From assembly GCA_034522055.1 (NCBI GenBank), contig JAXHLS010000002.1, positions 682,001 through 746,000 on the forward strand: 64,000 nucleotides of DNA. Direction: 5' to 3'. Source of the DNA: Gammaproteobacteria bacterium (GTDB taxonomy: Bacteria > Pseudomonadota > Gammaproteobacteria > JAABTG01). Below, in pieces: positions 1 to 64,000 of the stretch. How positions within the stretch are numbered: position 1 is the first letter of the stretch; the number at the start of each line of letters is the position of its first letter. Both the position numbers and the translations under genes were made by a program. Below the pieces are notes generated by a model that ran no database searches, had not been told where the DNA came from, and worked only from the letters and a program-made list of their open reading frames with translations.

Positions 1-565
1 CCTTGAGATAGAGCCGGCATAACAGGGCATGCATTTTCAAGGCAAAATTACTGCTCAGGTCCTGGTGGCAAACCTCATAATCCACGGGAAAACTTAAATA
101 GGTATATTCAAAACCTGAACCTGCCGGTGGATTGGCATCAATTTCCAGTTTGATCGTCAGTTTCTTGCCGCGCTGCTGGTTGTAAAAACGTAAATTCAAC
201 TGATTCGCAATGGAAGTATCCTTAATCAAGGCGGCCTTTACGTTGTTATCCATGCGCTGTTTATCCAGCACCTCCAGCGCGATGCCGAATTCTTCACAGG
301 TCTCGGCAATATCGTCCAGATAGGGCTGCCAGTGAAATTCCGGGTTCGGTTCACGCAAGACAAAGTCGATATCTTCCGAGAAGCGGTTCAGGCCATGCAA
401 AATCCGCAAACTTGTCCCGCCCTGAAAGGCCGCAACCTCAAAAAAACCAGTGCGCCACAGGGCAAATAGGACAATCTCCTGCACGATTTCCTTGAGCGCA
501 TTCTCTTCCTCAATCTGATTGGAGACGCTGTATTTGTCCAGGCGCTTTTGAATCAGATCAATCAT
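1..565 (-). CDS. abiEii: AbiEii-type nucleotidyltransferase toxin (partial)
   Basis: The gene starts at 565 and runs off the left edge, so only the N-terminal ~188 residues are visible. They contain the family hallmark GGTSLRILHGLNRFSEDIDF, the G-G-T/S and D-x-D nucleotidyltransferase core of AbiEii/AbiGii toxins, which act on tRNA acceptor ends or other targets in type IV-like abortive infection systems. Its ATG overlaps the stop codon of the upstream antitoxin gene by ATGA (562-565), indicating translational coupling. The family call is firm; the target is not predictable. Confidence 0.88.
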   Translation of the reverse strand, partial: MIDLIQKRLDKYSVSNQIEEENALKEIVQEIVLFALWRTGFFEVAAFQGGTSLRILHGLNRFSEDIDFVLREPNPEFHWQPYLDDIAETCEEFGIALEVLDKQRMDNNVKAALIKDTSIANQLNLRFYNQQRGKKLTIKLEIDANPPAGSGFEYTYLSFPVDYEVCHQDLSSNFALKMHALLCRLYLK

Positions 566-1212
566 AAGCCCAGTGACCTTCGCAGTTCCGTAAGGAACGC
601 CCGCTCCCGCCTGCCTTTGTACACATCTTGTAGTCTCGTAATATCCAACCCGGTGACTGACCGCAGTTGCTGCTCATCGATGCGCATGCCACTTGTTAAA
701 AAACCAAATCCTTGCCATTCCAGCTTGCGCAAATAGACCAGGTCCAGCAGAGCCCGCAGCGGCTCGGCAATCAACGCCGCTTGTTGCTGCAACTCATGCC
801 TGGTAACCGACTGCAGGAAATAACCGGTATGGGTCGTCATGCGCCGAAACTCGAACTTGCCCAGTTGCGCGTGCTCGTAGGTGACCGACTTGCCGCCATG
901 GGTCATGCTCAACACGCTGTGCACCGATTCGGGAATCCAGCCATGAAAACCCAGCGCCGATTCGGCTGAGACATAACTGCAGGGCAGCATTTGCTGGGCC
1001 AGCACAAACGGGTGCAGGGCTTGCTTCCGGTACACGGGATTCAAGACATACAACCCCCGGCGGGGTTTGATCAACTCACCCGCCTTGAGGGCACGATTGA
1101 CCTGGCCGTAGCGGCGCGCATCACTACCACCCAGCAGGCGGTCTACTTGGCTGGACGACAGAGGCCGGTCCGCAAGACCAGCTTTGAAGATCTGTTCCGT
1201 AAGAGGCGTCAT
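562..1212 (-). CDS. abiEi: AbiEi-type antitoxin with winged-helix N-terminus
   Basis: 216 residues. The N-terminal ~80 residues (SSSQVDRLLGG, then RALKAGELIKPRRGLYVL) read as the winged helix of AbiEi antitoxins, which repress their own promoter. The C-terminal part (YVSAESALGFHGWIPE and the later EPLRALLDLVYLR) is the AbiEi_C-like region. It is transcribed first and overlaps abiEii by four bases, the standard antitoxin-then-toxin order. Known members neutralise the nucleotidyltransferase without stable complex formation. An A+T-rich stretch upstream (1,213-1,270) probably holds the promoter. Confidence 0.82.
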   Translation of the reverse strand: MTPLTEQIFKAGLADRPLSSSQVDRLLGGSDARRYGQVNRALKAGELIKPRRGLYVLNPVYRKQALHPFVLAQQMLPCSYVSAESALGFHGWIPESVHSVLSMTHGGKSVTYEHAQLGKFEFRRMTTHTGYFLQSVTRHELQQQAALIAEPLRALLDLVYLRKLEWQGFGFLTSGMRIDEQQLRSVTGLDITRLQDVYKGRRERAFLTELRRSLGL

Positions 1213-1518
1213 GCTGATAATTTACAGAAACTTCCATATTATGCAAGTTTCTATAAATATTTATGATGGATTCTGAGTAACCCAATACAGAAATACCCGC
1301 TTGATGTCGGGCTCACCCTGCGGGCGCGCTGCGCGCATCCTCAGCTCTACATGAATTTCCTTGCACGCCAATGTATCTGTCACATCGATACCATGACCAC
1401 CCAAAAAATTCCGACATGGTATTTATGACCGGCGCTGATTCCTGGCCGAAAATACCATGAAAAATACCATTGATGATGCGGATTATATTGTTAATTTTCA
1501 ATATGTTACGAATTCGCC
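1213..1518. other. intergenic stretch, no gene recognised
   Basis: Roughly 300 bases between the AbiE system and guaA, both on the minus strand. It is A+T-richer than its surroundings, especially 1,440-1,510. A 71-codon frame on the minus strand overlaps the end of guaA, resembles no family and was not accepted. This stretch must contain the abiE promoter and the guaA terminator, but no clear hairpin with a T-tract was found. Confidence 0.5.
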
Positions 1519-3090
1519 CTACTCCCACTCGATGGTGGCCGGGGGCTTGCCGGAGATGTCGTAGGCCACGCGGGAGATGCCATCCACTTCGTTGATGATG
1601 CGGTTGGCCACCCGGGCGAGGAACTCGTGGGGCAGGTGGGCGTAGCGGGCGGTCATGAAGTCCAGGGTCTCCACGGCGCGCAGGGCCACCACGTAGTCGT
1701 AGCGGCGGCTGTCGCCCATGACCCCCACGGAGCGCACCGGCAGGAACACGGCGAAGGCCTGGCTCACCTTGTCGTAGAGCCCCTGGGCCCGCAGCTCCTC
1801 GATGAAGATATGGTCGGCGCGGCGCAGCAGATCGGCGTATTCCTTCTTTACGGCGCCGAGAATGCGCACCCCCAGGCCGGGCCCGGGGAAGGGGTGGCGA
1901 TAGACCATGTCGAAGGGCAGGCCGAGTTCGGTGCCGAGCTTGCGCACCTCGTCCTTGAACAACTCCCGCAGGGGCTCCACCAGCTTCATCTTCATGCGTT
2001 CCGGCAGGCCGCCCACGTTATGGTGGGACTTGATGACGTGGGCCTTGCCACCCGCGCCCGCCGACTCGATGACGTCCGGGTAGATGGTGCCCTGGGCCAG
2101 CCAGTCCACCGCGGTGAGCTTTACGGCCTGCTCCTCGAAGATCTCGATGAACAGGTTGCCGATGATCTTGCGCTTGCGCTCGGGGTCGTCCTCCCCCGCC
2201 AGGGCCGCCAGGAAGCGCTCCTCGGCATCCACCCGGATGACGTTCACCCCCATGTGCTGGGCGAAGGTGGCCATCACCTGGTCGCCCTCGTTGAGACGCA
2301 GCAGGCCGTTGTCCACGAACACGCAGGTGAGCTGGCTGCCGATGGCCTTGTGCAGCAGGGCCGCCACGACGGCGGAATCCACGCCCCCGGACAGGCCCAG
2401 CAGCACCTTGTCCGCGCCCACCTGCTCCCGCACCCGTGCCACCAGATCGTCCACGATGTGCTCGGCGGTCCACAGCCGGGCGCAGCCGCAGATCTCGTGA
2501 ACGAAGCGCTCGATGATGCGCTGGCCTTGGTGGGTGTGGGTCACCTCCGGATGGAACTGCAGGCCGTAGAAGCCCTGCTCCTCGTCCGCCATGCCGGCGA
2601 TGGGCGAGTTGTCGCTGCTGGCGATCATCTTGAAGCCCGTCGGCAGGCCGCTGACGCGGTCGCCATGGCTCATCCACACGTCCAGCAGCCCGTAGCCCTC
2701 GGGGCTGGCGTGGTCCTCGATGTCCCGCAGCAGCCGGGAATGGCCCCGCGCCCGCACCTGGGCGTGGCCGAACTCGCGGTGGCTGCTGGGCTCCACCCCG
2801 CCCCCCAGCTGGGCCGCCATGGTCTGCATGCCGTAGCAGATCCCCAGCACCGGCACCCCCAGTTCGAAGACCTCGGCGGGCGCCTCCATGGCGGCGTCGC
2901 TGCCCACCGACTCGGGCCCCCCGGAGAGGATGATGCCGCTCGGCCGGTAGTGCGCGAGGAAGGCCCCGTCGACGCCGTAGGGGTGGATCTCCGAATACAC
3001 CCCCGCCTCCCGCACGCGGCGGGCGATGAGCTGGGTGTACTGGGAACCAAAGTCCAGGATCAGGATGCGATCCGCATGGATATCTGTCAT
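1519..3090 (-). CDS. guaA: GMP synthase (glutamine-hydrolysing)
   Basis: 523 residues, the usual length. It aminates XMP to GMP with glutamine and ATP, the last step of guanine nucleotide synthesis. The class I amidotransferase domain has the nucleophile Cys85 in [12 protein letters not shown] and the His-x-Glu in GLQFHPEV. The ATP pyrophosphatase domain has the P-loop SGGVDS, and the C-terminal dimerisation domain ends [18 protein letters not shown]. The start at [17 protein letters not shown] was chosen because longer frames add only GC-rich noise. It lies 65 bases downstream of guaB in the same direction, the classic guaBA operon. The stop codon is TAG, so TAG is a real stop in this genome. 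Confidence 0.97.
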
Positions 3091-3155
3091 GGAGGGGTCC
3101 TTGGAGAGGGAGACAGGCCGCCGGGGACGAGGCCCGGCGGGCGCGGCGGGGCGAC

Positions 3156-4616
3156 TCAGACCCGGTAGTTGGGCGCCTCTTTGGTGATCGCCACGTCGTG
3201 GACGTGGCTCTCCCGCATACCGGCGTTGGTGACCCGCACGAAGGAGGGCTTGGAGCGCATTTCTGCGAGGTCCGCGCAACCCGTATAGCCCATGCTGGCG
3301 CGCAGGCCACCGAGGAGCTGATGGATGATGTTGGACATGGTGCCCTTGTAGGGCACGCGTCCCTCGATGCCCTCGGGCACCAGCTTCTCCACGTCCGACT
3401 TCTCCTGGAAGTAGCGGTCGCTGGAACCCTCGCGCTGGCTCATGGCGCCCAGGGACCCCATGCCCCTATAGGACTTGTAGGAGCGTCCCTGGTAGAGTTC
3501 CACCTCGCCGGGCGCCTCCTCCGTTCCCGCGAGCAGGCCGCCGATCATCACCGAATGGGCGCCGGCGGCGATGGCCTTGGCCAGGTCGCCGCTGTAGCGG
3601 ATGCCGCCATCGGCGATGAGGGGTATGTCGGTATCCTCGAGGGCGAGGGCCACGTTGGACACGGCAGTGATCTGGGGCACCCCCACGCCGGCCACGATGC
3701 GGGTGGTGCAGATGGAGCCCGGGCCGATGCCAACCTTGACGCCATCCGCCCCCGCGGCCACGAGGTCCCGCGCCGCCTCGCCGGTGGCGATGTTGCCGCC
3801 GATGACATCGAGTACCGGGAAGTCACCCTTGATGCGGGACACCATGTCCAGCACCCCCCGGGAGTGGCCGTGGGCGGTATCCACCACCACCACGTCCACC
3901 CCCTCCTCCACCAGGGCCGCCACCCGCTCCATGGTGCCCTCGCCGGTGCCCACCGCCGCACCCGCCCGCAGGCGCGCGAACTCGTCCTTGCAGGCATTGG
4001 GGAATTCGGTGGCCTTCTGGATATCCTTGACCGTAATCATGCCCCTCAGGTGGAAGGCGTCGTCGACAACCAGAACCTTCTCGATACGGTACTTGTGGAG
4101 CAGCGCCACGACCTCCTCCCGCTCCGCCCCCTCGCGTACCGTCACCAGTCGGTCCTTGGGGGTCATGATGGTGTCGACGGGTCTCTCGAAGTGGCTCTCG
4201 AAGCGCAGGTCGCGGCTGGTGACGATGCCCACCAGCTCGCCGCCCTTGACCACCGGCACCCCCGAGATGCTGTGGGTGCGGGTGATGTTCAGCACCTCGC
4301 CGATGCTCATCCCGGGATGGACACAGATGGGGTCCTTGATGACGCCGCTCTCGTATTTCTTGACCGCCCTCACCTGGGCCGCCTGTTCCTCGGCCCCCAT
4401 GTTCTTATGGATGATGCCGATCCCCCCTTCCTGGGCGATGGCGATGGCCAGGCGGGCCTCGGTCACCGTGTCCATGGCCGCGGCCAGGAGCGGGATGTTG
4501 AGTTCGATGTTGCGGGTCAGGCGGGTCCGCAGGCTCACGTCCCGGGGCAGCACCGAGGAATGGGCGGGCAGCAGGAGAACATCGTCGAATGTCAGTGCTT
4601 CTTGGGAAATGCGCAT
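3156..4616 (-). CDS. guaB: IMP dehydrogenase
   Basis: 486 residues. It oxidises IMP to XMP with NAD+, the committed step to guanine nucleotides. The barrel begins [21 protein letters not shown] tandem CBS pair spans about residues 95-205 ([19 protein letters not shown]). Catalytic Cys303 sits in [15 protein letters not shown], and the flap/active-site region reads [10 protein letters not shown]. It is the first gene of the guaBA operon, with a sigma-70-like promoter just upstream. Confidence 0.97.
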
Positions 4617-4652
4617 GATGGCGGGGCGGGGTCCATGGGAAAAACTTGGCGG

Positions 4653-4680
4653 ATTATAGGATTTGACCCCCTTTGGATAA
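4653..4680 (-). promoter_or_regulatory. probable guaBA promoter
   Basis: On the minus strand there is a perfect -10 TATAAT (4,653-4,658) and a weak -35 TTATCC (4,675-4,680) 16 bases upstream. The start codon of guaB at 4,616 lies ~37 bases downstream of the -10. Confidence 0.5.
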
Positions 4681-4804
4681 AAGGGTTAGCTTCCGGTGCC
4701 TATTCCGGTGCTTGCCCCGGATTGGAAGAAACCCCAATGCAATCAGGGGCCCCACGGCGCGGCGGCGGCGGAGGGCCTGGCCATCACGGCAGCGGGGACG
4801 GCGG

Positions 4805-5332
4805 ATGAACGGCGACAATTCCATCGTGGCCATCTGCACCGCGGCCATGGATGGCCCCATACCGGTGAGTGCAGTCCTCCCTCGGCGCCCCGGGCATATG
4901 CCGCCCTGCCCCCCGCGCTCGCCCGTCCAGTGGCTGGATGCCCCGGCCACCACACGGCAGCGGCCACCGGCGCCGCGACGCCAGACCGATGATCGGGACC
5001 ACCCGGGCGACGGCGCCTTGTTGTGCGCCCTTTGCCGTCATCCGGTGACCCATCCCAGGGAACGTATCGTGCGCGCCGGGGCCCACGAGCATGGCCGCAT
5101 GAACCCCGCGGGTTTCAGCTTTCACCTGGCCTGTTTCGCGGCCGCTCCGGGAGCGATGGTCGTGGGACCGGCCACCCTGGAGCACACCTGGTTCGCCGGC
5201 CATGGGTGGCGCATCGCCTTGTGCGGCGGCTGCGGTGAGCAGTTGGGCTGGCGCTTCGAGGCCCCTGACGGCGACCGCTTCTACGGCCTCATCGTCGGCC
5301 GGCTGGTGGCGGCGGATACACCGGAGACCTGA
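4805..5332 (+). CDS. single-domain CULT (cereblon-like, thalidomide-binding fold) protein
   Basis: 175 residues from the chosen ATG. The C-terminal ~110 residues match the CULT domain shared by eukaryotic cereblon and short bacterial proteins such as Magnetospirillum MsCI4. There are two zinc CxxC pairs (CALCRHPVT and CGGCGEQLGW). Three tryptophans of the aromatic cage are visible in HTWFAGHGWRIALC and LGWRFE, and the end DRFYGLIVGRLV is typical. The first ~60 residues are Pro/Arg-rich and probably disordered. In bacteria the domain stands alone, without the Lon-like and DDB1-binding parts, and its natural ligand is uncertain; cyclic imides bind in studied members. It is divergent from guaB and monocistronic. 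The start could be later, for instance the next in-frame ATG. Confidence 0.8.
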   Translation: MNGDNSIVAICTAAMDGPIPVSAVLPRRPGHMPPCPPRSPVQWLDAPATTRQRPPAPRRQTDDRDHPGDGALLCALCRHPVTHPRERIVRAGAHEHGRMNPAGFSFHLACFAAAPGAMVVGPATLEHTWFAGHGWRIALCGGCGEQLGWRFEAPDGDRFYGLIVGRLVAADTPET

Positions 5333-5388
5333 CCCGGACGACACGCCCCGGTACCCGACACCCAACCATGCCGGCCCGCGCCGCCGGT

Positions 5389-5567
5389 GTCGGGATGAAT
5401 CCCGACCTACAAAAAGCGTAAACCACGAAAAACGCGAAAGATCCGAAACGGACGGTGGCGGTGTTCTTGTAGGTCGGGCTTCAGCCCGACAGCCCGCCGG
5501 TGGGGGCTCCAGCCCGGCGTGGGATGCGTGGGGCGAGGCCGAATGTCGGGATGAATCCCGACCTACA
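5389..5567. repeat. three copies of a REP-like palindrome
   Basis: Copies lie at 5,389-5,411, 5,468-5,492 and 5,544-5,567. Each is a short hairpin of the form GTCGGGCTTCAGCCCGAC or GTCGGGATGAATCCCGAC flanked by TGTAGG or its complement. A fourth copy lies at 6,894-6,918 beyond the insertion sequence. They resemble REP elements of other gammaproteobacteria, and the insertion sequence landed within the cluster. Confidence 0.75.
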
Positions 5568-5594
5568 TCCGTGCCGCTGGAATGGGCGGTGGGG

Positions 5595-6877
5595 CTCAGG
5601 GATCCCCTCATTTTTAATCTCAACAATGACTTGCAACTTGTTGATCTGAAGATCATTCTTGGAGTCCTCACAATCACCATGAGGACCGGCGATGAAAGCA
5701 GCACAGGCGCTTCGGCAGGATGACATCATCGAGTTCATTGATACGCTTTTCGACGGCGACTTGCACGCCAAGCGCGTGTTGTCGCTGGCGAACGCGGCCT
5801 GGGGGGTGCTGACCAGCGCTTCGCTGGCAGTGCACGCCATCGGTCAGGGTTTGGCGCATGCCCAGGGGACGCTGAGCAAGCATGGTGTGAAGCAGGTGGA
5901 CCGGCTGCTGAGCAACCGCGGCATCAAACTCGCTAGGTTCTTTGCGTGCTGGGTGCCCTATGTTATCGGCGCACGTACCAAGGTGGTGGTGGCGCTGGAC
6001 TGGACGAGCTTTGCCAATGACGGGCACGAGACGCTGGTGCTGTCGATGCTGACCCGTCATGGTCGTGCCACACCGTTGCTGTGGCAGACGGTGGAGGCTG
6101 CCACCCTCAAGGGCCGGCAGACGGATTACGAGGATGCGTTGCTGTGTCGGCTCTATGAGGTGCTGCCGGCGGGGGTGGCGGTGACGATCGTGGCCGATCG
6201 GGGCTTTGCGGACTGCAAGCTGTTGAAGCTGCTGAGCGAGGAGTTGGGTTTCGGCTATGTGGTGCGGTTGCGCAGCCAGTATTACATCACCAACGCCAAG
6301 GGCGAGCGGCGCAAGGCAGCGAAGTGGGTGGGTACCCATGGCCGGGCGCGCACGTTGCGCGATGCGACGCTGACCGACTCCCAAGCCCTGCCCGTGGCCA
6401 CGGTCGTGTGTGTGCAGGCCAAGGACATGAAGGAGCCGTGGTGCCTGGCTGCCAGTGACCGCGAGGCGAAGGCGAAGACGCTCATCGGTTACTACGCCAA
6501 GCGCTGGGGGATTGAGACGAGCTTCCGCGACATCAAGGATCTGCGCTTCGGCATGGGGATGTCCTCGCTGCGGATTCGGTCGCCCGGAGCGCCGCGACCG
6601 GTTGTTGCTGATCAGTGCACTGGCCATCGCCTTGCTGTCGCTGCTCGGTGCCGCGGGAGAGGCGTTGGGCTACGATCGCTGGCTGAAGGCAAATACCGTT
6701 AAGCGGCGTACCCACTCGCTGTTTCGCCAGGGACTGATGCTCTACGAACATATTCCGAATTGGCCTGAGGAGCGATTGCGCCCGTTATTCGAGAAGTTCA
6801 CCGAACTCCTCCACGAGCAACGCGTGTTCCGCGATGCCTTCGGTATTATTTGAGTTAAAAATGAGGGGATGCCTAAG
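5595..6877 (+). mobile_element. IS10-like insertion sequence (IS4 family)
   Basis: Terminal inverted repeats are visible. The left end starts CTCAGGGATCCCC (5,595) and the right end, read inward from 6,877, starts CTTAGGCATCCCC; both continue CTCATTTTTAA. This resembles the CTGAGAGATCCCC end of IS10. Flanks carry a perfect 9-bp duplication GCGGTGGGG at 5,586-5,594 and 6,878-6,886, the size known for IS10/IS50. The single transposase frame is broken (see its own entry). The intact duplication implies a recent insertion. Confidence 0.85.
5692..6853 (+). pseudogene. IS10-like transposase, one frameshift
   Basis: The reading frame starts at ATG 5,692 and shows the DDE core of the IS4 family: Asp in VVALDW, Asp in TIVADRGFAD and the YREK-like signature YAKRWGIETSFRDIK. 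At about 6,584 an extra G in the run CCCGGAGC shifts the frame. The correct protein continues one base later as RRDRLLLISALAIALL and ends RVFRDAFGII at 6,853. A single-base error in the assembly would explain it equally well. If the shift is real, the copy is inactive unless complemented. Confidence 0.85.
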
Positions 6878-6893
6878 GCGGTGGGGGGGTATT

Positions 6894-6918
6894 TGTAGGT
6901 CGGGCTTCAGCCCGACAG
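6894..6918. repeat. fourth REP-like palindrome
   Basis: Same hairpin as the cluster at 5,389-5,567 (GTCGGGCTTCAGCCCGAC preceded by TGTAG). It overlaps the last codons of the downstream pyridoxamine-oxidase-like gene, so that protein's C-terminal residues are repeat-derived. Confidence 0.75.
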
Positions 6919-7413
6919 CCCGCGGTGGGGATAAGCCGTACAGGCCTGCAGCCGGGCGAGGAACGATGCCCCCGCAAGGCTGTGAGCGCGGGCGAAACCG
7001 CCCACGAAATGGACCCGCTCCGGCACCAGGCGGTAGAGATGAAAGTCGGCGAAGGCGAAGCGCGGCTCCGCCGCCGCAAACCGGCCCACATAGGCCTCCC
7101 GTGCCGTCCCGTAGCCGTCATCGGCAGGAGACAGCACGATGACCGGGCCGCTGAGGGTCAGGCGGGCCAGCTCCTGGGGATCGCCGCTGCCGTCGTCCGT
7201 CTCGGAGACCACCAGAGAGGCCCGCCCCGACGTCGCAAGATTGCGTGTGTGCGCCGCGAGGGTACTGAGATGCATGAGCACTCCCTGCCAGTCGGGATCC
7301 GGCACGAAGGCGACCATGGAGGCCAGGGGGCCATCCGCTCCCATGGTGGCCAGGGCCGCCCAGCGCCGGCCACCGAGGAGCCGGGCGCAACACTCGAGAT
7401 CTTGCGCCTTCAA
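6907..7413 (-). CDS. pyridoxamine 5'-phosphate oxidase-like flavin/heme-binding protein
   Basis: 168 residues with the split-barrel fold signature of the PNPOx-like/HugZ group: RRWAALATMGADGPLASMVAFVPD near the start, then LAAHTRNLATSGRASLVV and ARLTLSGPV. Members bind FMN, F420 or heme; many of this short class are annotated as heme-utilisation proteins, but substrate cannot be read here. The last residues (AYPHRGLSG) are encoded by a REP-like repeat, suggesting the original 3' end was replaced. It lies just upstream of coq7 on the same strand order (7,413 then 7,447), and a 17-bp duplication sits between them. Confidence 0.75.
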   Translation of the reverse strand: MKAQDLECCARLLGGRRWAALATMGADGPLASMVAFVPDPDWQGVLMHLSTLAAHTRNLATSGRASLVVSETDDGSGDPQELARLTLSGPVIVLSPADDGYGTAREAYVGRFAAAEPRFAFADFHLYRLVPERVHFVGGFARAHSLAGASFLARLQACTAYPHRGLSG

Positions 7414-7420
7414 ATCCGCT

Positions 7421-7454
7421 GGTGGGACATCAGATCTGGTGGGACATCAGATAC
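7421..7454. repeat. 17-bp tandem duplication over the coq7 stop
   Basis: Two copies of GGTGGGACATCAGAT plus two bases lie head to tail. The stop codon of coq7 (7,447-7,449) is inside the second copy. Confidence 0.8.
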
Positions 7455-8094
7455 GGTAGGCGACGCTGGTCATCACCTTGGAGGTGAGGCGCATGAGCCG
7501 GCGCACCGCCTTCGGCAGCGGCGCCCCGCCGCTCTCCACCGCCACCGTGGCATGACGCGCCTCGTCCTCCCGCATCTGCTGGACGATGGCCCGGCTGCGA
7601 TGATCGTCCTCCGGCAACCGGTAGAGATGATCCCCCAGGTGGTCACCCACCTGGCGCTCCGTCTCCGCCACGAAACCCAGGCTCCATTTGTCCCCCGCCG
7701 CGCCGGCCAGGGCGCCGATCATGAAGGACCCGGCGTACCAGAAGGGACCCAGCAGGCTCGGCCTGCCCCCCAGTTCCCGCACCCGGTCCTCACACCAGGC
7801 CAAGTGGTCGTTCTCCTCCTGCGCCGCCTGCTCCATGCTGTGCCGCACCTGGGGCAGGCGGGCGGTCACGGCCTGCCCCTGGTAGAGGCCCTGGGCCGCC
7901 ACCTCACCGGCATGATTGACCCGCATGAGACCACGGGACACCCCTTCCTGAGTGCCATCCAACGCCCCCTCCGGCGTGTCGCGGGCGGGGTTGGGCCGGC
8001 CGGTAGTGAGGGGACGCCCGAACACGGTGCGCAGACCCTGATCGACGCTGATGAGCAGGTCGTCGAGTTTCGACAGATTGCGGTTCTGGATCAC
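7447..8094 (-). CDS. coq7: 2-polyprenyl-3-methyl-6-methoxy-1,4-benzoquinol monooxygenase (Coq7/CLK-1 type)
   Basis: 215 residues. It performs the C6 hydroxylation of the ubiquinone ring, the job done by UbiF in enterics. The ferritin-like di-iron motifs are present: Glu64 in [14 protein letters not shown], Glu94/His97 in QEENDHLAW, later Glu in [12 protein letters not shown] and the ExxH in [10 protein letters not shown]. The membrane-facing helix segment [12 protein letters not shown] is also typical. With ubiC and ubiA at 21.6-23.0 kb, it shows an aerobic ubiquinone pathway. Confidence 0.93.
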
Positions 8095-8167
8095 GGCGCA
8101 GTCCTCCGGTAGTGGCTGTAGTGTATGTAATACGTGGACGCGGCCATTTTAGTTTCCCAGCCCGGCC

Positions 8168-9442
8168 TTAATCATCAAGCTGGCGCGCCAGCAGTTCCAC
8201 GGGGTGCAACACCTCCGGTACATCCCGCGCCCCGTCGAGACTGAGCCGCAGATGGAGGGCACACCCCACGTTGGAGGTGGCGAGATAGGCGGCGCCTGCG
8301 TCCCGCGCAGCGGCCACCTTGGGGGCCGCCAGGCGGTCCGCCGTAGCCGCGTGCCGCAGCAGGTGAGTGCCCGCCGAGCCACAGCAAACGGCATTGCCGT
8401 CCAGGGCCGTCACCTCGAGCCCGGGGACCAGGGCGAGCAGGGCGTAGACTGCCTCATGCTGGCCCATGACGTTACGCAGGGTGCACGGATCATGCACCAG
8501 CACTCGGGCCTCGAGAGGCCTGAACCGCAAGCCCTCGACGCCGTGATCCAGCAGGAAACGGGAGACATCCCACACCTCGGCCATCGTCGCGCCGGCGTTC
8601 TCCGCGCTGGCGCCGTCACGGGCCGCAGCCCCCAGCACGGCACCGCAGCCGCTGGCGCAACTCACCACGGCTTCGCAGGTGCCGGACGCGAAGGCCTGCG
8701 CATTGTGGCGGGCCAAGTCGGACGCCACCGTCGCGAAACCGCCGTGGAGATGGATGGCACCGCAACACGCCTGCCCCTTCGGCACGACCACGTCGTAGCC
8801 CGCCGCCGTCAGCAACCGCGTGGCGGCATGAAGGACCGCCGGTTCCACGAGACGGGACACGCAGCCGAGATGCAGGCCCACCGTGCCCCGCCGCTGGTGG
8901 TGCGCCTCATGGGTGCCATAAGCCGGCGCCGCCCTGGGACGGCCCTCGAGGGACGCGGTGAGGCGCAGCCACCGCCCGACGCTGGACGAAGCCGACAGAG
9001 GAACCACCTTGAGACGCGTCAGAACCCCGGCGGCACGGGCAGCCAGGACGAGGCCACGGGTAGCAACGCCACCGAGGCGCAGCGGCCAGCGGGCCAGCAG
9101 ATCATTTAATGGGGCCGGCTGGATCGCCCCCCGCGCCACGAGTTCGGCATAGGCGCCGTCCATGAGTTCGCCGTAGGGCACCCCCGAGGGACACACTGCT
9201 TCGCAGGCCCGACAGGACAGACAGCCGTCGAGGTGGCCCAGGGTGCCCGTCGTGGCACCGATGCGGTCCTCCGCCAAACCCTGTATGAGGGCGATACGAC
9301 CCCGCGGCGAATCCGCCTCGTTGCGCTCCAAACCATAGGTGGGGCAGACCGGCAGGCACAGGCCGCATTTCACGCACCGATCGGCGCCCCGGAGCAGCCG
9401 CTCCACACGTGCGGCCCCCGCATCGGAGGGGGTATCATTCAT
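8168..9442 (-). CDS. glcF: glycolate oxidase iron-sulfur subunit
   Basis: 424 residues. Two ferredoxin-type [4Fe-4S] motifs stand near the N-terminus, CVKCGLCLPVCP and CLSCRACEAVCP. They are followed by two cysteine-rich (CCG) domains, with CCGAIHLHGG and CCGSAGTHLL. This is the GlcF arrangement: it passes electrons from the GlcD/GlcE flavin subunits during glycolate oxidation. No glcD or glcE is adjacent, so related Fe-S oxidoreductase subunits (lactate or glycerol-3-phosphate dehydrogenase C type) remain possible. The ATG at 9,442 (MNDTPSDAG) was preferred to a start 42 bases upstream because that one would run into the divergent ferredoxin's start. Confidence 0.85.
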   Translation of the reverse strand: MNDTPSDAGAARVERLLRGADRCVKCGLCLPVCPTYGLERNEADSPRGRIALIQGLAEDRIGATTGTLGHLDGCLSCRACEAVCPSGVPYGELMDGAYAELVARGAIQPAPLNDLLARWPLRLGGVATRGLVLAARAAGVLTRLKVVPLSASSSVGRWLRLTASLEGRPRAAPAYGTHEAHHQRRGTVGLHLGCVSRLVEPAVLHAATRLLTAAGYDVVVPKGQACCGAIHLHGGFATVASDLARHNAQAFASGTCEAVVSCASGCGAVLGAAARDGASAENAGATMAEVWDVSRFLLDHGVEGLRFRPLEARVLVHDPCTLRNVMGQHEAVYALLALVPGLEVTALDGNAVCCGSAGTHLLRHAATADRLAAPKVAAARDAGAAYLATSNVGCALHLRLSLDGARDVPEVLHPVELLARQLDD

Positions 9443-9482
9443 GCCTGAGCGCGCGCATTCGGCGGGGCTTACGGAGGTTGTC

Positions 9483-9797
9483 ATGTCCTCGGACTACTAT
9501 CGATATCATGTCTTTTTCTGCACCAACCAGCGACCCGACGGTGAGGGTTGCTGTAACAATTTCAATTCAAAGGATATGCGGGATTACGCCAAAAGCCGAA
9601 CCAAGGAACTCGGTATCGCGGGCAAGGGCGGGGTGAGAATCAATACCGCCGGCTGCCTGGACCGCTGCGCGGAGGGCCCGGTGGTGGTGGTCTATCCCGA
9701 GGGCACCTGGTACACCTGGGTGGACCAGGAGGACGTGGATGAGATCATCGAACGGCATCTGGTCAACGGAGAGGTGGTGGAGCGACTCAGAATCTGA
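9483..9797 (+). CDS. thioredoxin-like [2Fe-2S] ferredoxin
   Basis: 104 residues. It starts MSSDYYRYHVFFCTNQRPDG after a good GGAGG at 9,473-9,477. Cysteines in FFCTNQRPDGEGCC and TAGCLDRCAEGP give the Cx8-12C...Cx3C pattern of the Shethna-type/NuoE-like thioredoxin-fold ferredoxins, and GPVVVVYPEGTWY is the typical strand after the cluster. These proteins carry electrons in the cytoplasm; the partner is unknown. It is divergent from glcF with only 40 bases between starts, which suggests shared control and possibly electron exchange. Confidence 0.9.
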   Translation: MSSDYYRYHVFFCTNQRPDGEGCCNNFNSKDMRDYAKSRTKELGIAGKGGVRINTAGCLDRCAEGPVVVVYPEGTWYTWVDQEDVDEIIERHLVNGEVVERLRI

Positions 9798-9931
9798 CCA
9801 CCACGCCCCCTCCTCGCTCGAGGCCATCCGGCACTCGGGCCATCGTCTTGATTCCCCCCTACTGACTGATCCGCACCGTCCTGACGGCGTGAAGACGGCC
9901 TGCCGTCCCATCCGGACGCTGGCCCAGGTGC

Positions 9932-9960
9932 TTGACAAGGAAACCAGCATATAATAATAT
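9932..9960 (+). promoter_or_regulatory. strong sigma-70-like promoter
   Basis: TTGACA (9,932-9,937), 17 bases, TAATAT (9,955-9,960). No protein gene follows before the terminator at 10,032-10,061, so it may drive a small RNA. Confidence 0.6.
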
Positions 9961-9966
9961 TCTCAT

Positions 9967-10061
9967 CAGTGGCGGTGGTCGACGACTACCGCCGCTATAC
10001 TCCTCCAAACCATCCTCCTTTGGTGGTATTCAAGCGCGGCGCCAGCCGCGCTTTTTTTTTT
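9967..10061 (+). ncRNA. candidate small RNA upstream of rplM
   Basis: About 95 bases lie between a consensus promoter and a canonical intrinsic terminator. The transcript would hold an imperfect hairpin around GCGGTGGTCGACGACTACCGC, then a pyrimidine-rich stretch with two CCTCC motifs (ACTCCTCC, ATCCTCCTTTGG), which could pair with Shine-Dalgarno sequences. No start codon with a ribosome site is visible. It could instead be an attenuated leader, but the next gene, rplM, has its own promoter after the terminator. Confidence 0.45.
10032..10061 (+). terminator. intrinsic terminator
   Basis: Perfect 9-bp stem AAGCGCGGC / GCCGCGCTT with a GCCA loop, followed by an uninterrupted T-tract. Confidence 0.9.
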
Positions 10062-10129
10062 GCCTGCCCTCCGCCTCCGTCTTCGAGGCCCGGGACCCGC
10101 CGGGCAGCACCCGCCACGGTGCTTCCAAG

Positions 10130-10158
10130 TTGACACGGGGGCCCACAGATTATATCTT
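10130..10158 (+). promoter_or_regulatory. rplM-rpsI promoter
   Basis: TTGACA (10,130-10,135), 17 bases, TATCTT (10,153-10,158); a TATATC in the same place gives a 15-base spacer. It leaves a leader of about 50 bases before rplM. Confidence 0.7.
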
Positions 10159-10215
10159 GCCCCGCTTTTCGTAGACCCCAAAGCTGCAGTAATAATTCAA
10201 GGAGTTCGGTGCCCC

Positions 10216-10644
10216 ATGGCCACCTTCACCGCCAAACCCCAAACCGTCGAGAGAGACTGGTACGTCGTCGACGCCGCAGACAAGGTGCTCGGCCGTCTGG
10301 CCACGGAGATCGCCCGGCGACTGCGCGGCAAGCATAAGGCCGAGTACACGCCTCATGTGGACACCGGCGATTACATCGTCGTCATCAACGCCGACAAGAT
10401 CAGGATCACCGGCCAGAAACGCTGGGACAAGCACTACTGGCGCCATACCGGCTACCCGGGCGGCATCAAATCCGCCACCTTCGACAAACTGCAGCAGACC
10501 CATCCCGAACGGATCATCGAATCTGCGGTCAAAGGCATGCTGCCGAAGGGACCCCTGGGTCGCTCCATGTATCGCAAGCTCAAGGTCTACGCCGGCGCCG
10601 AACATCGCCATAGCGCACAACAGCCCAAGCCCCTGGAGGTTTGA
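10216..10644 (+). CDS. rplM: 50S ribosomal protein L13
   Basis: 142 residues, exactly the usual length. It starts [20 protein letters not shown] and contains [33 protein letters not shown] and PHGPLGR-like [18 protein letters not shown]13 is an early assembly protein of the large subunit. It is the first gene of the rplM-rpsI operon. A ribosome site AAGGAG lies 14-19 bases upstream of ATG 10,216. Confidence 0.98.
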
Positions 10645-10649
10645 ACACC

Positions 10650-11042
10650 ATGGCAACTGAAACCCATCAGACTATCGGTCGGCGCAAGACCTCCACGGCC
10701 CGGGTGATCCTGACCCGGGGCGGCGGCAACATCACGGTAAACGACCGCCCGCTGGATACCTATTTCGGCCGTGAGACGGCACGCATGATCGTGCGTCAGC
10801 CACTGGAACTCGTGGACATGGCCGACAAGCTGGATTTCAGGATCACGGTCCGCGGTGGCGGCAACAGCGGCCAGGCCGGCGCCATTCGCCACGGCATCAC
10901 CCGGGCCCTCATGGCCTATGACGAGAGCCATCGCGGCGCGTTGCGGCAGGCCGGTTACGTCACCCGGGACGCGCGTCAGGTGGAGCGCAAGAAGATAGGC
11001 CTGCACAAGGCCCGCAAGCGCCCGCAGTACTCCAAGCGCTGA
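10650..11042 (+). CDS. rpsI: 30S ribosomal protein S9
   Basis: 130 residues, the normal length, ending in the conserved basic tail [17 protein letters not shown] that reaches the P site. [12 protein letters not shown] near the start is the family signature. ATG 10,650 was preferred to an in-frame TTG at 10,641 because GGAGG (10,635-10,639) is correctly spaced for the ATG only. It follows rplM by five bases. Confidence 0.98.
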
Positions 11043-11085
11043 TGCCGGCGAAGGACGTTACCAGCCGTCCTTCGTAGTGAACATT

Positions 11086-11159
11086 TGGGGAGTCGTCTAA
11101 TGGTAGGACAGCGGACTCTGACTCCGCCAGTCAAGGTTCGAATCCTTGCTCCCCAGCCA
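11086..11159 (+). tRNA. tRNA-Gln (anticodon CTG)
   Basis: 74 bases with encoded CCA. The acceptor stem TGGGGAG/CTCCCCA, anticodon stem GCGGA/TCCGC around loop CTCTGAC and T-arm CAAGG-TTCGAAT-CCTTG are all paired. The anticodon CTG reads CAG. It lies 43 bases after rpsI and may be cotranscribed with it. Confidence 0.95.
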
Positions 11160-11243
11160 ACACCCTTCTCCCGAGTCCCAGCAGCGCCGGCCGGCTGTGG
11201 TGACGCGGCCACCCGGCCCCCGTGAATTGGTCCATGCCCGTGG

Positions 11244-11271
11244 AAAAAGGCGGCTCCGGCCGCCTTTTTTT
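11244..11271 (+). terminator. intrinsic terminator after tRNA-Gln
   Basis: Stem AAAAAGGCGGC / GCCGCCTTTTT with TCCG loop and trailing T-tract. Confidence 0.9.
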
Positions 11272-11422
11272 ATTGGCCTTACCAATTACGTGATGGCCGT
11301 CACGCCGGCGCCCACCCCGGGCGTCCGGCGCCACCATTTCCGATGAACTGTGACCCCGCTCACGGCAACGGATCCGGTTAAACCGGACAATCCGCGCACT
11401 TCTGATATGTGAGGAACTGCCC

Positions 11423-11581
11423 ATGAATGAAACCAATGGACGTCTGGCCAAAGACCCCGAATGGAACCGCCGGGAACAGATGGCGCGGTCGCTGATGCAA
11501 CGCCGAATCATCATCTCCACCGGCCTCACCATACCCTTCATCGTCCCGGCCATCTTCGCCCTGCTGACCTTCGCCACCTGA
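11423..11581 (+). CDS. small membrane protein, unknown
   Basis: 52 residues. A polar N-terminus (MNETNGRLAKDPEWNRREQM) is followed by one hydrophobic helix (RRIIISTGLTIPFIVPAIFA, then LLTFAT) with positive charges on the cytoplasmic side. A GAGG ribosome site (11,411-11,414) precedes the ATG. No family was recognised. It stands alone between the terminator and the DUF4126 gene. Confidence 0.55.
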   Translation: MNETNGRLAKDPEWNRREQMARSLMQRRIIISTGLTIPFIVPAIFALLTFAT

Positions 11582-11826
11582 TTCGATATCGCCTCCATGA
11601 CCCGACGGGGCATTCTCACCGACCAGCCCCGTCACGACGCCCGTTCCCACGCCTTCCCGCCCTCATAGCGGCCCGCCATAGCGCTCCTCCCGCCTGCGGG
11701 ACGGCCTCCCCACGCCGGCGCGGCCCGGGTTTCCGGCTCCGGGGCCGGGTCCTCGCCCCCGCAGACTGGCCCTGCAGACCCTGCTAACATCATTCTTACG
11801 AACGGCACACCATCGGAGACCCCTCA

Positions 11827-12528
11827 ATGGAAGCTGTGGCACTCATCTCCCTCGCCATGGGAACGGCCTGGGCCAGCGGCATCAACCTCTATGCTGCGGT
11901 TTTCATGTTGGGGATACTCGGGTCCTCGGGCCACGTGGTGTTGCCGCCCGAGTTGGAGGTGCTGACGGATCCTCTGGTCATTACCGCCGCCGGCTTCATG
12001 TACTGCGTGGAGTTCTTCACCGACAAGGTGCCGGGGGTGGATACGGGCTGGGATGCCATTCACAGCTTCATCCGCATTCCTGCCGGGGCCGTGCTGGCCG
12101 CCGGGGCCATGGCGGAGGTGGGCCCGGCCGCCGAGTTGGCCGGTTTTCTCATCGGCGGCTCCCTGGCCGCCACCTCCCACATCACCAAGGCCGGCGGACG
12201 GGTGTTGATCAACACCTCACCGGAACCTGTCAGCAACTGGACCGCCTCCCTGGCCGAGGACCTGGCGGTCATCGCCGGCCTGTGGACCGCTCTCAATCAT
12301 CCCGTGGTCTTCCTGGTGCTCCTCGGGGTGTTCCTCATTCTCGCCGTCTGGCTGCTGCCGAGGATCTGGCGCGGGGTGAAGTTCGTAGGGTGCCGCATCG
12401 CCCGGCTCTTCGGCGGCTGCAAGGAACCGGCTCCGACCCCGGAACCCGATGGGAGCCTCACGGATCTGCCCTCCCTGAGGCCACCGGAGCCCGGGGACGG
12501 CGGCGACCGGACACCCCAGAGGCCCTAG
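11827..12528 (+). CDS. DUF4126 family membrane protein
   Basis: 233 residues. It contains SLAMGTAWASGINLYAAVF at the start, GWDAIHSFIRIPAGAVLAA in the middle and two hydrophobic helices near residues 150-185, the DUF4126 layout (4-5 membrane segments). The C-terminal ~40 residues are Pro-rich and low complexity. Function is unknown; the family is widespread in bacteria. It is a single gene, convergent with hemW. Confidence 0.75.
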   Translation: MEAVALISLAMGTAWASGINLYAAVFMLGILGSSGHVVLPPELEVLTDPLVITAAGFMYCVEFFTDKVPGVDTGWDAIHSFIRIPAGAVLAAGAMAEVGPAAELAGFLIGGSLAATSHITKAGGRVLINTSPEPVSNWTASLAEDLAVIAGLWTALNHPVVFLVLLGVFLILAVWLLPRIWRGVKFVGCRIARLFGGCKEPAPTPEPDGSLTDLPSLRPPEPGDGGDRTPQRP

Positions 12529-12555
12529 GGAAACGCTGAATATCCCCGCCTTTCC

Positions 12556-13749
12556 CTAACCGGCCTCTTCTTCGAGAAAGAGTTCCACTAGCCGGTCGAC
12601 GAAACGATAGCCCACATCCGTGGGGCATATCCTATCGACCCCGGGCGCCAGCAACCCCAGTTCCCGGCCGCGGCCGATGGCCGCCCGCAGGCCCGCCGCC
12701 GGCAGACCGGTGCGGGCGCTGTAGAGTTCCATGGACACCCCGCCGCGGATCCGCAGGGCGTTCATCATGAACTCCACCGTGAGATCACGACGCTCCACCA
12801 CCCGGCGACTCAGCAGGCGGCCATCGCCCGCGGCCTGCAGATAGGCGGTGGGATGCTTGTGCTTGACGGTCCTCACCACGGCGCCGTCGGCCCGGGAATA
12901 CTTGCCGTGGGCGCCGGCGCCGATCCCTGCGTAATCGCCGAAGCACCAGTAATTGAGGTTATGCCGGCAGGCCCGGCCCGGCACCGCGTAGGCGGACACC
13001 TCGTATTGGGCGTAGCCCGCCCCTTCCAGCAGGCTCCGACCGTGATCCCACATGGCCGTCACGGCGTCATCTTGCGGCAGCTCCGGGGGGCGCACATGGA
13101 ACAGGGTGTTGGGTTCGAGGGTGAGCTGATAATAGGACACATGGCCGGGCGCGAGTTCCAGGGCCATCTCCACGTCCCGGACGGCGCCGGCGTGGCTCTG
13201 ACCCGGCAGACCGAACATGAGGTCGAGGTTGACACCGTCGAAGCCGGCGGCCAGGGCCGAACGGGCCGCGACCAGGGCATCATGGGCGCCGTGGATACGC
13301 CCCAGCCTTCTCAGCATACGGTCATCGAAGCTCTGGACCCCGATGGAGAGGCGGTTCACGCCCGCCTCCCGGAAACCCGCGAAGCGCCCCGCATCGACGG
13401 TGCCGGGATTGGCCTCCAGAGTCACTTCGCAGTCATCCGCCAGATCCACCCGCCGGGCGATGCCCCGGAGCAGTCGGGCGATGGACGCCGGTGCGAACAG
13501 GCTCGGCGTGCCGCCGCCGATGAACACGCTGTGGATGGTACGCCCGGCGATGGCATCCCGCTCGTGATCCAGATCGTCCAGCAGTGCCGCGACATAGGGT
13601 CCTTCCGGCAACTCACCGCGAGTCGGGTGGGAGTTGAAATCGCAGTAAGGACACTTGCGCACGCACCAGGGGATATGGACGTAAAGGGAGACGGGCACCC
13701 GGCCGGCATCGATGGTGGCCACGTCCCGCTGCCGCGGTGCCGTGCTCAT
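12556..13749 (-). CDS. hemW: radical SAM heme chaperone HemW
   Basis: 397 residues. The radical SAM cysteines are in CVRKCPYCDFNSH and the SAM-binding GGGTPSLF follows. NLDLMFGLPGQ and HNLNYWCFGDYAGIGAGAHG are the HemN/HemW signatures. HemW lacks the coproporphyrinogen oxidase activity of HemN and inserts heme into respiratory enzymes. It is the last gene of the minus-strand rph-rdgB-hemW group, 30 bases after rdgB, the usual gammaproteobacterial order. Confidence 0.93.
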   Translation of the reverse strand: MSTAPRQRDVATIDAGRVPVSLYVHIPWCVRKCPYCDFNSHPTRGELPEGPYVAALLDDLDHERDAIAGRTIHSVFIGGGTPSLFAPASIARLLRGIARRVDLADDCEVTLEANPGTVDAGRFAGFREAGVNRLSIGVQSFDDRMLRRLGRIHGAHDALVAARSALAAGFDGVNLDLMFGLPGQSHAGAVRDVEMALELAPGHVSYYQLTLEPNTLFHVRPPELPQDDAVTAMWDHGRSLLEGAGYAQYEVSAYAVPGRACRHNLNYWCFGDYAGIGAGAHGKYSRADGAVVRTVKHKHPTAYLQAAGDGRLLSRRVVERRDLTVEFMMNALRIRGGVSMELYSARTGLPAAGLRAAIGRGRELGLLAPGVDRICPTDVGYRFVDRLVELFLEEEAG

Positions 13750-13779
13750 CGCGCCCCTGCCGCGGCCGGGAAGCCCGCC

Positions 13780-14382
13780 TCAGCCGGCAAGATGGGCCAG
13801 CCTCGCCACCAGACACCCCAGCGCCTGCCCGCGATGGCTGAGACGGTTCTTCACCTCGGCATCGAGCTGTGCCGCCGTGCACCCGTGGCCGGGCACCCGG
13901 AACACGGGATCATAACCGAAGCCGTTGTCGCCTGCGGGCACGCGGGTGATAGCCCCCTCCCAGGTACCCTGGCAGATGACCGGCGTGGGGTCCTCGTGGT
14001 GGCTCATGTACACCAGCAGACACTGGAAGCGGGCGCTGCGCGCCTCGTCGGGCACGCCGGCGAGACGCGCCAGCAGCAACTCGACGTTCTCGGCATCGGT
14101 GGCGGAATCGCCGGCGAAGCGCGCCGAGCGGATACCGGGCGCGCCCCGCAGGGCATCCACCTCGATGCCGGAGTCATCCGCCAGGGCCGGCAGACCGGTG
14201 ATGCGGGCGGCGTGGCGTGCCTTGAGGATGGCGTTCTCCACGAAGGTGCCGCCCGTCTCCTCCACCTCCGCGGTGACACCAAGCTCCGCCTGGGGGTGGA
14301 TGTCGAGATGGCAGCCCGCCAGCACCTGGCTGAACTCCCGCACCTTGCCCCGGTTGTTGCTGGCCAGCACCACCCGGATCAT
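13780..14382 (-). CDS. rdgB: XTP/dITP diphosphatase (non-canonical purine NTP pyrophosphatase)
   Basis: 200 residues. [14 protein letters not shown] is the substrate loop, [13 protein letters not shown] and [18 protein letters not shown] hold the catalytic acid residues, and the end has [11 protein letters not shown]. It removes ITP, dITP and XTP from the nucleotide pool. Its ATG overlaps the rph stop by four bases (14,379-14,382), so translation is probably coupled. Confidence 0.95.
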
Positions 14383-15101
14383 GACGCCGTCCCCAGGGCC
14401 AGGCGCTGGGCCTCCAGGATCCGCCTGCCCCCCTCGAGGGCTAGGTCCAGCATGGCATCCAGCTCATCACGCCTGAAGGCATGGCCCTCGGCGGTGCCCT
14501 GCACCTCGATGAAGGCCCCGGCGTCATTCATCACCACGTTCATATCCGTCTCCGCCTCGCTGTCCTCGGCGTAGTCCAGGTCCAGGATGGGCACGCCCTG
14601 ATGAACCCCGACCGACACGGCCGCCACCGCGCCGTGAATGGGGGAGCGCCCCAGCACCCCGCGGGATACCAGCCCCGCCAGGGCATCCGCCAGAGCCACG
14701 TAGGCGCCACTGATGGCGGCGGTGCGAGTACCGCCATCCGCCTGGATGACATCGCAGTCCAGCACGATCCGACGCTCTCCGAGGGCCTGGCTGTCGACCA
14801 CCGCCCGCAGGGCACGCCCGATGAGACGCTGGATCTCCATAGTGCGCCCGCCCTGACGTCCCATGGCGGCCTCCCGCCCCATGCGGCTGCCCGTGGAGCG
14901 GGGAAGCATGCCGTACTCCGCCGTCACCCAACCCCGGCCCTTGCCCTTCAGGAAGCGCGGCACGTTCTCCTCCACGCTGGCGGTGCACAATACCCGGGTG
15001 TCGCCGAACTCGGCCAGCACCGAACCTTCGGCATGCATGGTGTAACCGCGAGTGAAATTGACCTGACGCATTTGATCGGGGGTGCGGCCGCTGGGGCGCA
15101 T
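14379..15101 (-). CDS. rph: ribonuclease PH
   Basis: 240 residues, full length. It trims tRNA 3' ends phosphorolytically. [20 protein letters not shown] is the phosphate- and RNA-binding region and [20 protein letters not shown] is the core. [18 protein letters not shown] carries the metal-binding acids. It is the first gene of the rph-rdgB-hemW operon, divergent from yicC. Confidence 0.97.
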
Positions 15102-15270
15102 AGGACTGCTCCTGATGATGGTGAGTGGCCCTGGGGGCCGGGCTGAAGGACGGGATTATACGCAGTTGAAACCGGCCCTTGGCCACGATGAATCGGACCC
15201 GATTTCTGCCATAATGGGGCCTCGGATTTCCGGCGCCCTGCGGGCGTCATCCACGAGCCGGAATAAGCTT

Positions 15271-16134
15271 ATGCTTCGCAGTATGACCGCCTACGCCCGG
15301 CGGGAGAAAGAATGCCAGTGGGGCACGGCCGCCTGGGAACTGCGCTCGGTGAATCACCGCTACCTGGACATCACCCTGCGCTTGCCCGAAGAACTGCGCC
15401 ACCTGGAGCCCCGGGTGCGCAGGCGGGTGGCAGACAGGCTGCGCCGCGGCAAGGTGGAATGCCAATTGCGCCTCCAGCTGGCCAGCGATGTCGCGGCCCT
15501 GTCCCTGAACATCGATCTGGTGAAAAACCTGGCCCACCTGAGCCGCCAGGTGGACGAACAGGTGTTCAGCTCGTCGCCGGTGTCCTCCATGGATGTGCTG
15601 CGCTGGCCCGGCGTGATCCAGACGCCCCCAGCCGCCGTGGACGATATGGAGCCCGACGTGCTGGCCTGTCTGGACGAGGCCCTGGACGAACTGGTGGCCA
15701 CCCGCGATCGCGAAGGCCGGCGCACGGAGGAACTGCTGGTGGAACGGCTGGAGGCCATGTCGCCCCACGTGACCTTGGTGCGCCAACGCATGCCCCAGGT
15801 CATCGCTGAGACCCGCACCCGCCTGCGCAGCCGTCTCGAGGAACTCCAGGGGGAACTGGATCAGCAGCGCCTGGAACAGGAGATCGTCTACTTCGCCAAC
15901 CGCATCGACGTGGCCGAGGAACTGGACCGCCTGGATACCCACATGGACGAGGTGCGGCGGGTCATCACCACGGGCGGCGAGGCCGGCCGGCGGCTGGACT
16001 TTCTCATGCAGGAACTCAACCGCGAGGCCAACACCCTGGCCTCCAAATCCGCGGCCTCGGACACCACCCAGGCGGCGGTGGAGATCAAGGTCCTCATCGA
16101 ACAGATGCGCGAACAGGTACAAAACGTCGAATGA
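15271..16134 (+). CDS. yicC: YicC family endoribonuclease
   Basis: 287 residues starting MLRSMTAYARREKECQWGTA, matching the conserved MIRSMTAFAR start of the family. The later DVAEELDRLDTHMDEV and GRRLDFLMQELNREANTL are diagnostic of YicC_N/DUF1732. E. coli YicC is an endoribonuclease implicated in decay of the small RNA RyhB. A longer frame upstream lacks family similarity. Its stop overlaps the gmk start by four bases, the standard yicC-gmk pair. Confidence 0.93.
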   Translation: MLRSMTAYARREKECQWGTAAWELRSVNHRYLDITLRLPEELRHLEPRVRRRVADRLRRGKVECQLRLQLASDVAALSLNIDLVKNLAHLSRQVDEQVFSSSPVSSMDVLRWPGVIQTPPAAVDDMEPDVLACLDEALDELVATRDREGRRTEELLVERLEAMSPHVTLVRQRMPQVIAETRTRLRSRLEELQGELDQQRLEQEIVYFANRIDVAEELDRLDTHMDEVRRVITTGGEAGRRLDFLMQELNREANTLASKSAASDTTQAAVEIKVLIEQMREQVQNVE

Positions 16135-16763
16135 GCCAAGGTAATCTCTTCGTGGTCTCCGCGCCCTCGGGGGCCGGCAAGACGAGTCTGGTGCGCGCCC
16201 TGCTGGAGGCCATGCCCGGCGTCATCCTCTCCATCTCCGCCACCACCCGCCCGGCGCGCCCGGGGGAACAGGACGGGCGGGATTATTTCTTCGTGGACCG
16301 GGAGGACTTCCAGCAACGCCGCGCCCAGGACGCCTTCCTGGAACACGCCGAGGTGTTCGGCAACTTCTACGGCACCCCCCGGGACTGGGTCGAGGAGCGG
16401 CTGGCGGAGGGCCTCGACGTGGTCCTCGAGATCGACTGGCAGGGCGCGCGCCAGGTGCGGGAGCGCATGCCCGCGGTGTCCGGTATATTCGTGCTGCCGC
16501 CGTCGGTGGCGGCCCTGGCCGAACGCCTGGCCGGGCGCGGCCAGGACGACGAAGAGGTCATCGCCCGGCGCATGGCGGCGGCCCGCGAAGAGATCCGCCA
16601 CTACGATGAATTCGACTACATCGTGGTCAACGACGATTTCGACGTGGCCCTCGAGGATATCAAGGCCATCATCCGCGCCGCACGGCTGGGGACCTCGTCC
16701 CAACGGGTCCGGCAGCGCCCGCTGCTGCAAGACCTTTTGGCTTTGCCCGCGGCGAATGAGTAG
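16131..16763 (+). CDS. gmk: guanylate kinase
   Basis: 210 residues. It phosphorylates GMP to GDP, so it connects with guaBA at the left of the window. The P-loop is SAPSGAGKTSLVRAL and the GMP-binding region is STTRPARPGEQDGRDYFF-like (SATTRPARPGEQDGRDYFF). DVVLEIDWQGARQVR is also conserved. It is translationally coupled to yicC and followed by rpoZ after 151 bases. Confidence 0.97.
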   Translation: MSQGNLFVVSAPSGAGKTSLVRALLEAMPGVILSISATTRPARPGEQDGRDYFFVDREDFQQRRAQDAFLEHAEVFGNFYGTPRDWVEERLAEGLDVVLEIDWQGARQVRERMPAVSGIFVLPPSVAALAERLAGRGQDDEEVIARRMAAAREEIRHYDEFDYIVVNDDFDVALEDIKAIIRAARLGTSSQRVRQRPLLQDLLALPAANE

Positions 16764-16914
16764 AATCGGTCCCACCAGGTTGGAACCGGCATCCCGCTTC
16801 CGGCCCCTGACGGTCCATGGAGATCAGTGCCCGCACAGCCGGCTCCCCGGCTGCGAGCATGCCCGTGTGAAATGGTCCGGAACATCCTAGAATTCAACCC
16901 GTAAAGGAACCCTT

Positions 16915-17184
16915 ATGGCCCGAGTCACCGTTGAAGACTGTCTCGACAATCTCGATAACCGCTTCCAGCTCGTGCTGGTGGCCACCAAGCGCGCGCGCCA
17001 GCTGGCCATGGGGGCAGAGCCCTTCGTGGATCCGGAGAACGACAAACCCACCGTCATGGCCCTGCGCGAGATCGCCGAAGGCAAGGTGGGTCGCTCCATA
17101 CTCGATGACGTGGCCGCGCGGGACCATCTGGGCGGGTCCCTGGTCAACGAGGAAGAGCTTGTCGAAGAGACCCGTCAACAGTAA
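16915..17184 (+). CDS. rpoZ: RNA polymerase omega subunit
   Basis: 89 residues. [20 protein letters not shown] and KRARQL, then [16 protein letters not shown]-like [15 protein letters not shown], are the omega signature. It clamps the beta' subunit and contributes a ppGpp binding site, which suits its position directly before spoT. Confidence 0.97.
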
Positions 17185-17260
17185 TCCCCCGGGCGGGATG
17201 GCGCGCCGGCCGGTGCCCGGCGCGCCGGCAGCCGCCCTACGCCCCGCGAGCTAACGCCCG

Positions 17261-19417
17261 ATGGCTGCCGTTTCCGCCCTCGAGGCCCGGCCCCATTTCC
17301 TCATCAGCGACCTGTGCTCGCTGCTGGAGACCTACCTGGAGCCCAAGCAGGTCAAGGAGGTCTACCGCGCCTACCTGGTAGGTGCCCAGGCCCACGAGGG
17401 CCAGCGCCGCGCCTCAGGCGAACCCTATATCTACCACCCCATCGAGGTGGCGCGCATCCTGGCGGAGTTGCGTCTCGACTACGAGACGGTCACCGCCGCC
17501 ATTCTCCACGACGTCATCGAAGATACGGACATCGACAAGCAGGAGATCGCCACCAGCTTCTCGCCCGAGATCGCGGAGCTGGTGGATGGCGTCAGCAAAC
17601 TGACCCAGGTCGAGTTCGAGAGCCGTGTGGAGGCCCAGGCGGAGAATTTCCGCAAGATGCTGCTGGCCATGACCCGGGACATCCGCGTCATCCTGGTCAA
17701 ACTGGCCGACCGCCTGCACAACATGCGCACCCTGTCGGCCCTCGGGCCGCCGAAGCGCCGGGCCATCGCCCGGGAGACTCTGGACATTTATGCCCCCATA
17801 GCCCATCGCCTGGGGCTCAATGCCCTGCGTCTGGAACTGGAGGAACTGGGCTTCGCCGCCCTCCATCCCATGCGCTACCGGGTACTGGACAACGAGGTCA
17901 AGAAGGCCCGTGGCCACCGCAAGGAGATTGTCACCCGCATCGAGGTGGCCCTCAAAGAGCGGTTGCGCCAGGAGGACCTGACGGGCGAGGTCCTGGGTCG
18001 GGAGAAGCACCTCTACAGCCTCTACCGCAAGATGCACGACAAGCGCATGTCTTTCCATGACGTCCTCGACGTCTACGCCTTCCGCGTCATCGTCGACAAG
18101 GTGGATACCTGCTACCGGGTGCTGGGCGTCATCCATAACCTGTACAAGCCGGTACCGGGGCGCTTCAAGGACTACATCGCCATCCCCAAGGCCAATGGCT
18201 ACCAGTCCCTGCACACCACCCTGTTCGGGCCCTACGGCGTGCCCCTGGAGGTCCAGATCCGCACCGCCGAGATGCAGCACGTGGCCGAGTCCGGTGTGGC
18301 GGCCCATTGGCTCTACAAGACCGCCCACGGCGGCTCCAACGCGGCCCAGACCCGGGCCCGGGATTGGATGCAGGAGATCCTCGAGCTGCAGAAGAACGCC
18401 GGCAATTCGGTGGAGTTCATCGAAAACGTCAAGGTGGACCTGTTCCCGGATGAGGTCTATGTCTTCACCCCCAAGGGCAAGATCATGGTACTGCCGCGGG
18501 GCGCCACCCCCATCGACTTCGCCTATGCGGTGCATTCGGACCTGGGCAATACCTGCGTGGCCGCCAAGATCAGCCGCCGCTACGCTCCCCTGAGCACCCC
18601 CCTGGTGAGCGGCCAGACGGTGGAGGCGGTATGCGCCCCCTGGGGGCGGCCCAACCCCAGCTGGCTCAACTTCGTGGTTACCGGCAAGGCCCGTTCGGCC
18701 ATTCGCAGTTTCCTCAAGAACCTGCAACGGGACGAGGCGGTCGAGTTCGGCCAGCGCCTGCTGCGCAACGCCCTGGCCGGCGAGTCGGCGCTGCTGGAGG
18801 AGATCCCGCAGGAGAACATCGATCGGCTCCTCGAGGAATTCAAGTTCTCCAGCATGGACGAACTGCTGGCGGACATCGGGCTCGGCAACCGCATCGCCCC
18901 CCTGGTGGCCCGCCGTCTAGTGCCCGCCGGCCGTGACGAAGCGGCCGATCCCGGTGCCCTGGAAGACCACGCCCGTCCCCTCACCATCAAGGGTACCGAG
19001 GGCATGGTGGTGAACTTCGCCAAGTGCTGCCGGCCCATACCCGGCGATCCCATCCACGGCTTCGTGAGCGCCGGCCGCGGCATCGTCATCCATGCCCAGT
19101 GGTGCCGCAACACCTCTGATCACACTCACCATCCCGAAAAGCTGGTGGACGTGGCCTGGGGCAACCGGGTGGACGGTGAATTCCCGGCGGAGATCCGGGT
19201 CGAGCTGGCCAACCAGAAGGGCGCCCTGGCAACCGTGGCCTCGGCCATCTCCAAGGAGGGTTCGAACATCGAAAACGTCAACATCGAGGACCGGGACGGC
19301 CTCTACTCCACCATCACCTTCGTCATCGACGTGGCCGACCGCGCCCACCTGGCCCGCGTCATGCGCCGCGTGCGCTCCCTCAGCCTGGTCAACCGCATCT
19401 CCCGCAGCCGCAGCTGA
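17261..19417 (+). CDS. spoT: bifunctional (p)ppGpp synthetase/hydrolase SpoT
   Basis: 718 residues. The HD hydrolase domain has YIYHPIEVARIL and AAILHDVIEDTDID. The synthetase domain has GRFKDYIAIPKANGYQSLHT, followed by a TGS domain (VYVFTPKGKIMVLPRGATPIDFAYAVH, shown here by its VFTPKG start) and a C-terminal ACT domain (SNIENVNIEDRDG). The intact HD pair distinguishes it from RelA. It sets ppGpp level in response to fatty acid, carbon and iron stress. It lies 76 bases after rpoZ. Confidence 0.96.
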   Translation: MAAVSALEARPHFLISDLCSLLETYLEPKQVKEVYRAYLVGAQAHEGQRRASGEPYIYHPIEVARILAELRLDYETVTAAILHDVIEDTDIDKQEIATSFSPEIAELVDGVSKLTQVEFESRVEAQAENFRKMLLAMTRDIRVILVKLADRLHNMRTLSALGPPKRRAIARETLDIYAPIAHRLGLNALRLELEELGFAALHPMRYRVLDNEVKKARGHRKEIVTRIEVALKERLRQEDLTGEVLGREKHLYSLYRKMHDKRMSFHDVLDVYAFRVIVDKVDTCYRVLGVIHNLYKPVPGRFKDYIAIPKANGYQSLHTTLFGPYGVPLEVQIRTAEMQHVAESGVAAHWLYKTAHGGSNAAQTRARDWMQEILELQKNAGNSVEFIENVKVDLFPDEVYVFTPKGKIMVLPRGATPIDFAYAVHSDLGNTCVAAKISRRYAPLSTPLVSGQTVEAVCAPWGRPNPSWLNFVVTGKARSAIRSFLKNLQRDEAVEFGQRLLRNALAGESALLEEIPQENIDRLLEEFKFSSMDELLADIGLGNRIAPLVARRLVPAGRDEAADPGALEDHARPLTIKGTEGMVVNFAKCCRPIPGDPIHGFVSAGRGIVIHAQWCRNTSDHTHHPEKLVDVAWGNRVDGEFPAEIRVELANQKGALATVASAISKEGSNIENVNIEDRDGLYSTITFVIDVADRAHLARVMRRVRSLSLVNRISRSRS

Positions 19418-19452
19418 CGCCACCCGCCTCCACAGTCCCAGGCACCTCCGGC

Positions 19453-21543
19453 TTGGCCAGTAACCCACCGCCCCTGTTCGAGCTGCCCGTCACCGCGTTG
19501 CGTGGCATCGGCGAACGCCAGGCTGAGAAGCTCGCCCAGCTCGACGTGCATACGGTGCAGGACGTGCTCTTCCATCTGCCCTACCGTTATGAGGACCGTA
19601 CCCGCCTCCTGCCTATCGGCGCCCTGCGCCCCGGCTCCGAGGCGATGGTGGCGGGCACCATCGAGCTGGCCCAGGTGCGTTTCGGCCGCCGCCGCTCCCT
19701 GATGGCCTATCTGCGGGATGGCAGCGGCGGCCTGTGGATGCGGCTGTTCCACTTCTCGGGCGCCCAGCAGAGCCATCTCGTGAAGGGCGCGCGGGTGCGC
19801 TGCTACGGCGAGGTACGCGCCGGTCCCACCGATCTGGAGATGGTCCATCCGGAATACCGCATCCTGCGGGACGACGAAGAGCCCCGGGCGGAGCCCTGCC
19901 TGACCCCCGTCTATCCCGCCACTCAGGGGGTGAGCCAGCATACCCTGCGGCGCATCTCCGGCCTCGCCCTGGACCTCATGGCCGAGCGCCCGCCTCCCGA
20001 GCTGCTGCCGCCCCAGGTACTGGACGCCATGGGCCTGCCGCCCCTCACCGAGGCCCTGCAGACCCTCCACCGGCCGCCCCCGGACATCGGCCTACAGGAC
20101 CTGGTGGAACGCCGCCATCCGGCCCAGCAACGCCTCGCCTTCGAGGAATTGATGGCCCACCAGCTCATCCTGCGCAGCCTGCGCAAGCAGGTGGAGGACC
20201 AGGACGCCCCCGTCCTCGCCGCCACCGACCACCATTGCGGCCCCCTGCTGGAGGCCCTGCCCTTCGACCTCACGGGCGCCCAGCGACGGGTGTGGGGAGA
20301 GATCGCCCGCGATCTCGGTCGTGCCCACCCCATGCATCGCCTGCTCCAGGGGGACGTGGGCTCCGGCAAGACGGTGGTGGCGGTGCTCACCCTCCTGCGA
20401 GCGGTGGAGAACGACTGTCAGGCCGCCCTCATGGCGCCTACGGAGTTGCTCGCCGAGCAGCACTGGCGGACCCTGGAGGATTGGCTCGCCCCCCTCGGCA
20501 TCCCCGCCACCTGGCTGTCGGGCAAGGTGGGGGCCCGTGCCCGCAAGGCCGCCCTTTCGGATCTCGCCACCGGCCGCAGCCGGCTGGTGGTGGGCACCCA
20601 TGCCCTGTTCCAGGAGGAGGTACGCTTCGAGCGCCTGGGCGCCATCGTGGTGGACGAACAGCACCGCTTCGGCGTCCACCAGCGCCTGGCCCTGCGGCGC
20701 AAGGGCGAGAACGGCGGCCTGCGGCCCCACCAGCTCATCATGACCGCCACCCCCATCCCCCGCACCCTGGCCATGACCGCCTACGCGGATCTGGACGTGT
20801 CCGTGCTGGACGAACTCCCCGCCGGACGCCGACCGGTGGAGACGGTGGCGGTGCCCGACGGCCGCCGGGACGATGTCATCGAACGCATCCGCGCCGCCTG
20901 TGCCGGCGGCCGCCAGGCCTATTGGGTGTGCACCCTGGTAGAGGAATCGGAGGTGCTGGAGGCCGAGGCCGCCACCGACACCGCGGAACGCCTGGCCGCG
21001 GTGCTGCCTGGGGTGCGGGTGGGCCTGGTGCACGGGCGCATGGGCGCGGCGGAGAAACAGGCCGCCATGGCCGACTTCAAGGCCGGCCACAGCCAGCTAC
21101 TGGTGGCCACCACCGTCATCGAGGTGGGCGTCGACGTGCCGCAGGCCAGCCTCATGATCATCGAGAACGCCGAGCGCCTGGGGCTGGCCCAGCTCCATCA
21201 GCTGCGGGGCCGCGTGGGCCGTGGCAGCACGGCCAGCAGTTGCGTGCTGCTCTACAAGGCGCCCCTGTCGGACGGCGTCCGGGAGCGTCTCGCGGTGATG
21301 CGGGAGACCAACGACGGCTTCCGCATCGCCCAGCGCGACCTGGAGTTGAGGGGCCCGGGCGAGGTGCTCGGCACCCGCCAGACCGGGCTTGCCAAGCTGC
21401 GCGTGGCGGACCTGGTGCGCGACGCCGCCCTGCTGCCACGGGTGGAGCAGGCAGGCACCCGCCTGCTGAGCCACCACCCCGAACGGGTGGGGCCCCTGAT
21501 ACGGCGCTGGATAGGCGATGGGGTACACTATGCCGACGTCTGA
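19453..21543 (+). CDS. recG: ATP-dependent DNA helicase RecG
   Basis: 696 residues. The N-terminal wedge/OB domain begins PVTALRGIGERQAEKLAQL. Walker A is GDVGSGKTVVAVL, the DEAD-type box is VVDEQHRFGVHQR, and motif III is MTATPIPRTLAMTAY. The C-terminal half has EVGVDVPQASLMIIENAERL and the QLRGRVGRG motif. It remodels stalled forks. The start is TTG 19,453, because the first in-frame ATG is about 65 codons inside the wedge domain. No ridA-like gene separates it from spoT. Confidence 0.96.
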   Translation: MASNPPPLFELPVTALRGIGERQAEKLAQLDVHTVQDVLFHLPYRYEDRTRLLPIGALRPGSEAMVAGTIELAQVRFGRRRSLMAYLRDGSGGLWMRLFHFSGAQQSHLVKGARVRCYGEVRAGPTDLEMVHPEYRILRDDEEPRAEPCLTPVYPATQGVSQHTLRRISGLALDLMAERPPPELLPPQVLDAMGLPPLTEALQTLHRPPPDIGLQDLVERRHPAQQRLAFEELMAHQLILRSLRKQVEDQDAPVLAATDHHCGPLLEALPFDLTGAQRRVWGEIARDLGRAHPMHRLLQGDVGSGKTVVAVLTLLRAVENDCQAALMAPTELLAEQHWRTLEDWLAPLGIPATWLSGKVGARARKAALSDLATGRSRLVVGTHALFQEEVRFERLGAIVVDEQHRFGVHQRLALRRKGENGGLRPHQLIMTATPIPRTLAMTAYADLDVSVLDELPAGRRPVETVAVPDGRRDDVIERIRAACAGGRQAYWVCTLVEESEVLEAEAATDTAERLAAVLPGVRVGLVHGRMGAAEKQAAMADFKAGHSQLLVATTVIEVGVDVPQASLMIIENAERLGLAQLHQLRGRVGRGSTASSCVLLYKAPLSDGVRERLAVMRETNDGFRIAQRDLELRGPGEVLGTRQTGLAKLRVADLVRDAALLPRVEQAGTRLLSHHPERVGPLIRRWIGDGVHYADV

Positions 21544-21605
21544 GAACCGCCCCCGGAGCCCCGCGCACACCCCGTGACCGCCGTTTTCCCACTCCCCACC
21601 ACACC

Positions 21606-22172
21606 ATGATCGCCGGCCCGACTCCCAACTGGAGCCATCGCGTCCTGGTGCATTCCCGGATACCCGCCGCCCTGCGACCCTGGGTCTACGAGCCCCATTC
21701 CCTGACCCGCCGGCTGGCCCGTCTGTGTGGCGAGGAGGTGGCCGTGGGACTGTTGCGCCACGGCTGGCGCCGGCCCTTCCGGGACGAGCCCCCTCTGCTG
21801 GGCCTGGGGCCCCACGACAAGGCACTGGTGCGGCAGGTGCGTCTGCAATGCGGCGAGCGACGTCTGGTGTTCGCCCACAGTGTGATCCCCCGCGCCACCC
21901 TGACGGGCCCCTTCCGCCGGCTGGCCAGCCTGGGCACCCGGCCCCTGGCGGATATCCTCTTCACCAGCCCGTCGGTGGTGCGGGAGGCCATGGAGTTCAC
22001 CCGCCTGACTCCGGCCCTGGCCCTCTACCGCCTGACCCGCCAGGCTCTGGACCTGCCGGAGGGGGTGGAGTTGTGGAGCCGGCGTTCCCGTTTTCGCCTG
22101 CGCGGACATCCCCTGCTGGTGACGGAGGTGTTCGCTCCCGCCATCGCCGAGGCCGGCCGGCCCCATGCCTGA
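21606..22172 (+). CDS. ubiC: chorismate lyase
   Basis: 188 residues. It cleaves chorismate to 4-hydroxybenzoate and pyruvate, the first ubiquinone-specific step. LVHSRIPAALRPWVYEPHSL and RLARLCG, then HSVIPRATLTGPFRRLASLG, follow the UbiC pattern with the conserved Arg that binds product, and AIAEAGRPHA closes it. It overlaps ubiA by eight bases, so the two steps are made together. Confidence 0.9.
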   Translation: MIAGPTPNWSHRVLVHSRIPAALRPWVYEPHSLTRRLARLCGEEVAVGLLRHGWRRPFRDEPPLLGLGPHDKALVRQVRLQCGERRLVFAHSVIPRATLTGPFRRLASLGTRPLADILFTSPSVVREAMEFTRLTPALALYRLTRQALDLPEGVELWSRRSRFRLRGHPLLVTEVFAPAIAEAGRPHA

Positions 22173-23040
22173 TCCCGGGCTTGCCGGCCGGCTGCGGGAG
22201 TATGGCCGCCTCATGCGGGTGGACCGGCCCATCGGCACCTATCTGCTGCTGTGGCCCGCCCTGTGGGCCCTGTGGCTGTCTTCCGCGGGCCACCCCGACC
22301 CGGTGGTGCTGCTGGTGTTCGTGGCGGGGGTCTTCCTCATGCGTTCGGCGGGCTGCGTCATCAATGACTACGCCGACCGCCACTTCGACGGCCATGTGGC
22401 GCGCACCCGCGACCGCCCCCTGGCCCGCGGCGCCGTGACGCCCCGGGAGGCCCTGGTGCTGTTCGCCGTGCTGTGCGCCCTCGCCTTCGCCCTGGTGCTG
22501 CTGCTCAATCCCCTCACGGTGGCCATGTCCCTGGTGGCGGTGCTACTGGCCGCGATCTATCCCTACTTCAAGCGCATCACCCACCTGCCGCAGCTGGTGC
22601 TGGGGCTGGCCTTCAGCTGGTCCATCCCCATGGCCTATACCGCCCATACCGACGCCCTGCCGCCCTTCGAGGCCTGGCTGCTGTATGGGGCGGCGGTGAT
22701 GTGGACGGTGGCCTATGACACCATGTACGCCATGGTGGATCGGGTGGACGATGTGCGCATCGGCATCAAATCCACCGCCGTGCTGTTCGGCGGCATGGAT
22801 CGCCTCATCATCGGCGTCCTCCAGGCCATGGTGCTGGTACTGCTGGGGATCGTGGGTCAGCTCCACCAACTCGGCGCCTGGTACTATGCCGGGCTGGTGG
22901 TGGCCGCGGGCCTGGCCATCCGCGAGCAGGCCATGATCCGCCACCGCGAGCCCGCACGCTGCTTCGCGGCGTTCCTGCACAACAGCTGGTTCGGCGCCGC
23001 CGTCTTCGGCGGCATATTCCTTCACTACCTGCTGGCCTGA
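22165..23040 (+). CDS. ubiA: 4-hydroxybenzoate octaprenyltransferase
   Basis: 291 residues, with eight or nine membrane segments. It attaches the polyprenyl tail to 4-hydroxybenzoate. Both aspartate-rich prenyl-diphosphate motifs are present: INDYADRHFDGHVARTRDRP and YDTMYAMVDRVDDVRIGIKS. RVDRPIGTYLLLWPALWALW is the family start. It partners ubiC. Confidence 0.97.
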   Translation: MPDPGLAGRLREYGRLMRVDRPIGTYLLLWPALWALWLSSAGHPDPVVLLVFVAGVFLMRSAGCVINDYADRHFDGHVARTRDRPLARGAVTPREALVLFAVLCALAFALVLLLNPLTVAMSLVAVLLAAIYPYFKRITHLPQLVLGLAFSWSIPMAYTAHTDALPPFEAWLLYGAAVMWTVAYDTMYAMVDRVDDVRIGIKSTAVLFGGMDRLIIGVLQAMVLVLLGIVGQLHQLGAWYYAGLVVAAGLAIREQAMIRHREPARCFAAFLHNSWFGAAVFGGIFLHYLLA

Positions 23041-23199
23041 GGCCCCCGGGGCCCGGCCTCGGGCCGGGTCCTCGCAGACATGGCATGGCGCGCACCGACC
23101 TCGCCGGGGATGGAACACAGAGGCTTTTTCGACACTTCTTGTCGGTTGCAGGAAAAGCGGGGCCGTGTATTCTTGAGCAAATATTGGTGGATTTCCCCT

Positions 23200-23301
23200 A
23201 ACTCTCATGGCGATACGCACCGCCCGAGATGATGAAAGAAGAGCGCGTATCGCCATGAGAGTTCCCTCACCCCATCCCTCTCCCAGAGGGAGAGGGGGAG
23301 A
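23200..23301. repeat. 19-bp inverted repeat plus CCCTC palindrome
   Basis: AACTCTCATGGCGATACGC (23,200-23,218) and its perfect complement (23,244-23,262) flank 25 bases. A second palindrome follows (CCTCTCCCAGAGGGAGAGG at ~23,276-23,295). The arrangement looks like a small non-coding mobile element. The AGGGGGAG of its right edge now serves as the probable ribosome site of tamA. Confidence 0.7.
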
Positions 23302-23303
23302 TT

Positions 23304-25076
23304 GTGCTTCGCGATTTTCACGTTAACATGCGCCCCGCCCGCTATCCCCTCGTCCTGCCCATGACCCTCGCCGCCGCCCTCCTCGGGGGGCTGTCGCCCG
23401 TCCCCGCGCGCGCCGAGACGCGGATCGAGGTCACGGGCGGCGACGGCGTGCTGAAAGACAACCTGCGCCTTCACCTGCGCCTCGCCGAGGCGTCCTGCGA
23501 GACCCGGCCGGGACACCTGCGCCGGCTCTACGCCGCCGTGGAGGAGGACATCCGGCCCGCCCTCCATGCCCTCGGCTACTACGAGGCGGAGATCCGCAAG
23601 GAGCTCGATACCGGCGGCGACTGCTGGCTGGCCACCGTTACCGTCGACCCGGGCCCACCGGTGCGCGTGCGTACCGTCACCGTGGACCTCGACGGCGATG
23701 CCCGCGACGATCCGGCCTTCGAGGACCTGCTCGCCGACCTGCCCCTGAAGGAGGGGGATCAGTTGCATCACGGTCGCTACGAAGCCATCAAGGCGGGCCT
23801 GCGCAGCCTGGCCCTGGAACGGGGTTATTTCGACGCCCGCCTGACCCGCAGCACCCTGCGTATCCACAAGGCCGAGCAGGCGGCGGACATCCTCATCGAC
23901 TTCGCCGCCGGGACCCGCTATCGCTTCGGCGAGTTGCGCCTCGGCGAACAGCCCCTCGAAGAAGGCTTCGTACGCCGCCTCGGCGCTTACGACCCGGATG
24001 CTCCCTATGAGGTGAGCGCCCTGGTGAGCCTCGACCGCAACCTCAGCAATTCCGGTTATTTCAAAGGTGTGGAGGTCCGGCCCCTGCGGGACCAGGCGAC
24101 GGGGGAACGCATACCGGTGGAGGTCAACTTCACCCGCGAGTCCCGCCACGCCTGGCGGGCCGGCGTGGGTTTCGCCACGGACAGCGGGCCGCGGGTATCC
24201 GCCGGCTACGAGAACCGCTACATCAACCGTCGCGGCCATCGCTTTTCCACCGACGTGCGCCTGTCGCCGGTGATATCCACCCTGTCGGCGGAATACCGCA
24301 TCCCCGGGAAGGACCCCCATAAGCAGAACTACCGCTTCACCGGGGCCTTCGAACACGACAACACCGACAGCTTCACCAGCGACAGCGTCAATCTCGGCTT
24401 CTTCGACAGCCGGCGCGTGGGTCCCTGGAACCACAGCCGCTTCATCAAGGTCCTCAGCGAGCGCTCCGACATCGGCAACGAGGATGTGAGTTCCAACTTC
24501 GTGCTGCCCGGCATCGGCTGGAACCGCACCGAGGCCGACGACCCCCTGCGCACCCGGCGCGGCTACCGCCTGGGCCTGGAACTCCAGGGCACCCACGAGG
24601 CCCTGCTCTCCAGCACGTCCCTGTTCCAGGTGAAGGCCAATGCCAAGGGCATCTACCGCTTCGCCGACTGGGGACGCGTGACCGGGCGCGTCGACCTGGG
24701 CACCACCCTGACCCCGAAGTTCGCCGATCTGCCGGCCTCCCTGAGGTTCTTCGCCGGCGGCGACAACAGCGTGCGGGGCTATGCCTTCCAGAGCCTCGGC
24801 CCCAGGGACAGCGACGGCGAAGTGGTGGGCGGCAAGCACCTCATCACCGCCAGCATCGAGTACGAACATCCCCTGTGGAACGAAGACTGGTGGGGAGCGG
24901 CCTTCGTGGATGCCGGTAACGCCTTCGATACCGATGACATCCGCGTCAAGCAGGGCTATGGCGGGGGCCTGCGCTGGTACTCGCCGGTGGGCCGTATTCG
25001 CCTCGACATCGCCTTCCCCGACGACACCTCCGAGGACGAGTGGCGCATCCACTTCGGCCTCGGGGTCGACCTCTGA
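23304..25076 (+). CDS. tamA: translocation and assembly module outer-membrane protein TamA
   Basis: 590 residues. It has a signal peptide (about residues 1-38, ending PVPARAE), three POTRA domains and a 16-strand Omp85 barrel from about residue 280. The L6 motif VRGYAFQSLGPRD is present. It works with TamB across the envelope, moving autotransporters and phospholipids. The GTG at 23,304 follows a strong AGGGGGAG; ATG 23,328 would still give a complete signal peptide. It stops one base before tamB. Confidence 0.93.
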   Translation: MLRDFHVNMRPARYPLVLPMTLAAALLGGLSPVPARAETRIEVTGGDGVLKDNLRLHLRLAEASCETRPGHLRRLYAAVEEDIRPALHALGYYEAEIRKELDTGGDCWLATVTVDPGPPVRVRTVTVDLDGDARDDPAFEDLLADLPLKEGDQLHHGRYEAIKAGLRSLALERGYFDARLTRSTLRIHKAEQAADILIDFAAGTRYRFGELRLGEQPLEEGFVRRLGAYDPDAPYEVSALVSLDRNLSNSGYFKGVEVRPLRDQATGERIPVEVNFTRESRHAWRAGVGFATDSGPRVSAGYENRYINRRGHRFSTDVRLSPVISTLSAEYRIPGKDPHKQNYRFTGAFEHDNTDSFTSDSVNLGFFDSRRVGPWNHSRFIKVLSERSDIGNEDVSSNFVLPGIGWNRTEADDPLRTRRGYRLGLELQGTHEALLSSTSLFQVKANAKGIYRFADWGRVTGRVDLGTTLTPKFADLPASLRFFAGGDNSVRGYAFQSLGPRDSDGEVVGGKHLITASIEYEHPLWNEDWWGAAFVDAGNAFDTDDIRVKQGYGGGLRWYSPVGRIRLDIAFPDDTSEDEWRIHFGLGVDL

Positions 25077-25077
25077 C

Positions 25078-28000
25078 ATGACCCGGCGCTGGCGTTGGGC
25101 CCTCATGGCCGTGGTGGTGGCGATCCTCCTGCCCTTCGTGGCGGCGGCCTGGCTGGTGACCAGCGAGACGGGAAGCCACTGGCTGCTGCGCGCGGCGGCC
25201 CGCCTGGCCGGCGACCACGGCATCGAGGTCACATTCGAGCGAGTGGAGGGCACCCTGGCGAGCGACCTCCAATGGCACCGGCTCGGCATCGACGCCCCCG
25301 GCCTCGAACTCACCGTGGACCGCCTGGGCCTCGCCTGGCGGCCCCTGGCCCTGTTGGAGGGCCGCCTCCACATCACGGCCCTCAGCGCCACCGGCATCCG
25401 CTATCACCTCGAACCCGGCGGCGAGCCGGCGCCCCCGGCCGCGCCCCCTACCCTGCCGGATATCGCCCTGCCCCTGGCCATCCAGGTGGACGAGCTGCGG
25501 GTGGAGGACCTCCACATCGCCGGGGAGCCGTCCCGGCGTCTCGAACTCCTGACCCTCACGGCCCGGCTGGACCCCGAAGGACTGACCCTTCGAGACATCG
25601 AGATACGCGGCGAGGGCGCCACCGTGACGGGCGAACTGGGCCTCGCGACGAAGGCCCCCCATACCCTGGATGGCGGCCTCACGGCCACCGTGCCGATCCC
25701 CGAGGCGGGTCTGCTGGCGGCCCGCCTCGATATCGCCGGCCCCGCCCTGCAGCCCATCCTGACCCTGCGCACCACCGCCCCGGTGGAGGCCGGCGTGGAG
25801 GCCCGGCTGGACCTCACCGAAGCGGAGCCGCGGTTCGCCCTCACCCTGGACGCCGCAAGGTTGGGCTGGCCCCTGGAGGGCACGGCGGAAATGACCGTGG
25901 AGGACCTGAAGGCACACCTCGAGGGCAGCGCCGGCGACTACGCCCTCGACGCCACCGCCACCCTGGGGGGGCCGGACCTGCCGACGCTACGCGTCGATTC
26001 CTTCACGGCCAGGGGCGATACCGCAGGGCTTCGCGATCTCGACGCCCGCCTCCAGGCCCTGGAGGGGACTCTCACCGTCAGCGGCAGCGCCGGTTGGTCG
26101 CCGGAACCCCACTGGGACCTGGCGCTGGCGGTGGCCGGACTGAACCCCGGGTCCATGGTGGCAGACTGGCCGGGCGCACTTTCCGGCACCCTCAAGAGCG
26201 CAGGCATCGTGGCGGCCACCGGCCTCCAGGCCACGGTGACGGTGGAGCGCCTCGCCGGCCAGCTGCGGGATCTGCCCCTCGCCCTGGGCGGCGAGTTCGG
26301 TTACGCCGGCGACCGCGCCACCATCGACACCACCATCGCCGGCCTCGACGGCGAGGTGCGGTTGGCGGGGGAGCTGCGGCCCCAGGCGGATATGCGCTGG
26401 GACCTGACCCTGGAGGCGGACGGCATCGATCCCCGGGGCCTGTTGCCCGAGTGGCCGGGCCGGCTGAACGCGCGCATCGGCAGCACGGGCAGCCTGCCGC
26501 CGGCAGGGCCTACCGCCACCGTCGCCGTGCAGCGGCTGGAGGGACGCCTGCGGGACCAACCGGTGATGGCCCGCGGTACCCTCGAATACGCGGCCGGCCG
26601 CGCCGCCACCGACGGGTTCGTCGTGGCCTCCGGCGACAACCGGCTGACCCTGACGGGCGAGGCCGGGGAACGACTGAACCTCGACTACGCCATCCAGGCC
26701 CCGGATCTCGCCGCCGTCTACCCGGGCCTGCGGGGCAACATCCAGGGCGAGGGGCGGGTGGGCGGCACCCCCGCCGCCCCCACCCTGCAGGCCGAACTCA
26801 CCGCCAGGGGCGTCGGTTTCGAGGCCTACGCCGCCGAGCGCCTAGACCTCGCCGCCACCTGGACCGGCGAACGCGCCGATCTGCGCCTCGAGGCCGCCGG
26901 CCTGGCCGGGGGAGGTCAACGCATCGACGACCTCGCGGCGATCATTAACGGCACCCCCGAAAACCATCTCATCACCGTGAACGCCACGGGCCCGGCAGGC
27001 AGCCTGGAGCTGGCCGCCCGCGGCGGCCTCGATGGGGAACGCTGGCGCGGTGAACTCACCACCCTGGCCCTGGATGCCCCCATCCCGGGCCCCTGGACCC
27101 TGGCCGAGGCGGTGGCCCTGACCCTGTCCCCCGAGGCGGTGGACACCGGGCCCCTGTGCCTGACCCGGGAGGACGCCCGATTGTGTGCCGGCGGCGCCTG
27201 GCGCCAGGGCGGCGAGATGGACGTGGCGGGCACCCTGGCCGGCCTGCCCCTGGCCTGGCTGGCCGTCGCACTGCCCCCAGAGACTCGGCTGGCGGGGGAC
27301 CTGCACGGTGACTTCGGCATCGCCGGCCCCGTTGCGGCACCCGCAGCCACCCTGAGCCTGCGCTCGGATGATGGCACCCTCACCGTGGCCACCGGCGATG
27401 ATGAGCCCCTCGTGGTGCCCTTCGGCGATGTACGGGTGGATGCCCGCTACGGCCCCGACGGCGGCACGGCCGAGGCCGGCCTGCGCCTCGCCGAGGACGG
27501 CGGCCTGCAGGCCCGCATCCGCCTCGGGGCCGGGGAACGACCGGCCCTGAAGGGCCGCATCGACGCCAACTTGCCGGACCTGGCCCTGGTGAGCGGCTTC
27601 GTGCCGGCCCTCGCCGAGGTGGACGGCCGCCTGGCTCTCGATGTCGCCGTTGGGGGCACCCTGGAGGCACCCCGCTTCGACGGCCGGCTGGAACTCGCGG
27701 ACGGCCGCAGCGACGTCGTGGCGGTGGGGTTGGAGTTGCGGGATATGAACATCATGCTGGAGGGCGACGGCAGCGGACCCTTCGCCCTGGCGGGCAGCCT
27801 GCGCTCCGGCGAGGGCACCCTGAACCTGGCGGGCAGCGTGGACCCCTTCGCCGCCCCCGGCCCCGGCATCGACCTCACCATCACCGGCGAGCGGGTGCAG
27901 GCCGCCGACCTGCCTGACATCGGCGTCGTGGTGTCTCCCGATCTGCGCATCAGGGGCAGCGGCCGCTACCACCTGAGCGGTCGCCTCACCGTACCCCGGG

Positions 28001-28818
28001 CGCGCATCGAGTTGAAGGAGCTGCCCCCCTCGGCGGTAAAGGTCTCCGACGACGCCGTAGTGGTAGAGAAGCAGGAGGACACGGGGCCCACGGCTGACTC
28101 CGCGCCGCCACGACTCACCGCCGACGTGAACGTGGTCCTGGGCAACGAGGTACGTTTCAAGGGCTTCGGCCTCACCACCGGCCTCACCGGCAACCTGGAT
28201 GCGAAGGTGGGCGCCGAGGGCTCCCAACTGTATGGGCGCATCGACCTGGTGGATGGCGCCTACAAGGCCTACGGCCAGGATCTTCGGGTGGAACAGGGCC
28301 GTCTGCTGTTCAACGGCCCGGTGGAGAATCCCACCCTGGACCTGCGGGCCGTGCGTACCTCCAACGATGGCCGGGTCAAGGCCTTTCTCGCCATTAACAG
28401 CCCGGTAAGTAATCCGCGCCCCCGCATCTACACCGAGCCCGCCTCGTCAGATGCCGAGGCCCTGGCCTACCTGGTCACCGGGCGGGGGCTGGATCAGGCC
28501 GGCCAGCAGGAGGGCCTGGACATGGCCGCCGCCGCCCTGTCCATGGGCTTGAGCCGCAGCGCCCCGGTACTGCAGGACATCGGCCAGCGGCTGGGCCTGG
28601 ACGAGCTGCGGGTGGAGGGCGGGGCCAACGGCATAGCCGACAGCTCGGTGATCCTGGGCAAATACCTGAACCCCAATCTGTATCTGAGCTACAGCCAGGG
28701 CGTGCTGGACACGGTGGGCGAAGTGATCCTCAAATTGCGTCTCACGGAGCACATCGAAGTGGAGAGCCGCTCCGGCACGGAGCAGGCCCTGGATATCTAC
28801 TACCAGCTCGAGCGCTGA
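25078..28818 (+). CDS. tamB: translocation and assembly module inner-membrane protein TamB
   Basis: 1,246 residues. One N-terminal membrane anchor (WALMAVVVAILLPFVAAAWL) is followed by a long repetitive beta-rich region of the AsmA/bridge type and the C-terminal DUF490 domain (about residues 880-1,246), with AYLVTGRGLDQAG and the end EQALDIYYQLER. It forms a hydrophobic groove spanning the periplasm to TamA. It is cotranscribed with tamA. Confidence 0.95.
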   Translation: MTRRWRWALMAVVVAILLPFVAAAWLVTSETGSHWLLRAAARLAGDHGIEVTFERVEGTLASDLQWHRLGIDAPGLELTVDRLGLAWRPLALLEGRLHITALSATGIRYHLEPGGEPAPPAAPPTLPDIALPLAIQVDELRVEDLHIAGEPSRRLELLTLTARLDPEGLTLRDIEIRGEGATVTGELGLATKAPHTLDGGLTATVPIPEAGLLAARLDIAGPALQPILTLRTTAPVEAGVEARLDLTEAEPRFALTLDAARLGWPLEGTAEMTVEDLKAHLEGSAGDYALDATATLGGPDLPTLRVDSFTARGDTAGLRDLDARLQALEGTLTVSGSAGWSPEPHWDLALAVAGLNPGSMVADWPGALSGTLKSAGIVAATGLQATVTVERLAGQLRDLPLALGGEFGYAGDRATIDTTIAGLDGEVRLAGELRPQADMRWDLTLEADGIDPRGLLPEWPGRLNARIGSTGSLPPAGPTATVAVQRLEGRLRDQPVMARGTLEYAAGRAATDGFVVASGDNRLTLTGEAGERLNLDYAIQAPDLAAVYPGLRGNIQGEGRVGGTPAAPTLQAELTARGVGFEAYAAERLDLAATWTGERADLRLEAAGLAGGGQRIDDLAAIINGTPENHLITVNATGPAGSLELAARGGLDGERWRGELTTLALDAPIPGPWTLAEAVALTLSPEAVDTGPLCLTREDARLCAGGAWRQGGEMDVAGTLAGLPLAWLAVALPPETRLAGDLHGDFGIAGPVAAPAATLSLRSDDGTLTVATGDDEPLVVPFGDVRVDARYGPDGGTAEAGLRLAEDGGLQARIRLGAGERPALKGRIDANLPDLALVSGFVPALAEVDGRLALDVAVGGTLEAPRFDGRLELADGRSDVVAVGLELRDMNIMLEGDGSGPFALAGSLRSGEGTLNLAGSVDPFAAPGPGIDLTITGERVQAADLPDIGVVVSPDLRIRGSGRYHLSGRLTVPRARIELKELPPSAVKVSDDAVVVEKQEDTGPTADSAPPRLTADVNVVLGNEVRFKGFGLTTGLTGNLDAKVGAEGSQLYGRIDLVDGAYKAYGQDLRVEQGRLLFNGPVENPTLDLRAVRTSNDGRVKAFLAINSPVSNPRPRIYTEPASSDAEALAYLVTGRGLDQAGQQEGLDMAAAALSMGLSRSAPVLQDIGQRLGLDELRVEGGANGIADSSVILGKYLNPNLYLSYSQGVLDTVGEVILKLRLTEHIEVESRSGTEQALDIYYQLER

Positions 28819-28921
28819 CCGGGGAGTCCGCGACGGGGATCACTTTTATCGAAACATTTCCTATGGTTAGAGGGTCGCATGTAAAATAATAAACCCTGTT
28901 TACCACTGAACGTCCCAGAGC

Positions 28922-29284
28922 ATGCGTGACTACCGGAACGAACGACCCGCCGACGGTCGCCGCCAGATGCGGCGACGCAGCGACGGGCGGCGCTGGACCG
29001 AGCGACGGGTGGCAGAGCGCCGCCAGGGCGACCGCCGGGCCGACTCGGCGGCCGTCCATCCCATTGATTTCGACGTCCTGCCCCTCGAACGGCGGCGTGC
29101 CGAGCGCCGCACCGCCATCCGGCGCGCGAGCGAACGGCGTAGTGAGGATCGCCGGGCCCTGGACCGCCGCAACGGCAAGGTGCGGGTGCGCAGGGCCATC
29201 CACGCCACCGAGGTGCTGTCCGAGGAGGAGAAGGCATTCCTGCGGGCCCTGGCCACGGAACCACGGCGGAACCCGCCCAATTGA
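28922..29284 (+). CDS. arginine-rich protein, unknown
   Basis: 120 residues, about 35 of them Arg, arranged as repeated RR pairs with acidic neighbours (ERRVAERRQGDRRAD, ERRSEDRRALDRR). A non-repeated middle reads AVHPIDFDVLPLE and the C-terminal AIHATEVLSEEEKAFLRAL looks like a short folded helix. The ER/DR periodicity suggests a single charged alpha helix. No family was recognised. There is no convincing ribosome site, and the opposite strand is also open, so coding status is likely but not proven. Confidence 0.5.
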   Translation: MRDYRNERPADGRRQMRRRSDGRRWTERRVAERRQGDRRADSAAVHPIDFDVLPLERRRAERRTAIRRASERRSEDRRALDRRNGKVRVRRAIHATEVLSEEEKAFLRALATEPRRNPPN

Positions 29285-29432
29285 GCCTCGTGCGACCATG
29301 GCCGGCGTCGCCGTGCGGTTATTACTTGTCCGGGGACATGTCAAAACCGTGGCCGGCGGCCTAGACTGCTAATGGGAGAATGACCCTGTACGGTGCCCAG
29401 GCACCACGCCAGATAAAGATTAGGAGACCCCA

Positions 29433-29666
29433 ATGAGCGACAACATGGTGGATGTAACCGTTCATATCGATGAGAACGTGAGCGCGGAGGTGCGCGCGGC
29501 CCTGACAGACAAGCTTCTCGGCCTCAGCGGCGTCATGGCCGCGGTCAGCCACGACGAGAAGCCCCACCTGATGGTGGTGGAGTACGACCCGGAGCGGATC
29601 AAGAGCAGCGAGATCCTCGGCACCGTGAAGAACAGCGGGGTCCATGCCGAACTCATCGGCCTGTAG
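29433..29666 (+). CDS. HMA-like small ferredoxin-fold protein without CxxC
   Basis: 77 residues after a good TAGGAG site. The pattern VDVTVHIDENVSAEVRAALTDKLLGLSGV, shown here by its start VDVTVHIDE, then MVVEYDPERIKSSEILGTV follows the beta-alpha-beta-beta-alpha-beta order of heavy-metal-associated domains. The metal-binding CxxC is absent (SHDEKPH is in the loop), so metal transfer is unlikely in the usual way. Similar CxxC-less domains are regulatory or adaptors. Single gene. Confidence 0.6.
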   Translation: MSDNMVDVTVHIDENVSAEVRAALTDKLLGLSGVMAAVSHDEKPHLMVVEYDPERIKSSEILGTVKNSGVHAELIGL

Positions 29667-29699
29667 CCCATAAACCCACCGTGCCCAACGGGCACACCT

Positions 29700-29812
29700 T
29701 GTCCCCTCTCCCGCGCAGCGGGGGAGGATGGGCGGGGGAAAGGCGTCGGGCCAATCACCTGTTCGAGATAGAACCCTGCCCTCCCCCACTCAGCGGGGGG
29801 AGGGCTCCCGGC
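29700..29812. terminator. two G/C-rich hairpins between convergent genes
   Basis: Palindromes around CCTCTCCCGCGCAGCGGGGG (29,704-29,727) and CCCTCCCCCACTCAGCGGGG (29,780-29,805) lie between the HMA-like gene and spoVR. Either can fold on both strands. Neither has a T-tract, so termination is plausible but unproven; they also resemble REP-type repeats. Confidence 0.4.
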
Positions 29813-29833
29813 TATGGATAGCCGGCGCCCCCG

Positions 29834-31204
29834 TCAACGGCTCTCGATGATGCGCTCCGCGCCGTCGCCGTCCACGGTGCGCAGCACCACCGGCCGCCGC
29901 CATACCCGCTGGATGTACTCCAACACCTTGGCAGAGCGCTCCAGGTCCAGCCCCCGGCCGTCCGTGCGATGGTCGTGCTCCAGGATCAGGGATCCGTCGT
30001 TGCCCAGCTCCGCCACCGCGATACGGGGCGCCCCGAAGTTGAACCTGGGGGCCAGGATCTCCTCCACCAGGTCGTCCAGATCGGCGGCCGTGACCGCGAT
30101 CTCGCCGTTGCGGCGGGCCTGGTAGCGGAACAGGCGCAACTCGCGGGCGAGGGCCTCGTCCAGATGGTTGCGTAGGAAGCCGAAGTCGTCCTCGCAGGAC
30201 ATCACCCGGCGCGCCGCCTCCAGGCCCTGCTCCTCCACCAGGCGCTCCCACAGTACGAAGCCCACGTGATAGGGGTTGATGGCCAGGGCCGTCTGGTCGT
30301 CACCGGCGTAGGGGCGCACCACGTCGGAATGGGTCTTGATGGCCTCCAGATACAGATGCTGGGGCAGGAAGTCCGCCTCCCGCAACAGGCGAGCGTGCCA
30401 GTAGGAGGCCCAGCCCTCGTTCATGATCTGGCAGGAGAAGAGGGGATGGAAGTAGAACGACTCCTCCCGCACCATGAGGAAGATGTCCCGCTCCCAGTCC
30501 TCCATCTGCCCGCCGTAGTTGGCGATGAACCACAGCAGGTCCAGTTCCGGGTGGGGCGGCACGGGCGCCCGCCGGTGCTGGCGCGCCGGCGCCGGCGCGG
30601 CCTCGCCCGGCAGGGTCGCGAAGCGGCTGTGGAAGCCGTCGCCAGACCCCTTCGGGGCGTCCTCCACATACTCCGGATAGGGCGGCCGGCGCAGGGGATG
30701 ATTGACATCGATATGGGGCTCGAGAGCCAGGGCCGCATCCAACACCGCCTCCACCGCGGTCACGCCGTGGGCCTCGATGAAGCCCGCGATCTGCTTGGCG
30801 CGCTGGGCCGCCAGGTCCACGATGTCATAGCCCACCTGGCGCTGGCTGGCGGCGAACAGGGCATTGTTCCTGGCGAAGTCGGCGTGGCCGAGGACGTGGG
30901 CCACCACCAGGGTGTTCTCCTCCACGCTGTTGTTCTCGGACAGATAGGCACGCCCGGGGTTGCCGGGAAACACCACCTCGAACAGGCGCGAATGGCCCAT
31001 GCGGTGCTGCACGTACTGGTGGATATAGCGCACCCCGAAGGACCAGTGGGGCATGCGCACCGGCAGGCCGTAGACGGCCACCTCGGTCATGAAGCTGGCG
31101 GGTACCAGCTCGAAATCGACGGGATAGTAATCGAGGCCCTGATCCCGGGCCAGGGCCTCCAGCTGCGTCGTATAGCGCTCGAGCTGGTCGTGCATGGCCT
31201 TCAT
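29834..31204 (-). CDS. spoVR: SpoVR family protein
   Basis: 456 residues, full length. FVLVPASFMTEVAVYGLPVR-like PASFMTEVAVYGLPVRMPHW, SENNSVEENTLVVAHVLGHADFARNN (shown by NSVEENTLVVAHVLGHADF) and CQIMNEGWASYWHARLL are the family signatures. The name comes from Bacillus spore cortex formation; in proteobacteria (YcgB) the role is unknown but linked to stress. It is coupled to the upstream yeaH-like gene by ATGA (31,201-31,204). Confidence 0.93.
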   Translation of the reverse strand: MKAMHDQLERYTTQLEALARDQGLDYYPVDFELVPASFMTEVAVYGLPVRMPHWSFGVRYIHQYVQHRMGHSRLFEVVFPGNPGRAYLSENNSVEENTLVVAHVLGHADFARNNALFAASQRQVGYDIVDLAAQRAKQIAGFIEAHGVTAVEAVLDAALALEPHIDVNHPLRRPPYPEYVEDAPKGSGDGFHSRFATLPGEAAPAPARQHRRAPVPPHPELDLLWFIANYGGQMEDWERDIFLMVREESFYFHPLFSCQIMNEGWASYWHARLLREADFLPQHLYLEAIKTHSDVVRPYAGDDQTALAINPYHVGFVLWERLVEEQGLEAARRVMSCEDDFGFLRNHLDEALARELRLFRYQARRNGEIAVTAADLDDLVEEILAPRFNFGAPRIAVAELGNDGSLILEHDHRTDGRGLDLERSAKVLEYIQRVWRRPVVLRTVDGDGAERIIESR

Positions 31205-32361
31205 GCCGCCTGCTGCTGCCGGAAGAAGGCGCGGATGGCCTTCCACACGTCCCCTTCGTCCCGCAGCGGGTAGCCCACCGCGGCCAGCCCCTCGGCCGCG
31301 AGCTGCTGGAACTGGCTGCCGGTCTCGGTCTCCAGGGGCAGATTGATGCCGCGCCCCGTCTCCACGTAGCCGATGAAGTTGGCTACGTCCACCAGCCGGT
31401 AGAGGGCCTCCATGCTGGCCACCTCGTCGGTGCGGGCGTTCTCGCCGTCCGAGGCGTAGAAAAGATAGAGGTTGTAACGGTCCGGATTGAAACGCTCGGC
31501 GATCACCGCCTCCGCCAGGCCGAAGGCGCTGGAGGCCACGGTGCCCCCCTGGCCCGCCACCTGGAAGAACTCCTCTTCGCTGAATTCCCAGGCCTCGGTG
31601 GTGTGGGCGATGAACACGGTGTCGATGTTGCGGTACTGGCGGCGCAGGCCCTGGAGGGCCCAGAAGAAAAAAGTCTTGGCCAGCCGGCGGTCGGCATCGG
31701 AGACGCTGGAGGAGACGTCCATCATCATGATGAGGGCGGCATCCGTGGACGGCCGCGGCTTCTTGACCAGCTGCCGGTAGCGCAGGTCGTCGTCCGTGAA
31801 CATGGGCCCCTCGGTGACCACGCTGCGACGCTTGATGGCCTCCTTGAGGCTGCGCCGCCGATCGAGCCGCGCCCGCGCCCCGCGCCGGTCCCAGCCGCTG
31901 CGGATGTAGTCGTCCTCCTCCACCTTGCCGTCCTTGGGCTTGAGGTTGGGAAGCTGCAACTCCTCCCACAGCCAGTCCACGATGTCGTCCACCTTGAGCT
32001 CGATGACCATCTCGATGCCGCCACCGCCCTCGCCACTGCCCTTGCGGCCGCCCCGGCCCTGGGTCGGCTCGCCGGGGCGCAGGATGTCGCCGGGCTCGCC
32101 CTCGCCCTGCCCCACGCCGCTGCGCGTATCGGAGTCGTCGAGGGTGAAACGGTAGTGCTCCAGCAGGCGCACCGGTACCTGCACGGTGCGCCCACCGCTG
32201 CCGGTGAGGATACCGGCCTCGGAGATGAGGTCCGGCAGGCCGCCGCGCACCGCCTCGCGCACCTTCTCGTTGTGGCGCAGCCAGTCGCGGGCGGCGCGGG
32301 AGAACAGGTCGTACCAGCCCTGTCCGCCGCCTTCGTCCTGCCTGCCGCCGTGGATCAACAT
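31201..32361 (-). CDS. yeaH: YeaH/YhbH family (DUF444) protein
   Basis: 386 residues. MLIHGGRQDEGGGQGWYDLF leads a DUF444 protein with a VWA-like core (LIMMMDVSSSVSDADRRLAK holds the MIDAS-type DxSxS). A Gly-rich low-complexity linker lies near residues 85-115. In E. coli yeaG-yeaH form one RpoS-dependent operon. It is 13 bases after prkA and overlaps spoVR, making a three-gene unit. Confidence 0.92.
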   Translation of the reverse strand: MLIHGGRQDEGGGQGWYDLFSRAARDWLRHNEKVREAVRGGLPDLISEAGILTGSGGRTVQVPVRLLEHYRFTLDDSDTRSGVGQGEGEPGDILRPGEPTQGRGGRKGSGEGGGGIEMVIELKVDDIVDWLWEELQLPNLKPKDGKVEEDDYIRSGWDRRGARARLDRRRSLKEAIKRRSVVTEGPMFTDDDLRYRQLVKKPRPSTDAALIMMMDVSSSVSDADRRLAKTFFFWALQGLRRQYRNIDTVFIAHTTEAWEFSEEEFFQVAGQGGTVASSAFGLAEAVIAERFNPDRYNLYLFYASDGENARTDEVASMEALYRLVDVANFIGYVETGRGINLPLETETGSQFQQLAAEGLAAVGYPLRDEGDVWKAIRAFFRQQQAA

Positions 32362-32374
32362 GGTGTCTTTGACC

Positions 32375-34324
32375 TCATTCCTGGGACAACAGGGTGGTGA
32401 CGTAGTTGAGGGCCTCCTTGGCGCTGTGCTCGTCGTAGCCGTACTCGTTCACCAGGCGCTCCTGCACCACCGAGATCTTGTGGGCCGTGTCGTCGTCCGG
32501 CCGCGCCGAGGAGGCCACCAGCCGCAGCACATCGCGGCGCTCCTCGAACAGGTACTGCTCGATGGCGCGATGCAGGCGGGCGTGGCTGTCGAGGGTGAAC
32601 TTCTCGCCCTTCTTGAAGGCGATCATGGCCTTGCGCACCACCTCCTGGCGGAAGGAGCCCTTGCCCGAGTCGGAGATGCGGATCTTCTCCTCCACCGAGC
32701 GCAGAAAGCGCTCGTCCGGCGGCCGGGTATCGCCGGTGATGGGATCCGTGACCTCCCGCTGGTCGAGGGCCGCCTCCACCTCGTCCAGGTACTTGTCCAG
32801 CAGCTCCTGGGCCTCGCTCTCGAAGGAGGCGAACAGGGCCTTGTGGACATCCTCCTTGACCCAGCGGTTGTAGAAGTCCTTGCGGGCGGTCACCAGGAAA
32901 TCCACCCACTGGGCCTTCTGCTTGGGGTCCATGCGGGCGTCGGACTCGATGGAAGCCTTGATGGCCAGCAACACCTCCATGCTGGTGAGGCTGGCCACCT
33001 CGCTGCGGGTGATGGCGCTGGACAGGGCGTTGAGTACGAAACGCGGACTGACCCCCGTGAGGCCCTCCTCGCTGGACTCCGCCTTGATGCGGTCCACCTC
33101 GCCCCCGGGTATCCCCTCCACGTCCTCGCCGGCGTACAGGCGCAGCTTCTTGGTGAGGTCGAGATCGGCCCGCTCCGGCTTCTGCAGGCGGGTGAGGATG
33201 GCGAACACGGCCGCCGTGCGCAGGGCGTGGGGGTCCAGGTGCACGTCGCGAAACGCCGCCGCCTTGGAGATAAGCTTGTGGTAGATGCGCGCCTCCTCGA
33301 CGTAGGACAGGGCGTAAGGCACCTGGATGATGACCATGCGGTCCAGCAGGGCCTCGTTTTCCTTCTCCTGCAGGAACTTGCGGAACTCCGCGAGGTTGGT
33401 GTGGGCGACGATGGTCTCGTCCAGATGGATGAGGGGGAAACGCGCCACCTTGACGTTCTTCTCCTGGGTCAGGGTGAGCAGCAGGTAGAGAAACTCCCGC
33501 TTCACCTTGAGGATCTCGATCATCTCCAGCATGCCGCGGCTGGCGGCGTAGACGGCGCCAGACCAGGACCACGCCCGCGGATCCCCCTCGTCGCCGTACT
33601 CCGCCACCTTGGACAGGTCCACCGAGCCTACCAGATCGGCGATATCCGCCGTGGTGGGGTCATGGGGGGCATAAGTACCCACCCCCATGCGATCGGCCTC
33701 GGAGATGAAGATACGCTCCACCGGGAATCGCATGAAATCGCCGTCGAACTCCTGCTCCAGGCGCGCCTTGCTGTGGGGCGACAACTCGCCCTTGATGTCC
33801 ACACCATAGGCCTCGCGGAACTCTGGCCGCAGGCTGTGGGGCACCAGCAGCAGGGGGGACTCGTGAATGGGCGAGCCCTGGAGGCCGTACAGCGCCCCCT
33901 CGTCGGTGTGGCTGTATTCCTCGAGGCCGCGTTTCAAGAGGATCACCAGGCTGGACTTGCCGCCGGAGGGCGGCCCCAGCAGCAGCAGCAAGCGCCTGCC
34001 CACCTCGGACCCCGCACTGGCGGCCTTGAAATACTCCACCACCCGCTCGAGGGCGGCGTCGATGCCATAGAGTTCCCGGGAGAACAGGGCGTAGGGCGTG
34101 GCCTCCTCGCCCTCCTGCTCCTCGCGGCCGGCATACCAGCGCAGCATGTCCCACACGTACTCGTGGCTAGTACGGGACACTTGGTCGGCGTGGTCCGCCA
34201 GGACGTCCTCCAGGAACTGTTGGAACGTCCCCTCCCAGCGCTTCGCCCGGTGTTGCTGGGTGAAACTCGTGAGGGACTCGACGAAATGAGCCCGCGTGTT
34301 CGTGTCCTGCGTCATGCTGGCCAT
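32375..34324 (-). CDS. prkA: PrkA-type serine protein kinase (YeaG)
   Basis: 649 residues. The AAA-like domain has Walker A GPPSGGKSSLVILLKRGLEE (residues ~120) and the C-terminal PrkA kinase-like domain ends GYDEHSAKEALNYVTTLL. E. coli YeaG acts in adaptation to prolonged nitrogen starvation; the Bacillus homologue is better described as an AAA+ protease in sporulation. It is the first gene of the prkA-yeaH-spoVR operon. A minus-strand -10-like TACTAT lies upstream at about 34,400. The start could be the second Met (MTQDTNT). Confidence 0.94.
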   Translation of the reverse strand: MASMTQDTNTRAHFVESLTSFTQQHRAKRWEGTFQQFLEDVLADHADQVSRTSHEYVWDMLRWYAGREEQEGEEATPYALFSRELYGIDAALERVVEYFKAASAGSEVGRRLLLLLGPPSGGKSSLVILLKRGLEEYSHTDEGALYGLQGSPIHESPLLLVPHSLRPEFREAYGVDIKGELSPHSKARLEQEFDGDFMRFPVERIFISEADRMGVGTYAPHDPTTADIADLVGSVDLSKVAEYGDEGDPRAWSWSGAVYAASRGMLEMIEILKVKREFLYLLLTLTQEKNVKVARFPLIHLDETIVAHTNLAEFRKFLQEKENEALLDRMVIIQVPYALSYVEEARIYHKLISKAAAFRDVHLDPHALRTAAVFAILTRLQKPERADLDLTKKLRLYAGEDVEGIPGGEVDRIKAESSEEGLTGVSPRFVLNALSSAITRSEVASLTSMEVLLAIKASIESDARMDPKQKAQWVDFLVTARKDFYNRWVKEDVHKALFASFESEAQELLDKYLDEVEAALDQREVTDPITGDTRPPDERFLRSVEEKIRISDSGKGSFRQEVVRKAMIAFKKGEKFTLDSHARLHRAIEQYLFEERRDVLRLVASSARPDDDTAHKISVVQERLVNEYGYDEHSAKEALNYVTTLLSQE

Positions 34325-34569
34325 GGCACCTCCGGCGACTTGAACGATTCCCCCGACACGTGTGTTGGACAGGGGTCCTTCTCTGCCTTACGACACAAGA
34401 TAGTAGTTAGTTTAGTCTGCCCTGAAGGGACAAATGTTCCATGGCGGTAGAAACGGATGTGCCAACCAGTGCCCACAGTGAGGAACAGGGAGGACGATGT
34501 GGGTGGTGTATCGGGGGGGAGGAATGGCGATGAATAGGGGCGGCGCAGGACCCGCCACGCCCGCAGGAC

Positions 34570-35028
34570 TCAGGCCTGGCCGGCCCCTCCCCGTCCACAG
34601 CGAAAGGAGACCAGGGCGAGGCCGCGGGAAAGCAGCCAGTCCGCCAGCTTGCCGATGACCAGGAACAGCAGGATGGCCAGGAACCAGCCAAGGAAGTAGG
34701 CGGGTCGGAAGGCCAAGGTGGCAGGCGGTGACGGCCCGTCCGCACCGAGTTGGGAAGGCCCGGCGTTGCGGGAAATATCCATGGTGGGCAGGCCGGCGGC
34801 CCGCTCGATGGTGACCACCATGGCCTCGATGCGGCCGGGGTCACGATAGAGCCCCACGGCCTCGAACAGCACCGTCACCAGGGCCCACAGGCCGCACACC
34901 AATAACAGCAAACCCAGGATGCGCACCGTCACCGTCAAGGCCAGGGACGTCCTGGAACAGACCAACTCGCCGGGTTCCCGCGGCTCCGACTCCTGCACTG
35001 ACGACTCTCCGTTTGAGATGAGCCCCAT
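34570..35028 (-). CDS. two-helix membrane protein, unknown
   Basis: 152 residues starting MGLISNGESSVQESEPREPG. Two strong hydrophobic helices (VRILGLLLLVCGLWALVTVL and AYFLGWFLAILLFLVIGKLA) are joined by ~60 residues that should face the periplasm if the N-terminus is inside. No family was recognised. The upstream frame extension is GC-rich noise. It lies on the same strand as prkA but ~245 bases away from it. Confidence 0.55.
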   Translation of the reverse strand: MGLISNGESSVQESEPREPGELVCSRTSLALTVTVRILGLLLLVCGLWALVTVLFEAVGLYRDPGRIEAMVVTIERAAGLPTMDISRNAGPSQLGADGPSPPATLAFRPAYFLGWFLAILLFLVIGKLADWLLSRGLALVSFRCGRGGAGQA

Positions 35029-35204
35029 GACCGGGCCCCAGGGGCGGGCGGTCGACTGGCGAGCCGATACCGTGGGCTCGGCCTGAGCATATAAGCCATG
35101 GCGGTGGCGATCCACTCCCGAGCGCTGCGGCTTTTGCCTCCCGCCGGCCCGTGCCAGCGGCCCCTTGCGGGCCCGCCCCCGGAACGCGCAGCTTGCCCGA
35201 CGCC

Positions 35205-35417
35205 TCAGTGAAATGCCGGAACGTGGGTGAGCAGGAAGCGGTGCAGCTTCCGGCACGTCACGTCGAACTCCTTTTGCGCGGATTCGCTGGTCTGCGGCCA
35301 CACCAGCGGTCCGCCTTCGCCATCGACGAAAGCCGCCAGCAGTGCCGCCACCGTTTGCTTCTTCAACTCGGGATCTTCGTCCCTTCGCCGGATCAGCTCG
35401 CCGCCCAGCAAGGTCAA
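35205..35417 (-). CDS. hypothetical 70-residue protein
   Basis: A possible TTG-started frame reads GGELIRRRDEDPELKKQTVA, LLAAFVDGEGGPLVWPQ and RKLHRFLLTHVPAFH. The composition looks protein-like, unlike the shadow frames around it, but no family was recognised and no clear ribosome site is seen. It lies 17 bases downstream of the SRAP remnant, so it could be a passenger of the same lost operon. Confidence 0.3.
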   Translation of the reverse strand: MTLLGGELIRRRDEDPELKKQTVAALLAAFVDGEGGPLVWPQTSESAQKEFDVTCRKLHRFLLTHVPAFH

Positions 35418-35433
35418 GCCTCGGGGACGACCC

Positions 35434-35697
35434 TCACGGCCCCCCCGCCTCGCCGGCTGCCCCGGCCGGCTCCATCTGCTCAGGCACGTCGCCGAGGTTG
35501 CGGGCCACGGGGTAGGCCTCGAGCCACGCGTCGGGGCACGGCCCGACGAGTTCCCGGACCTCTTCCACCTCACCGAACAGCCAAGTTTCCCCAGCCTTGG
35601 TGATGCGGACATCGAAGCTTTGTCGCCACCAGGACGGGACATGGGAGACGTAGGCCTCCATGGCCCTGCGGTCAGGGGTGATGTAGCGGGTGCACAT
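35434..35697 (-). pseudogene. SRAP (HMCES/YedK-type) gene with central deletion
   Basis: 87 residues. The N-terminus MCTRYITPDRRAMEAYVSHV and C-terminus WLFGEVEEVRELVGPCPDAW align with the intact SRAP protein at 55,049-55,738 of this window. About 145 central residues (34-178 of the intact protein) are missing, including the conserved YEW and the active-site His. The catalytic Cys2 remains, but the DNA-crosslinking pocket cannot form. The frame is still open, so the deletion was in frame. Confidence 0.8.
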
Positions 35698-35964
35698 GGT
35701 TTATGACGACCTCCAAAAGGGGACGGAGTCCAAAAGGGGACGGAGGGATTAAAGATTAATCCCTCCGTCCCCTTTTTACGCAAGATCTCTGTGACCCAAG
35801 ATCTCTGACCCCAGATCTCTGCTGTGAGGATTTCCCCGCCAGACGGCGTGCGGGTCGTTCGCAGCCGAACAATTGCGCGCTAGACTCCGGCCTCATCGGG
35901 TAACCATCGACCAACTGATGGGCCGATTCGGGTCAATCTTCCTTTCCCTTCCTCCAGACAACAG

Positions 35965-36780
35965 GTGCGATTCAAGGTGAACAGCTCTGCGATTCAGGCG
36001 TCCTTCGAGCGGGTGCGCAGTAACAAGGCCTTCGAGCTTTTCGTCGTCTCGGTGATCATTGCCTCGGCGCTGCTGGTCGGCGTAAAGACCTATGAACTCC
36101 CACCGACCAGTCAGTTGTTGCTCGGCTGGCTGGATGTACTGGTCACGGTCATCTTTCTCGCCGAGATCGGCATCCGTTTCATTGCCGAGCCCAACAAGCG
36201 CAGGTTCTTTTACAACGCCTGGAACCTGTTCGACACGCTGGTCGTGCTGGTCAGCCTGATCCCGATCGAAAACAGCGATATGGCTCTGGTCGCGCGCCTG
36301 GTGCGGGTATTCCGGGTATTGAGGATGGTATCCATCGTGCCGGAACTGCGCATGCTGCTCACCTCGCTGCTGAAAGCACTGCCCCAGCTGGGCTACGTGA
36401 TCCTGCTGATGTTCATCATCTTCTACATCTATGGCGCGATCGGCGCCACGCTGTTCGAGTCGATCAATCCGACCCTCTGGGGTGACATCGCGATCTCGAT
36501 GCTCACGCTGTTTCGCGTGATGACCTTCGAGGACTGGACCGACGTGATGTACGAGACCATGACGGTACACCCCTGGAGCTGGTTCTACTATCTGAGCTTC
36601 ATCTTCTTCACCGCGTTCGCGTTCCTCAACATGGTCATCGGCATCGTCGTCAACGTGATGAACGCGGAGAACGAAAAGCTGCTCAAGATGAAGGCGGAGG
36701 AACAGCACGAACCCACCCTTCGGGACATCCAGGCGCAACTCGAACGACTGCAACAACAGCTGGAGCGGAACGACCGCTGA
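35965..36780 (+). CDS. single-domain voltage-gated cation channel (BacNav/CavAb-like)
   Basis: 271 residues, six membrane segments. S4 carries four Arg at every third position (R111, R114, R117, R120 in RLVRVFRVLRMV), the voltage sensor. The pore loop reads TLFRVMTFEDWTD (filter residues 187-193) between S5 (YVILLMFIIFYIYGAIGATL) and S6 (FFTAFAFLNMVIGIVVNVMN). A C-terminal coiled coil (EEQHEPTLRDIQAQLERLQ) should hold the tetramer together. The filter differs from the usual TLESW. The frame starts with GTG; a second GTG 12 bases later is equally possible. Single gene. Confidence 0.9.
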   Translation: MRFKVNSSAIQASFERVRSNKAFELFVVSVIIASALLVGVKTYELPPTSQLLLGWLDVLVTVIFLAEIGIRFIAEPNKRRFFYNAWNLFDTLVVLVSLIPIENSDMALVARLVRVFRVLRMVSIVPELRMLLTSLLKALPQLGYVILLMFIIFYIYGAIGATLFESINPTLWGDIAISMLTLFRVMTFEDWTDVMYETMTVHPWSWFYYLSFIFFTAFAFLNMVIGIVVNVMNAENEKLLKMKAEEQHEPTLRDIQAQLERLQQQLERNDR

Positions 36781-37016
36781 ACCTCGGGATCAGGTGTTGC
36801 GTTTTGCCATCCCGGGAAAAGGGGACGGAGGGATTAATATCTAATCCCTCCGTCCCCTTTTCCCCCGTCCCCTTTCTTGGTCCCCTTTCTTTTACGAAGG
36901 CACCGTATCCAGATCGTGTCTAGTTGAAATGCCTTTCTCTCCCGATTCGCGCCGATCTCAAGTCGTTCTCTCACTTGTTCTATTCAAATTGCACACCAAC
37001 TCGCGGCAGGACGCGG

Positions 37017-37045
37017 TTGCCCGGCGGTGTCCCGCCCCATATACT
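37017..37045 (+). promoter_or_regulatory. promoter of the MazF system
   Basis: TTGCCC (37,017-37,022), 17 bases, TATACT (37,040-37,045), about 27 bases before the antitoxin ATG. The following GTACTACGGGTGTAC is an imperfect palindrome that could be the autoregulatory operator. Confidence 0.5.
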
Positions 37046-37072
37046 GCAGACCGTACTACGGGTGTACATACG

Positions 37073-37306
37073 ATGAAGACGATCACTGTCCGGGCCGACC
37101 GGGAGTTCGATGCGCTGCTCACGCGGCTCGCGCGGCGCATGAAGACCACGCGCAGCGGGGTAATCCGCGATGCGGTACGCCGTTACCAGCACGAGCTGGA
37201 GCGCGAGGCGCTGCGACGGCAGTTGCGCGATGCTTCCCTGAAGACGCGCGCCCAGGTCAAACAGGCCGACGACGATTTCGACGCAGCCAGCGCTGACGGG
37301 CTGTAA
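37073..37306 (+). CDS. ribbon-helix-helix antitoxin
   Basis: 77 residues. KTITVRADREFDALLTRLAR and RMKTTRSGVIRDAVRRYQHE form the beta strand and two helices of a CopG/MetJ-type DNA-binding domain. The charged C-terminus would wrap the toxin. It stops five bases before the MazF start. ATG 37,073 fits the RHH start; longer frames add unrelated sequence. Confidence 0.88.
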   Translation: MKTITVRADREFDALLTRLARRMKTTRSGVIRDAVRRYQHELEREALRRQLRDASLKTRAQVKQADDDFDAASADGL

Positions 37307-37311
37307 CGAGA

Positions 37312-37659
37312 ATGCCGGTCAAGCGCGGCGCGATCTATCTGGCCAATTTCAATCCCTCAAAAGGCACCGAACCCGGCAAGATCCGCCCTTGCCTTGTCAT
37401 GCAGAGCGATCTGCTGAACGAAGCCGGACATCCCAGCACGACGGTACTGCCCCTGACGACGCAGTTACTCGACGCCGCCGCGCCACTGCGCTACCGCCTG
37501 AATGCGCGTGATGCCCTCGATGCCGATTCGGACATCATGCTGGATCAGACGAGAACCATCGACAACCGTCGTTTCATGGACGAGATTCTGACGGTCCTGA
37601 CCGAACATGAACTGGCCGAGGTGGAAACCTACTGGTGTATTGTGATGGGGCTCGATTGA
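37312..37659 (+). CDS. mazF: MazF/PemK-type endoribonuclease toxin
   Basis: 115 residues. KRGAIYLANFNPSKGTEPGKIRPCLVMQSD is the MazF/PemK start (KRGAIYLANF, RPCLVMQSD). TTVLPLTTQL and IMLDQTRTIDNRRFM carry the strand and loop of the RNase site. It cuts mRNA at short sequences when free of antitoxin. It forms an operon with the RHH antitoxin upstream. Confidence 0.92.
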   Translation: MPVKRGAIYLANFNPSKGTEPGKIRPCLVMQSDLLNEAGHPSTTVLPLTTQLLDAAAPLRYRLNARDALDADSDIMLDQTRTIDNRRFMDEILTVLTEHELAEVETYWCIVMGLD

Positions 37660-38059
37660 GCCAGAAGCAAAGCATCAAGCGGGTGATTGGCACGCCCCGC
37701 TCTGCTGCGCACGCTTTCGTGGATCGTCACCCCCCAACGATTGCATATCAGAACCCTTCATCAAAATTGGCGACTGCCCAATCGCCACGACTGAGCTCTA
37801 ACCTCTCCTCTGTCGAGGTAGTGCGGGGACGCACGGCATGGGCGCGCCGGGCCGGAGGAAAAGAGAAAAGGGGGACGGAGGGATTAATATTTAATCCCTC
37901 CGTCCCCGTAACTATTCAGGGGTACTTCACCATCGCACCTGACAGAACCAAGCTATGACCCTATTCTCCGAACCAAGAACCGCCCACGTCAACTCTTGAC
38001 AGCGTAGGAAGCTCCACCTATGCTGCGGTCCATCCTCTACTTGAGAATGAGCCGCGGTC
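37660..38059. other. intergenic with palindrome, no gene recognised
   Basis: 400 bases between mazF and the methylase. It contains the third GGGGACGGAGGG palindrome (37,871-37,907). Frames present are short and without recognisable composition. Confidence 0.5.
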
Positions 38060-38734
38060 ATGGGCAGCTACTTTGGTTCCAAAGCGACTTCAGGTCTGTG
38101 CCAGCCGATCATTGCCCTGATGCCGCCCCACGACACCTACATCGAGACCCATCTTGGGGGTGGCGCGATCATGCAGCGCAAGCCGCCGACGTTGCGCAAT
38201 ATTGCCATCGATCGCGATCCCGCTGCACTGGCCCGCTTTGAGTGTGACTATCCGGTCGAGAAGGTGTGTGGCTGCGCCCATCAGTTTCTCGGCGCCTTCG
38301 ACTTTCAGGGCCGGGAACTGCTCTACTGCGATCCGCCGTATCTGCACCACACCCGCAGTTCTAAACGTCGTTACCGTTTCGAGTACGAGGAGCAAGATCA
38401 TGTTGAGCTGCTGGAACTGCTCAAGTCACTGCCCTGTTCGGTGATCCTCTCCGGCTACCCATCGGCGCTCTACGACGATCTGCTGGGGCAGTGGCGTAGC
38501 CTGGAGTTGCAGGTGATGAACCAGGCCGGGGTCAGAACCGAGAAGCTGTGGTTCAATTTCACCCCGGATCGAGTGCACTGGCCCGCCTATGCGGGGCGCA
38601 ATTTCACCCACCGCCAGAACGTCAAACGCAAGGCGCAGAGTTGGGGGCGGCGCTATCAGGCCATGCCCCCTGCTGAACGCCTGGCGGTACTGTCCTCGAT
38701 CATGGCCGTGGAAGCGGGCGAGACGTTCGAGTAA
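38060..38734 (+). CDS. D12-class N6-adenine DNA methyltransferase
   Basis: 224 residues. GSYFGSKATSG and THLGGGAIMQRK resemble the SAM-binding FxGGK/motif I region, and LLYCDPPYLHHTR is the catalytic DPPY motif. The order and the end YAGRNFTHRQNVKRKAQSWG fit phage- and island-borne Dam-like enzymes, shorter than chromosomal Dam (~270). No restriction gene is adjacent, so it is an orphan methylase or a remnant of a mobile element. It ends nine bases before the IS66 fragment. Confidence 0.82.
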   Translation: MGSYFGSKATSGLCQPIIALMPPHDTYIETHLGGGAIMQRKPPTLRNIAIDRDPAALARFECDYPVEKVCGCAHQFLGAFDFQGRELLYCDPPYLHHTRSSKRRYRFEYEEQDHVELLELLKSLPCSVILSGYPSALYDDLLGQWRSLELQVMNQAGVRTEKLWFNFTPDRVHWPAYAGRNFTHRQNVKRKAQSWGRRYQAMPPAERLAVLSSIMAVEAGETFE

Positions 38735-38742
38735 CCCGGCCA

Positions 38743-39700
38743 ATGACGATCGACAACATCCCGGTCGAGAAGACCCTCGCGGCGGTCAAACGCCAGCTCG
38801 AGGAGGAGAAGAACCTCTCGCCGGCGCTACGGGCATCGTTGGAGTTGTTGCTGACCCTGACCACGGTGTTGTTGAACCGGCTGGGACTCAATAGCGGCAA
38901 CAGCTCCAAGCCCCCGTCCAGCGACCCCAACCGCAAGAAAAAGCGCAACAACGGCAACAACTCCCCCGGCGGCCAAAAGGGCCATAGCGGCAATCACCTG
39001 GAACTGGTCGATGATCCGGACCATGTCGAGTCGCTCAAGGTCGATCGGGCCACGCTTCCCACCGCTGGGACCTTCCGCTGTATCGGTTATGAACGCCGCC
39101 AGGTATTCGATATCCAGATCTCCCGAGTGGTCACGGAATATCAGGCCGAGATTCTGGAAGATGAACGGGGACGGCGCGTGGTCGCCCCCTTCCCGGAGCA
39201 TGTGAAGGTCAAGACCCAGTATGCCTCCGGGGGTCAAGATCCAGTCGGTCTACATGTCCAGCTTCCAACTCCTCCCCTACAAGCGGATCGAGGAGCATTT
39301 TGCCGATCAGTTCGGGATACCGCTCAGTGCCGGCAGCATCTACAACTTCAACAAGGAGGTGTACGAGAGGCTGGCCCCGTTCGAGGATTGGGTGAAAACA
39401 GCGCTGCCAAAGGCCCCGTTGCTCCATGCCGACGAGACCGGCATCAACATCGGTGGAAAACGGAAATGGCTGCATGTGGTATGCAGCACCACCGCGACAC
39501 TGCTGATTGGCTGCAGCACGGGTGGCAGTGACCACCTCGGTCCGCGCCACCACCGCGCCAACCCTGCCTCCGTCGACGACTACGCGCTCACCAGACCGGA
39601 GAAAACAAACGGCCGGCCGAAGCGGGCCCTATACCTGCTCAATGCCGATGCGACAGCCCCTTATGCTTCCGCTTCTTTTTCACGCTCCGACAACAATTGA
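38743..39700 (+). pseudogene. IS66-family transposase fragment (TnpC-like), frameshifted
   Basis: The first frame (from ATG 38,743) shows the leucine-rich helix, NSGNSSKPPSSDPNRKKK and GGQKGHSGNHLELVDDPD of IS66 transposases. At the run GGGGG near 39,231 an extra G moves the frame. The next frame continues VKIQSVYMSSFQLLPYKRIE and PLLHADETGINIGGKRKWLH, which holds the first catalytic Asp. Similarity stops near 39,500, so the DDE core is incomplete. The remaining frame to 39,700 is unrelated sequence. Confidence 0.82.
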
Positions 39701-39972
39701 TTCAAGATTTGCTTCTTTTCACATTCGGCAAAGCGGGTCAGGACCTGGCGCATGAGAGGCTGGTACCCGATTCCGTGGTACTTGGCAATCATCTTGAATT
39801 CGTCGATCAGGGTTTTTTGTAGACGAATGGACACTGGCTGCAAACCCAGTGAATCATTGATTTGCTCCTCAATGCTATCTGTTGCCACAGCCACATGCTC
39901 TTCGTCGCGACCTAGCTCTCCTGACTCCCAGGGATCGTCTTGCACCAATTTCGCGACATTCTTGCTAGTCAT
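39661..39972 (-). CDS. BrnA-like/CopG-type antitoxin
   Basis: 103 residues from ATG 39,972. The C-terminal half QPVSIRLQKTLIDEFKMIAK, then GIGYQPLMRQVLTRFAE, is the ribbon-helix-helix pattern of the BrnA/CopG antitoxin group; the N-terminal acidic part would bind the toxin. It follows the toxin gene by 31 bases in the same direction, the toxin-first order known for BrnTA. Confidence 0.8.
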   Translation of the reverse strand: MTSKNVAKLVQDDPWESGELGRDEEHVAVATDSIEEQINDSLGLQPVSIRLQKTLIDEFKMIAKYHGIGYQPLMRQVLTRFAECEKKQILNQLLSEREKEAEA

Positions 39973-40003
39973 TTCGGTTAACCTTTCTTGGTTGGCTTGC
40001 TGG

Positions 40004-40297
40004 CTAATTGGGTTGGCCGTGCTTCTTGAAAATCCGGATCTCATCCGAGTTCGGATCGTAGGCCGTTCGAATAATGATGGCGCCGTTCTTCGGGATAAAC
40101 ACCACTTTGAGTTTCCTACCAAAATCAGTTTCCGCGACGAACCATCGCGTTGGTGGGTCAGACGCATGTTCCTCTCGTGTGTCGATCAGGTAGACGCCAG
40201 TACGGTTGGCGAAACATTGAACTATCTCTTCCTCCGTGACTGGCCGCTTCTTCTTGGCGAGTTTTTCCTTTACTCGAGACAAAATCTCGAGTCTCAT
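40004..40297 (-). CDS. BrnT-like small toxin
   Basis: 97 residues. WFVAETDFGRKLKVVFIPKN and AIIIRTAYDPNSDEIRIFKK give the small alpha/beta fold of RelE/BrnT-like toxins; database names such as 'ADP-ribosyl-(dinitrogen reductase) hydrolase' are attached to close relatives without biochemical support. It probably acts as an RNase-type toxin together with the downstream antitoxin. A palindromic operator candidate lies upstream at 40,332-40,350. Confidence 0.75.
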   Translation of the reverse strand: MRLEILSRVKEKLAKKKRPVTEEEIVQCFANRTGVYLIDTREEHASDPPTRWFVAETDFGRKLKVVFIPKNGAIIIRTAYDPNSDEIRIFKKHGQPN

Positions 40298-40331
40298 GTT
40301 TCTGACAGTCCCTTAGTAAGAAGCGGCTGTG

Positions 40332-40350
40332 TGTATACAGCGTATATACA
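40332..40350. promoter_or_regulatory. operator-like palindrome of the BrnT-like system
   Basis: TGTATACAGCGTATATACA, an imperfect inverted repeat ~35 bases upstream of the toxin start. This is the usual place for antitoxin autorepression. Confidence 0.45.
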
Positions 40351-40520
40351 AAGGACCACTTAAATCAAGTAAAATTCCATTGCAGAGGTCTGAAGCATGC
40401 GGAGCACCGCATTTCTTGCCAGTAGCTTTGTTTCAAAACCGAGCCAAGCCCACAATGGTAGCCCGCTTGGTAGCCCGTTCAGGGCATTCTTATTTATTTT
40501 CTCGTAACTTATTGATTTTA

Positions 40521-40565
40521 TGGAGCCGAGTAACGGATTCGAACCGTTGACCTACTGATTACAAA
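40521..40565 (-). other. tRNA-Thr(TGT) 3' fragment, probable att site
   Basis: Read on the minus strand these 45 bases are the 3' part of a tRNA-Thr, from the anticodon loop (TTTGTAA) through GGTTCGAATCC to ACTCGGCTCCA. The 5' half is absent, so this is not a functional tRNA. Such fragments are left by integrases that use tRNA 3' ends. By its orientation the island lies at higher coordinates, towards the integrase gene. Confidence 0.85.
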
Positions 40566-40697
40566 TAATTAGCCGAGGCCTTTCTTTGGGTAACACCCCC
40601 TAACACGATTCCAGAAGTACGCCTTTATTTCTCAACCTGTTACGCCATTTTTGCCTAACTAACTACATCGGCGTATAACAACAAAAAACAGCCCGTT

Positions 40698-40773
40698 TTG
40701 TTACCCACTTGTTACCCACTTGGGGCGACTGATTATGAAAAAACGGCTCACCGACAAGACTGTTACCCACTTG
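40698..40773 (+). repeat. three TTGTTACCCACTTG direct repeats at the integrase start
   Basis: Copies at 40,698-40,711, 40,709-40,722 and 40,760-40,773 (first base C). The first two overlap by three bases and lie just before the integrase ATG; the third is inside the gene. They could be arm-type binding sites of the integrase. Related CTGTTACCCATGTTGTTACC occurs at 63,981-64,000. Confidence 0.6.
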
Positions 40774-41982
40774 GCGCCGCCCTCCGCGGGGCGCGTTGAC
40801 GTGTTCGACACTCTGCTTCCAGGGTTCGGCGTGCGGGTGAATACCAAGGGGCGAAAGACCTTCTTCGTGTTCTACCGGGTGAACGGCAGACAGTCCCGGC
40901 TCCTCCTGGGGGATTATTCCGAGACGGAAGGCCGGGGCGTGAAGCTTGCCGAGGCGCGCGCGGCGGCCCGCGCGGCCATGACCAAGGTTGCCGAGGGCGA
41001 CGATCCGCGGCAGAGCCCTTCGGAGACCATCCCCGACGGCGCGCGGGAGAGCTTCGATGACGTGGTGGCCGACTATGTGACCTACCACTGCAAAGTGAAG
41101 TTGAAGCCCCGCACGGCCGCCAGCTACGAGCGCGAGTTGAATCGCGTCAAGGCGAAGCTGGGCAGCAAGCCGATTACAAAACTGACTCGGCGCCACGTGT
41201 TGGATATCATCGAGGACCACCTAAGGAGCGGGCACCCCGCGCAGGCCGCATTGACTCACCGCATCCTGGCCGCGTTCTTTAACTGGACGGTTCAGCGCGG
41301 CATCCTGCCCGCCTCTCCTATTGCGGGGCTCAAGCTGCCGGCCAAGATCCCTTCCCGGGACCGGGTACTGACAGACGGTGAGCTGGCCGCCATCTGGGAG
41401 GCCGCCGGAGAACTGGGCTATCCCTTCGGCCCGTTCGTGCGCCTCCTGGCCGCCACAGGGCAGCGGGAGGGTGAGACCGCGCACATGCGCCACGAGGACC
41501 TGGACGGCGCCTTGTGGAGTATCCCCGACCCGAAGAACAGTACCCCCCACATGGTGACGCTACCGGCCATGGCCCGCGCGGAACTGGACGCCCTGCCCGG
41601 CTTCAAGGGACCGTTTGTATTCAGCGGGCGCGCCGGCAAGACGCCGGTTAGCGGGTTCAGCAGGGCGAAGCGTGTCCTGGACGAGCGCCTGAAGGAGATG
41701 CACCAGAGCGATGCCGCCAGGTGGCCCGAGGTAGCGCCGTGGCGCTTCCATGACTTGCGCCGCACGGTTGCAAGCCGCTTGGCCGAGATGGGCACCCCAC
41801 CCCACATCATCGAGGCCCTGTTGAACCACCGTAGCGGCCAGGTGTCCGGCGTCGCCCGCGTCTACAACCGTTACCGCTATGTGAAGGAGATCGCCGAGGC
41901 CCTGTGCCAGTGGAACGCGCAACTGGAGCGCATCACCGGCGCGCCTGAGCCGGCCGAGGTTGTGGAGCTTCGCCATGGTTGA
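40735..41982 (+). CDS. int: P4-type tyrosine integrase
   Basis: 415 residues. The N-terminal DUF4102-like domain (KKRLTDKTVTHL, LPGFGVRVNTKGRKTFFVFY) and SAM-like core-binding domain precede the catalytic domain. Catalytic Arg is in ATGQREGETAHMRHEDL, the His-x-x-Arg in WRFHDLRRTVASRL, the second His in LLNHRSGQVSG, and the Tyr in VYNRY. It should recombine at a tRNA 3' end; the tRNA-Thr fragment is 170 bases upstream. ATG 40,735 was preferred to TTG 40,720. Confidence 0.95.
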   Translation: MKKRLTDKTVTHLAPPSAGRVDVFDTLLPGFGVRVNTKGRKTFFVFYRVNGRQSRLLLGDYSETEGRGVKLAEARAAARAAMTKVAEGDDPRQSPSETIPDGARESFDDVVADYVTYHCKVKLKPRTAASYERELNRVKAKLGSKPITKLTRRHVLDIIEDHLRSGHPAQAALTHRILAAFFNWTVQRGILPASPIAGLKLPAKIPSRDRVLTDGELAAIWEAAGELGYPFGPFVRLLAATGQREGETAHMRHEDLDGALWSIPDPKNSTPHMVTLPAMARAELDALPGFKGPFVFSGRAGKTPVSGFSRAKRVLDERLKEMHQSDAARWPEVAPWRFHDLRRTVASRLAEMGTPPHIIEALLNHRSGQVSGVARVYNRYRYVKEIAEALCQWNAQLERITGAPEPAEVVELRHG

Positions 41983-42133
41983 ACCGCTCTCCATCCCCGA
42001 CTGGACCGACCCTAGCCAGTACCCCGGCTCCGATCTGCCGCGCTGGCGGAAAGAGTACAGGAAGCAGCGAATCGGGATAGGGGCGGCCAGATCACCTGGC
42101 CGACATCTCCCACACCACCCGGCATGCGGGTGA
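41975..42133 (+). CDS. small protein overlapping the integrase end
   Basis: 52 residues, starting MVEPLSIPDWTDPSQYPGSD, overlapping the integrase by eight bases. The PDWxDPxxY start resembles short proteins near island integrases. The later part (RRPGRH-type) is low complexity. No function can be assigned. Confidence 0.4.
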   Translation: MVEPLSIPDWTDPSQYPGSDLPRWRKEYRKQRIGIGAARSPGRHLPHHPACG

Positions 42134-42323
42134 GTACACCTAAGTAGCGGCGACGCGCGTTCGAGCGTCGCGTCCGTCCCCTGCTGAAGCAGGTCGCCGA
42201 GCGGCCTGATTACTCGTCCTGCCGATAACCGCGCCCCCGGTTGACAGGGTTTTCCGCCGACACCCTGCCACCGTGGACTTAGCATCGTACCCGTCCATAT
42301 CGAGTTCTGACGGGAGACACACT

Positions 42324-42500
42324 ATGCACCGACTACTCACCGACCGACAGCTACGCGAGAAGCTCGGCGGATGCTCCAGCATGACCCTCTGGCGCTTGCG
42401 CCGGGACGGCAAACTGCCCAAGCCGAGGAAGCTCGGCAAGAAGAACGTTACACCTGAAAATGAGGCGGACGCCGCAATCGCCGCGTTGATTGGACTGTGA
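42324..42500 (+). CDS. AlpA-like small DNA-binding protein
   Basis: 58 residues. LLTDRQLREKLGGCSSMTLW and RLRRDGKLPKPRKLGKKNVT form the MerR-like helix-turn-helix and wing of AlpA/phage excisionase-type regulators, which commonly sit next to P4-type integrases and control excision. The C-terminus is a little shorter than usual. Confidence 0.8.
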   Translation: MHRLLTDRQLREKLGGCSSMTLWRLRRDGKLPKPRKLGKKNVTPENEADAAIAALIGL

Positions 42501-42561
42501 GGGCGGGCTCGTACCGAGGGTCGAACCAGGTAGCGGTGATCATCAGCGGCGCCGAGGTCCC

Positions 42562-42951
42562 ATGAGCCAGACCATCCGCCGCGCCGCGCGCCGCCATCGC
42601 TTCGTCATCGTCGATCAGGCCGCGGTGGAGGACACCCGTCTCTCCTGGGCCGCGCGCGGCCTGCTCGCCTACCTGCTGTCGCGGCCGGACGACTGGAAGG
42701 TATTAGTCAACGATCTTAAAAAGCGCGGCAATCTTGGTCGGGACGGTATCTATGCGCTGCTGCGTGAGCTGCGGGAAGCAGGTTACGTGGCCTTCGATCG
42801 CAATCGCGACAACCAAGGCCGCATGCGGGGCGGCACCTACATCGTCTCCGAAATACCGCATACGGCTTCGCCGGATCTGGACACGCCGCTTCCGGCTGCA
42901 CCGCGTCCGGTGAGGGCGGGCGCATTACCTGAGAGCGGTCACCCGATTTGA
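42562..42951 (+). pseudogene. helix-turn-helix island protein, N-terminal half (split by transposon)
   Basis: 129 residues. RRHRFVIVDQAAVEDTRLSW, ARGLLAYLLSRPDDWKVLV and RDGIYALLRELREAGYV are the winged-helix of replication-initiator-like proteins found in islands and plasmids. The last codons and the stop (42,949-42,951) come from the left end of the transposon. The C-terminal half is found beyond the element at 46,285-46,623. Confidence 0.8.
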
Positions 42952-43029
42952 TGGACTGATTTTCACGATTGGTGATGGTTCCATCGACAGTGGTGAGGGC
43001 GGCGTTGCCGCCGCGGTCACACGCACAGA

Positions 43030-43218
43030 TCAGGACGAGGGGTCGAAGGGCAGGGTCAGTTGGTTATCGTGGGGGCGCTGGTCGTGGTACCAGCGGTGTA
43101 TTTGTATGAAGTAGTGGTTTTGGAAGGCGGTATAGAAGTCTTCGAGGAACTCATTGAGTGCAACGACGGCTTCGTCGGGCAGTTCGGGGAAGGCGAAGCG
43201 ATCGGCATCGTCGTGCAT
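43030..43218 (-). CDS. small transposon-encoded protein
   Basis: 62 residues (MHDDADRFAFPELPDEAVVA, then RWYHDQRPHDNQLTLPFDPS). It starts one base after the ATPase gene's stop, so it is read in the same transcript. The composition is protein-like. Homologues travel with ExeA-type ATPase/transposase pairs; function is unknown. Confidence 0.65.
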   Translation of the reverse strand: MHDDADRFAFPELPDEAVVALNEFLEDFYTAFQNHYFIQIHRWYHDQRPHDNQLTLPFDPSS

Positions 43219-43219
43219 G

Positions 43220-44068
43220 TCAGCGGACTCCAGCGGCGCTGCGTCGAGGCGGTTGCGTTGCGGGTGCAGCGAAGACCTGCAGATAGAGTTTTTCGTCGAG
43301 CACGGTGATGTCGCGCTGCGCGGCGGCCATGAGCAGTTCGGCGGCCATACTGATGAAGATGCGGTAGTTGCCTGCGGCGTGATCGGCGAGCGTGTGACGC
43401 AGTTCCTGGGTCATGAGGCCGGCGTTGCCGGCGGTGGTGAGCAGGTGTTCGAGGCAGGCGAGGAGCTCTTCACGGGTTGCGACGCCGGTGGCGAGGCGTG
43501 TGCGAATGCGCGAGCCCAAGGGGATGAGTTCCTCGCGGCGCAGCTTGTCGAGCAGGCGAGCATCGCCAGAGAGCACCACGCACAGGAGCGATTGGGAATC
43601 GAAGCGTGCGCTGGCCAGCAGGCGCAGCTCACTCAAGACCATGGGGGTCATTTCCTGGGCTTCGTCGATGAGGATGACGGGGCGTCGATTGGCGGAGCCG
43701 AGATGGTCGAGCCAGCGGGCGCGCAGCGCCTTGAAGCCACCCCAGCGGTTGCTCATGCGCATGGCGATCCCGAAGATGTCACCGAGCTCGCGGTAGAAGT
43801 CGCTCAAGTTGCTTTGCGGATGGTGGATGACGCCGACCGACAAGTCCGTCAGGCGTGAGAGGCGCTCGGCAAGCAGTCGCATGACGACGCTTTTGCCGGA
43901 GCCGGGATCACCATGGACAAGCGCGAAGCCGCCCTCGCGCAGGTGCGCCTGCTCGATACGCCAGCAGAAGTTCTCGATCTGGGGCGGCACATAGAGCGCT
44001 TCGGTCGGCACGTCGGGGGTAAAGGGGTTCCATTTGAGGCCATAGAGCGCCAGGAGTTTCTGGTTCAT
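43220..44068 (-). CDS. ExeA/TnsC-like AAA ATPase of the transposon
   Basis: 282 residues. Walker A GDPGSGKSVVMRLLAERLSR (about residues 53-60 for the P-loop), Walker B PVILIDEAQEM, sensor region CVVLSGDARL and an arginine RTRLATGV. The start LYGLKWNPFTPDVPTEALYV is the ExeA-like signature. In Tn7/Mu/IS21 systems such ATPases select the target and activate the transposase. It follows the transposase gene by six bases. Confidence 0.88.
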   Translation of the reverse strand: MNQKLLALYGLKWNPFTPDVPTEALYVPPQIENFCWRIEQAHLREGGFALVHGDPGSGKSVVMRLLAERLSRLTDLSVGVIHHPQSNLSDFYRELGDIFGIAMRMSNRWGGFKALRARWLDHLGSANRRPVILIDEAQEMTPMVLSELRLLASARFDSQSLLCVVLSGDARLLDKLRREELIPLGSRIRTRLATGVATREELLACLEHLLTTAGNAGLMTQELRHTLADHAAGNYRIFISMAAELLMAAAQRDITVLDEKLYLQVFAAPATQPPRRSAAGVR

Positions 44069-44074
44069 GCGGGG

Positions 44075-45516
44075 TCAATCCTTCTCGTTGGTGGGTAAAT
44101 AGGCCGGCGGCAGGCCGGTGGCGGCGTAGTCGGCGATCATTTGTTTCATCAGCGGTGCGATGCCGGTGTTGGTCGCGGCGCTCGGCGCTGGGTGGGTCGG
44201 CTCGACGCGCCGGCGCAGGGCGTCGGCGTTGGCCGTTTTATCGAGCGGGCGCACCGGGCAGAGGATGGTGCCCGTGCGCGCATCGACCAGGTCGACGCGG
44301 CTCAAGTCCCAGCGGGCATAGCGCAGGTGCACCTCGCTCAGATGACGATAGCGCGACGGCAGCTCGAAGCGCTGGCCGTCGAGACTGACGGTGCCGTCAG
44401 AGCGGCGTTGCTTGCGCTTGACCTCGAGGCGGAAGGCGGCGCGCAAGTCGTCGCTACCGGGCACTCGCGCGCGACGTTGGGGCCGGCGAGTAAGCGATCG
44501 AGCGGTGTCTCGCCGAGCTCGCTGTGCACGGTGCAATGATATTCCCGGGTAATCCAGGCTTGGGTCGCCACGTTGAGCTGCTCGAGTGTGAGGTTCGGTT
44601 CGCCCTCGAGCATGGCGAGCAGGCGCCCTTCGACGCGGCCCCAGAGGTTCTCCTGCTTACCATTCACATGCGGCGAATACGGCAACGTTGGCAGGTGCAC
44701 AATACCCAGGTGATGAAGCCCCGCGGTGAACTCGGCCGAGATCATCGCCGCGCCGCGGTCGGTCATCAGCGAGCGCGGCAACCCGACCTTTTGCAAGGCC
44801 TGGCACAGGCCGTGGACCAGCTCCTCGGTGCGCTCGTTCGTGTACCACTGGGCATGGCACAAGAACCGTGAGCGATCGTCGATGAAGCCGACCAGCAGCG
44901 GTTTGACGTACTCGCCACGGCGGGTCAGGACCTTGCGCGAGCCGTGATGGAAGTCCAGATGCATGAGCTGCAGCACATGCGCGACTTCGTAGCTGCGCAC
45001 TTCGCGCTGTTCGAGCCAGTCGCGGGCGGCCATCGCCCCGTCAGTGGCGCGCTTGGGCGTTCGTTGGCGCACGAGTCCCTGGGCTTTCAGATAGCGCCGC
45101 ACGCTCGGATACGAGGGCGACTTCGCGTCGGCGAGGGTCACGCGTAAGTTGTCATGGTGTAACTGGGCGGTCCAGCCCGGGTGTTCGCGGTACTGGGTCG
45201 TCAGCGCCTGCACGGCCTCGGCTGACAGGCTCGGAAAGCGGCCGATGTCGCGCCGCACCTGATTGCGCAGCGCCCGCACTGGATCGGCGGCATGCCTGGC
45301 GGCGTAGAACCAACGCTCGAGCGTCGAGGCGGCGAACCGCATCTCCAGCCCCGTGAACGGATGACGCCAGGTCTTCGCAGCCAAGTCCTTCAGCGCGGCG
45401 CGCAACTGGCCCGGGGCCGGCGGCGCGGCGAGCAGCGGTCCGATGATCGCAAAGCGCAGTCGCGCCCAACGATCGCGTTGCGGTAGATCGTCCTCGTTGC
45501 TCATGCTCGCTCCCAT
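44075..45516 (-). pseudogene. DDE (rve) transposase with Mu-type C-terminus, frameshifted
   Basis: About 480 residues in two frames. The catalytic triad is visible: Asp in LQLMHLDFHHGS, Asp in SLMTDRGAAM and Glu in HVNGKQENLWG. Near 44,468 the CG-repeat CGCGCGAG causes a slip. The second frame continues PGSDDLRAAFRLEVKRKQRR and VSLDGQRFELPSRYRHL, the Mu-transposase C-terminal beta barrel, ending PAYLPTNEKD. Without the slip the protein would be complete, so decay is recent or the base count is an assembly error. Confidence 0.85.
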
Positions 45517-45603
45517 CGTGGCCTTGTTGATGGGAACGCAGGCTACAAAGTGCCTGATCGGCAGTCTATCGACATCCTCTGCGGGTAGCGGGCAACCCGC
45601 GAA

Positions 45604-46155
45604 TTACCTGACCATGGCACGGGTGCTCAGGGGCGCAATGAAGCGCAGCGCTTGCACCAGACGATCGCTCAGCGCGCTCGCCTCGAAGCGTTGCAACAGG
45701 CTCTGCGGCAACTGGTGAATCGCCACCGGTGGCATGAAGTGCTGGCAGGTCGATCGCCAGAACGGTGTCGCGGGAAAAGTGGTGCACCACCACGCCCGCC
45801 AGCGCTTCAGCGTGACCGCCGCGATGCGCAACCGAGCGCACACGGTTCGAGCCGAAGCGCTGCCCGGCGGCGAGAGCAACATAAACACCACCGCCAGATA
45901 CACACGACGGCCCGCAAACCGCACCGACGGCGGCGTCGTGCGGTGATCACAGCGACCGCAGGTGAAGCTCAAACGCCGGGAATAAGCCTCCTGTAGCGCC
46001 GCCGGACAGCCACGTGGTTTACGCGGATAGTCCGCCACATGCAGTGGCCCCCCGCACGCCCGGCAACCCTGCAGCCGCGTCGTCGCGGCGAGTTCTTGGT
46101 CGATGGAGATAAGGAGATGAAAAAAAGCGGGATCTTGCAGTAGGACGTGGCACAC
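45604..46155 (-). CDS. zinc-ribbon helix-turn-helix protein of the transposon
   Basis: 183 residues. CRACGGPLHVADYPRKPRG with a second pair FTCGRCDHRTTPPSVRFAG makes a four-Cys zinc ribbon; the His/Arg pattern RTVCARLRIAAVTLKRWRAW looks like a helix-turn-helix. It is the first gene of the element, just inside the right end. A role as end- or target-binding accessory, by analogy with TniQ, is inference. Confidence 0.65.
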   Translation of the reverse strand: MCHVLLQDPAFFHLLISIDQELAATTRLQGCRACGGPLHVADYPRKPRGCPAALQEAYSRRLSFTCGRCDHRTTPPSVRFAGRRVYLAVVFMLLSPPGSASARTVCARLRIAAVTLKRWRAWWCTTFPATPFWRSTCQHFMPPVAIHQLPQSLLQRFEASALSDRLVQALRFIAPLSTRAMVR

Positions 46156-46284
46156 TTACAGGGTCTCCTGGCTTGGTAACCGGAGACTCCCCGGAGGGGA
46201 TCTTCTAGTCAAGATCCCCGATGGGGATCCCCCTCAAACCATCACCAAACTAGACCTCAGAAAGCGAAATCACCATCAAAATAG

Positions 46285-46623
46285 GTGGCGCTACTCACAT
46301 TACCCAAGACTGATGGAAAAAAAAGAACAACTACTACAACAAGACCGACAGACACCTACCCCATGGCAGACGCCAAGCGGGAAGCACACCAACTGCGATT
46401 CCCGGAGTGGGTACCGGACGAGATGCGCGCGCCAGCCACGCGACTCGTCGCCAGCCTCGACCGTCCCGACGCCCAGCTCGTCATAGACGAATGGGCTGGC
46501 GCGCTGGCCATCGGCGCGATCCAGCGCTCGCCACTCGGCTACCTCAAGACGCTGGCGGTACGCTGCCAAGCAGGCGACATGAGCCTGCGATATGCAGGCG
46601 TCATGTCGTCGCAGTTGTTGTAG
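46285..46623 (+). pseudogene. helix-turn-helix island protein, C-terminal half
   Basis: Starting directly after the transposon's right end, the frame reads LRFPEWVPDEMRAPATRLVA, then QLVIDEWAGALAIGAIQRSP and LGYLKTLAVRCQAGD, the usual C-terminal part of the initiator-like protein whose N-terminal half is at 42,562-42,951. The transposon separates the two parts. The last residues (VMSSQLL) may be altered. Confidence 0.7.
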
Positions 46624-47377
46624 TTGTAGCTGCAGTAGTCATCGGGCGCGGGATGCACTATTACACTGTAATTTTTTTGCCCGCCCGCCGCTCGAAGCGG
46701 TCCCTGAATCCCGAATCAGCTGTCCACAGAGTCCACAGGCCCTGCCCGCCACGGTAAAGCGAGCCATCGAACTCGCGTCGCCAGGGGCGGGTCCGCGCGT
46801 CGCGCGGTGCCTATGGGCCCCTGTGGGCAGGTGGAGCCGCTCTGCAGGCCCGGGGGAGCCTCTCGATGCAGCCCCTGTGCCAGGCGAATGCCTGGCGCCG
46901 GGGCTGCTCCGCCGCGAAGCCGCCCGTGTCACTAGCGAGCGTAAGCGGGGTAGTGACATGGGCGGCAACCCCAACAACCACGCGGCGTCCCGGCCGATTT
47001 TCCGCGTGACGCGCGAATGACGCGTTCGCAGAATGACCCCAACGCAACCGAATTATCCGCGGCCACTGCGGCAAAGTGGCAAACCCGTGTGCAACAACCC
47101 CAAGGAGGTGAATCGACAAGCAACCCACCGGCTCGCAGGAGCCAGCAAGCGCCGACCGACGTTCCCACCGGAACGCCCGGCGCGGCCTGAAACCAGGCCA
47201 GAATGAAGCGGGAGTAGTGCCCCGCGACACATACCGTCGCCTCGCGAAGCGAGGTCCGGCCCGACAACGCTAAGCCGTTACCGGGGTGTCAGAAACACTT
47301 ACCAGACAGCGAAGCACTGACGAACGACGAGCGCAACGCAGCAAGGCTGGACGGGACCCCGCGACGGCCAGGAGTAC
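46624..47377. other. long intergenic stretch with small possible frame
   Basis: 750 bases before the FlhD-like gene. The only protein-like frame is 47,017-47,190 (57 residues, Gln/Pro/Ala-rich, MTRSQNDPNATELSAATAAK), probably disordered and of low support. Several inverted motifs occur, for example GTCACTAGCGAGC followed by AGTGACATGG near 46,927. It could hold the promoter and leader of flhDC or a former origin; nothing firmer is visible. Confidence 0.35.
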
Positions 47378-47635
47378 TTGATCCAGGCGCGCGATCTGGC
47401 ACGGCAAAACCTGAACAGCTGTGCCTTGCCCCTGGGTATCCCCGAAGAACTCGCCGCGCGCCTCGCGGATGTCACACCGGCCGGCCTTTCGCGCGTCGCG
47501 GCGTTCAAACCACCGCTGGTGTCCCCCAGGCTGGACGACTGGTGGTGGGAGCGACTGCTAACAGCGTTGACCGACGGCGATGGCGACGAACTCCAAGCAG
47601 TCCTCGAGCACGCCGGCCTGCTCACAGCCGACTAG
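47378..47635 (+). CDS. FlhD-like regulator (SetD/AcaD type), start uncertain
   Basis: 85 residues from TTG. YLIQARDLARQNLNSCALPL, GIPEELAARLADVTPAGLSR and VAAFKPPLVSPRL align along FlhD ([40 protein letters not shown]). FlhD homologues on SXT/R391 and IncA/C elements act with FlhC homologues as master activators of transfer genes. No ATG is found in frame before the similarity; either TTG 47,378 is used (AGGAG three bases upstream is too close) or the N-terminus is lost. It lies 32 bases before flhC. Confidence 0.72.
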   Translation: MIQARDLARQNLNSCALPLGIPEELAARLADVTPAGLSRVAAFKPPLVSPRLDDWWWERLLTALTDGDGDELQAVLEHAGLLTAD

Positions 47636-47667
47636 CCCATACGCATTCCCGGCAGCCAGCGACCCTC

Positions 47668-48300
47668 ATGGGCACAGGAATGGATTCCATCGCTGCCCAC
47701 GGTCCGGAACGGATCATGACCGCCCGACTCGCCGCGGATCCGACCTGGAAGAAGACGGTGGCGGTGCTCGATGCGACCCGGCTCATGGAATTGGGGGCCC
47801 GGACGGGGTTGGTCTGTCAGTTGACGAAGCTCGACAAGAAGACCGCGAATCGACTGTACCGGCAGATCCACGGTCGCCCCTCGCCGCCCGGGCAGTTTCC
47901 GTTCACCGACGCTTGGTTTCTGAAAAGCGAGCGGCGCATGCTCCACGCCGCTATCGTCTGGCGCATTCACAAGCACCTGCGCGAAAGCAACTGCCGCCCC
48001 GCCCACATCCTGATCGACCTCTACGAGATCTACCGGTAGCTTATTCAGGAGGATCTGCTCGAGATCTCTCAGGTCGGCTTCGTCCCACGCCTCCTGGAGA
48101 TGCAACTCTGGCACGAGCGACAATGCCCGCGCTGCTCGACCGAGTTTATTACGCCCGTCGAGGAAACCAACGCGAGCTGCCCCGGCTGCCGTCTGCATCA
48201 TCGCTTTCGCTGTCGACACTGTGGCGGACGAGCAGAGGGTCTACGCAGAGGCCGCCGCCGCACGACCTGCCAGCATTGTGGGGCAGCGCGGGAACCATGA
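47668..48300 (+). pseudogene. FlhC-like regulator (SetC/AcaC type) with internal amber codon
   Basis: The reading frame is open to TAG at 48,037-48,039 and continues in the same frame to 48,300, ~210 codons in all. Before the stop it has LMELGARTGLVCQLTKLDKK, HGRPSPPGQFPFTDAWFLKS as in FlhC. After the stop the zinc site CPRCSTEF...CPGCRLHH appears with the FlhC spacing (C-x2-C-x16-C-x2-C), then a further CRHC/CQHC tail that E. coli FlhC lacks. CAG to TAG would restore the frame. Zinc binding is essential in FlhC, so the short form should be inactive unless read through. Confidence 0.75.
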
Positions 48301-48424
48301 AAGCCTGGCTGCGATGACTGCAGCGGTTGGTGCCTGTTTAGATCTTCGATGGAGAAGGCTGGGCGACCTTTGAGCCTGGTGAGCCTATCTCCGAGGTCTC
48401 GCGCCGGCTGATACCGTGGCAGTA

Positions 48425-48571
48425 ATGACCGAAGCCACCTTCGACATCCACTCCGAGTTCGGGAAACTCCTGGGCGAACACCTGCGCGACGGGCTGGGAT
48501 GTTCCCCGATTGACCACCTTGACAAACTGGTGTCCGCCATCGTGGCGAAGGTGGCCGAGATCCGCGTGTAG
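48425..48571 (+). CDS. small hypothetical protein
   Basis: 48 residues (MTEATFDIHSEFGKLLGEHL, then DHLDKLVSAIVAKVAEIRV). Amphipathic and acidic, protein-like composition. No family or ribosome site was recognised. Confidence 0.35.
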   Translation: MTEATFDIHSEFGKLLGEHLRDGLGCSPIDHLDKLVSAIVAKVAEIRV

Positions 48572-48740
48572 AAGGGATGTCCGACAGCCGGACGACCCGA
48601 CGCGTACAAATAAAGAACAACGCCCCAAGCTGCCGGACACCGCTATAACGGCCCTCCTCCGCGAAGCGCATTGCCGGGGACACACCGCGTTTCGTTTCGG
48701 CGGCCACGAGTACGAGGTGACTCGGCAAACCTTCTGCGTC

Positions 48741-48827
48741 AAGGTCTTAACCGAGGCGGCCTACCAGCAGGGAGACCTGTTGGAGCGCCGTCGGGAGTTG
48801 ATGAAGGCGTGAGCTGGGTGGTGCGCC
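48741..48827 (+). pseudogene. integrase 3'-end fragment, copy 1
   Basis: The translation TEAAYQQGDLLERRRELMKA, stop TGA, then GWC is the C-terminal end of a P4-type integrase; the TGA stands where the other copies have Trp. The 72 bases 48,753-48,824 recur at 52,068 and 53,036. Confidence 0.72.
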
Positions 48828-48908
48828 GGGTTACTATCGCCGGAGAAATAGTGACGCCCAGACGTCATCCTCCCCGGCCACAGCAAGGACCTTGGCGGCG
48901 CTGAGGCT

Positions 48909-49499
48909 CTATCGGTCAAAACCGCCGTGTATGATGATCTCGTCCAGCGGCTTGCGCTCGCGCGGGCCGGACTCGCGCCCGGCATAGGTGTCGGGGATCT
49001 GCGAGGGGTCTCCCCGATAACCAATGGCGAGGCCCGTAAATGGCTCGATCTCGTCCGGAATGTTGAAGGTGCGCCGGGCTCCTTCGGGATCAATTCCGAT
49101 CATCTGGTGAACAAACAGTCCGCGGGCGGCGGCTTCGACGGTCAGTCCCGCCGATGCCGCACCCAGGTCGTGGACCGCGGCCTTGTTCAACTTTCCGTTG
49201 TGCTCGAAACGGTGCACGGCAAGGCCGAGCGCCAGGACTGGCGCGTGCTTCGCCCAGGGCTGATTTCCCTCGAGGAGCACGCTGAACACCTTTTCCCAAA
49301 CCTCGGGGGTACGTTGGCGCACGCCGACGATGTAGCGCCAGGGCTGCGCATTGTACGACGACATCATCCATCGCGCGGCCTCGAACAACGCGTGCAGATC
49401 CTCTTTGCCAACGCTTCGATCGAGATCGAAGGCATAGGGGCTCCAGCGCTGATGCAGCAGCGCGTTAATGGGAACGCCGGTCTTTGCAGCTTGATTCAT
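48909..49499 (-). CDS. nitroreductase family FMN protein
   Basis: 196 residues. HQRWSPYAFDLDRSVGKEDL, FEAARWMMSSYNAQPWRYIV (the FMN-binding start with R-x-S-x and the SxxNxQPW motif) and the end GYRGDPSQIPD fit the nitroreductase group that reduces nitroaromatics or quinones with NAD(P)H. It lies 11 bases after the dioxygenase gene and reads in the same direction, forming a likely operon doxX-dioxygenase-nitroreductase. Confidence 0.88.
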   Translation of the reverse strand: MNQAAKTGVPINALLHQRWSPYAFDLDRSVGKEDLHALFEAARWMMSSYNAQPWRYIVGVRQRTPEVWEKVFSVLLEGNQPWAKHAPVLALGLAVHRFEHNGKLNKAAVHDLGAASAGLTVEAAARGLFVHQMIGIDPEGARRTFNIPDEIEPFTGLAIGYRGDPSQIPDTYAGRESGPRERKPLDEIIIHGGFDR

Positions 49500-49510
49500 G
49501 GATGGTCTCC

Positions 49511-50407
49511 TTAGTGTCGACTGGTATCGCTGTAGTTTCTAATCTCTACGGATTCATCTGTGGCGCCTTGGCCACCGAAGCGGAACGCGGACTGGACGCT
49601 GCCCATGATCTCGTCCCGGAACACGAGTTCGCCGGTATCGTCGCCGGCCGCTCCCGCGACCACGTGCAACGGCAGCAGGTGCTCCTCGCGGGGATGGGCG
49701 GCGCGGGCACCCGGTGCCTCCGTCCATCGGCTCAGACGCAGATCCCGCTCACGTTGGGATAGCGCCACCGTCTCCTCGAGCCACGCGTCGAAGCGCCGCG
49801 AGTCCATATCGACGGGGCTGCCCTCGGGCCGGAACCGCCCCATGTTGTGAAAGCTCATCCCGCTGCCGAGGATCAGCACGCCTTCGCGTCGCAGGGGCGC
49901 CAGGGCACGTCCTAACGCCAGATGCACCTCGGGATCCAAACCACGCTTCAACGAGACCTGCACGACCGGGAGGTCGGCGCCCGGAAACGCCACCTTCAGC
50001 GGAATGAATACGCCATGATCGAGTCCACGCCTGCATTCTTCCTTGGCTTCGAGTCCGGCCTCCCTCAAGAGAGACCGTATGCGCCCGGCCAGCATCGGGG
50101 AGCCGGGCGCCGGCCAGGTGAGCCGATACGTGTGCGCTGGGAAACCAGTGTAATCGTAGAGCAGACGGGGAGCGCGCGCGGCATTCACCGTGAATGCCGG
50201 TGCTTCCCAGTGGGCTGAGACCACGACCACGGCCTTCGGGCGGGTGCCGACGTGCGCCTCCATCCCGCTCAGCCATGCCGCCATCCGATCCCACGTGCCG
50301 GCGGGCTTCCACTCCATGAAGAAGCACGGCCCGGCGCCGTGGGGGATGAAGAGCGTCGGCAAGCTCTTGTCGCTCACGGGCGGGACCCCGCGCGTTGTCG
50401 CTGCCAT
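49511..50407 (-). CDS. class III extradiol dioxygenase (LigB/DODA/YgiD type)
   Basis: 298 residues. LPTLFIPHGAGPCFFMEW holds the first iron-binding His, VVVVSAHWEAPAFTVNA the second and RRGLDHGVFIPLKVAFPGAD the catalytic His region; GVLILGSGMSFHNMG is also conserved. YgiD-type enzymes open catechol rings such as L-DOPA. Location next to nitroreductase and DoxX suggests aromatic or quinone detoxification. The start could be MSDK-like internal (S-D-K-S-L-P) if the first ~10 residues are not used. Confidence 0.9.
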   Translation of the reverse strand: MAATTRGVPPVSDKSLPTLFIPHGAGPCFFMEWKPAGTWDRMAAWLSGMEAHVGTRPKAVVVVSAHWEAPAFTVNAARAPRLLYDYTGFPAHTYRLTWPAPGSPMLAGRIRSLLREAGLEAKEECRRGLDHGVFIPLKVAFPGADLPVVQVSLKRGLDPEVHLALGRALAPLRREGVLILGSGMSFHNMGRFRPEGSPVDMDSRRFDAWLEETVALSQRERDLRLSRWTEAPGARAAHPREEHLLPLHVVAGAAGDDTGELVFRDEIMGSVQSAFRFGGQGATDESVEIRNYSDTSRH

Positions 50408-50411
50408 CCCC

Positions 50412-50879
50412 TCAGATCCGCAAGCCGAGACGGCGGTCGAGGGAGAAACGGTCGCCGCCCCGGAGGAAGATCGCGAGGGCCACCAGGCCCCACATCAACG
50501 GATATTCGATGCCGCCCGCCGTCCAGAAGAACCCGTTTGGCACGTGCACCGACAGGGCCACCCCCATGAAGACGGCGAGGGCCAGGGCGACTGGCCGGGT
50601 CAGGAGCCCCAGCACCAGTGCCAGCCCCCCGGCGAACTCGATGAGGCCTGCCAGCGTGGCGAACACGAGGCCGGGGCTCATGCCCAGGGTGGACTCGAAG
50701 TACTGGCCCGTGGCAACCAGCCCGTGACCGCCGAACCAGCCGAAGAGCTTCTGGGCGCCGTGGGGTATGAGCAGCAGGCCCGTGGTGATACGGACCAGGG
50801 GAAAGGCCAGCGGCGCCAGACGGTCGAGGGGCGAGATGGCGCTGGGCGTCACCGGGGCGGCGAAAGTTTGAGTGTTCAT
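50412..50879 (-). CDS. DoxX family membrane protein
   Basis: 155 residues, four hydrophobic helices. LVRITTGLLLIPHGAQKLFG and GLIEFAGGLALVLGLLTRPV are the DoxX signature. DoxX-like proteins often go with quinone-reactive enzymes and oxidative stress functions. It starts the minus-strand operon and is divergent from a LysR regulator with ~100 bases between. Confidence 0.9.
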   Translation of the reverse strand: MNTQTFAAPVTPSAISPLDRLAPLAFPLVRITTGLLLIPHGAQKLFGWFGGHGLVATGQYFESTLGMSPGLVFATLAGLIEFAGGLALVLGLLTRPVALALAVFMGVALSVHVPNGFFWTAGGIEYPLMWGLVALAIFLRGGDRFSLDRRLGLRI

Positions 50880-50981
50880 GGCGAAACCTCCTCAGTTCAG
50901 GGACACCGGGACCGCTTCCCGATGTTGCGGCTCACCGTACAGAGGTTTCCGATATGGGCCTAGCCCGCTATTCTGTAACTC

Positions 50982-51908
50982 ATGGTTGCCGAATCAGAAA
51001 CCCTCGGGGGCTCGTTGGAAGACGTCCGCGCCTTCTGCGCGGTGATCGAGCACGGTACCATCTCTGCGGCTGCCCGGACGCTGGGAGGCACTAAGGGGGG
51101 CGTGAGCCGGCGCGTGTCACGCCTCGAGCACCGGCTCGGCGTGAGCCTGCTGGCGCGCACGCCCAGGGCGGTCAGCGCCACGGAGGAAGGCGCCGCCTTC
51201 TACGCCAAGGCCCGCGATGCCCTGGCGCTGCTGGCCGAGGCCGTCCAGAGCGCGCAGCACGCCCAATCCATCCCAAGCGGCCATCTCCGGATCACTGCGC
51301 CACTGGACTTCGGCATGGACATCCTGCCACCCCTGGTCGTGGCGTTCCGCATGGCGAACCCCCAGGTAACCGTCGAGATGCTGGTCACCGACGCCCCGCT
51401 CGACCTGGCCGCCCACCGGATCGATCTCGCCTTGCGTGCCACCTCCGGTGACCTGCCCGACATGGGCTACCGGGCATCGACCCTCGTAACGTTTCCCATC
51501 GGCCTATACGCGTCGCCGGGTTATCTCGCCGCGCGCGAGCCTCCGGCGGCACCGGCCAAGTTGGTCGAGCACGACCTAATCGTCCCCCAGAGTTTCACCG
51601 GCGCGGCCACGCTGAGCCTGACCAATCGCCGCGGCCGCACCGAACAGGTCGCCCTGCAGCCGGTCATCCAGACCAACGACTTCGCCAGCGCCCATCGGGT
51701 ACTGCTGGCTGACGGCGGTATCGGTCCGATGCCCGAGATTACGGTCGCGAATACGTTGGCCTCGGGGACCCTCATCCGCGTACTCCCGGACTGGACCCTC
51801 GCACACGCAAAGCTTCACGCCATCAGCCTCGCTGGCAGCGAAGCGCCCGCGCGAGTGCGGGCGTTCCGGGAGTTTATCCGAGAGCAATTGTCCGGGCGCG
51901 GGACTTGA
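50982..51908 (+). CDS. LysR-type transcriptional regulator
   Basis: 308 residues. The winged helix-turn-helix (EDVRAFCAVIEHGTISAAAR, LGGTKGGVSRRVSRLEHRLG) is followed by the effector domain (SGHLRITAPLDFGMDILPPL, GIGPMPEITVANTL). It is divergent from doxX, the usual layout for a LysR protein controlling the adjacent operon in response to a small ligand, perhaps a quinone or catechol. Confidence 0.93.
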   Translation: MVAESETLGGSLEDVRAFCAVIEHGTISAAARTLGGTKGGVSRRVSRLEHRLGVSLLARTPRAVSATEEGAAFYAKARDALALLAEAVQSAQHAQSIPSGHLRITAPLDFGMDILPPLVVAFRMANPQVTVEMLVTDAPLDLAAHRIDLALRATSGDLPDMGYRASTLVTFPIGLYASPGYLAAREPPAAPAKLVEHDLIVPQSFTGAATLSLTNRRGRTEQVALQPVIQTNDFASAHRVLLADGGIGPMPEITVANTLASGTLIRVLPDWTLAHAKLHAISLAGSEAPARVRAFREFIREQLSGRGT

Positions 51909-51935
51909 GGTAACAAAGCTCCAGCACACGGAACG

Positions 51936-52160
51936 CACGACATCGCCATCCACGGCTGCGTATTCCACGGCTTCCCGCCCCCTTTCCGGGACTGGGCCGT
52001 CGAGAACAGCAACTACCCGCGGGAGCTGGCCGAGGCCAGCCTGCGCCACGTCCTGGATAGCGAGACTGAGGCGGCCTACCAGCGGGGAGATTTATTGGAG
52101 CGCAGTCGGGAGTTGATGAAAGCCTGGGCTAGGTGGTGTCGCGGGACGACAGAGACCTGA
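51936..52160 (+). pseudogene. integrase 3'-end fragment, copy 2
   Basis: 75 codons, open: HGFPPPFRDWAVENSNYPRE, then TEAAYQRGDLLERSRELMKA and WARWCRGTTET, the final third of a P4-type integrase catalytic domain (HGFR-like and FRDWA, NYPRE). The catalytic Arg and Tyr regions are missing. It begins 28 bases after lysR. The 72 bases 52,068-52,139 are shared with copies 1 and 3. Confidence 0.8.
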
Positions 52161-52215
52161 CTGATAGCAACAATTGGGGTTACCCTGCCCTTCACATCCA
52201 GAGGGACCTGAGCAT

Positions 52216-52881
52216 ATGGCGAAGATCTTGATTCCTGCCCAACACCCCGAGGACTGGAAGCAGTTCCTCGCAGAGCCCGAGAAGCAGTGGCGGGCGGGCT
52301 ATTCCGCAAAGGCCCTTGCGGACTGTTGGCAGCGCACACCCGGCTTCCCACCGGAAGTGGAGCGGCTCCTCAAAACCTCACTCGCATTCCGCGACGTCGA
52401 GATGCTCTACGGCATACCCGAGCTACAAACTCCGCTGCCCGGGGGTGCCCGACCGTCCCAAACTGACCTATGGGTACTGGCACGAGCTTCCGACGGTCTG
52501 GTCTCCATTGCCGTGGAGGGCAAGGTTTCTGAACCCTTCGGCGACCTAGTCGCCGACTGGATAGAACCGGCGACACCGGGGAAGCAGAAGCGTTTGGCTT
52601 ACCTGTGCGAGCTTCTTGCTCTGATGGAATCCGATGCCCTGCCACTCCGCTACCAGCTGTTGCACAGGACCGCTTCTGCGGTCTTGGAGGCAAGACGCCT
52701 ATTCGCACCCTAAGCGGTGATGCTGGTCCACACCTTCAGCCAACGAGACGAGTGGCATGAAGATTTCGAGATGTTCGCCACCGCCATGGGCGCAGAAGTC
52801 CGCGCAAGTCAGCTTGCATTGGTCGGACCGCGACAGGGCATCGAGCTCTATGTCGGATGGGTGACTGGGCAAATAATATAG
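52216..52881 (+). pseudogene. DUF6946-like protein with internal ochre codon
   Basis: The frame from ATG 52,216 reads to TAA at 52,711-52,713 (165 residues; AKILIPAQHPEDWKQFLAEP, LVSIAVEGKVSEPFGDLVAD). It continues open and in frame through AVMLVHTFSQRDEWHEDFEM to TAG 52,879-52,881. The two parts together give the ~220-residue length I associate with this family; the family name is from memory of the KILIPAxxPxDWK start and is moderately sure. CAA to TAA would explain the stop. Function is unknown. Confidence 0.65.
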
Positions 52882-52987
52882 TCTGCCCGTTACAGAGGGG
52901 AGGGGAATGCGGTGACCTATGTCGACCCATCATTAGCTCGCCGCTTGGCGAGGTGGGACTGTCACCGTACGCGGCTCCCCCTCTACG

Positions 52988-53119
52988 TTTCGGGACTAGG
53001 CCACCGAGCACACCAACTTTCCCCGCGAGCTCGCCGAAGCGGCCCACCAGCGGGGAGACCTATTGGAGCGTCACCAGGACTTGATGAAGGCGTGGGCTGG
53101 ATGGTGCACGGCCGCTTAA
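52988..53119 (+). pseudogene. integrase 3'-end fragment, copy 3
   Basis: FRD, stop TAG (Trp in copy 2), then ATEHTNFPRELAEAAHQRGD and LLERHQDLMKAWAGWCTAA. An internal deletion of ~15 residues lies between ELAEA and AHQRG relative to copy 2. The 72 bases 53,036-53,107 are shared with the other copies. Confidence 0.78.
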
Positions 53120-53182
53120 AAGCACCGTCGCTTACTGTACTTGGATAACTCCGTAGCCAGCGCCTTGAGATAATACTTTCAT

Positions 53183-53206
53183 TCCCAAATGCTTTCGCAT
53201 TTGGGA
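53183..53206. repeat. perfect hairpin
   Basis: TCCCAAATGC / GCATTTGGGA around a TTTC loop, 100 bases downstream of the first PEP-CTERM gene. There is no T-tract. Confidence 0.6.
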
Positions 53207-53225
53207 GGAGCGAAACACCTACACG

Positions 53226-53258
53226 AAAAAAACCCCGCCGAGGTTTCCCTGGGCGGGA
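53226..53258 (-). terminator. intrinsic terminator of the first PEP-CTERM gene
   Basis: On the minus strand CCCGCC / GGCGGG around ~11 bases, followed by a run of T. It begins 27 bases after the gene's stop. Confidence 0.8.
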
Positions 53259-53284
53259 TTCGTGTGGCTGCTCGCCGGGGAGTC

Positions 53285-53953
53285 TTAGGCCTTCAACTTG
53301 CGCCGAGTCCAAGAGAGACCTGCGAAACCCAAGCCCATCAAGGCTAGTGTCGCCGGCTCCGGTACTACATACTCGAAGGTCCCTGCGTCGTATCGATTCG
53401 CAGGGCCCCCGTCAATGGTTGTGGGGTATAAAAAGCTGCTGCCTCTATCAAAACGAGCCGAGCCGACGAATGTGATCAGGCCGCCTCCGTCATTGATGGT
53501 TGGCCCAGTACCGCCGCTACCGGTGTTCCCATTCGGATCGTCGGAACTGAAGCCTTGGGCGACAATCGAGTAGCTGCCTACACCGAGTACTAAATCAACA
53601 ATATCTGCATAGCGGCTATTGCCGACCAGCGGGTCCGAGTTGGTAATGGTGCCAAAGAGCCCTGGAACGAGGGTTGCAGTATCTCTGTCAAATATACCAA
53701 CTTCTATGTTGTTGACCAGCCCGTTCTGGCCACTGTCATATGCGCCCAACCGTGTAACTCTTATTGGCGCGAGAACATCGAAGTCCATTCCAAGCGCACC
53801 GCCAAACTCCTGGTTTCCCGTCATTCGAGTAGAGTCAAGCGCAATGATCCCGGCAAACACGGATAGAGGTGAACACGCCAGTGCGAACGCGAGGACGGCC
53901 GCTACAGAGGTACCGCTAAAGATTGAAGTCATCATTCTGTTTCCTTGCTTCAT
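53285..53953 (-). CDS. PEP-CTERM sorting-domain exported protein
   Basis: 222 residues from ATG 53,953, supported by AAGGAG ~10 bases upstream. A signal peptide (MMTSIFSGTSVAAVLAFALA, cleavage near VFAG) precedes a beta-rich domain. The C-terminus VPEPATLALMGLGFAGLSWT then RRKLKA is a textbook PEP-CTERM tripartite sorting signal, recognised by exosortase EpsH/XrtA. Such proteins go to the cell surface or EPS matrix. A sigma-54 promoter and an upstream element lie ahead of it. Confidence 0.93.
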   Translation of the reverse strand: MKQGNRMMTSIFSGTSVAAVLAFALACSPLSVFAGIIALDSTRMTGNQEFGGALGMDFDVLAPIRVTRLGAYDSGQNGLVNNIEVGIFDRDTATLVPGLFGTITNSDPLVGNSRYADIVDLVLGVGSYSIVAQGFSSDDPNGNTGSGGTGPTINDGGGLITFVGSARFDRGSSFLYPTTIDGGPANRYDAGTFEYVVPEPATLALMGLGFAGLSWTRRKLKA

Positions 53954-54036
53954 AACCCTTTGCTCCTTGATCAATTTTATTGGGCGGTTTCGTGAAAAAC
54001 GCTTTGAGACCATGTTACTGCGTCCTTACTAGAGGG

Positions 54037-54054
54037 AAGCAAGATTCATGCCTT
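54037..54054 (-). promoter_or_regulatory. sigma-54 promoter of the first PEP-CTERM gene
   Basis: On the minus strand AGGCATGAATCTTGCT matches the RpoN consensus TGGCAC-N5-TTGC with the essential GG (54,051-54,052) and GC (54,039-54,040) ten bases apart. It is ~85 bases before the start codon. Confidence 0.7.
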
Positions 54055-54191
54055 AGCCCAGTAGGCTCATAACTTCAACCACTTAGGATGTGTCAACCAA
54101 TCAGCCTCAGTAAGATTGTAAAATCTGCCGACGGCCACGTTTGGAAGAAGAGCCCCCATCGGGGATTTCTAGTCCTGAGGACCCTTGACGA

Positions 54192-54224
54192 GTGTAAGGT
54201 TTTCCGACACGTTCGCTTTTAGAA
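54192..54224 (-). promoter_or_regulatory. upstream activator element A (PEP-CTERM genes)
   Basis: On the minus strand it reads TTCTAAAAGCGAAC then TGTCGGAAAACCTTACA. It lies ~139 bases upstream of the sigma-54 promoter, a normal distance for an enhancer-binding protein. Element B at 55,767 is nearly identical and sits in the same relative place before the second PEP-CTERM gene. Confidence 0.65.
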
Positions 54225-54327
54225 AAAGCGCGCATGTTCAGGAACACCGTTCCCTACAGAGAGGGCTTCAGCATTTGCTTATTCAACGATAATCTTGATG
54301 AGTGCATCCCAACAGGAGGACGCATTC

Positions 54328-54942
54328 ATGCAGACCCCATCAACCCCTTGGAACAAAGGCCGCTCCGTCGGCCCGAAGGCCCCCCTAAAGCACTACCAGA
54401 TCTGGCGCATTCGCCGACGTCTCGAACGCGACTTCGCCAGACGTGATCTCGCTCTGTTCTCCTTGGCACTGGACTCCATGCTGCGGGCCTCCGACCTGCT
54501 CGCACTCAGGGTGGGAGACGTGATGGATGAAGCATGGCACGTGAGGACGGCGCTCGTCATTCGGCAGCGTAAGACGGGGTACATCGCCCAGGTAGAACTG
54601 GCCCCCTACACGCGGGCGGCCCTGGAGACCTGGGTGGCCTTCAGCGCGAAGTCTGCCTCGGACTTCCTGTTCACGAGGAGGAACGACGACCACGGGCCGC
54701 CTATCAGCGCCGCGCAGTACCGGAAGCGGGTCAAGGCTTGGGTCGCATCCATCGGCCTGAACCCCGATGCATACAGTACCCATAGCCTCCGGCGGACACT
54801 TGCGGCCCGGGTGTACCACGAGACCAAGAACATCGAGGTGGTTCGGAACTTGCTCGGCCAGAGCTCAGTCTCGTCAACGTCGCACTACCTGAATATCGGC
54901 GGGACCGAATCACTCGCGGTCGCAAGACGTTACCGCATCTGA
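54328..54942 (+). CDS. short tyrosine recombinase (catalytic domain only)
   Basis: 204 residues, with AGGAGG (54,314-54,319) well spaced from ATG 54,328. The catalytic Arg is in LDSMLRASDLLALRVGDV, the His-x-x-Arg in STHSLRRTLAARVYHETKN, and the Tyr in STSHYLNIGG. The N-terminal arm- and core-binding domains of normal integrases are absent. Proteins of this short class are chromosomal or element-borne with unknown recombination sites. It lies between two divergent PEP-CTERM genes, 107 bases before the SRAP gene. Confidence 0.87.
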   Translation: MQTPSTPWNKGRSVGPKAPLKHYQIWRIRRRLERDFARRDLALFSLALDSMLRASDLLALRVGDVMDEAWHVRTALVIRQRKTGYIAQVELAPYTRAALETWVAFSAKSASDFLFTRRNDDHGPPISAAQYRKRVKAWVASIGLNPDAYSTHSLRRTLAARVYHETKNIEVVRNLLGQSSVSSTSHYLNIGGTESLAVARRYRI

Positions 54943-55048
54943 AGCGGGCGCTGCTTCCAGGGGCAGCAACTCTTGCCCGTCGCCGCAGAGGCGCCGTGCG
55001 CCCCGTTTGCCCGTGCGGATGCTCACGCCCCAATGCTACGCTCTGTGC

Positions 55049-55738
55049 ATGTGCACCCGCTACATCACCCCGGACCAGCGCGCCATCGAGGGCTACGTGG
55101 GCCACGTACCCCCGTGGTGGCAACAGAGCTACGACGTCCGCATCACCAACCTGGTGCCGGTGGTGCGGGCCGCTGCGGATGGTGAGCGTGCTCTGGAGCA
55201 GATGTACTGGACTCTCCTCCCGCCCAAGTCCGACAAGAAGACCTGGCGCATGCCGACATGGAATCTCCGCGGGGAGCGCCTCGAGGAGAGCCGCATGTAC
55301 GGGTCCCCCTTCAAGTCGAGGCGCTGCGTGCTACCGGCGGCCGGCTTCTACGAGTGGCCCGAGGTCAACGGCGAGAAGCAGCGGCACTGCATCCGCCCGG
55401 CAGACGGTGGCATGTTCCTCTTCGCCGGCCTCTGGAACCCCTGGACATCGAAGGACAGGACGGAGGAAGGCGCCACGGTGGGCATCATCACCACGGAGGC
55501 CAACGCGTTCATGAGGCCGCTCCACAACACCGGCAAGAACCCCTACCGCATGCCGGTCATCCTCGACCCGCAGCTGGCGGACACCTGGATGTTCGGGGAT
55601 GTCGACGAGGCCCGTGATCTCGTCGGGCCGTGTCCGGACGATTGGCTGCAGGCCTACCCCGTCCCGCGCAACCTGGGCAACGTGCCTGCACAGATGGAGC
55701 CCGCTGGAGACCTCATTCGCTCGGGTCAAGGGGCTTAG
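55049..55738 (+). CDS. SRAP domain protein (HMCES/YedK type)
   Basis: 229 residues beginning MCTRYITPDQRAIEGYVGHV; Cys2, exposed after Met removal, forms the thiazolidine crosslink to abasic sites in single-stranded DNA. WNLRGERLEES and CVLPAAGFYEWPE are the Asn and Glu motifs, ITTEANAFMRPLHNTGKNPY-RMPVIL the His motif. It protects abasic sites at forks and belongs to the SOS neighbourhood in many bacteria. A deleted paralogue is at 35,434-35,697. ATG 55,049 is required because Cys must be residue 2. Confidence 0.93.
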   Translation: MCTRYITPDQRAIEGYVGHVPPWWQQSYDVRITNLVPVVRAAADGERALEQMYWTLLPPKSDKKTWRMPTWNLRGERLEESRMYGSPFKSRRCVLPAAGFYEWPEVNGEKQRHCIRPADGGMFLFAGLWNPWTSKDRTEEGATVGIITTEANAFMRPLHNTGKNPYRMPVILDPQLADTWMFGDVDEARDLVGPCPDDWLQAYPVPRNLGNVPAQMEPAGDLIRSGQGA

Positions 55739-55766
55739 GAGGCCACTTCCCAGATTGGCGCGCTAC

Positions 55767-55799
55767 TTCTAAAAGCGAACCTGTCGGAATTTTTTACAC
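55767..55799 (+). promoter_or_regulatory. upstream activator element B (PEP-CTERM genes)
   Basis: TTCTAAAAGCGAAC then TGTCGGAATTTTTTACA, the plus-strand counterpart of element A. The inner part is an imperfect inverted repeat (TGT...ACA). It lies 130 bases upstream of the sigma-54 promoter at 55,929. Confidence 0.7.
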
Positions 55800-55928
55800 T
55801 GGCCTTTGAACCGAAACGACCGTGACTCCTGAAGGATCGCGTGTCGGCCAGTAGCTAGCTGTCGATAAAATTGACAGTTGAGTTTACTCAACAATTATAG
55901 GTTCATGTATTCTGGGCAATTAAACAGC

Positions 55929-55944
55929 TGGCGCAAAAATTGCA
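55929..55944 (+). promoter_or_regulatory. sigma-54 promoter of the second PEP-CTERM gene
   Basis: TGGCGCAAAAATTGCA: one mismatch from TGGCAC-N5-TTGCA, with GG (55,930-55,931) and GC (55,942-55,943) ten bases apart. The leader to the gene's ATG is long (~380 bases); a 31-codon frame at ~56,007 (MGKQANPAIPAVLTSFLLFI) may be a remnant of another exported protein. Confidence 0.8.
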
Positions 55945-56325
55945 TTCAGTACGTTTCTGCGAGTGAGTGTCTCAGTACACACGGATACACAAGGAATTCT
56001 GCATTATGGGCAAGCAAGCCAATCCCGCCATCCCGGCCGTTTTAACTTCATTCCTGCTATTTATATCGGCCCGCCAAAACAACGCTGATGGAAGTCATTA
56101 ACGGGCTTGATGTTGGTGATACCTGACAGTTACTTCTTGGCGGTGTATTCCAGATCGGAAAAGCTGCGCTGCATGGCTTCAAGCTTCTACGGAAGGGAGA
56201 TGTACTTACGATCTTGTAAACCCGCGCCGACCGGGGAGCCCGCCCGAATAAATCAGCGCTTCCTTAATCGAAACATCGACAGTCTTGAAAGACGGAAGTG
56301 GAAGTCTATACAGTGGAGGTTATCA

Positions 56326-57171
56326 ATGAAGACCAGGTTAATCAGTATAGTGCTCGGCTCCATGTTCCTGACGATAGCTTATTCACCTACTGCAATCAGT
56401 GCGCCGGCACCCTACTCATTCAAATTGGATAGTGTACTAGTCGAGGGACAACTCGACTTTATTGAGAATTTCGACGGGAATTTTCTAAGTTCTGCCTGGG
56501 AGATTACGGAGGGTACTGTCGCAGTATCAAACGGCTTCGCGACTCTGAAGAATCCAGGGACGATTTTTACCGACACTATTGGAAGCGCAAAGGTAATACA
56601 AGAAGACACGTTTTTCCGTTCAACATTTAGCATAATGGATGGAAACGGGGATTTTGTTGCAACCACGACTTGGCAGGAGGGTATCCCGGGTGCTGACCGG
56701 TTATACACTACTGAAATCACCGATCGAACGGCCGCAAACAACACCCAGTCGATTGGCCTAGGCGTTGCGAACTTCTCTCCGACGCTCGCCGCCCTACTTG
56801 GTGGCCCTGCTGGCCCAACTATCTTTTTTAGCAAACGAACTGATTTGGAAGCTGGGGGTTCTGAGATAAGCTTGGACTTCGCCTCTATTAATATCGGTAT
56901 CACCGGCCCCATTGAATTGAGGGTCGCATTTTAGGATGTTAGTAACGAGTTTACAGGGAGCTTCAATGTCGACGGAACGTTGCAAACGTTCGATCCTATG
57001 GCCTTTAATCCAGGCGGCGCTGGGAACTTTAGGTTAGGCTTTGATTCAAGTTCCTTCGCAGTGGTACCCGTTCCTCCAGCCGTTTGGCTATTCTTTTCTG
57101 CGATTATGGGGGTAGTAAGCCTAGTGAAACGTCGAACTAGTTTCGCGCAGCCGTTCAGCTCGAACAAGTAA
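56326..57171 (+). pseudogene. PEP-CTERM exported protein with internal amber codon
   Basis: ATG 56,326 follows GGAGG (56,315-56,319). A signal peptide (KTRLISIVLGSMFLTIAYSP, cleavage near AISA-AP) and a beta-rich domain (IENFDGNFLSSAWEITEGTV, resembling secreted carbohydrate-binding folds) run to TAG at 56,932-56,934. The same frame goes on through FNVDGTLQTFDPMAFNPGGA and ends with a VPVPPAVWLFFSAIMGVVSL-then-KRR sorting signal. If not read through, the protein is secreted without its exosortase signal. It has the same regulatory layout as the first PEP-CTERM gene. Confidence 0.8.
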
Positions 57172-57194
57172 AAGCTACCCGGATGCACTTGATG

Positions 57195-57227
57195 TTCTAA
57201 AAGCGCGCCTTTCGGATTTCTTTACAA
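57195..57227 (+). promoter_or_regulatory. upstream element C, orphan
   Basis: A third, more diverged copy (TTCTAAAAGCGCGC then TTTCGGATTTCTTTACA) 24 bases after the second PEP-CTERM gene. No sigma-54 site is found 120-150 bases downstream, and the IS21 element begins soon after, so its target gene was probably lost. Confidence 0.5.
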
Positions 57228-57533
57228 TGAGTTTTGGGCTGCGAGGACCGGGATTCCTTAGAAATTGCGCTTTTTCTATTAGCGATCCCTCTCGGACTGC
57301 CCGCGGGCAGCCAGTCGTCCACCTTGCTCTGGATGCGGTTGCGAGTAGAATTTGACCTAGGGCCACCAATGATGGTGAAGGCCATGGAGACCCCGTGTTA
57401 GCGGCTGAGTAAATCCGCGCATAAATGGCGAAGGTCGCAGTCGCGGGTTCAGGCGGCGTGACTCGGCCTCAGCGCGGATAGGTCGCCTCGACTCAAGCCA
57501 GGTCACGCCGCCGGGGTGGGCTTAAGAGTCGGC
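57228..57533. other. intergenic stretch left of the IS21 element
   Basis: About 300 bases with no protein-like frame. The left end of the IS21 element should be here; TGTTAGCGGCTGAGTAAATC near 57,397 is a candidate because IS21 ends begin TG, but no matching inverse was found to the right of 60,483. Confidence 0.35.
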
Positions 57534-57710
57534 TCAGAAGATCAAGTCATCGTCGTCGACTTCAAAGGTCGTTATGCGGTCTTGTTGCATGAGTTCGACC
57601 AGCTGCCGATCGTATCGGCTCCAGATGGCATCGCGGAGTTCGTCGATAAAGTCATAGATCGCCAATGCCTGCTCTGGTGTCCAGTCGTCCGGTATCGGGG
57701 GATGGGTCAT
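57534..57710 (-). CDS. small IS21-associated protein
   Basis: 58 residues ([40 protein letters not shown], acidic end FEVDDDDLIF). It overlaps the istB stop by four bases (57,707-57,710). Similar short acidic proteins follow istB in other IS21 elements; the role is unknown. Confidence 0.7.
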   Translation of the reverse strand: MTHPPIPDDWTPEQALAIYDFIDELRDAIWSRYDRQLVELMQQDRITTFEVDDDDLIF

Positions 57711-58480
57711 GGTTGGGCTCCTTTGTTGGATTTGGCTGCGGATTGGCGCCGCTGCGCCTGTTGCTGCTGTCGCTCCTTGGCCTCCTTGAGCCGGTAGGAT
57801 TCACCTTCGATAGTGAGGATCTCGGAGCGGTGTACCAGCCGGTCCACGAGGGAGACCACGCAGGAGGCGTTGGGAAAGACTTCACCCCATTCGGCGAAGG
57901 GTCGGTTGGTGGTGACCAGGGTGGATTTCTCCTCGTAGCGGCGGGAGACGATCTCGAACAGCAGATCGGCATGGCGATTGGAGTAGGCGAGATACCCCAC
58001 CTCGTCGACCGCTAGCAGTTGAGGGCGGGCGTAGCGGGCGAGGCGCCGCTTGAGGGCGCTGTCGCCATCCTGGGCGGCCAAGTCATTGAGCATCTGGCCG
58101 GCGCTGGTAAAGAGGACGCTGTGGCCGGCCAGCACCGCTTGATGGGCGATGTTGCGGGCCAGGGTGGATTTGCCGACCCCGTTGGGTCCCACCAGGATGA
58201 TATTGACCGCCTCGGTAAGGAAGTCGAGGCGCATCAGCTCACTGACCAGTTCCCGGTCGCAACGGCTGGGCCAGCCCCAGTCGAAGTCGGCCAGGGGTTT
58301 GAAGCGGCCCAGCCGCGCCCCTTTCATGCGCCGCTCGAGGCTGCGGTCGGCACGTTCTTCCTCTTCCCACTGGATCAGGGACTCGACCCAGCCAGCGTCG
58401 GCGTGCTCCTCCCAATGGCTCAGCAGGCCATGGAGCTTGAGGGCCGTGGCCCGTTCTTTCAGGGATGGGTTAGGGATCAT
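57707..58480 (-). CDS. istB: IS21 helper ATPase IstB
   Basis: 257 residues. [20 protein letters not shown] is Walker A (residues ~99-106), [20 protein letters not shown] Walker B, and [20 protein letters not shown] the sensor region with the conserved TTN. IstB, a DnaC/DnaA-like AAA+ protein, wraps DNA and delivers the target to IstA. Start overlaps the istA stop (ATGA). Confidence 0.95.
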
Positions 58481-60006
58481 TGGGGCTCCTCCTGGGCGTC
58501 GTCTTCGGCTTCGGGCGGGGTGGACTGCAAGGCGTCGTAGCCGCCCAGATCATGGGTGCGTACCACCAGCCCCCTGGCGCGCGCGTGGTCGATGCGCACT
58601 CCCACCCGGGGCGGCTGGTTTCTCGCCTCGCGCCTCCGCTGCAGGGCGATGCGCACGCCGTTGGGGTGAGCGACCCCGTGGGCCAGGCTCTCCTGGATGG
58701 CCGCTTCCAGCTCGGGGGCGCCGTAGGCATCGAGGAGGCGCAGCAGGGCGGCGGTGATGGCGCCGAGGTTGTCGCCACGCTCAGCGGCCTGTATGAGTAA
58801 CTGCCGGCTGGCCGGTGCGGCCTGGGCCAGGTGGTCCTGGCCGCGATGATGCCGGGCCTGGCGTTTGATCTGGACCAGTGCCTCGATGTGTTCCGGCTGT
58901 TCGATCTGCCGGCCCTTGTCGTAGCTGCGCGGGTGGCGGGCGATGACGTCTCCGCCGTCGAGGATCCGCACCTCGGTGGGTGAGGCCGAGACGGTGAGGG
59001 TGCGGCGCACATGGGTGTGGGGCACGCTGTAGTCGTTGCCCTCGAAGCGCGCGTAAGGGGTCTTGCCGATGTGGACCTCGACCCGCTCGTCGGTGGGATA
59101 GGGGTTATCGGGCAGCGCCAGCAGGGGCTCCTGCTCGAAGGCCTGGCGCACCGAGAGGGCACGGTCCTCCGGGCAGGGCCGGTCCATGGCCCAGCCGTTG
59201 CACCAGGCCTCGGCCTGGGCATTGAGGTCATCGATGTCGGTCCATTGGCGGGCCGGCCAGAAATTATCGCGTATCGTGCGGATGGCGCGTTCCACCCGCC
59301 CCTTCTCGTTGCCCCGGGCCACCGCCACCGGACGGGGCTCAAAGCGGTAGTGGGCGGCGAACTCGAGCAAGGTGGGATGGAAGCGGATGGCCTCACCCTG
59401 GCGCTCCAGCACGGCGCTTTTGAGGTTGTCGTAGAGCAGGACCTTGGGCAGGCCGTTCGAGGCGGTGAAGGCCGCCTCATGGCCCCGCAGGAAGTTGGCC
59501 ATCTTGGCATCGAGGAAGAAGCGCAAAAAAATGCGCCGGGAGTAGCTGAGCACCATGACAAAGGCCATCAGGGCATGGGTTGCGCGGCCGATGGTGAGCT
59601 TGCCGAAATGGCCCCAGTCGATCTGTCCCTGGTCGCCGGGCAGGGTCTTCAGGCGCAGAAAGGCCTCGGGCCGGGGGCGTGGCCGGTAACAGGCGAGCTG
59701 ATGGCGGAAGTGGTCGGGGCCGCCGGGGTAGCCCCGTTCACGCACCATGCCGTAGAGGCGGCTGGCGGTGAGCGTGGGGAACTGGGCCAGGGTGTCGGTG
59801 ATGAACGGCAGATAAGGATCGATCATCGACGGCTGCGCAGCCCGCTCGACCTTCGGCATGCCGGCCTGGGAGAGCACCCGATTGACGACGTTGTGGTGTA
59901 CGCCCAACTGGCTGGCAATGGTGCCCACCCGCCACTTCTCGACGTAGTGATAGCGCAGGATCTGCGCCTCTTGTTCTTTGCTGATGGCCAATGCGTTTCT
60001 CCTCAT
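58477..60006 (-). CDS. istA: IS21 transposase IstA
   Basis: 509 residues from [20 protein letters not shown]. The helix-turn-helix [20 protein letters not shown] is followed by the rve domain with Asp in [12 protein letters not shown], Asp in [13 protein letters not shown] and Glu in [14 protein letters not shown], then a C-terminal beta domain. It cuts and joins IS ends. A longer frame to 60,135 adds only Arg/Pro noise. Confidence 0.94.
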
Positions 60007-60165
60007 CTCGTGGCCGGCCGGCTCAAGGGGGCTGAGCCCGGGCGCCTGGTGGCCCCTGTCGGGTGACTGTTCCAAGCGCAGCAGCGGCGGTGGCGCGATG
60101 AAGCGGGCCGGTACGCAGGAAAGGTCCGCACTCACGGCCGCAGAAGTGGCAGCGAATGGGCGCCA

Positions 60166-60483
60166 TCATCGGCGCGCCATCCGCACCGCGGCGGCCAGCC
60201 GGCCTCGCCGGAACGGGGGGTAGTGGATCATGAGGGGCGGGGCCGGGGAACCCTGATGCGTCACTTTCTGCCTTCTCGCCCGGTAGCGGCGTTGCCGCTC
60301 GGCATGCTTGTGCCGGCCCTGGCGGCTCTGCTGGTAGCGCCAGCCGGCGGCCCGCAGAGACGCGCTTCGTGCCACCTGCGCACACCCCTCAGGGCAATAG
60401 ATGTTGCCGCGGTCACAGCCGCTGCAGATCATCACTTGACGGTGACAACGGGCGCAGTTGTACAGGCGTGCAGAGTTCTCCAT
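60166..60483 (-). CDS. zinc-finger protein upstream of istA
   Basis: 105 residues. YNCARCHRQVMICSGCDRGN and IYCPEGCAQ make a Cys-rich zinc site, followed by RHKHAERQRRYRARRQKVTH QGS, a basic stretch. I have seen this pattern beside IS21 elements of gammaproteobacteria, so it is likely a passenger or accessory. A second CHFCGRECG-type motif on another frame near 60,115-60,155 hints that the original protein was longer and the end is frameshifted. Confidence 0.6.
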   Translation of the reverse strand: MENSARLYNCARCHRQVMICSGCDRGNIYCPEGCAQVARSASLRAAGWRYQQSRQGRHKHAERQRRYRARRQKVTHQGSPAPPLMIHYPPFRRGRLAAAVRMARR

Positions 60484-61001
60484 CGGCGATCCAGGCCGAT
60501 GAGGACTTGATTGTCAGGGGAAAACGAGAAATAGTGTGCGGGCTCGTGCTCTGCACGGCCCGGGGTGCGATACCGGGATCGACGGCCAAGTCAATTAGAC
60601 CCGGTATCGCACCTGTCTCAACGGCCCCTCTTCATCTACCCGATTCCGGCACTCTTGTCACCGGTTGCTCGCGGCCGCCCGCCTGCCGGCTCAGCGACTG
60701 ATTGGCCTACCAATCAATCCTTCGCCAGATATGCGCGGGTTTTTACAGCCAGCTACACCCCGTCGCTAAATCGCCTGTTCCGGCGCCAATCTCTTTTCAG
60801 GAATCGCAGGGAAGCCTTCCTCGTTTCCCCAGCACCGACCCGGGGGCCAGATCTGCCACACGCGCAAGCTGCGGCTACCAAGAGCATGAAACTATTCGAT
60901 TAGATCCAAGGCGCCGGCGAGATGCGGTGCCCGATGGAAGGGAGGAGCGTTGGGGATAGACGCAAACCTTCCATTTATCTGAAATCTCAGGCAAAGATAC
61001 T
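60484..61001. other. intergenic, IS21 right end to cassette region
   Basis: No protein-like frame. It holds a perfect 14-bp inverted repeat (GGTGCGATACCGGG at 60,564-60,577 and its complement at 60,600-60,613, loop 22). GTTGGGG at 60,949-60,955 could be the outer core of a degraded attC before the first cassette, but no partner was found. Confidence 0.4.
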
Positions 61002-61379
61002 ATGGATACCGCGAAAGTTGACGAGATAAAGGGGCTTGCACAAATAGCCTTCGCGCAAGACGCCTTAAGAGGTATCGTTCTTTTAAATGGCGGAGCGCTG
61101 ATCAGTCTTTTAGCATTGTTTGGTCAAGTTTGGTCGAAGGACTCAGCTGAAGCTTCAATAGTAATGATCAGCTTAAGGCCTGGGTTGCTATTCTATCTTT
61201 TAGGTACTATAGCCGGAATTATCGCGCAAGGCGCCGCGTATCTTTCGCAACAATACTTTGTCGAAGGACATCATGTAGTCGGGATTGCCTTACGCCACGT
61301 CGTTATAATGCTGTCTTTATGCGGAATATATTTATTTGCTCATGCTAGTTTTTCATGTATTAACAGTTTTATAGGTTGA
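61002..61379 (+). CDS. cassette membrane protein, unknown
   Basis: 125 residues with three hydrophobic helices (LLNGGALISLLALFGQVW, LLFYLLGTIAGIIAQGAAYL, IALRHVVIMLSLCGIYLFAH). The N-terminus (MDTAKVDEIKGLAQIAFAQD) is polar. A+T content is clearly higher than the core genes. It lies upstream of attC site 1 in the cassette orientation, so it is probably an integron cassette gene. No family was recognised. Confidence 0.65.
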   Translation: MDTAKVDEIKGLAQIAFAQDALRGIVLLNGGALISLLALFGQVWSKDSAEASIVMISLRPGLLFYLLGTIAGIIAQGAAYLSQQYFVEGHHVVGIALRHVVIMLSLCGIYLFAHASFSCINSFIG

Positions 61380-61384
61380 CTATT

Positions 61385-61549
61385 ATGAGAAATGGTTTAC
61401 CGCTTAGTCCAATAAGATATGATGGACCTCCCTCTTGTGACGAAAATGGAAAGTACTATTATATCGGAAAAGAAGGATGTCTCGGATGTTTAATTTACCC
61501 GCTTGGTTTTATGGTTCTCATGCTGGTTGTATGGTACGTCCTTATTTAA
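61385..61549 (+). CDS. small cassette protein with one membrane helix
   Basis: 54 residues (MRNGLPLSPIRYDGPPSCDE, GCLGCLIYPLGFMVLMLVVW). Its ATG is six bases after the previous stop, so the two genes share a transcript, and attC 1 follows 14 bases later. Three Cys near the helix may bind metal or lipid. No family was recognised. Confidence 0.5.
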   Translation: MRNGLPLSPIRYDGPPSCDENGKYYYIGKEGCLGCLIYPLGFMVLMLVVWYVLI

Positions 61550-61563
61550 CGAGTAAAATAATT

Positions 61564-61683
61564 GCCTAACAAACGCGGTTGAGCTGGATACTCCTCCGCA
61601 GTGCACAGCTTACACACTTGCTACGCTCATTTTAGCGCAAGCGATGCGCCGCCTTGGCCTGTCGCTCACCGCGAACGTTAGAG
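61564..61683 (+). other. attC-like recombination site 1
   Basis: 120 bases starting with GCCTAAC (61,564-61,570) and ending with GTTAGAG (61,677-61,683). The inner arms AACAAACGCGGTTGAGC and GCTCACCGCGAACGTT are complementary except for an extra A, the extrahelical base needed by integron integrases. The middle is a long imperfect hairpin. The next gene starts 10 bases after the end. Confidence 0.8.
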
Positions 61684-61692
61684 ACAAGACAC

Positions 61693-62388
61693 ATGGAAAC
61701 TATCGTTTATTACTCAAGAAACGCTAAAAAGCCTCCGTTCGAGGTGATAATCGCACTGAATGGACAAACTGCATATATCAATTGCAATTGCCCGCTTGGG
61801 CAGGAAAAGAAAATATGCCGACATAAAATTAACGCAATCAGGGGCGATAAGTCTAAACGGCATGAATCTACCTCTGATGAAGTCATTGCGCGGCTAAGAC
61901 ATCTTTTCGGCTCAAGCTCTACGTTACGACAACACCTCGAAGAAAAGTGGCGTTCACTACGGATATTTTCTTCAGAGCACCCTGACAACGAAGAAGAAAT
62001 AGGTAACAAAAGAAGGATATTAGGCGAGGTGTTTGCAAACGGGTTTTTGAATGAAAACGTGTATCGACCACAAGAGCCATTTGATGCCGAAGAATGGGAG
62101 GACACTAGAGAGACTTTAATAAACGGTATGAATTGCCCAGTGACACTCAAATATGTAAATCACGAGGGGACTGCTACCACAAGGGATGTTCTTGTGGAGG
62201 AAGTATTTGTCAGTAATTCTAATTACTACATGCTGGGTTACTGCTCTCTACGCGAGCAGAAACGCACGTTCCGTGTTGACCGCATACAAGGCATAGATTT
62301 CGGCCCAGAGTGCACTACAAGAGACAAAAGCTTACTTCTGGATGTCGTCTTCCAAGGAAATCCGCAAGTACAAACCAGAAACCAGTAA
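61693..62388 (+). CDS. cassette-encoded SWIM-like zinc finger plus WYL domain protein
   Basis: 231 residues. The N-terminal ~60 residues contain AYINCNCPLGQEKKICRHKI, a CxCx(n)CxH SWIM-like zinc motif, embedded in two strands (TIVYYSRN, FEVIIALNG). A charged helical middle follows, then CPVTLKYVNHEGTATTRDVL, NYYMLGYCSLREQKRTFRVD and IQGIDF, the beta-barrel WYL fold that binds ligands or nucleic acid in many defence regulators. It is the only gene between two attC-like sites, as expected for one integron cassette. No HTH was seen, so it may not be a classic WYL repressor. Confidence 0.7.
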   Translation: METIVYYSRNAKKPPFEVIIALNGQTAYINCNCPLGQEKKICRHKINAIRGDKSKRHESTSDEVIARLRHLFGSSSTLRQHLEEKWRSLRIFSSEHPDNEEEIGNKRRILGEVFANGFLNENVYRPQEPFDAEEWEDTRETLINGMNCPVTLKYVNHEGTATTRDVLVEEVFVSNSNYYMLGYCSLREQKRTFRVDRIQGIDFGPECTTRDKSLLLDVVFQGNPQVQTRNQ

Positions 62389-62401
62389 ATACCGAAACAA
62401 C

Positions 62402-62490
62402 ACCTAACAAGGCCACAAACTCGGATCCAAAAAAAAGCGCTGCTCCTTCGTCGCTCTGCTTTTTGGATCTGGTTATGGCTGGCGTTAAGG
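62402..62490 (+). other. attC-like recombination site 2
   Basis: 89 bases from ACCTAAC (62,402-62,408) to GTTAAGG (62,484-62,490). Arms GGATCCAAAAA and TTTTTGGATC pair in the centre and the outer GGCCACAA / TTATGGC boxes pair imperfectly. It begins 13 bases after the SWIM-WYL stop codon. Confidence 0.75.
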
Positions 62491-62604
62491 GCGCGCTTCT
62501 CCCAGAAGCGCGACAACTTGGGAATGCAATTCTAGTGTCCTGTCCCGTAAGAATGTTCCCCACACGAATACTGCAGTTTCGGGGACAGTATCCTGAACTC
62601 AGAA

Positions 62605-62955
62605 CTACTCGGGAACCCGTATTCGTGTACGGTTCCGCTCAGCGGTCACGATCCCTCCCGTTGATAACTCGGTACTGTAGAGTTCGAGTGCCTTCAGGCA
62701 GTAGCTCGCCTGTTCCCGGGCCGGGATTCCTACTAGACGAATGATGCCGCTATGGGGCTCGCCGAATACGACGGCTCGTTCACCGAAGTCCTTGTCGAGT
62801 GTCACCAGGATCCGATCTTGTTCATGGGCCTGCCGGAGGATTTCCTTGTCACCGGGATCCTCCCCCCACTCACCAGTCCACTCGACGTCGTGTCCCCGGT
62901 CCAGGAGCGCTTGCACCGCGCCACCCCAGACACAGGTATCCAGCAGCAACTTCAC
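62605..62955 (-). CDS. DUF5615 PIN-like toxin
   Basis: 116 residues. MKLLLDTCVWGGAVQALLDR, GWEDPGDKEILRQAHEQDRI-type (GEDPGDKEILRQAHEQDRIL) and VTLDKDFGE carry the acidic residues of the PIN fold. It is paired with the DUF433 antitoxin upstream (ATGA overlap 62,952-62,955), a known VapBC-like arrangement. It is on the opposite strand to the cassettes and no attC follows it, so cassette status is unclear. Confidence 0.88.
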   Translation of the reverse strand: MKLLLDTCVWGGAVQALLDRGHDVEWTGEWGEDPGDKEILRQAHEQDRILVTLDKDFGERAVVFGEPHSGIIRLVGIPAREQASYCLKALELYSTELSTGGIVTAERNRTRIRVPE

Positions 62956-63203
62956 GCGACCGAATCGATCACGCTTGGCTCGAACCGCTCATGTCCCACC
63001 AGCCGGTGGGCGTAGGCCAGACACGCATGGATGTCTTCGGGCTCCAGCCACGGATATCCCTCGAGGAGGGTGTCGGGACTATCCCCCGCCGCCAGCATTC
63101 CCAGGACGTGCTCCACTGCCAGCCTGCGACCCCGGATGATTGGCTTGCCGCCGAAGATCTCCGGATTGACGGTAATGCGTCTCAGCAGCTCCTGCTCGTT
63201 CAT
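62952..63203 (-). CDS. DUF433 antitoxin
   Basis: 83 residues from ATG 63,203, preceded by GAGG. ITVNPEIFGGKPIIRGRRLA and VEHVLGMLAAGDSPDTLLEG, YPWLEPEDIHACLAYAHRLV are the DUF433 signature with its helix-turn-helix. It probably neutralises the DUF5615 toxin and represses the operon. Starts up to 63,230 are possible. Confidence 0.9.
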   Translation of the reverse strand: MNEQELLRRITVNPEIFGGKPIIRGRRLAVEHVLGMLAAGDSPDTLLEGYPWLEPEDIHACLAYAHRLVGHERFEPSVIDSVA

Positions 63204-63266
63204 GGTGCTCGCCCTCGGCATGGTGACCATTAACAGTATCCGGAGTATGGAGTAGGTGGTAAAGGG

Positions 63267-63738
63267 TCATCCTCTCCATGAACAACCCTTCTCTCCGAGC
63301 GGCGCGATTCGAACTCCCGCCCCCCACAACCCCATGCCGGCCTACGCCTCGAGGAGCGGCGCGCGATAGGGCTGCGCGGCGTACCTCTGATTGACCCAGG
63401 CGACACCGCCCGCCACGAGCTCTCGGTGAATCCATTCATCTCCAGCGTGAAGTTGCTCCACCATCCATCACGGTGATGTTAGTCGCGCACAGGGCACGGC
63501 TGAAGGCGGGCTGGGCCAGCAACTGGGTGGCCTCGCGGCCGTACGGCTGATCGCGTTCGGGGGTGTCGATGTCGGCGAGCCAGATCTTAAACGGCCGCGC
63601 TCGGGGGCTCTATGCCAGGTTCAGGGTGTCAGTGTCCACCACCCGGGCCGCCTGGCTGCGGATGTCGCACCGCGGGGCGGCGTGGGCCGACAGGGCAAGG
63701 GCCGAAAGAATGAGGGCGGTGGTAAGTCGGTGGGGCAT
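63267..63738 (-). pseudogene. thermonuclease (staphylococcal nuclease-like), decayed
   Basis: From ATG 63,738: signal peptide MPHRLTTALILSALALSAHA, then RVVDTDTLNLA, stop TAG, then RPFKIWLADIDTPERDQPYG and REATQLLAQPAF. Near 63,440 the frame shifts and continues ELVAGGVAWVNQRYAAQPYR, APLLEA, a second TAG, then AGMGLW. These pieces follow the order of the nuclease fold, with the catalytic Arg/Glu region ADIDTPERDQ intact. Two ambers and a frameshift make it non-functional. Confidence 0.82.
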
Positions 63739-64000
63739 GTGCTGGCGTCCGTGCTGGCTGTCGGCGGGCGAGGTTACTCCAAGCTGGGACGCTCGGACAA
63801 TTCGCGGCCGCGAGGGACCAGCAAAGAGATCGCTCGCCCTTACCCCCTGCTCGTATCTCCCGAGCCCGGCCCGTGCCGAGCCTTATTGGGGGTGGAGCGC
63901 CGCGAGTTCACTCTATTCGGGACACAGTGACGAGACCTGCGGTTACGCCACTCGCCACGGCACCCCCCTATTTCCGGCTTCTGTTACCCATGTTGTTACC
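63739..64000. other. right edge, TTACCC repeats
   Basis: No recognisable gene. The last 20 bases (CTGTTACCCATGTTGTTACC) contain two copies of the TGTTACC motif seen at the integrase start near 40,700, so another P4-type integrase leader or att region may begin here. Confidence 0.4.

Follow-up and report, generated by a model that had tools for sequence, protein, structure and literature searches.

A tRNA-Thr(TGT) island with a P4/DUF4102-type integrase and putative arm-type repeats at both ends

The stretch analyzed here, called the window, comprises 64,000 nucleotides (C2:682001-746000) of a gammaproteobacterial genome of 5.14 Mb in 7 contigs that is 98% complete. Positions 40521-64095, which extend 95 bp past the right edge of the window, very probably form one island in tRNA-Thr(TGT), with a P4/DUF4102-type integrase and the core and arm sites proposed below. 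This is a known, ordinary kind of mobile island. With both ends fixed, one element is seen beside what look like the remains of an older one.

Results

On the minus strand, 40521-40566 is the displaced 3' half of tRNA-Thr(TGT), 46 bases from the CCA to just beyond the anticodon loop, and is taken as the attL core from its match to the intact gene. ARAGORN called no tRNA there; its sole call in the window was a tRNA-Gln at 11086. An earlier note on this DNA had read the fragment as an island boundary and had asked for the sequence to be extended to the right. The extension bore this out: the intact tRNA-Thr(TGT) lies 50 bp beyond the right edge, at C2:746050-746125 (64050-64125 in extended coordinates), together with related repeats. 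The 46-base fragment has one other match in the genome at up to 3 mismatches, C2:746050-746095 within this intact gene, with 1 mismatch. The flanking direct repeats are identical at 45 of 46 bases, and their starts are 23,529 bp apart. Joining the flanks in silico gave an intact 76-nt tRNA-Thr(TGT), and joining the island ends gave no tRNA.

Identity to the intact tRNA stops just past the anticodon loop, both in this pair and in three other fragment/intact pairs in the genome. Site-specific recombination would have inserted the island into tRNA-Thr(TGT), with the P4/DUF4102-type tyrosine integrase recognizing the anticodon stem-loop as its core site and strand exchange taking place inside the 7-nt loop. 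We infer a 7-bp overlap, TTACAAA, at 40559-40565 (unstranded), just beyond which the identity ends. The island-borne 3' half would complete the tRNA on the right, leaving the old 3' half at 40521. As in the islands defined in the excerpted Islander text (PMC4383910), an intact tRNA and a displaced 3' fragment in the same orientation lie 2-200 kb apart, with a tyrosine integrase gene inside (PF00589, 44 bits; cut-off, 27.1). The site belongs to the anticodon-loop ("A") att class of Table 1 in that source, with identity ending just past the loop and the crossover placed by repeat extent rather than by cleavage points. According to the same excerpt, the crossover is anticodon centered in 2083 of 3919 tRNA islands, and tandems of at least three number only 4.

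A second genome of the same genus (G001) aligned with window positions 64050-68274 at 84 to 88% identity in two pieces, and the similarity ended at the 3' end of tRNA-Thr(TGT). No island sequence was present in the 3.5 kb of that contig beyond the tRNA, where a putative dicarboxylate symporter gene (by reading, with no family search) follows; its homologue in the present genome is at C2:3222674. To the right of tRNA-Thr(TGT) are SPOR, type III pantothenate kinase, and biotin ligase genes. The earlier note had suspected either a far att region or a second integrase just past the edge; the former was found, with its intact tRNA and repeats, and the latter was not, the next PF00589 match on the contig in a whole-genome search (E <= 0.001) being at C2:1474372.

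The repeat TTGTTACCCACTTG is exact at 40698 and 40709, in 11-bp phase, and recurs at 40760 with one mismatch. The two overlapping copies (40698-40722, plus strand) end 12 bp before the integrase ATG at 40735, and the third, CTGTTACCCACTTG (40760-40773, plus strand), lies within the integrase reading frame. Three repeats had been noted earlier at the integrase start; all three are present, the third inside the gene and not upstream of it. A motif search added an inverted GTTACCCA at 40587-40594 (minus strand). The same motif had also been noticed in the last 20 bases of the window, correctly so: these bases, CTGTTACCCATGTTGTTACC, contain one full GTTACCCA and the beginning of another, whose remaining bases follow outside the window (...GTTACCCACTT). 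These putative tRNA-side arm sites (GTTACCCA...GTTACC) occupy 63983-64000 on the plus strand, with the second unit ending outside the window at 64001-64002.

Exact GTTACCCA occurs 5 times in the window against 0.86 expected, and 0 of 100 shuffles reached 5. In the window plus locus L005 (83.5 kb), there are six sites, 40587 (minus), 40700, 40711, 40762, 63983, and 63995; all six are at the two ends of the element, with none internal. The phased-repetition score on the integrase side of the window was 14, a value as high as which was found in 0 of 3000 random 260-bp windows. The repeats are probably arm-type sites, four on the integrase side, of which three are direct and one is inverted, and two on the tRNA side, that would be bound by the N-terminal domain of the integrase and bridge the ends; what bears on such binding here is the co-variation of domain and repeat described below. 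Because the repeats abut the integrase start codon, bound integrase would probably also repress its own gene, as in KplE1 intS. A search for a sigma-70-like promoter at the integrase start found none, so the case for autorepression is one of position and analogy.

The integrase (40735-41982, plus strand) has 415 aa and contains Arm-DNA-bind_3, core-binding, and Phage_integrase domains according to Pfam. PF13356, the Arm-DNA-bind_3 family, is presumably the same domain as DUF4102. It was matched at 54.9 bits (cut-off, 27), which fits the P4/DUF4102 integrases (IntSXT subgroup) as outlined in the excerpt of PMC8138268. The protein also matched phrog_1 (integrase). A phmmer search against solved sequences gave 5 matches at E <= 0.001, all named Integrase, which we take to be lambda integrase.

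Two insertions of 3.37 kb each interrupt the island. One is an IS-like insertion (42930-46298, minus strand; rve transposase and AAA ATPase) with a 99.97% copy at C2:3430084-3433453, and the other is an IS21-family element (57395-60765, minus strand; IstB, 57707-58480; IstA, 58477-59994) recognized by Pfam and genome repeats. A small tyrosine recombinase of 203 aa with no arm-binding domain match (54331-54942, plus strand; Pfam and PF00589 search) stands next to an SRAP gene (55049-55738). Further Pfam matches among the 25 ORFs of the element were LigB-type dioxygenase, DoxX, nitroreductase, LysR, FlhC-like, WYL, DUF433, DUF6946, a PEP-CTERM protein, and a weak HTH_36. PADLOC, applied to 10 proteins, gave weak matches only, to a WYL protein and an AAA ATPase. 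Among the same 25 ORFs, Pfam recognized no excisionase gene and no conjugation genes (relaxase, T4SS), and thus the island may no longer move.

Several further observations concern the cargo. At 54196-55795, the recombinase and SRAP genes lie between stretches that by eye are similar and inverted, TTCCGACAcGTTCGCTTTTAGAA; the block recurs, interrupted, at C2:3549856-3553089 and is perhaps a small mobile cassette. Near the tRNA-side end, 0.4 kb (63294-63703) recurs beside a Thr(CGT) fragment (C2:3619150-3619558, 77%), and 0.1 kb of it recurs near the intact tRNA-Thr(CGT) (C2:3389962-3390085, 78%). Is this a tail common to several elements? The genome (G000) has 68 PF00589 matches, of which some represent parts of a single gene and many lie in recurring clusters of at least three (e.g., C2:18021-20418, 2152288-2155983, 2682550-2686884, 3562445-3564842, and 3571966-3574372) that look like recombinase-in-trio elements.

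Whether one composite island or two adjacent ones fill this stretch had been left undecided in the earlier note. The matching repeats, the restored 76-nt tRNA, the confinement of GTTACCCA to the ends, and the lack of a second integrase on the right make 40521-64095 one element, which carries IS insertions and a single small recombinase gene in its interior; the end of an older element lies immediately left of 40521 and not on the right. It is very unlikely that two islands adjoin here, one with the integrase at 40735 and the other with the recombinase at 54331: the latter is indeed a second PF00589 protein whose block with SRAP recurs elsewhere in the genome, but it has no arm-binding domain match, there is neither an internal Thr(TGT) 3' half at up to 3 mismatches nor an internal GTTACCCA, and the right side has no integrase match before C2:1474372. 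Even less credit is given to the repeats being operator sites for a regulator of the integrase gene rather than arm sites. Their overlap with the 5' end of that gene would suit an operator, but the same motif pair stands beside the tRNA at the other end, 23 kb off, and such pairing of the ends recurs in other elements.

To the left of the fragment, 34947-40520 (unstranded) looks like an integrase-less remnant of an element, E1, that entered the same tRNA earlier. Homology to a contig of the same-genus genome (C72 of G001) stops at 34946, after SpoVR/DUF444/PrkA genes, and Pfam matches in E1, whose extent is estimated, include a PemK/MazF-like toxin, an ion channel, and other pieces. No match to tyrosine recombinases (PF00589) was found in C2:662001-722520. 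A tandem 11-bp-phased repeat, GGTAGCCCGCTTGGTAGCCCG (40457-40477, plus strand), is taken as the tRNA-side arm sites of E1, and between it and the tRNA 3' end lies an IHF-like site, AATCAATAAGTTA (40505-40517, minus strand). The IHF consensus is WATCAANNNNTTR. E1-type end layouts were also found at C2:3619071 and beside tRNA-Lys(TTT). The repeat pair at the E1 end, GGTAGCCCG, is unlike that of the island. The island would have entered after E1, which would have used different arm repeats and lost its integrase end.

In this genome, an IHF-like site (at most 1 mismatch, within 32 bp of the end, either strand) was found in 13 of 47 tRNA 3' flanks versus 0 of 47 5' flanks, and 10 of the 13 start 2 to 4 bp from the tRNA on the same strand. 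The flank of the intact tRNA-Thr(TGT) has only a 2-mismatch IHF-like site. Phased repeats 30 to 100 bp out reached score 8 in eight 3' flanks versus no 5' flank and reached score 7 in 12 versus 2. The IHF site and the phased repeat co-occurred (9/13 versus 5/34; Fisher p 0.0006), at thresholds of one mismatch and a repeat score of 6.5 that were picked after seeing examples. In the lambda P' arm, the order is core, IHF site, and tandem arm sites, which the order in these 3' flanks resembles.

Among 95 genomes, five further integrases of the group were found at E <= 1e-60, three of them in this genome (55-56%), one in G003 (53%), and one in G089 (44%, with an internal stop). At E <= 1e-70, 3 of 369 class genomes, this one included, had a match, with up to 4 candidates scored per genome, so that weaker relatives may be missed. 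Scans of viral_contigs and genome_contigs, which reach close relatives only, found none. Four of the five lie at the displaced-fragment end, next to a tRNA 3' half truncated at the anticodon loop, namely, Lys(CTT) at L032, Lys(TTT) at L034, Asn(GTT) at L029, and Lys at L030, the last two judged from the fragment alone. No tRNA fragment lies beside the integrase at L033 (C2:3477461-3478895); by eye, the junction there (...TTGACGAATTACTG) is compatible with a Thr(CGT) loop remnant after core deletion.

The intact partner tRNA of each element in this genome was expected to carry the repeats of that element. By eye, Lys(TTT) is flanked by GGTAGCCAGTTTGGTAGCCAGTT and Lys(CTT) by GTAGATAATCTGGTAGATT, the latter type being seen again at Thr(CGT). 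An island at Pro(CGG) has GCTTACCC repeats at both ends, and its integrase, L082, is distant (29% in the N-domain, 22% in the rest). In a cognate test, the integrase-side DNA of 8 loci was compared with the 3' flanks of 47 intact tRNAs; L014, L115, and L120, of other types, were left out, and two foreign loci are without a partner in the 47-tRNA set. The element's own tRNA came first alone for the window, L034 (Lys(TTT)), and L082 (Pro(CGG)); for L032 and L033, Lys(CTT) and Thr(CGT) tied for first, the L033 partner being presumed. In total, the own tRNA was best for 5 of 5 own-genome elements (three alone and two tied, one with a presumed tRNA). Scores of at least 19 occurred in 13 of 200 random windows and scores of at least 16 in 45 of 200; since such scores are common in random windows, only the ranks count as evidence.

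The integrase sides of L032 and L034 each had a phased-repeat score of 7, which 35% of random 260-bp windows reach. Four of 10 listed plasmid and phage relatives, all distant, were examined. In Skermanella, the integrase start is preceded by a phased repeat with a score of 12, above background; a phage clone (9) and Microvirga (8.5) are within background, as scores of 8 to 9 are, and Ruegeria has no phased repeat. In Microvirga, a tRNA-Lys-like fragment separates the repeat from the integrase, and GCTTCCCATACGCTTCCCAGC was seen by eye on the integrase side.

Other integrase types were also met. L115 (C2:2779587) and L014 (C2:3617324) belong to another type, paralogous by eye, that has used both tRNA-Lys(CTT) and tRNA-Thr(CGT). 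Past the anticodon loop, the element sequence is the same in both; here too the target has switched, and the loops differ. tRNA-Pro(GGG)-like 3' fragments lie at C2:16615, 3390037, and 3619510, and the intact tRNA-Pro(GGG) at C2:29727 has a strong phased repeat, GCTTTACAGCG, twice. At L120, the integrase side showed by eye no copy of the repeat that lies beside the intact tRNA-Pro(GGG).

The integrase, repeats, and attL of the island recur at C2:3578039-3576401, with 97% identity over 1639 bp. This second copy adjoins a tRNA-Thr(CGT) 3' half; the intact tRNA-Thr(CGT) gene lies at C2:3389791. At the junction, Thr(CGT) sequence runs through GACCTACTGATTAC and is followed by AAATAATTAGCC as in the window element. 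With a 7-nt loop overlap, element TTACAAA would meet target TTACGAA, the two differing only at position 5 on this strand, and the copy apparently integrated despite this mismatch. A mismatch in the overlap is typically strongly deleterious and is tolerated by some integrases, according to the excerpt of PMC10865867. For the far end of the copy, no other GTTACCCA pair was found in C2:3380001-3660000 (280 kb). The region is a pile-up, with a further Thr(CGT) fragment at C2:3618962 beside another integrase. In the cognate test, the integrase-side DNA of the copy best matched the flank of Thr(TGT), where the window element itself ends, and not that of its present neighbor.

A less likely but serious origin of the copy, instead of integration at a mismatched site, is that elements at both tRNA-Thr genes underwent homologous exchange with each other. 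The two genes share 14 bp at the core (GACCTACTGATTAC), and the region holds many rearranged repeats; against exchange, the switch from Thr(CGT) to element sequence falls within the 14-bp core, as expected for an integrase, and the copy differs from that of the window at about 3% of bases over the 1639 bp. Given this divergence, it is not a recent duplicate.

Two observations bear on Thr(CGT) sequences elsewhere. A second tRNA-Thr(CGT)-like gene, scored at 34.2 bits and degenerate, lies at C2:2731774-2731850. In contig C97 of G001 (L048, 472-5142), a Thr(CGT) 3' fragment and an intact gene bracket 4.6 kb with a putative subtilase-like ORF and no obvious integrase (by reading, with no family search).

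The window integrase is 58% identical to that of G003, which shares GTTACCCA, over residues 1-100 and 50% over the rest. For L032, L033, and L034, which have GGTAGA or GGTAGCC repeats, identity is 37-39% over residues 1-100 and 59-62% over residues 101-415; for G089 (GTTACCCA), it is 44% and 42%. By bootstrap, the identity differences of G003 versus L032 and of G003 versus L034 are distinct from zero in each of the two parts and run in opposite directions between them. Trees were built from 10 of 12 integrases after two near-duplicates were dropped. The window, L032, and L034 grouped in 96 of 100 replicates with the rest of the protein and in 20 of 100 with the N-domain, in which L032 and L034 grouped in 98 of 100 on a long branch, the window with G003 in 4, and the window with G003 and G089 in 20. 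These N-domain groupings do not establish a clean N-domain swap. Within this set of sequences, the N-domain tracks repeat type and the rest of the protein does not. From the contrast in identities and trees, repeat type and N-domain thus appear to have changed together, by exchange or fast divergence.

Discussion

Parts of this arrangement have precedents in published systems, which are compared here from excerpted texts. The integrative plasmid pHS87b, at a tRNA-Thr of Pseudomonas aeruginosa, is a close one (PMC4739549): a P4-like integrase lies beside a 45-bp copy of the tRNA-Thr 3' end, direct repeats arise after integration, and its authors infer that another strain has a second element stacked on that tRNA. 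Compared by description only, the present island differs in having its integrase at the displaced-fragment end, IS insertions, and recognizable arm repeats at both ends. For arm sites over the integrase start and for autorepression, a known case is KplE1 (PMC2951348), where attL overlaps the intS promoter region and the arm sites are next to the gene start. In KplE1, however, the arm motif contains TAAA, the target is argW, and autorepression was measured, whereas here it is predicted.

Similarly, IntS of ICEMlSymR7A has five arm motifs (TGKTGGTATC) in its attP region that end up in attL and attR (PMC11963761, in excerpt), but its arm sequence and element differ, and ICEMlSymR7A is conjugative. 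The tRNA-Thr(CGT) copy recalls SGI1, which is reported to use a secondary site that differs by a single substitution, at position 5 of its proposed 7-bp overlap, and also to form tandem arrays; SGI1, unlike the element here, targets thdF and not a tRNA, and this was shown experimentally (PMC2297512, in excerpt). A search of literature titles and abstract starts, with most subscription papers outside its coverage, found no paper on the exchange of arm specificity among island integrases, and the apparent co-change of repeat and N-domain may not have been described before.

The related copies in this genome suggest how islands piled on one tRNA may keep apart. Arm repeats and arm-binding domain might change jointly as an address label, so that stacked elements would share a core and differ in label, each integrase would pair only its own ends, and neighbors would not be excised. 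We hold this reading tentatively, at somewhat short of even chances. The labels would be GTTACCCA, GGTAGCC, GGTAGA, and GCTTACCC, with the rest of the integrase and the anticodon-loop core constant. The presence of several labeled elements in one genome makes it directly testable.

The tRNA-Thr(CGT) copy suggests that the integrase can move between isoacceptor genes despite an anticodon mismatch. The related integrases of this one genome, with their differing arm repeats and tRNA targets, form a natural set in which the evolution of arm specificity could be traced, along with the means by which stacked islands escape cross-excision.

Follow-up and report, generated by a model that had tools for sequence, protein, structure and literature searches.

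Integron integrases (IntI) recombine attC sites in the form of the folded bottom strand. Clusters of attC sites without an integrase are referred to as CALINs, a term that we use as in PMC12444791. Small defence systems are known to reside in the integron cassettes of Vibrio and other bacteria, and account for ~10% of the cassettes of V. cholerae (PMC12409362). The locus described here belongs to a 64,000-nucleotide stretch of a gammaproteobacterial genome, the whole of which we call the window. It agrees with known CALINs in having two attC sites in one orientation and no proximal intI gene, and differs from them in its cargo, a gene for a protein that joins a SWIM-type zinc domain to a WYL domain, and in that the genome's own intI is truncated. 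With the integron-borne defence cassettes it shares the layout of a small single-gene cassette in an attC context, and SduA-type cargo like theirs is present in a sister island; however, the protein encoded in the window has no recognised defence effector.

On the side of the protein, the nearest characterised relatives are the WYL regulators PafBC, DriD, BrxR and CapW, which carry N-terminal winged-HTH DNA-binding domains. The window protein has the WYL domain in common with them, according to both Pfam and the predicted fold, whereas the position of the winged HTH is taken by the SWIM-type domain and a helical linker. SWIM zinc domains can bind nucleic acid or protein. The stand-alone SWIM proteins align with the N-terminal 74 residues of the window protein, but they are devoid of WYL. 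Fusions of WYL with domains other than HTH, to which the window protein can be likened, are on record: the main-text list of Makarova et al. 2014 comprises Cas3, nucleases, a helicase, AbiGII-like, BRCT and TerB domains (PMC4012209), while SWIM, present in the window protein, is absent from that list.

We regard it as nearly certain that the locus is a two-attC cluster of integron cassettes without an integrase, i.e. a CALIN, on the strength of the attC sites in the window together with the truncated intI and the other attC sites of the genome. Site 1 (61564-61683, forward strand) has the cores GCCTAAC (R'') and GTTAGAG (R'), spacers of 3/3, and L arms CGCGG-T-TGAGC and GCTCACCGCG, from which a single T is bulged. 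Site 2 (62402-62490, forward strand), which belongs to the SWIM-WYL cassette, has the cores ACCTAAC (R'') and GTTAAGG (R') and single-base bulges in its arms; the extrahelical base that the original prediction reserved for the first site is therefore real in site 1 but not confined to it. In both R' cores the last base deviates. According to a custom attC finder, which combines the R''/R' cores with arm pairing and permits one bulge, sites 1 and 2 are the best in the 64-kb window (19.0 and 18.0, with a runner-up, either strand considered, of 13.9), and known attC sites in the class-1 integrons of four plasmids score ~16-22. Thirty Markov resamples of the window (1.9 Mb) yielded 6 finder matches of at least 18. 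One site scoring 18 is mildly unusual; for a pair on the same strand, flanking a gene, chance origin is very unlikely.

The covariance models used here were custom-built and are distinct from that of IntegronFinder. R1 (13 sites) and R2 (21 sites) were trained mainly on short class-1-like sites, and the training set of R3 (31 sites) included other attC sites of the same genome and those of the beta-proteobacterial locus L042 (see below), with the window sites excluded. Applied to both strands of the whole window at E<=10, R3 returned exactly two matches, namely site 2 (21.7 bits, E 0.0024) and site 1 (16.8 bits), the latter with an E-value of 0.047 in 64 kb that is modest by itself. Of the two sites, R1 detected the first only (E 1.2 over 238 kb), and R2 found neither when searching the whole window and ranked them first and second within 60900-62600. 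The weakness of R1 and R2 on the window can be attributed to their being too class-1-like for its long-looped sites, and the success of R3 to the own-genome and L042 sites added to its training. An Rfam search of the window gave one tRNA only, with no attC-type family at the gathering score. When the bottom strand was folded as DNA, the expected number of arm pairs was 14.5 for site 1 and 15.9 for site 2, compared to shuffle maxima of 13.2 and 7.0, respectively (0/60 shuffles reached the real sites), and the arm pairing of both sites resembles that of most control attC sites. The overall folding energy is ordinary (z of -1.3 for site 1 and -2.7 for site 2), which reflects the long central loops. 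Two attC-like sites with R''/R' cores had been predicted at exactly these positions; they are the best two in the window by the finder and by R3, and the prediction withstood the covariance search of 60,900-62,600, where R2 places both on top and R3 agrees window-wide, as well as bottom-strand folding, in which the arms of both sites pair above 60/60 shuffles.

Site 1 closes the upstream cassette, and its R' core at 61677-61683 opens the SWIM-WYL cassette, which spans 61678-62484 of the forward strand (807 nt) if its limits are deduced from the two R' cores. The crossover position, between the G and the TT of each R' core, defines the predicted unit of excision by IntI. Between the sites there is a single ORF, at 61693-62388 on the forward strand, which codes for a protein of 231 aa with a match to the WYL profile and with full-length homologues. 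It starts 10 nt past site 1, stops 13 nt before site 2, and shares one orientation with both attC sites, so that the ORF and site coordinates bear out the earlier description of a single gene in standard cassette geometry. The cassettes form a sharply A+T-richer block, with a G+C content of ~0.40-0.48 vs 0.58-0.72 in the flanks. A promoter search found 3 candidates vs 2.6 expected by chance, none of them convincing.

A scan of 84,980 species, each represented by one genome, revealed three full-length relatives of the SWIM-WYL protein, about 57-75% identical to it over the alignment: in L042, a beta-proteobacterial MAG labelled Bordetella (76%), in L043, Thiohalocapsa marina (73%), and in L044, a Comamonadaceae MAG (58%). 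The L042 homologue is flanked by two attC sites (2994-3063 and 3783-3845), for which R2 gives 33.1 and 27.2 bits, neither of them having been used in the training of that model, and it is part of an array of five attC sites in one orientation, upstream of which lies a frameshifted N-terminal piece of intI in divergent orientation. Another cassette of that array (4269-5168) encodes a membrane-anchored WYL-TerB protein, which makes two WYL cassettes in one array. The DNA similarity of the window to L042 and to L043 extends for ~16 nt 5' of the start codon and ends at the R' core, beyond which it falls to background. The upstream similarity thus begins at the attC crossover point, i.e. at the expected boundary of a cassette, which is independent evidence for the mobility of the gene in cassette form. 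Around the L043 and L044 homologues there is no detectable attC, and hence the SWIM-WYL family also lives outside integrons. In 369 genomes of the class and 398 of the phylum we found SWIM-only or WYL-only proteins and no fusion outside the genome itself. Among plasmids there was no DNA relative of the region, and the protein search gave one match, which is WYL-only; among phages and viral contigs there was no protein relative.

The original prediction noted that no integrase was in view. This is true of the window, and the genome-wide search finds a truncated intI only: no intact integron integrase was found in the genome, in which TIGR02249 has no match above its cutoff and, at C2:1575537-1575896, matches a piece in part (model positions 194-313, 203 bits). 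This sole integron-type piece lies ~0.83 Mb from the cassettes, beside IS66-type ORFs, and represents the C-terminal part of the protein, 55% identical to the C-terminal half of IntI1; its N-terminal half was not found nearby. The IS66-truncated half as a whole covers about C2:1575453-1575896. The cassettes would have been brought in by an integron integrase, through recombination at attC sites folded from the bottom strand, and the cutting of the integrase gene by IS66 would have left them fixed unless IntI were supplied in trans.

About a dozen further attC matches lie in several islands elsewhere in the genome. R3 gives 16 matches at E<=10, among them 11 at E<0.02, some of which are in its training set, and R2, trained without the sites of this genome, recovered four of its attC sites; the finder agrees on several. 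The R3 matches include clusters at C6:211-220 kb and C6:227-232 kb and places at C2:1454.9, 1785.7, 3155.2 and 3181.1 kb. A second integrase-less cassette island lies at C2:3438869-3442280, where attC-like sites are found between genes for a PIN-domain protein, an uncharacterised protein, SduA (Shedu; PADLOC E 7.7e-157), and a DUF6602/NucC-like PD-DExK protein. Part of one such site, at C2:3441322, is 87% identical over ~46 nt to the middle of site 2 (bases 26-71 of the query). The locus in the window is one of several CALINs in the genome. As to other repeats and recombinases, C6 contains a near-identical two-attC stretch with a CopG-type antitoxin ORF and an HTH_3 HigA-like ORF twice, ~15 kb apart (L050 6409-7453 and L051 1898-2942), and C2 carries near-identical tandem sets of tyrosine recombinases near 18.0, 2153.6, 2684.5, 3562.4 and 3614.2 kb, whose frames of 359, 430 and ~436 aa resemble recombinase-in-trio elements.

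The SWIM-WYL cassette is preceded by two genes of the same orientation, one of low G+C content coding for a hydrophobic protein of 125 aa (61002-61379), without Pfam, NCBIfam, PADLOC or PHROGs matches, and one for a small protein of 54 aa (61385-61549) with one hydrophobic stretch, by reading, and without Pfam or NCBIfam matches. The suggestion that this A+T-rich membrane pair constitutes an earlier cassette is very likely correct, since site 1 closes it; its left boundary was not found. A lone R'-like core, GTTGGGG at 60949-60955 on the forward strand, was noticed on reading the sequence and might mark the left end, with uncertainty, as there is neither a matching R'' arm upstream nor an R3 match near it. 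The left side of the island is adjoined by an IstA/IstB-like transposase pair at 57707-60135 on the reverse strand, IS21-type by reading, which may be responsible for the loss of the island's left end. On the right side, directly after the cassettes, a toxin-antitoxin-like pair of DUF5615 (PIN-like) and DUF433 proteins is encoded on the reverse strand (62605-63230). We rejected this pair as a further cassette, a third attC being absent according to both the finder and R3. A DUF5615/DUF433 pair like that of the window is found near attC, together with a gene for a DarT-family protein, in the array region of plasmid pTs485 of Ca. Thiodictyon syntrophicum (L037 797-12372), an integron in which the integrase gene is full-length and a 97-bp attC is repeated. 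The tyrosine recombinases of the window, at 40720-41982 and 54295-54942, were rejected as intI, neither of them being among the TIGR02249 matches. The latter, of 215 aa and ~6.6 kb upstream of the cassettes, shows a weak tblastn similarity to IntI1 (32% over 65 aa, E 6e-4), and a recombinase match of similar score, in a frame of 239 aa, occurs in the genome at C2:3550031.

The fusion of a SWIM-like zinc motif with WYL, claimed in the original prediction, is real. The WYL domain (PF13280) covers residues 149-201 (E 4.9e-10, 39.7 bits vs a cutoff of 21.8), and R164, C184, R187, R191 and R197 are invariant in 4/4 homologues. These basic residues and the Cys are assigned to the lining of the barrel by reading, not by superposition, in keeping with the description of the WYL barrel as lined with conserved basic residues as well as a common Cys (PMC4012209). 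At the N-terminus, the motif C31-x-C33-x8-C42-x-H44 provides the putative zinc ligands, likewise invariant in 4/4 homologues. Pfam SWIM (PF04434) matches the window protein below threshold (E 0.065, 13.2 bits vs 19.6); however, HHalign relates the N-terminal 74 residues to stand-alone SWIM proteins of 110-125 aa from Pseudomonadota (L018, L023, L027, L088, L090 and L092) with a probability of 98% (E 3e-13). All six possess the CxCx(n)CxH motif and match Pfam SWIM, the L023 protein above the cutoff (20.9 bits). Pfam sees this stand-alone family only through the short SWIM model. The structure predicted from four sequences has a mean pLDDT of 57, with residues 1-79 below 50, so that the confident part is the WYL half only and the SWIM half is without structural support. 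The best fold matches in the PDB are PafBC, BrxR, DriD (including ssDNA complexes) and CapW; the sequence search of the PDB is weak (8bnv, an AAA ATPase, E 0.0027; PafBC, E 0.044). Only generic or associated WYL models of PADLOC match the window protein, in which Pfam finds no enzymatic domain and no HTH was detected. A full-text literature search for a SWIM zinc finger together with WYL, of incomplete coverage, gave no paper; the architecture appears to be rare and unreported in the searchable literature.

WYL domains are sensors of nucleic acids or nucleotides (PMC4012209; PMC12409362). In the mechanism that we propose, the Sm-like barrel of WYL, with its conserved basic residues, would serve as the binding site of a nucleotide-type ligand or of single-stranded nucleic acid. 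The output, the binding of DNA or protein, would fall to the zinc-bound SWIM domain and helical linker in place of the usual winged HTH. Judging from the sequence, we give an even chance to the protein being a sensor of nucleic acid or nucleotide. The explanation as a whole, i.e. a CALIN of IntI origin that carries a sensor-type SWIM-WYL protein, is in our opinion probable.

A much less generous interpretation is that the hairpins arose by chance or are unrelated repeats around a normal chromosomal gene. The modest E-values of the single sites, the occasional score of 18 in resampled DNA, and the position of the L044 homologue outside any attC array could be quoted in its favour, but it is already contradicted and extremely improbable, given that the model has only two matches in the window, on the same strand and on either side of one gene, that the genome contains many more attC sites and the intI remnant, that the L042 homologue lies in an attC array, and that the similarity breaks off at the core. 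A rather unlikely, but more serious possibility is that of a decayed cassette, whose attC sites and gene are relics, past recombination or expression. The deviating last base of the R' cores, the absence of a convincing promoter, and the truncated intI agree with decay; on the other hand, the frame is intact and the zinc ligands and basic WYL residues are invariant in four homologues, which suggests that the gene has been under selection.

The SWIM-WYL protein is most likely a regulator or defence protein that works on its own and responds to stress or phage, as far as can be predicted from sequence. One variant, which we find plausible albeit well short of probable, is an ordinary ligand-responsive regulator of transcription, e.g. 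of DNA-damage or metabolic genes, with SWIM as the DNA-binding part and no role as a defence factor. The nearest folds do include the transcription regulators PafBC and DriD, beside the defence regulators BrxR and CapW, and a domain that binds nucleic acid or protein in the absence of an enzymatic one would suit a regulator; however, a regulator that travels alone in a single-gene cassette would have no partner gene in cis, and the nearest characterised WYL proteins have the HTH that is lacking here. The other variant, slightly less likely, is a stand-alone anti-phage protein, in which WYL would be the sensor of a nucleic acid induced by phage, with direct action on nucleic acid or a partner left to the SWIM/helical half. 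WYL proteins are known to regulate defence (PMC4012209), yet the window protein has no enzymatic effector domain and its PADLOC matches are generic. The defence option is raised, rather than proven, by the status of integrons as defence reservoirs and by another attC island of the genome, which encodes SduA and NucC-like proteins; a role of the SWIM-WYL protein specifically in phage defence is, on present evidence, a tentative suggestion. It is still more speculative, and in our view improbable, that SWIM-WYL cassettes constitute a new single-gene, integron-borne module for defence or stress sensing, in which SWIM replaces HTH and WYL reads infection-derived single-stranded nucleic acid.

The carriage of genes in cassettes and the presence of defence genes in integrons are both already known. 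What the locus adds to the known types of integron cargo is a rare and unassigned domain architecture. In addition, its genome is an example of cassette islands dispersed behind a dead integrase, with SduA and NucC-like genes in one of the islands. If the SWIM-WYL protein does protect against phage, it would represent a compact and mobile one-gene system, the trigger of which, nucleic acid in the WYL barrel, would be directly testable.
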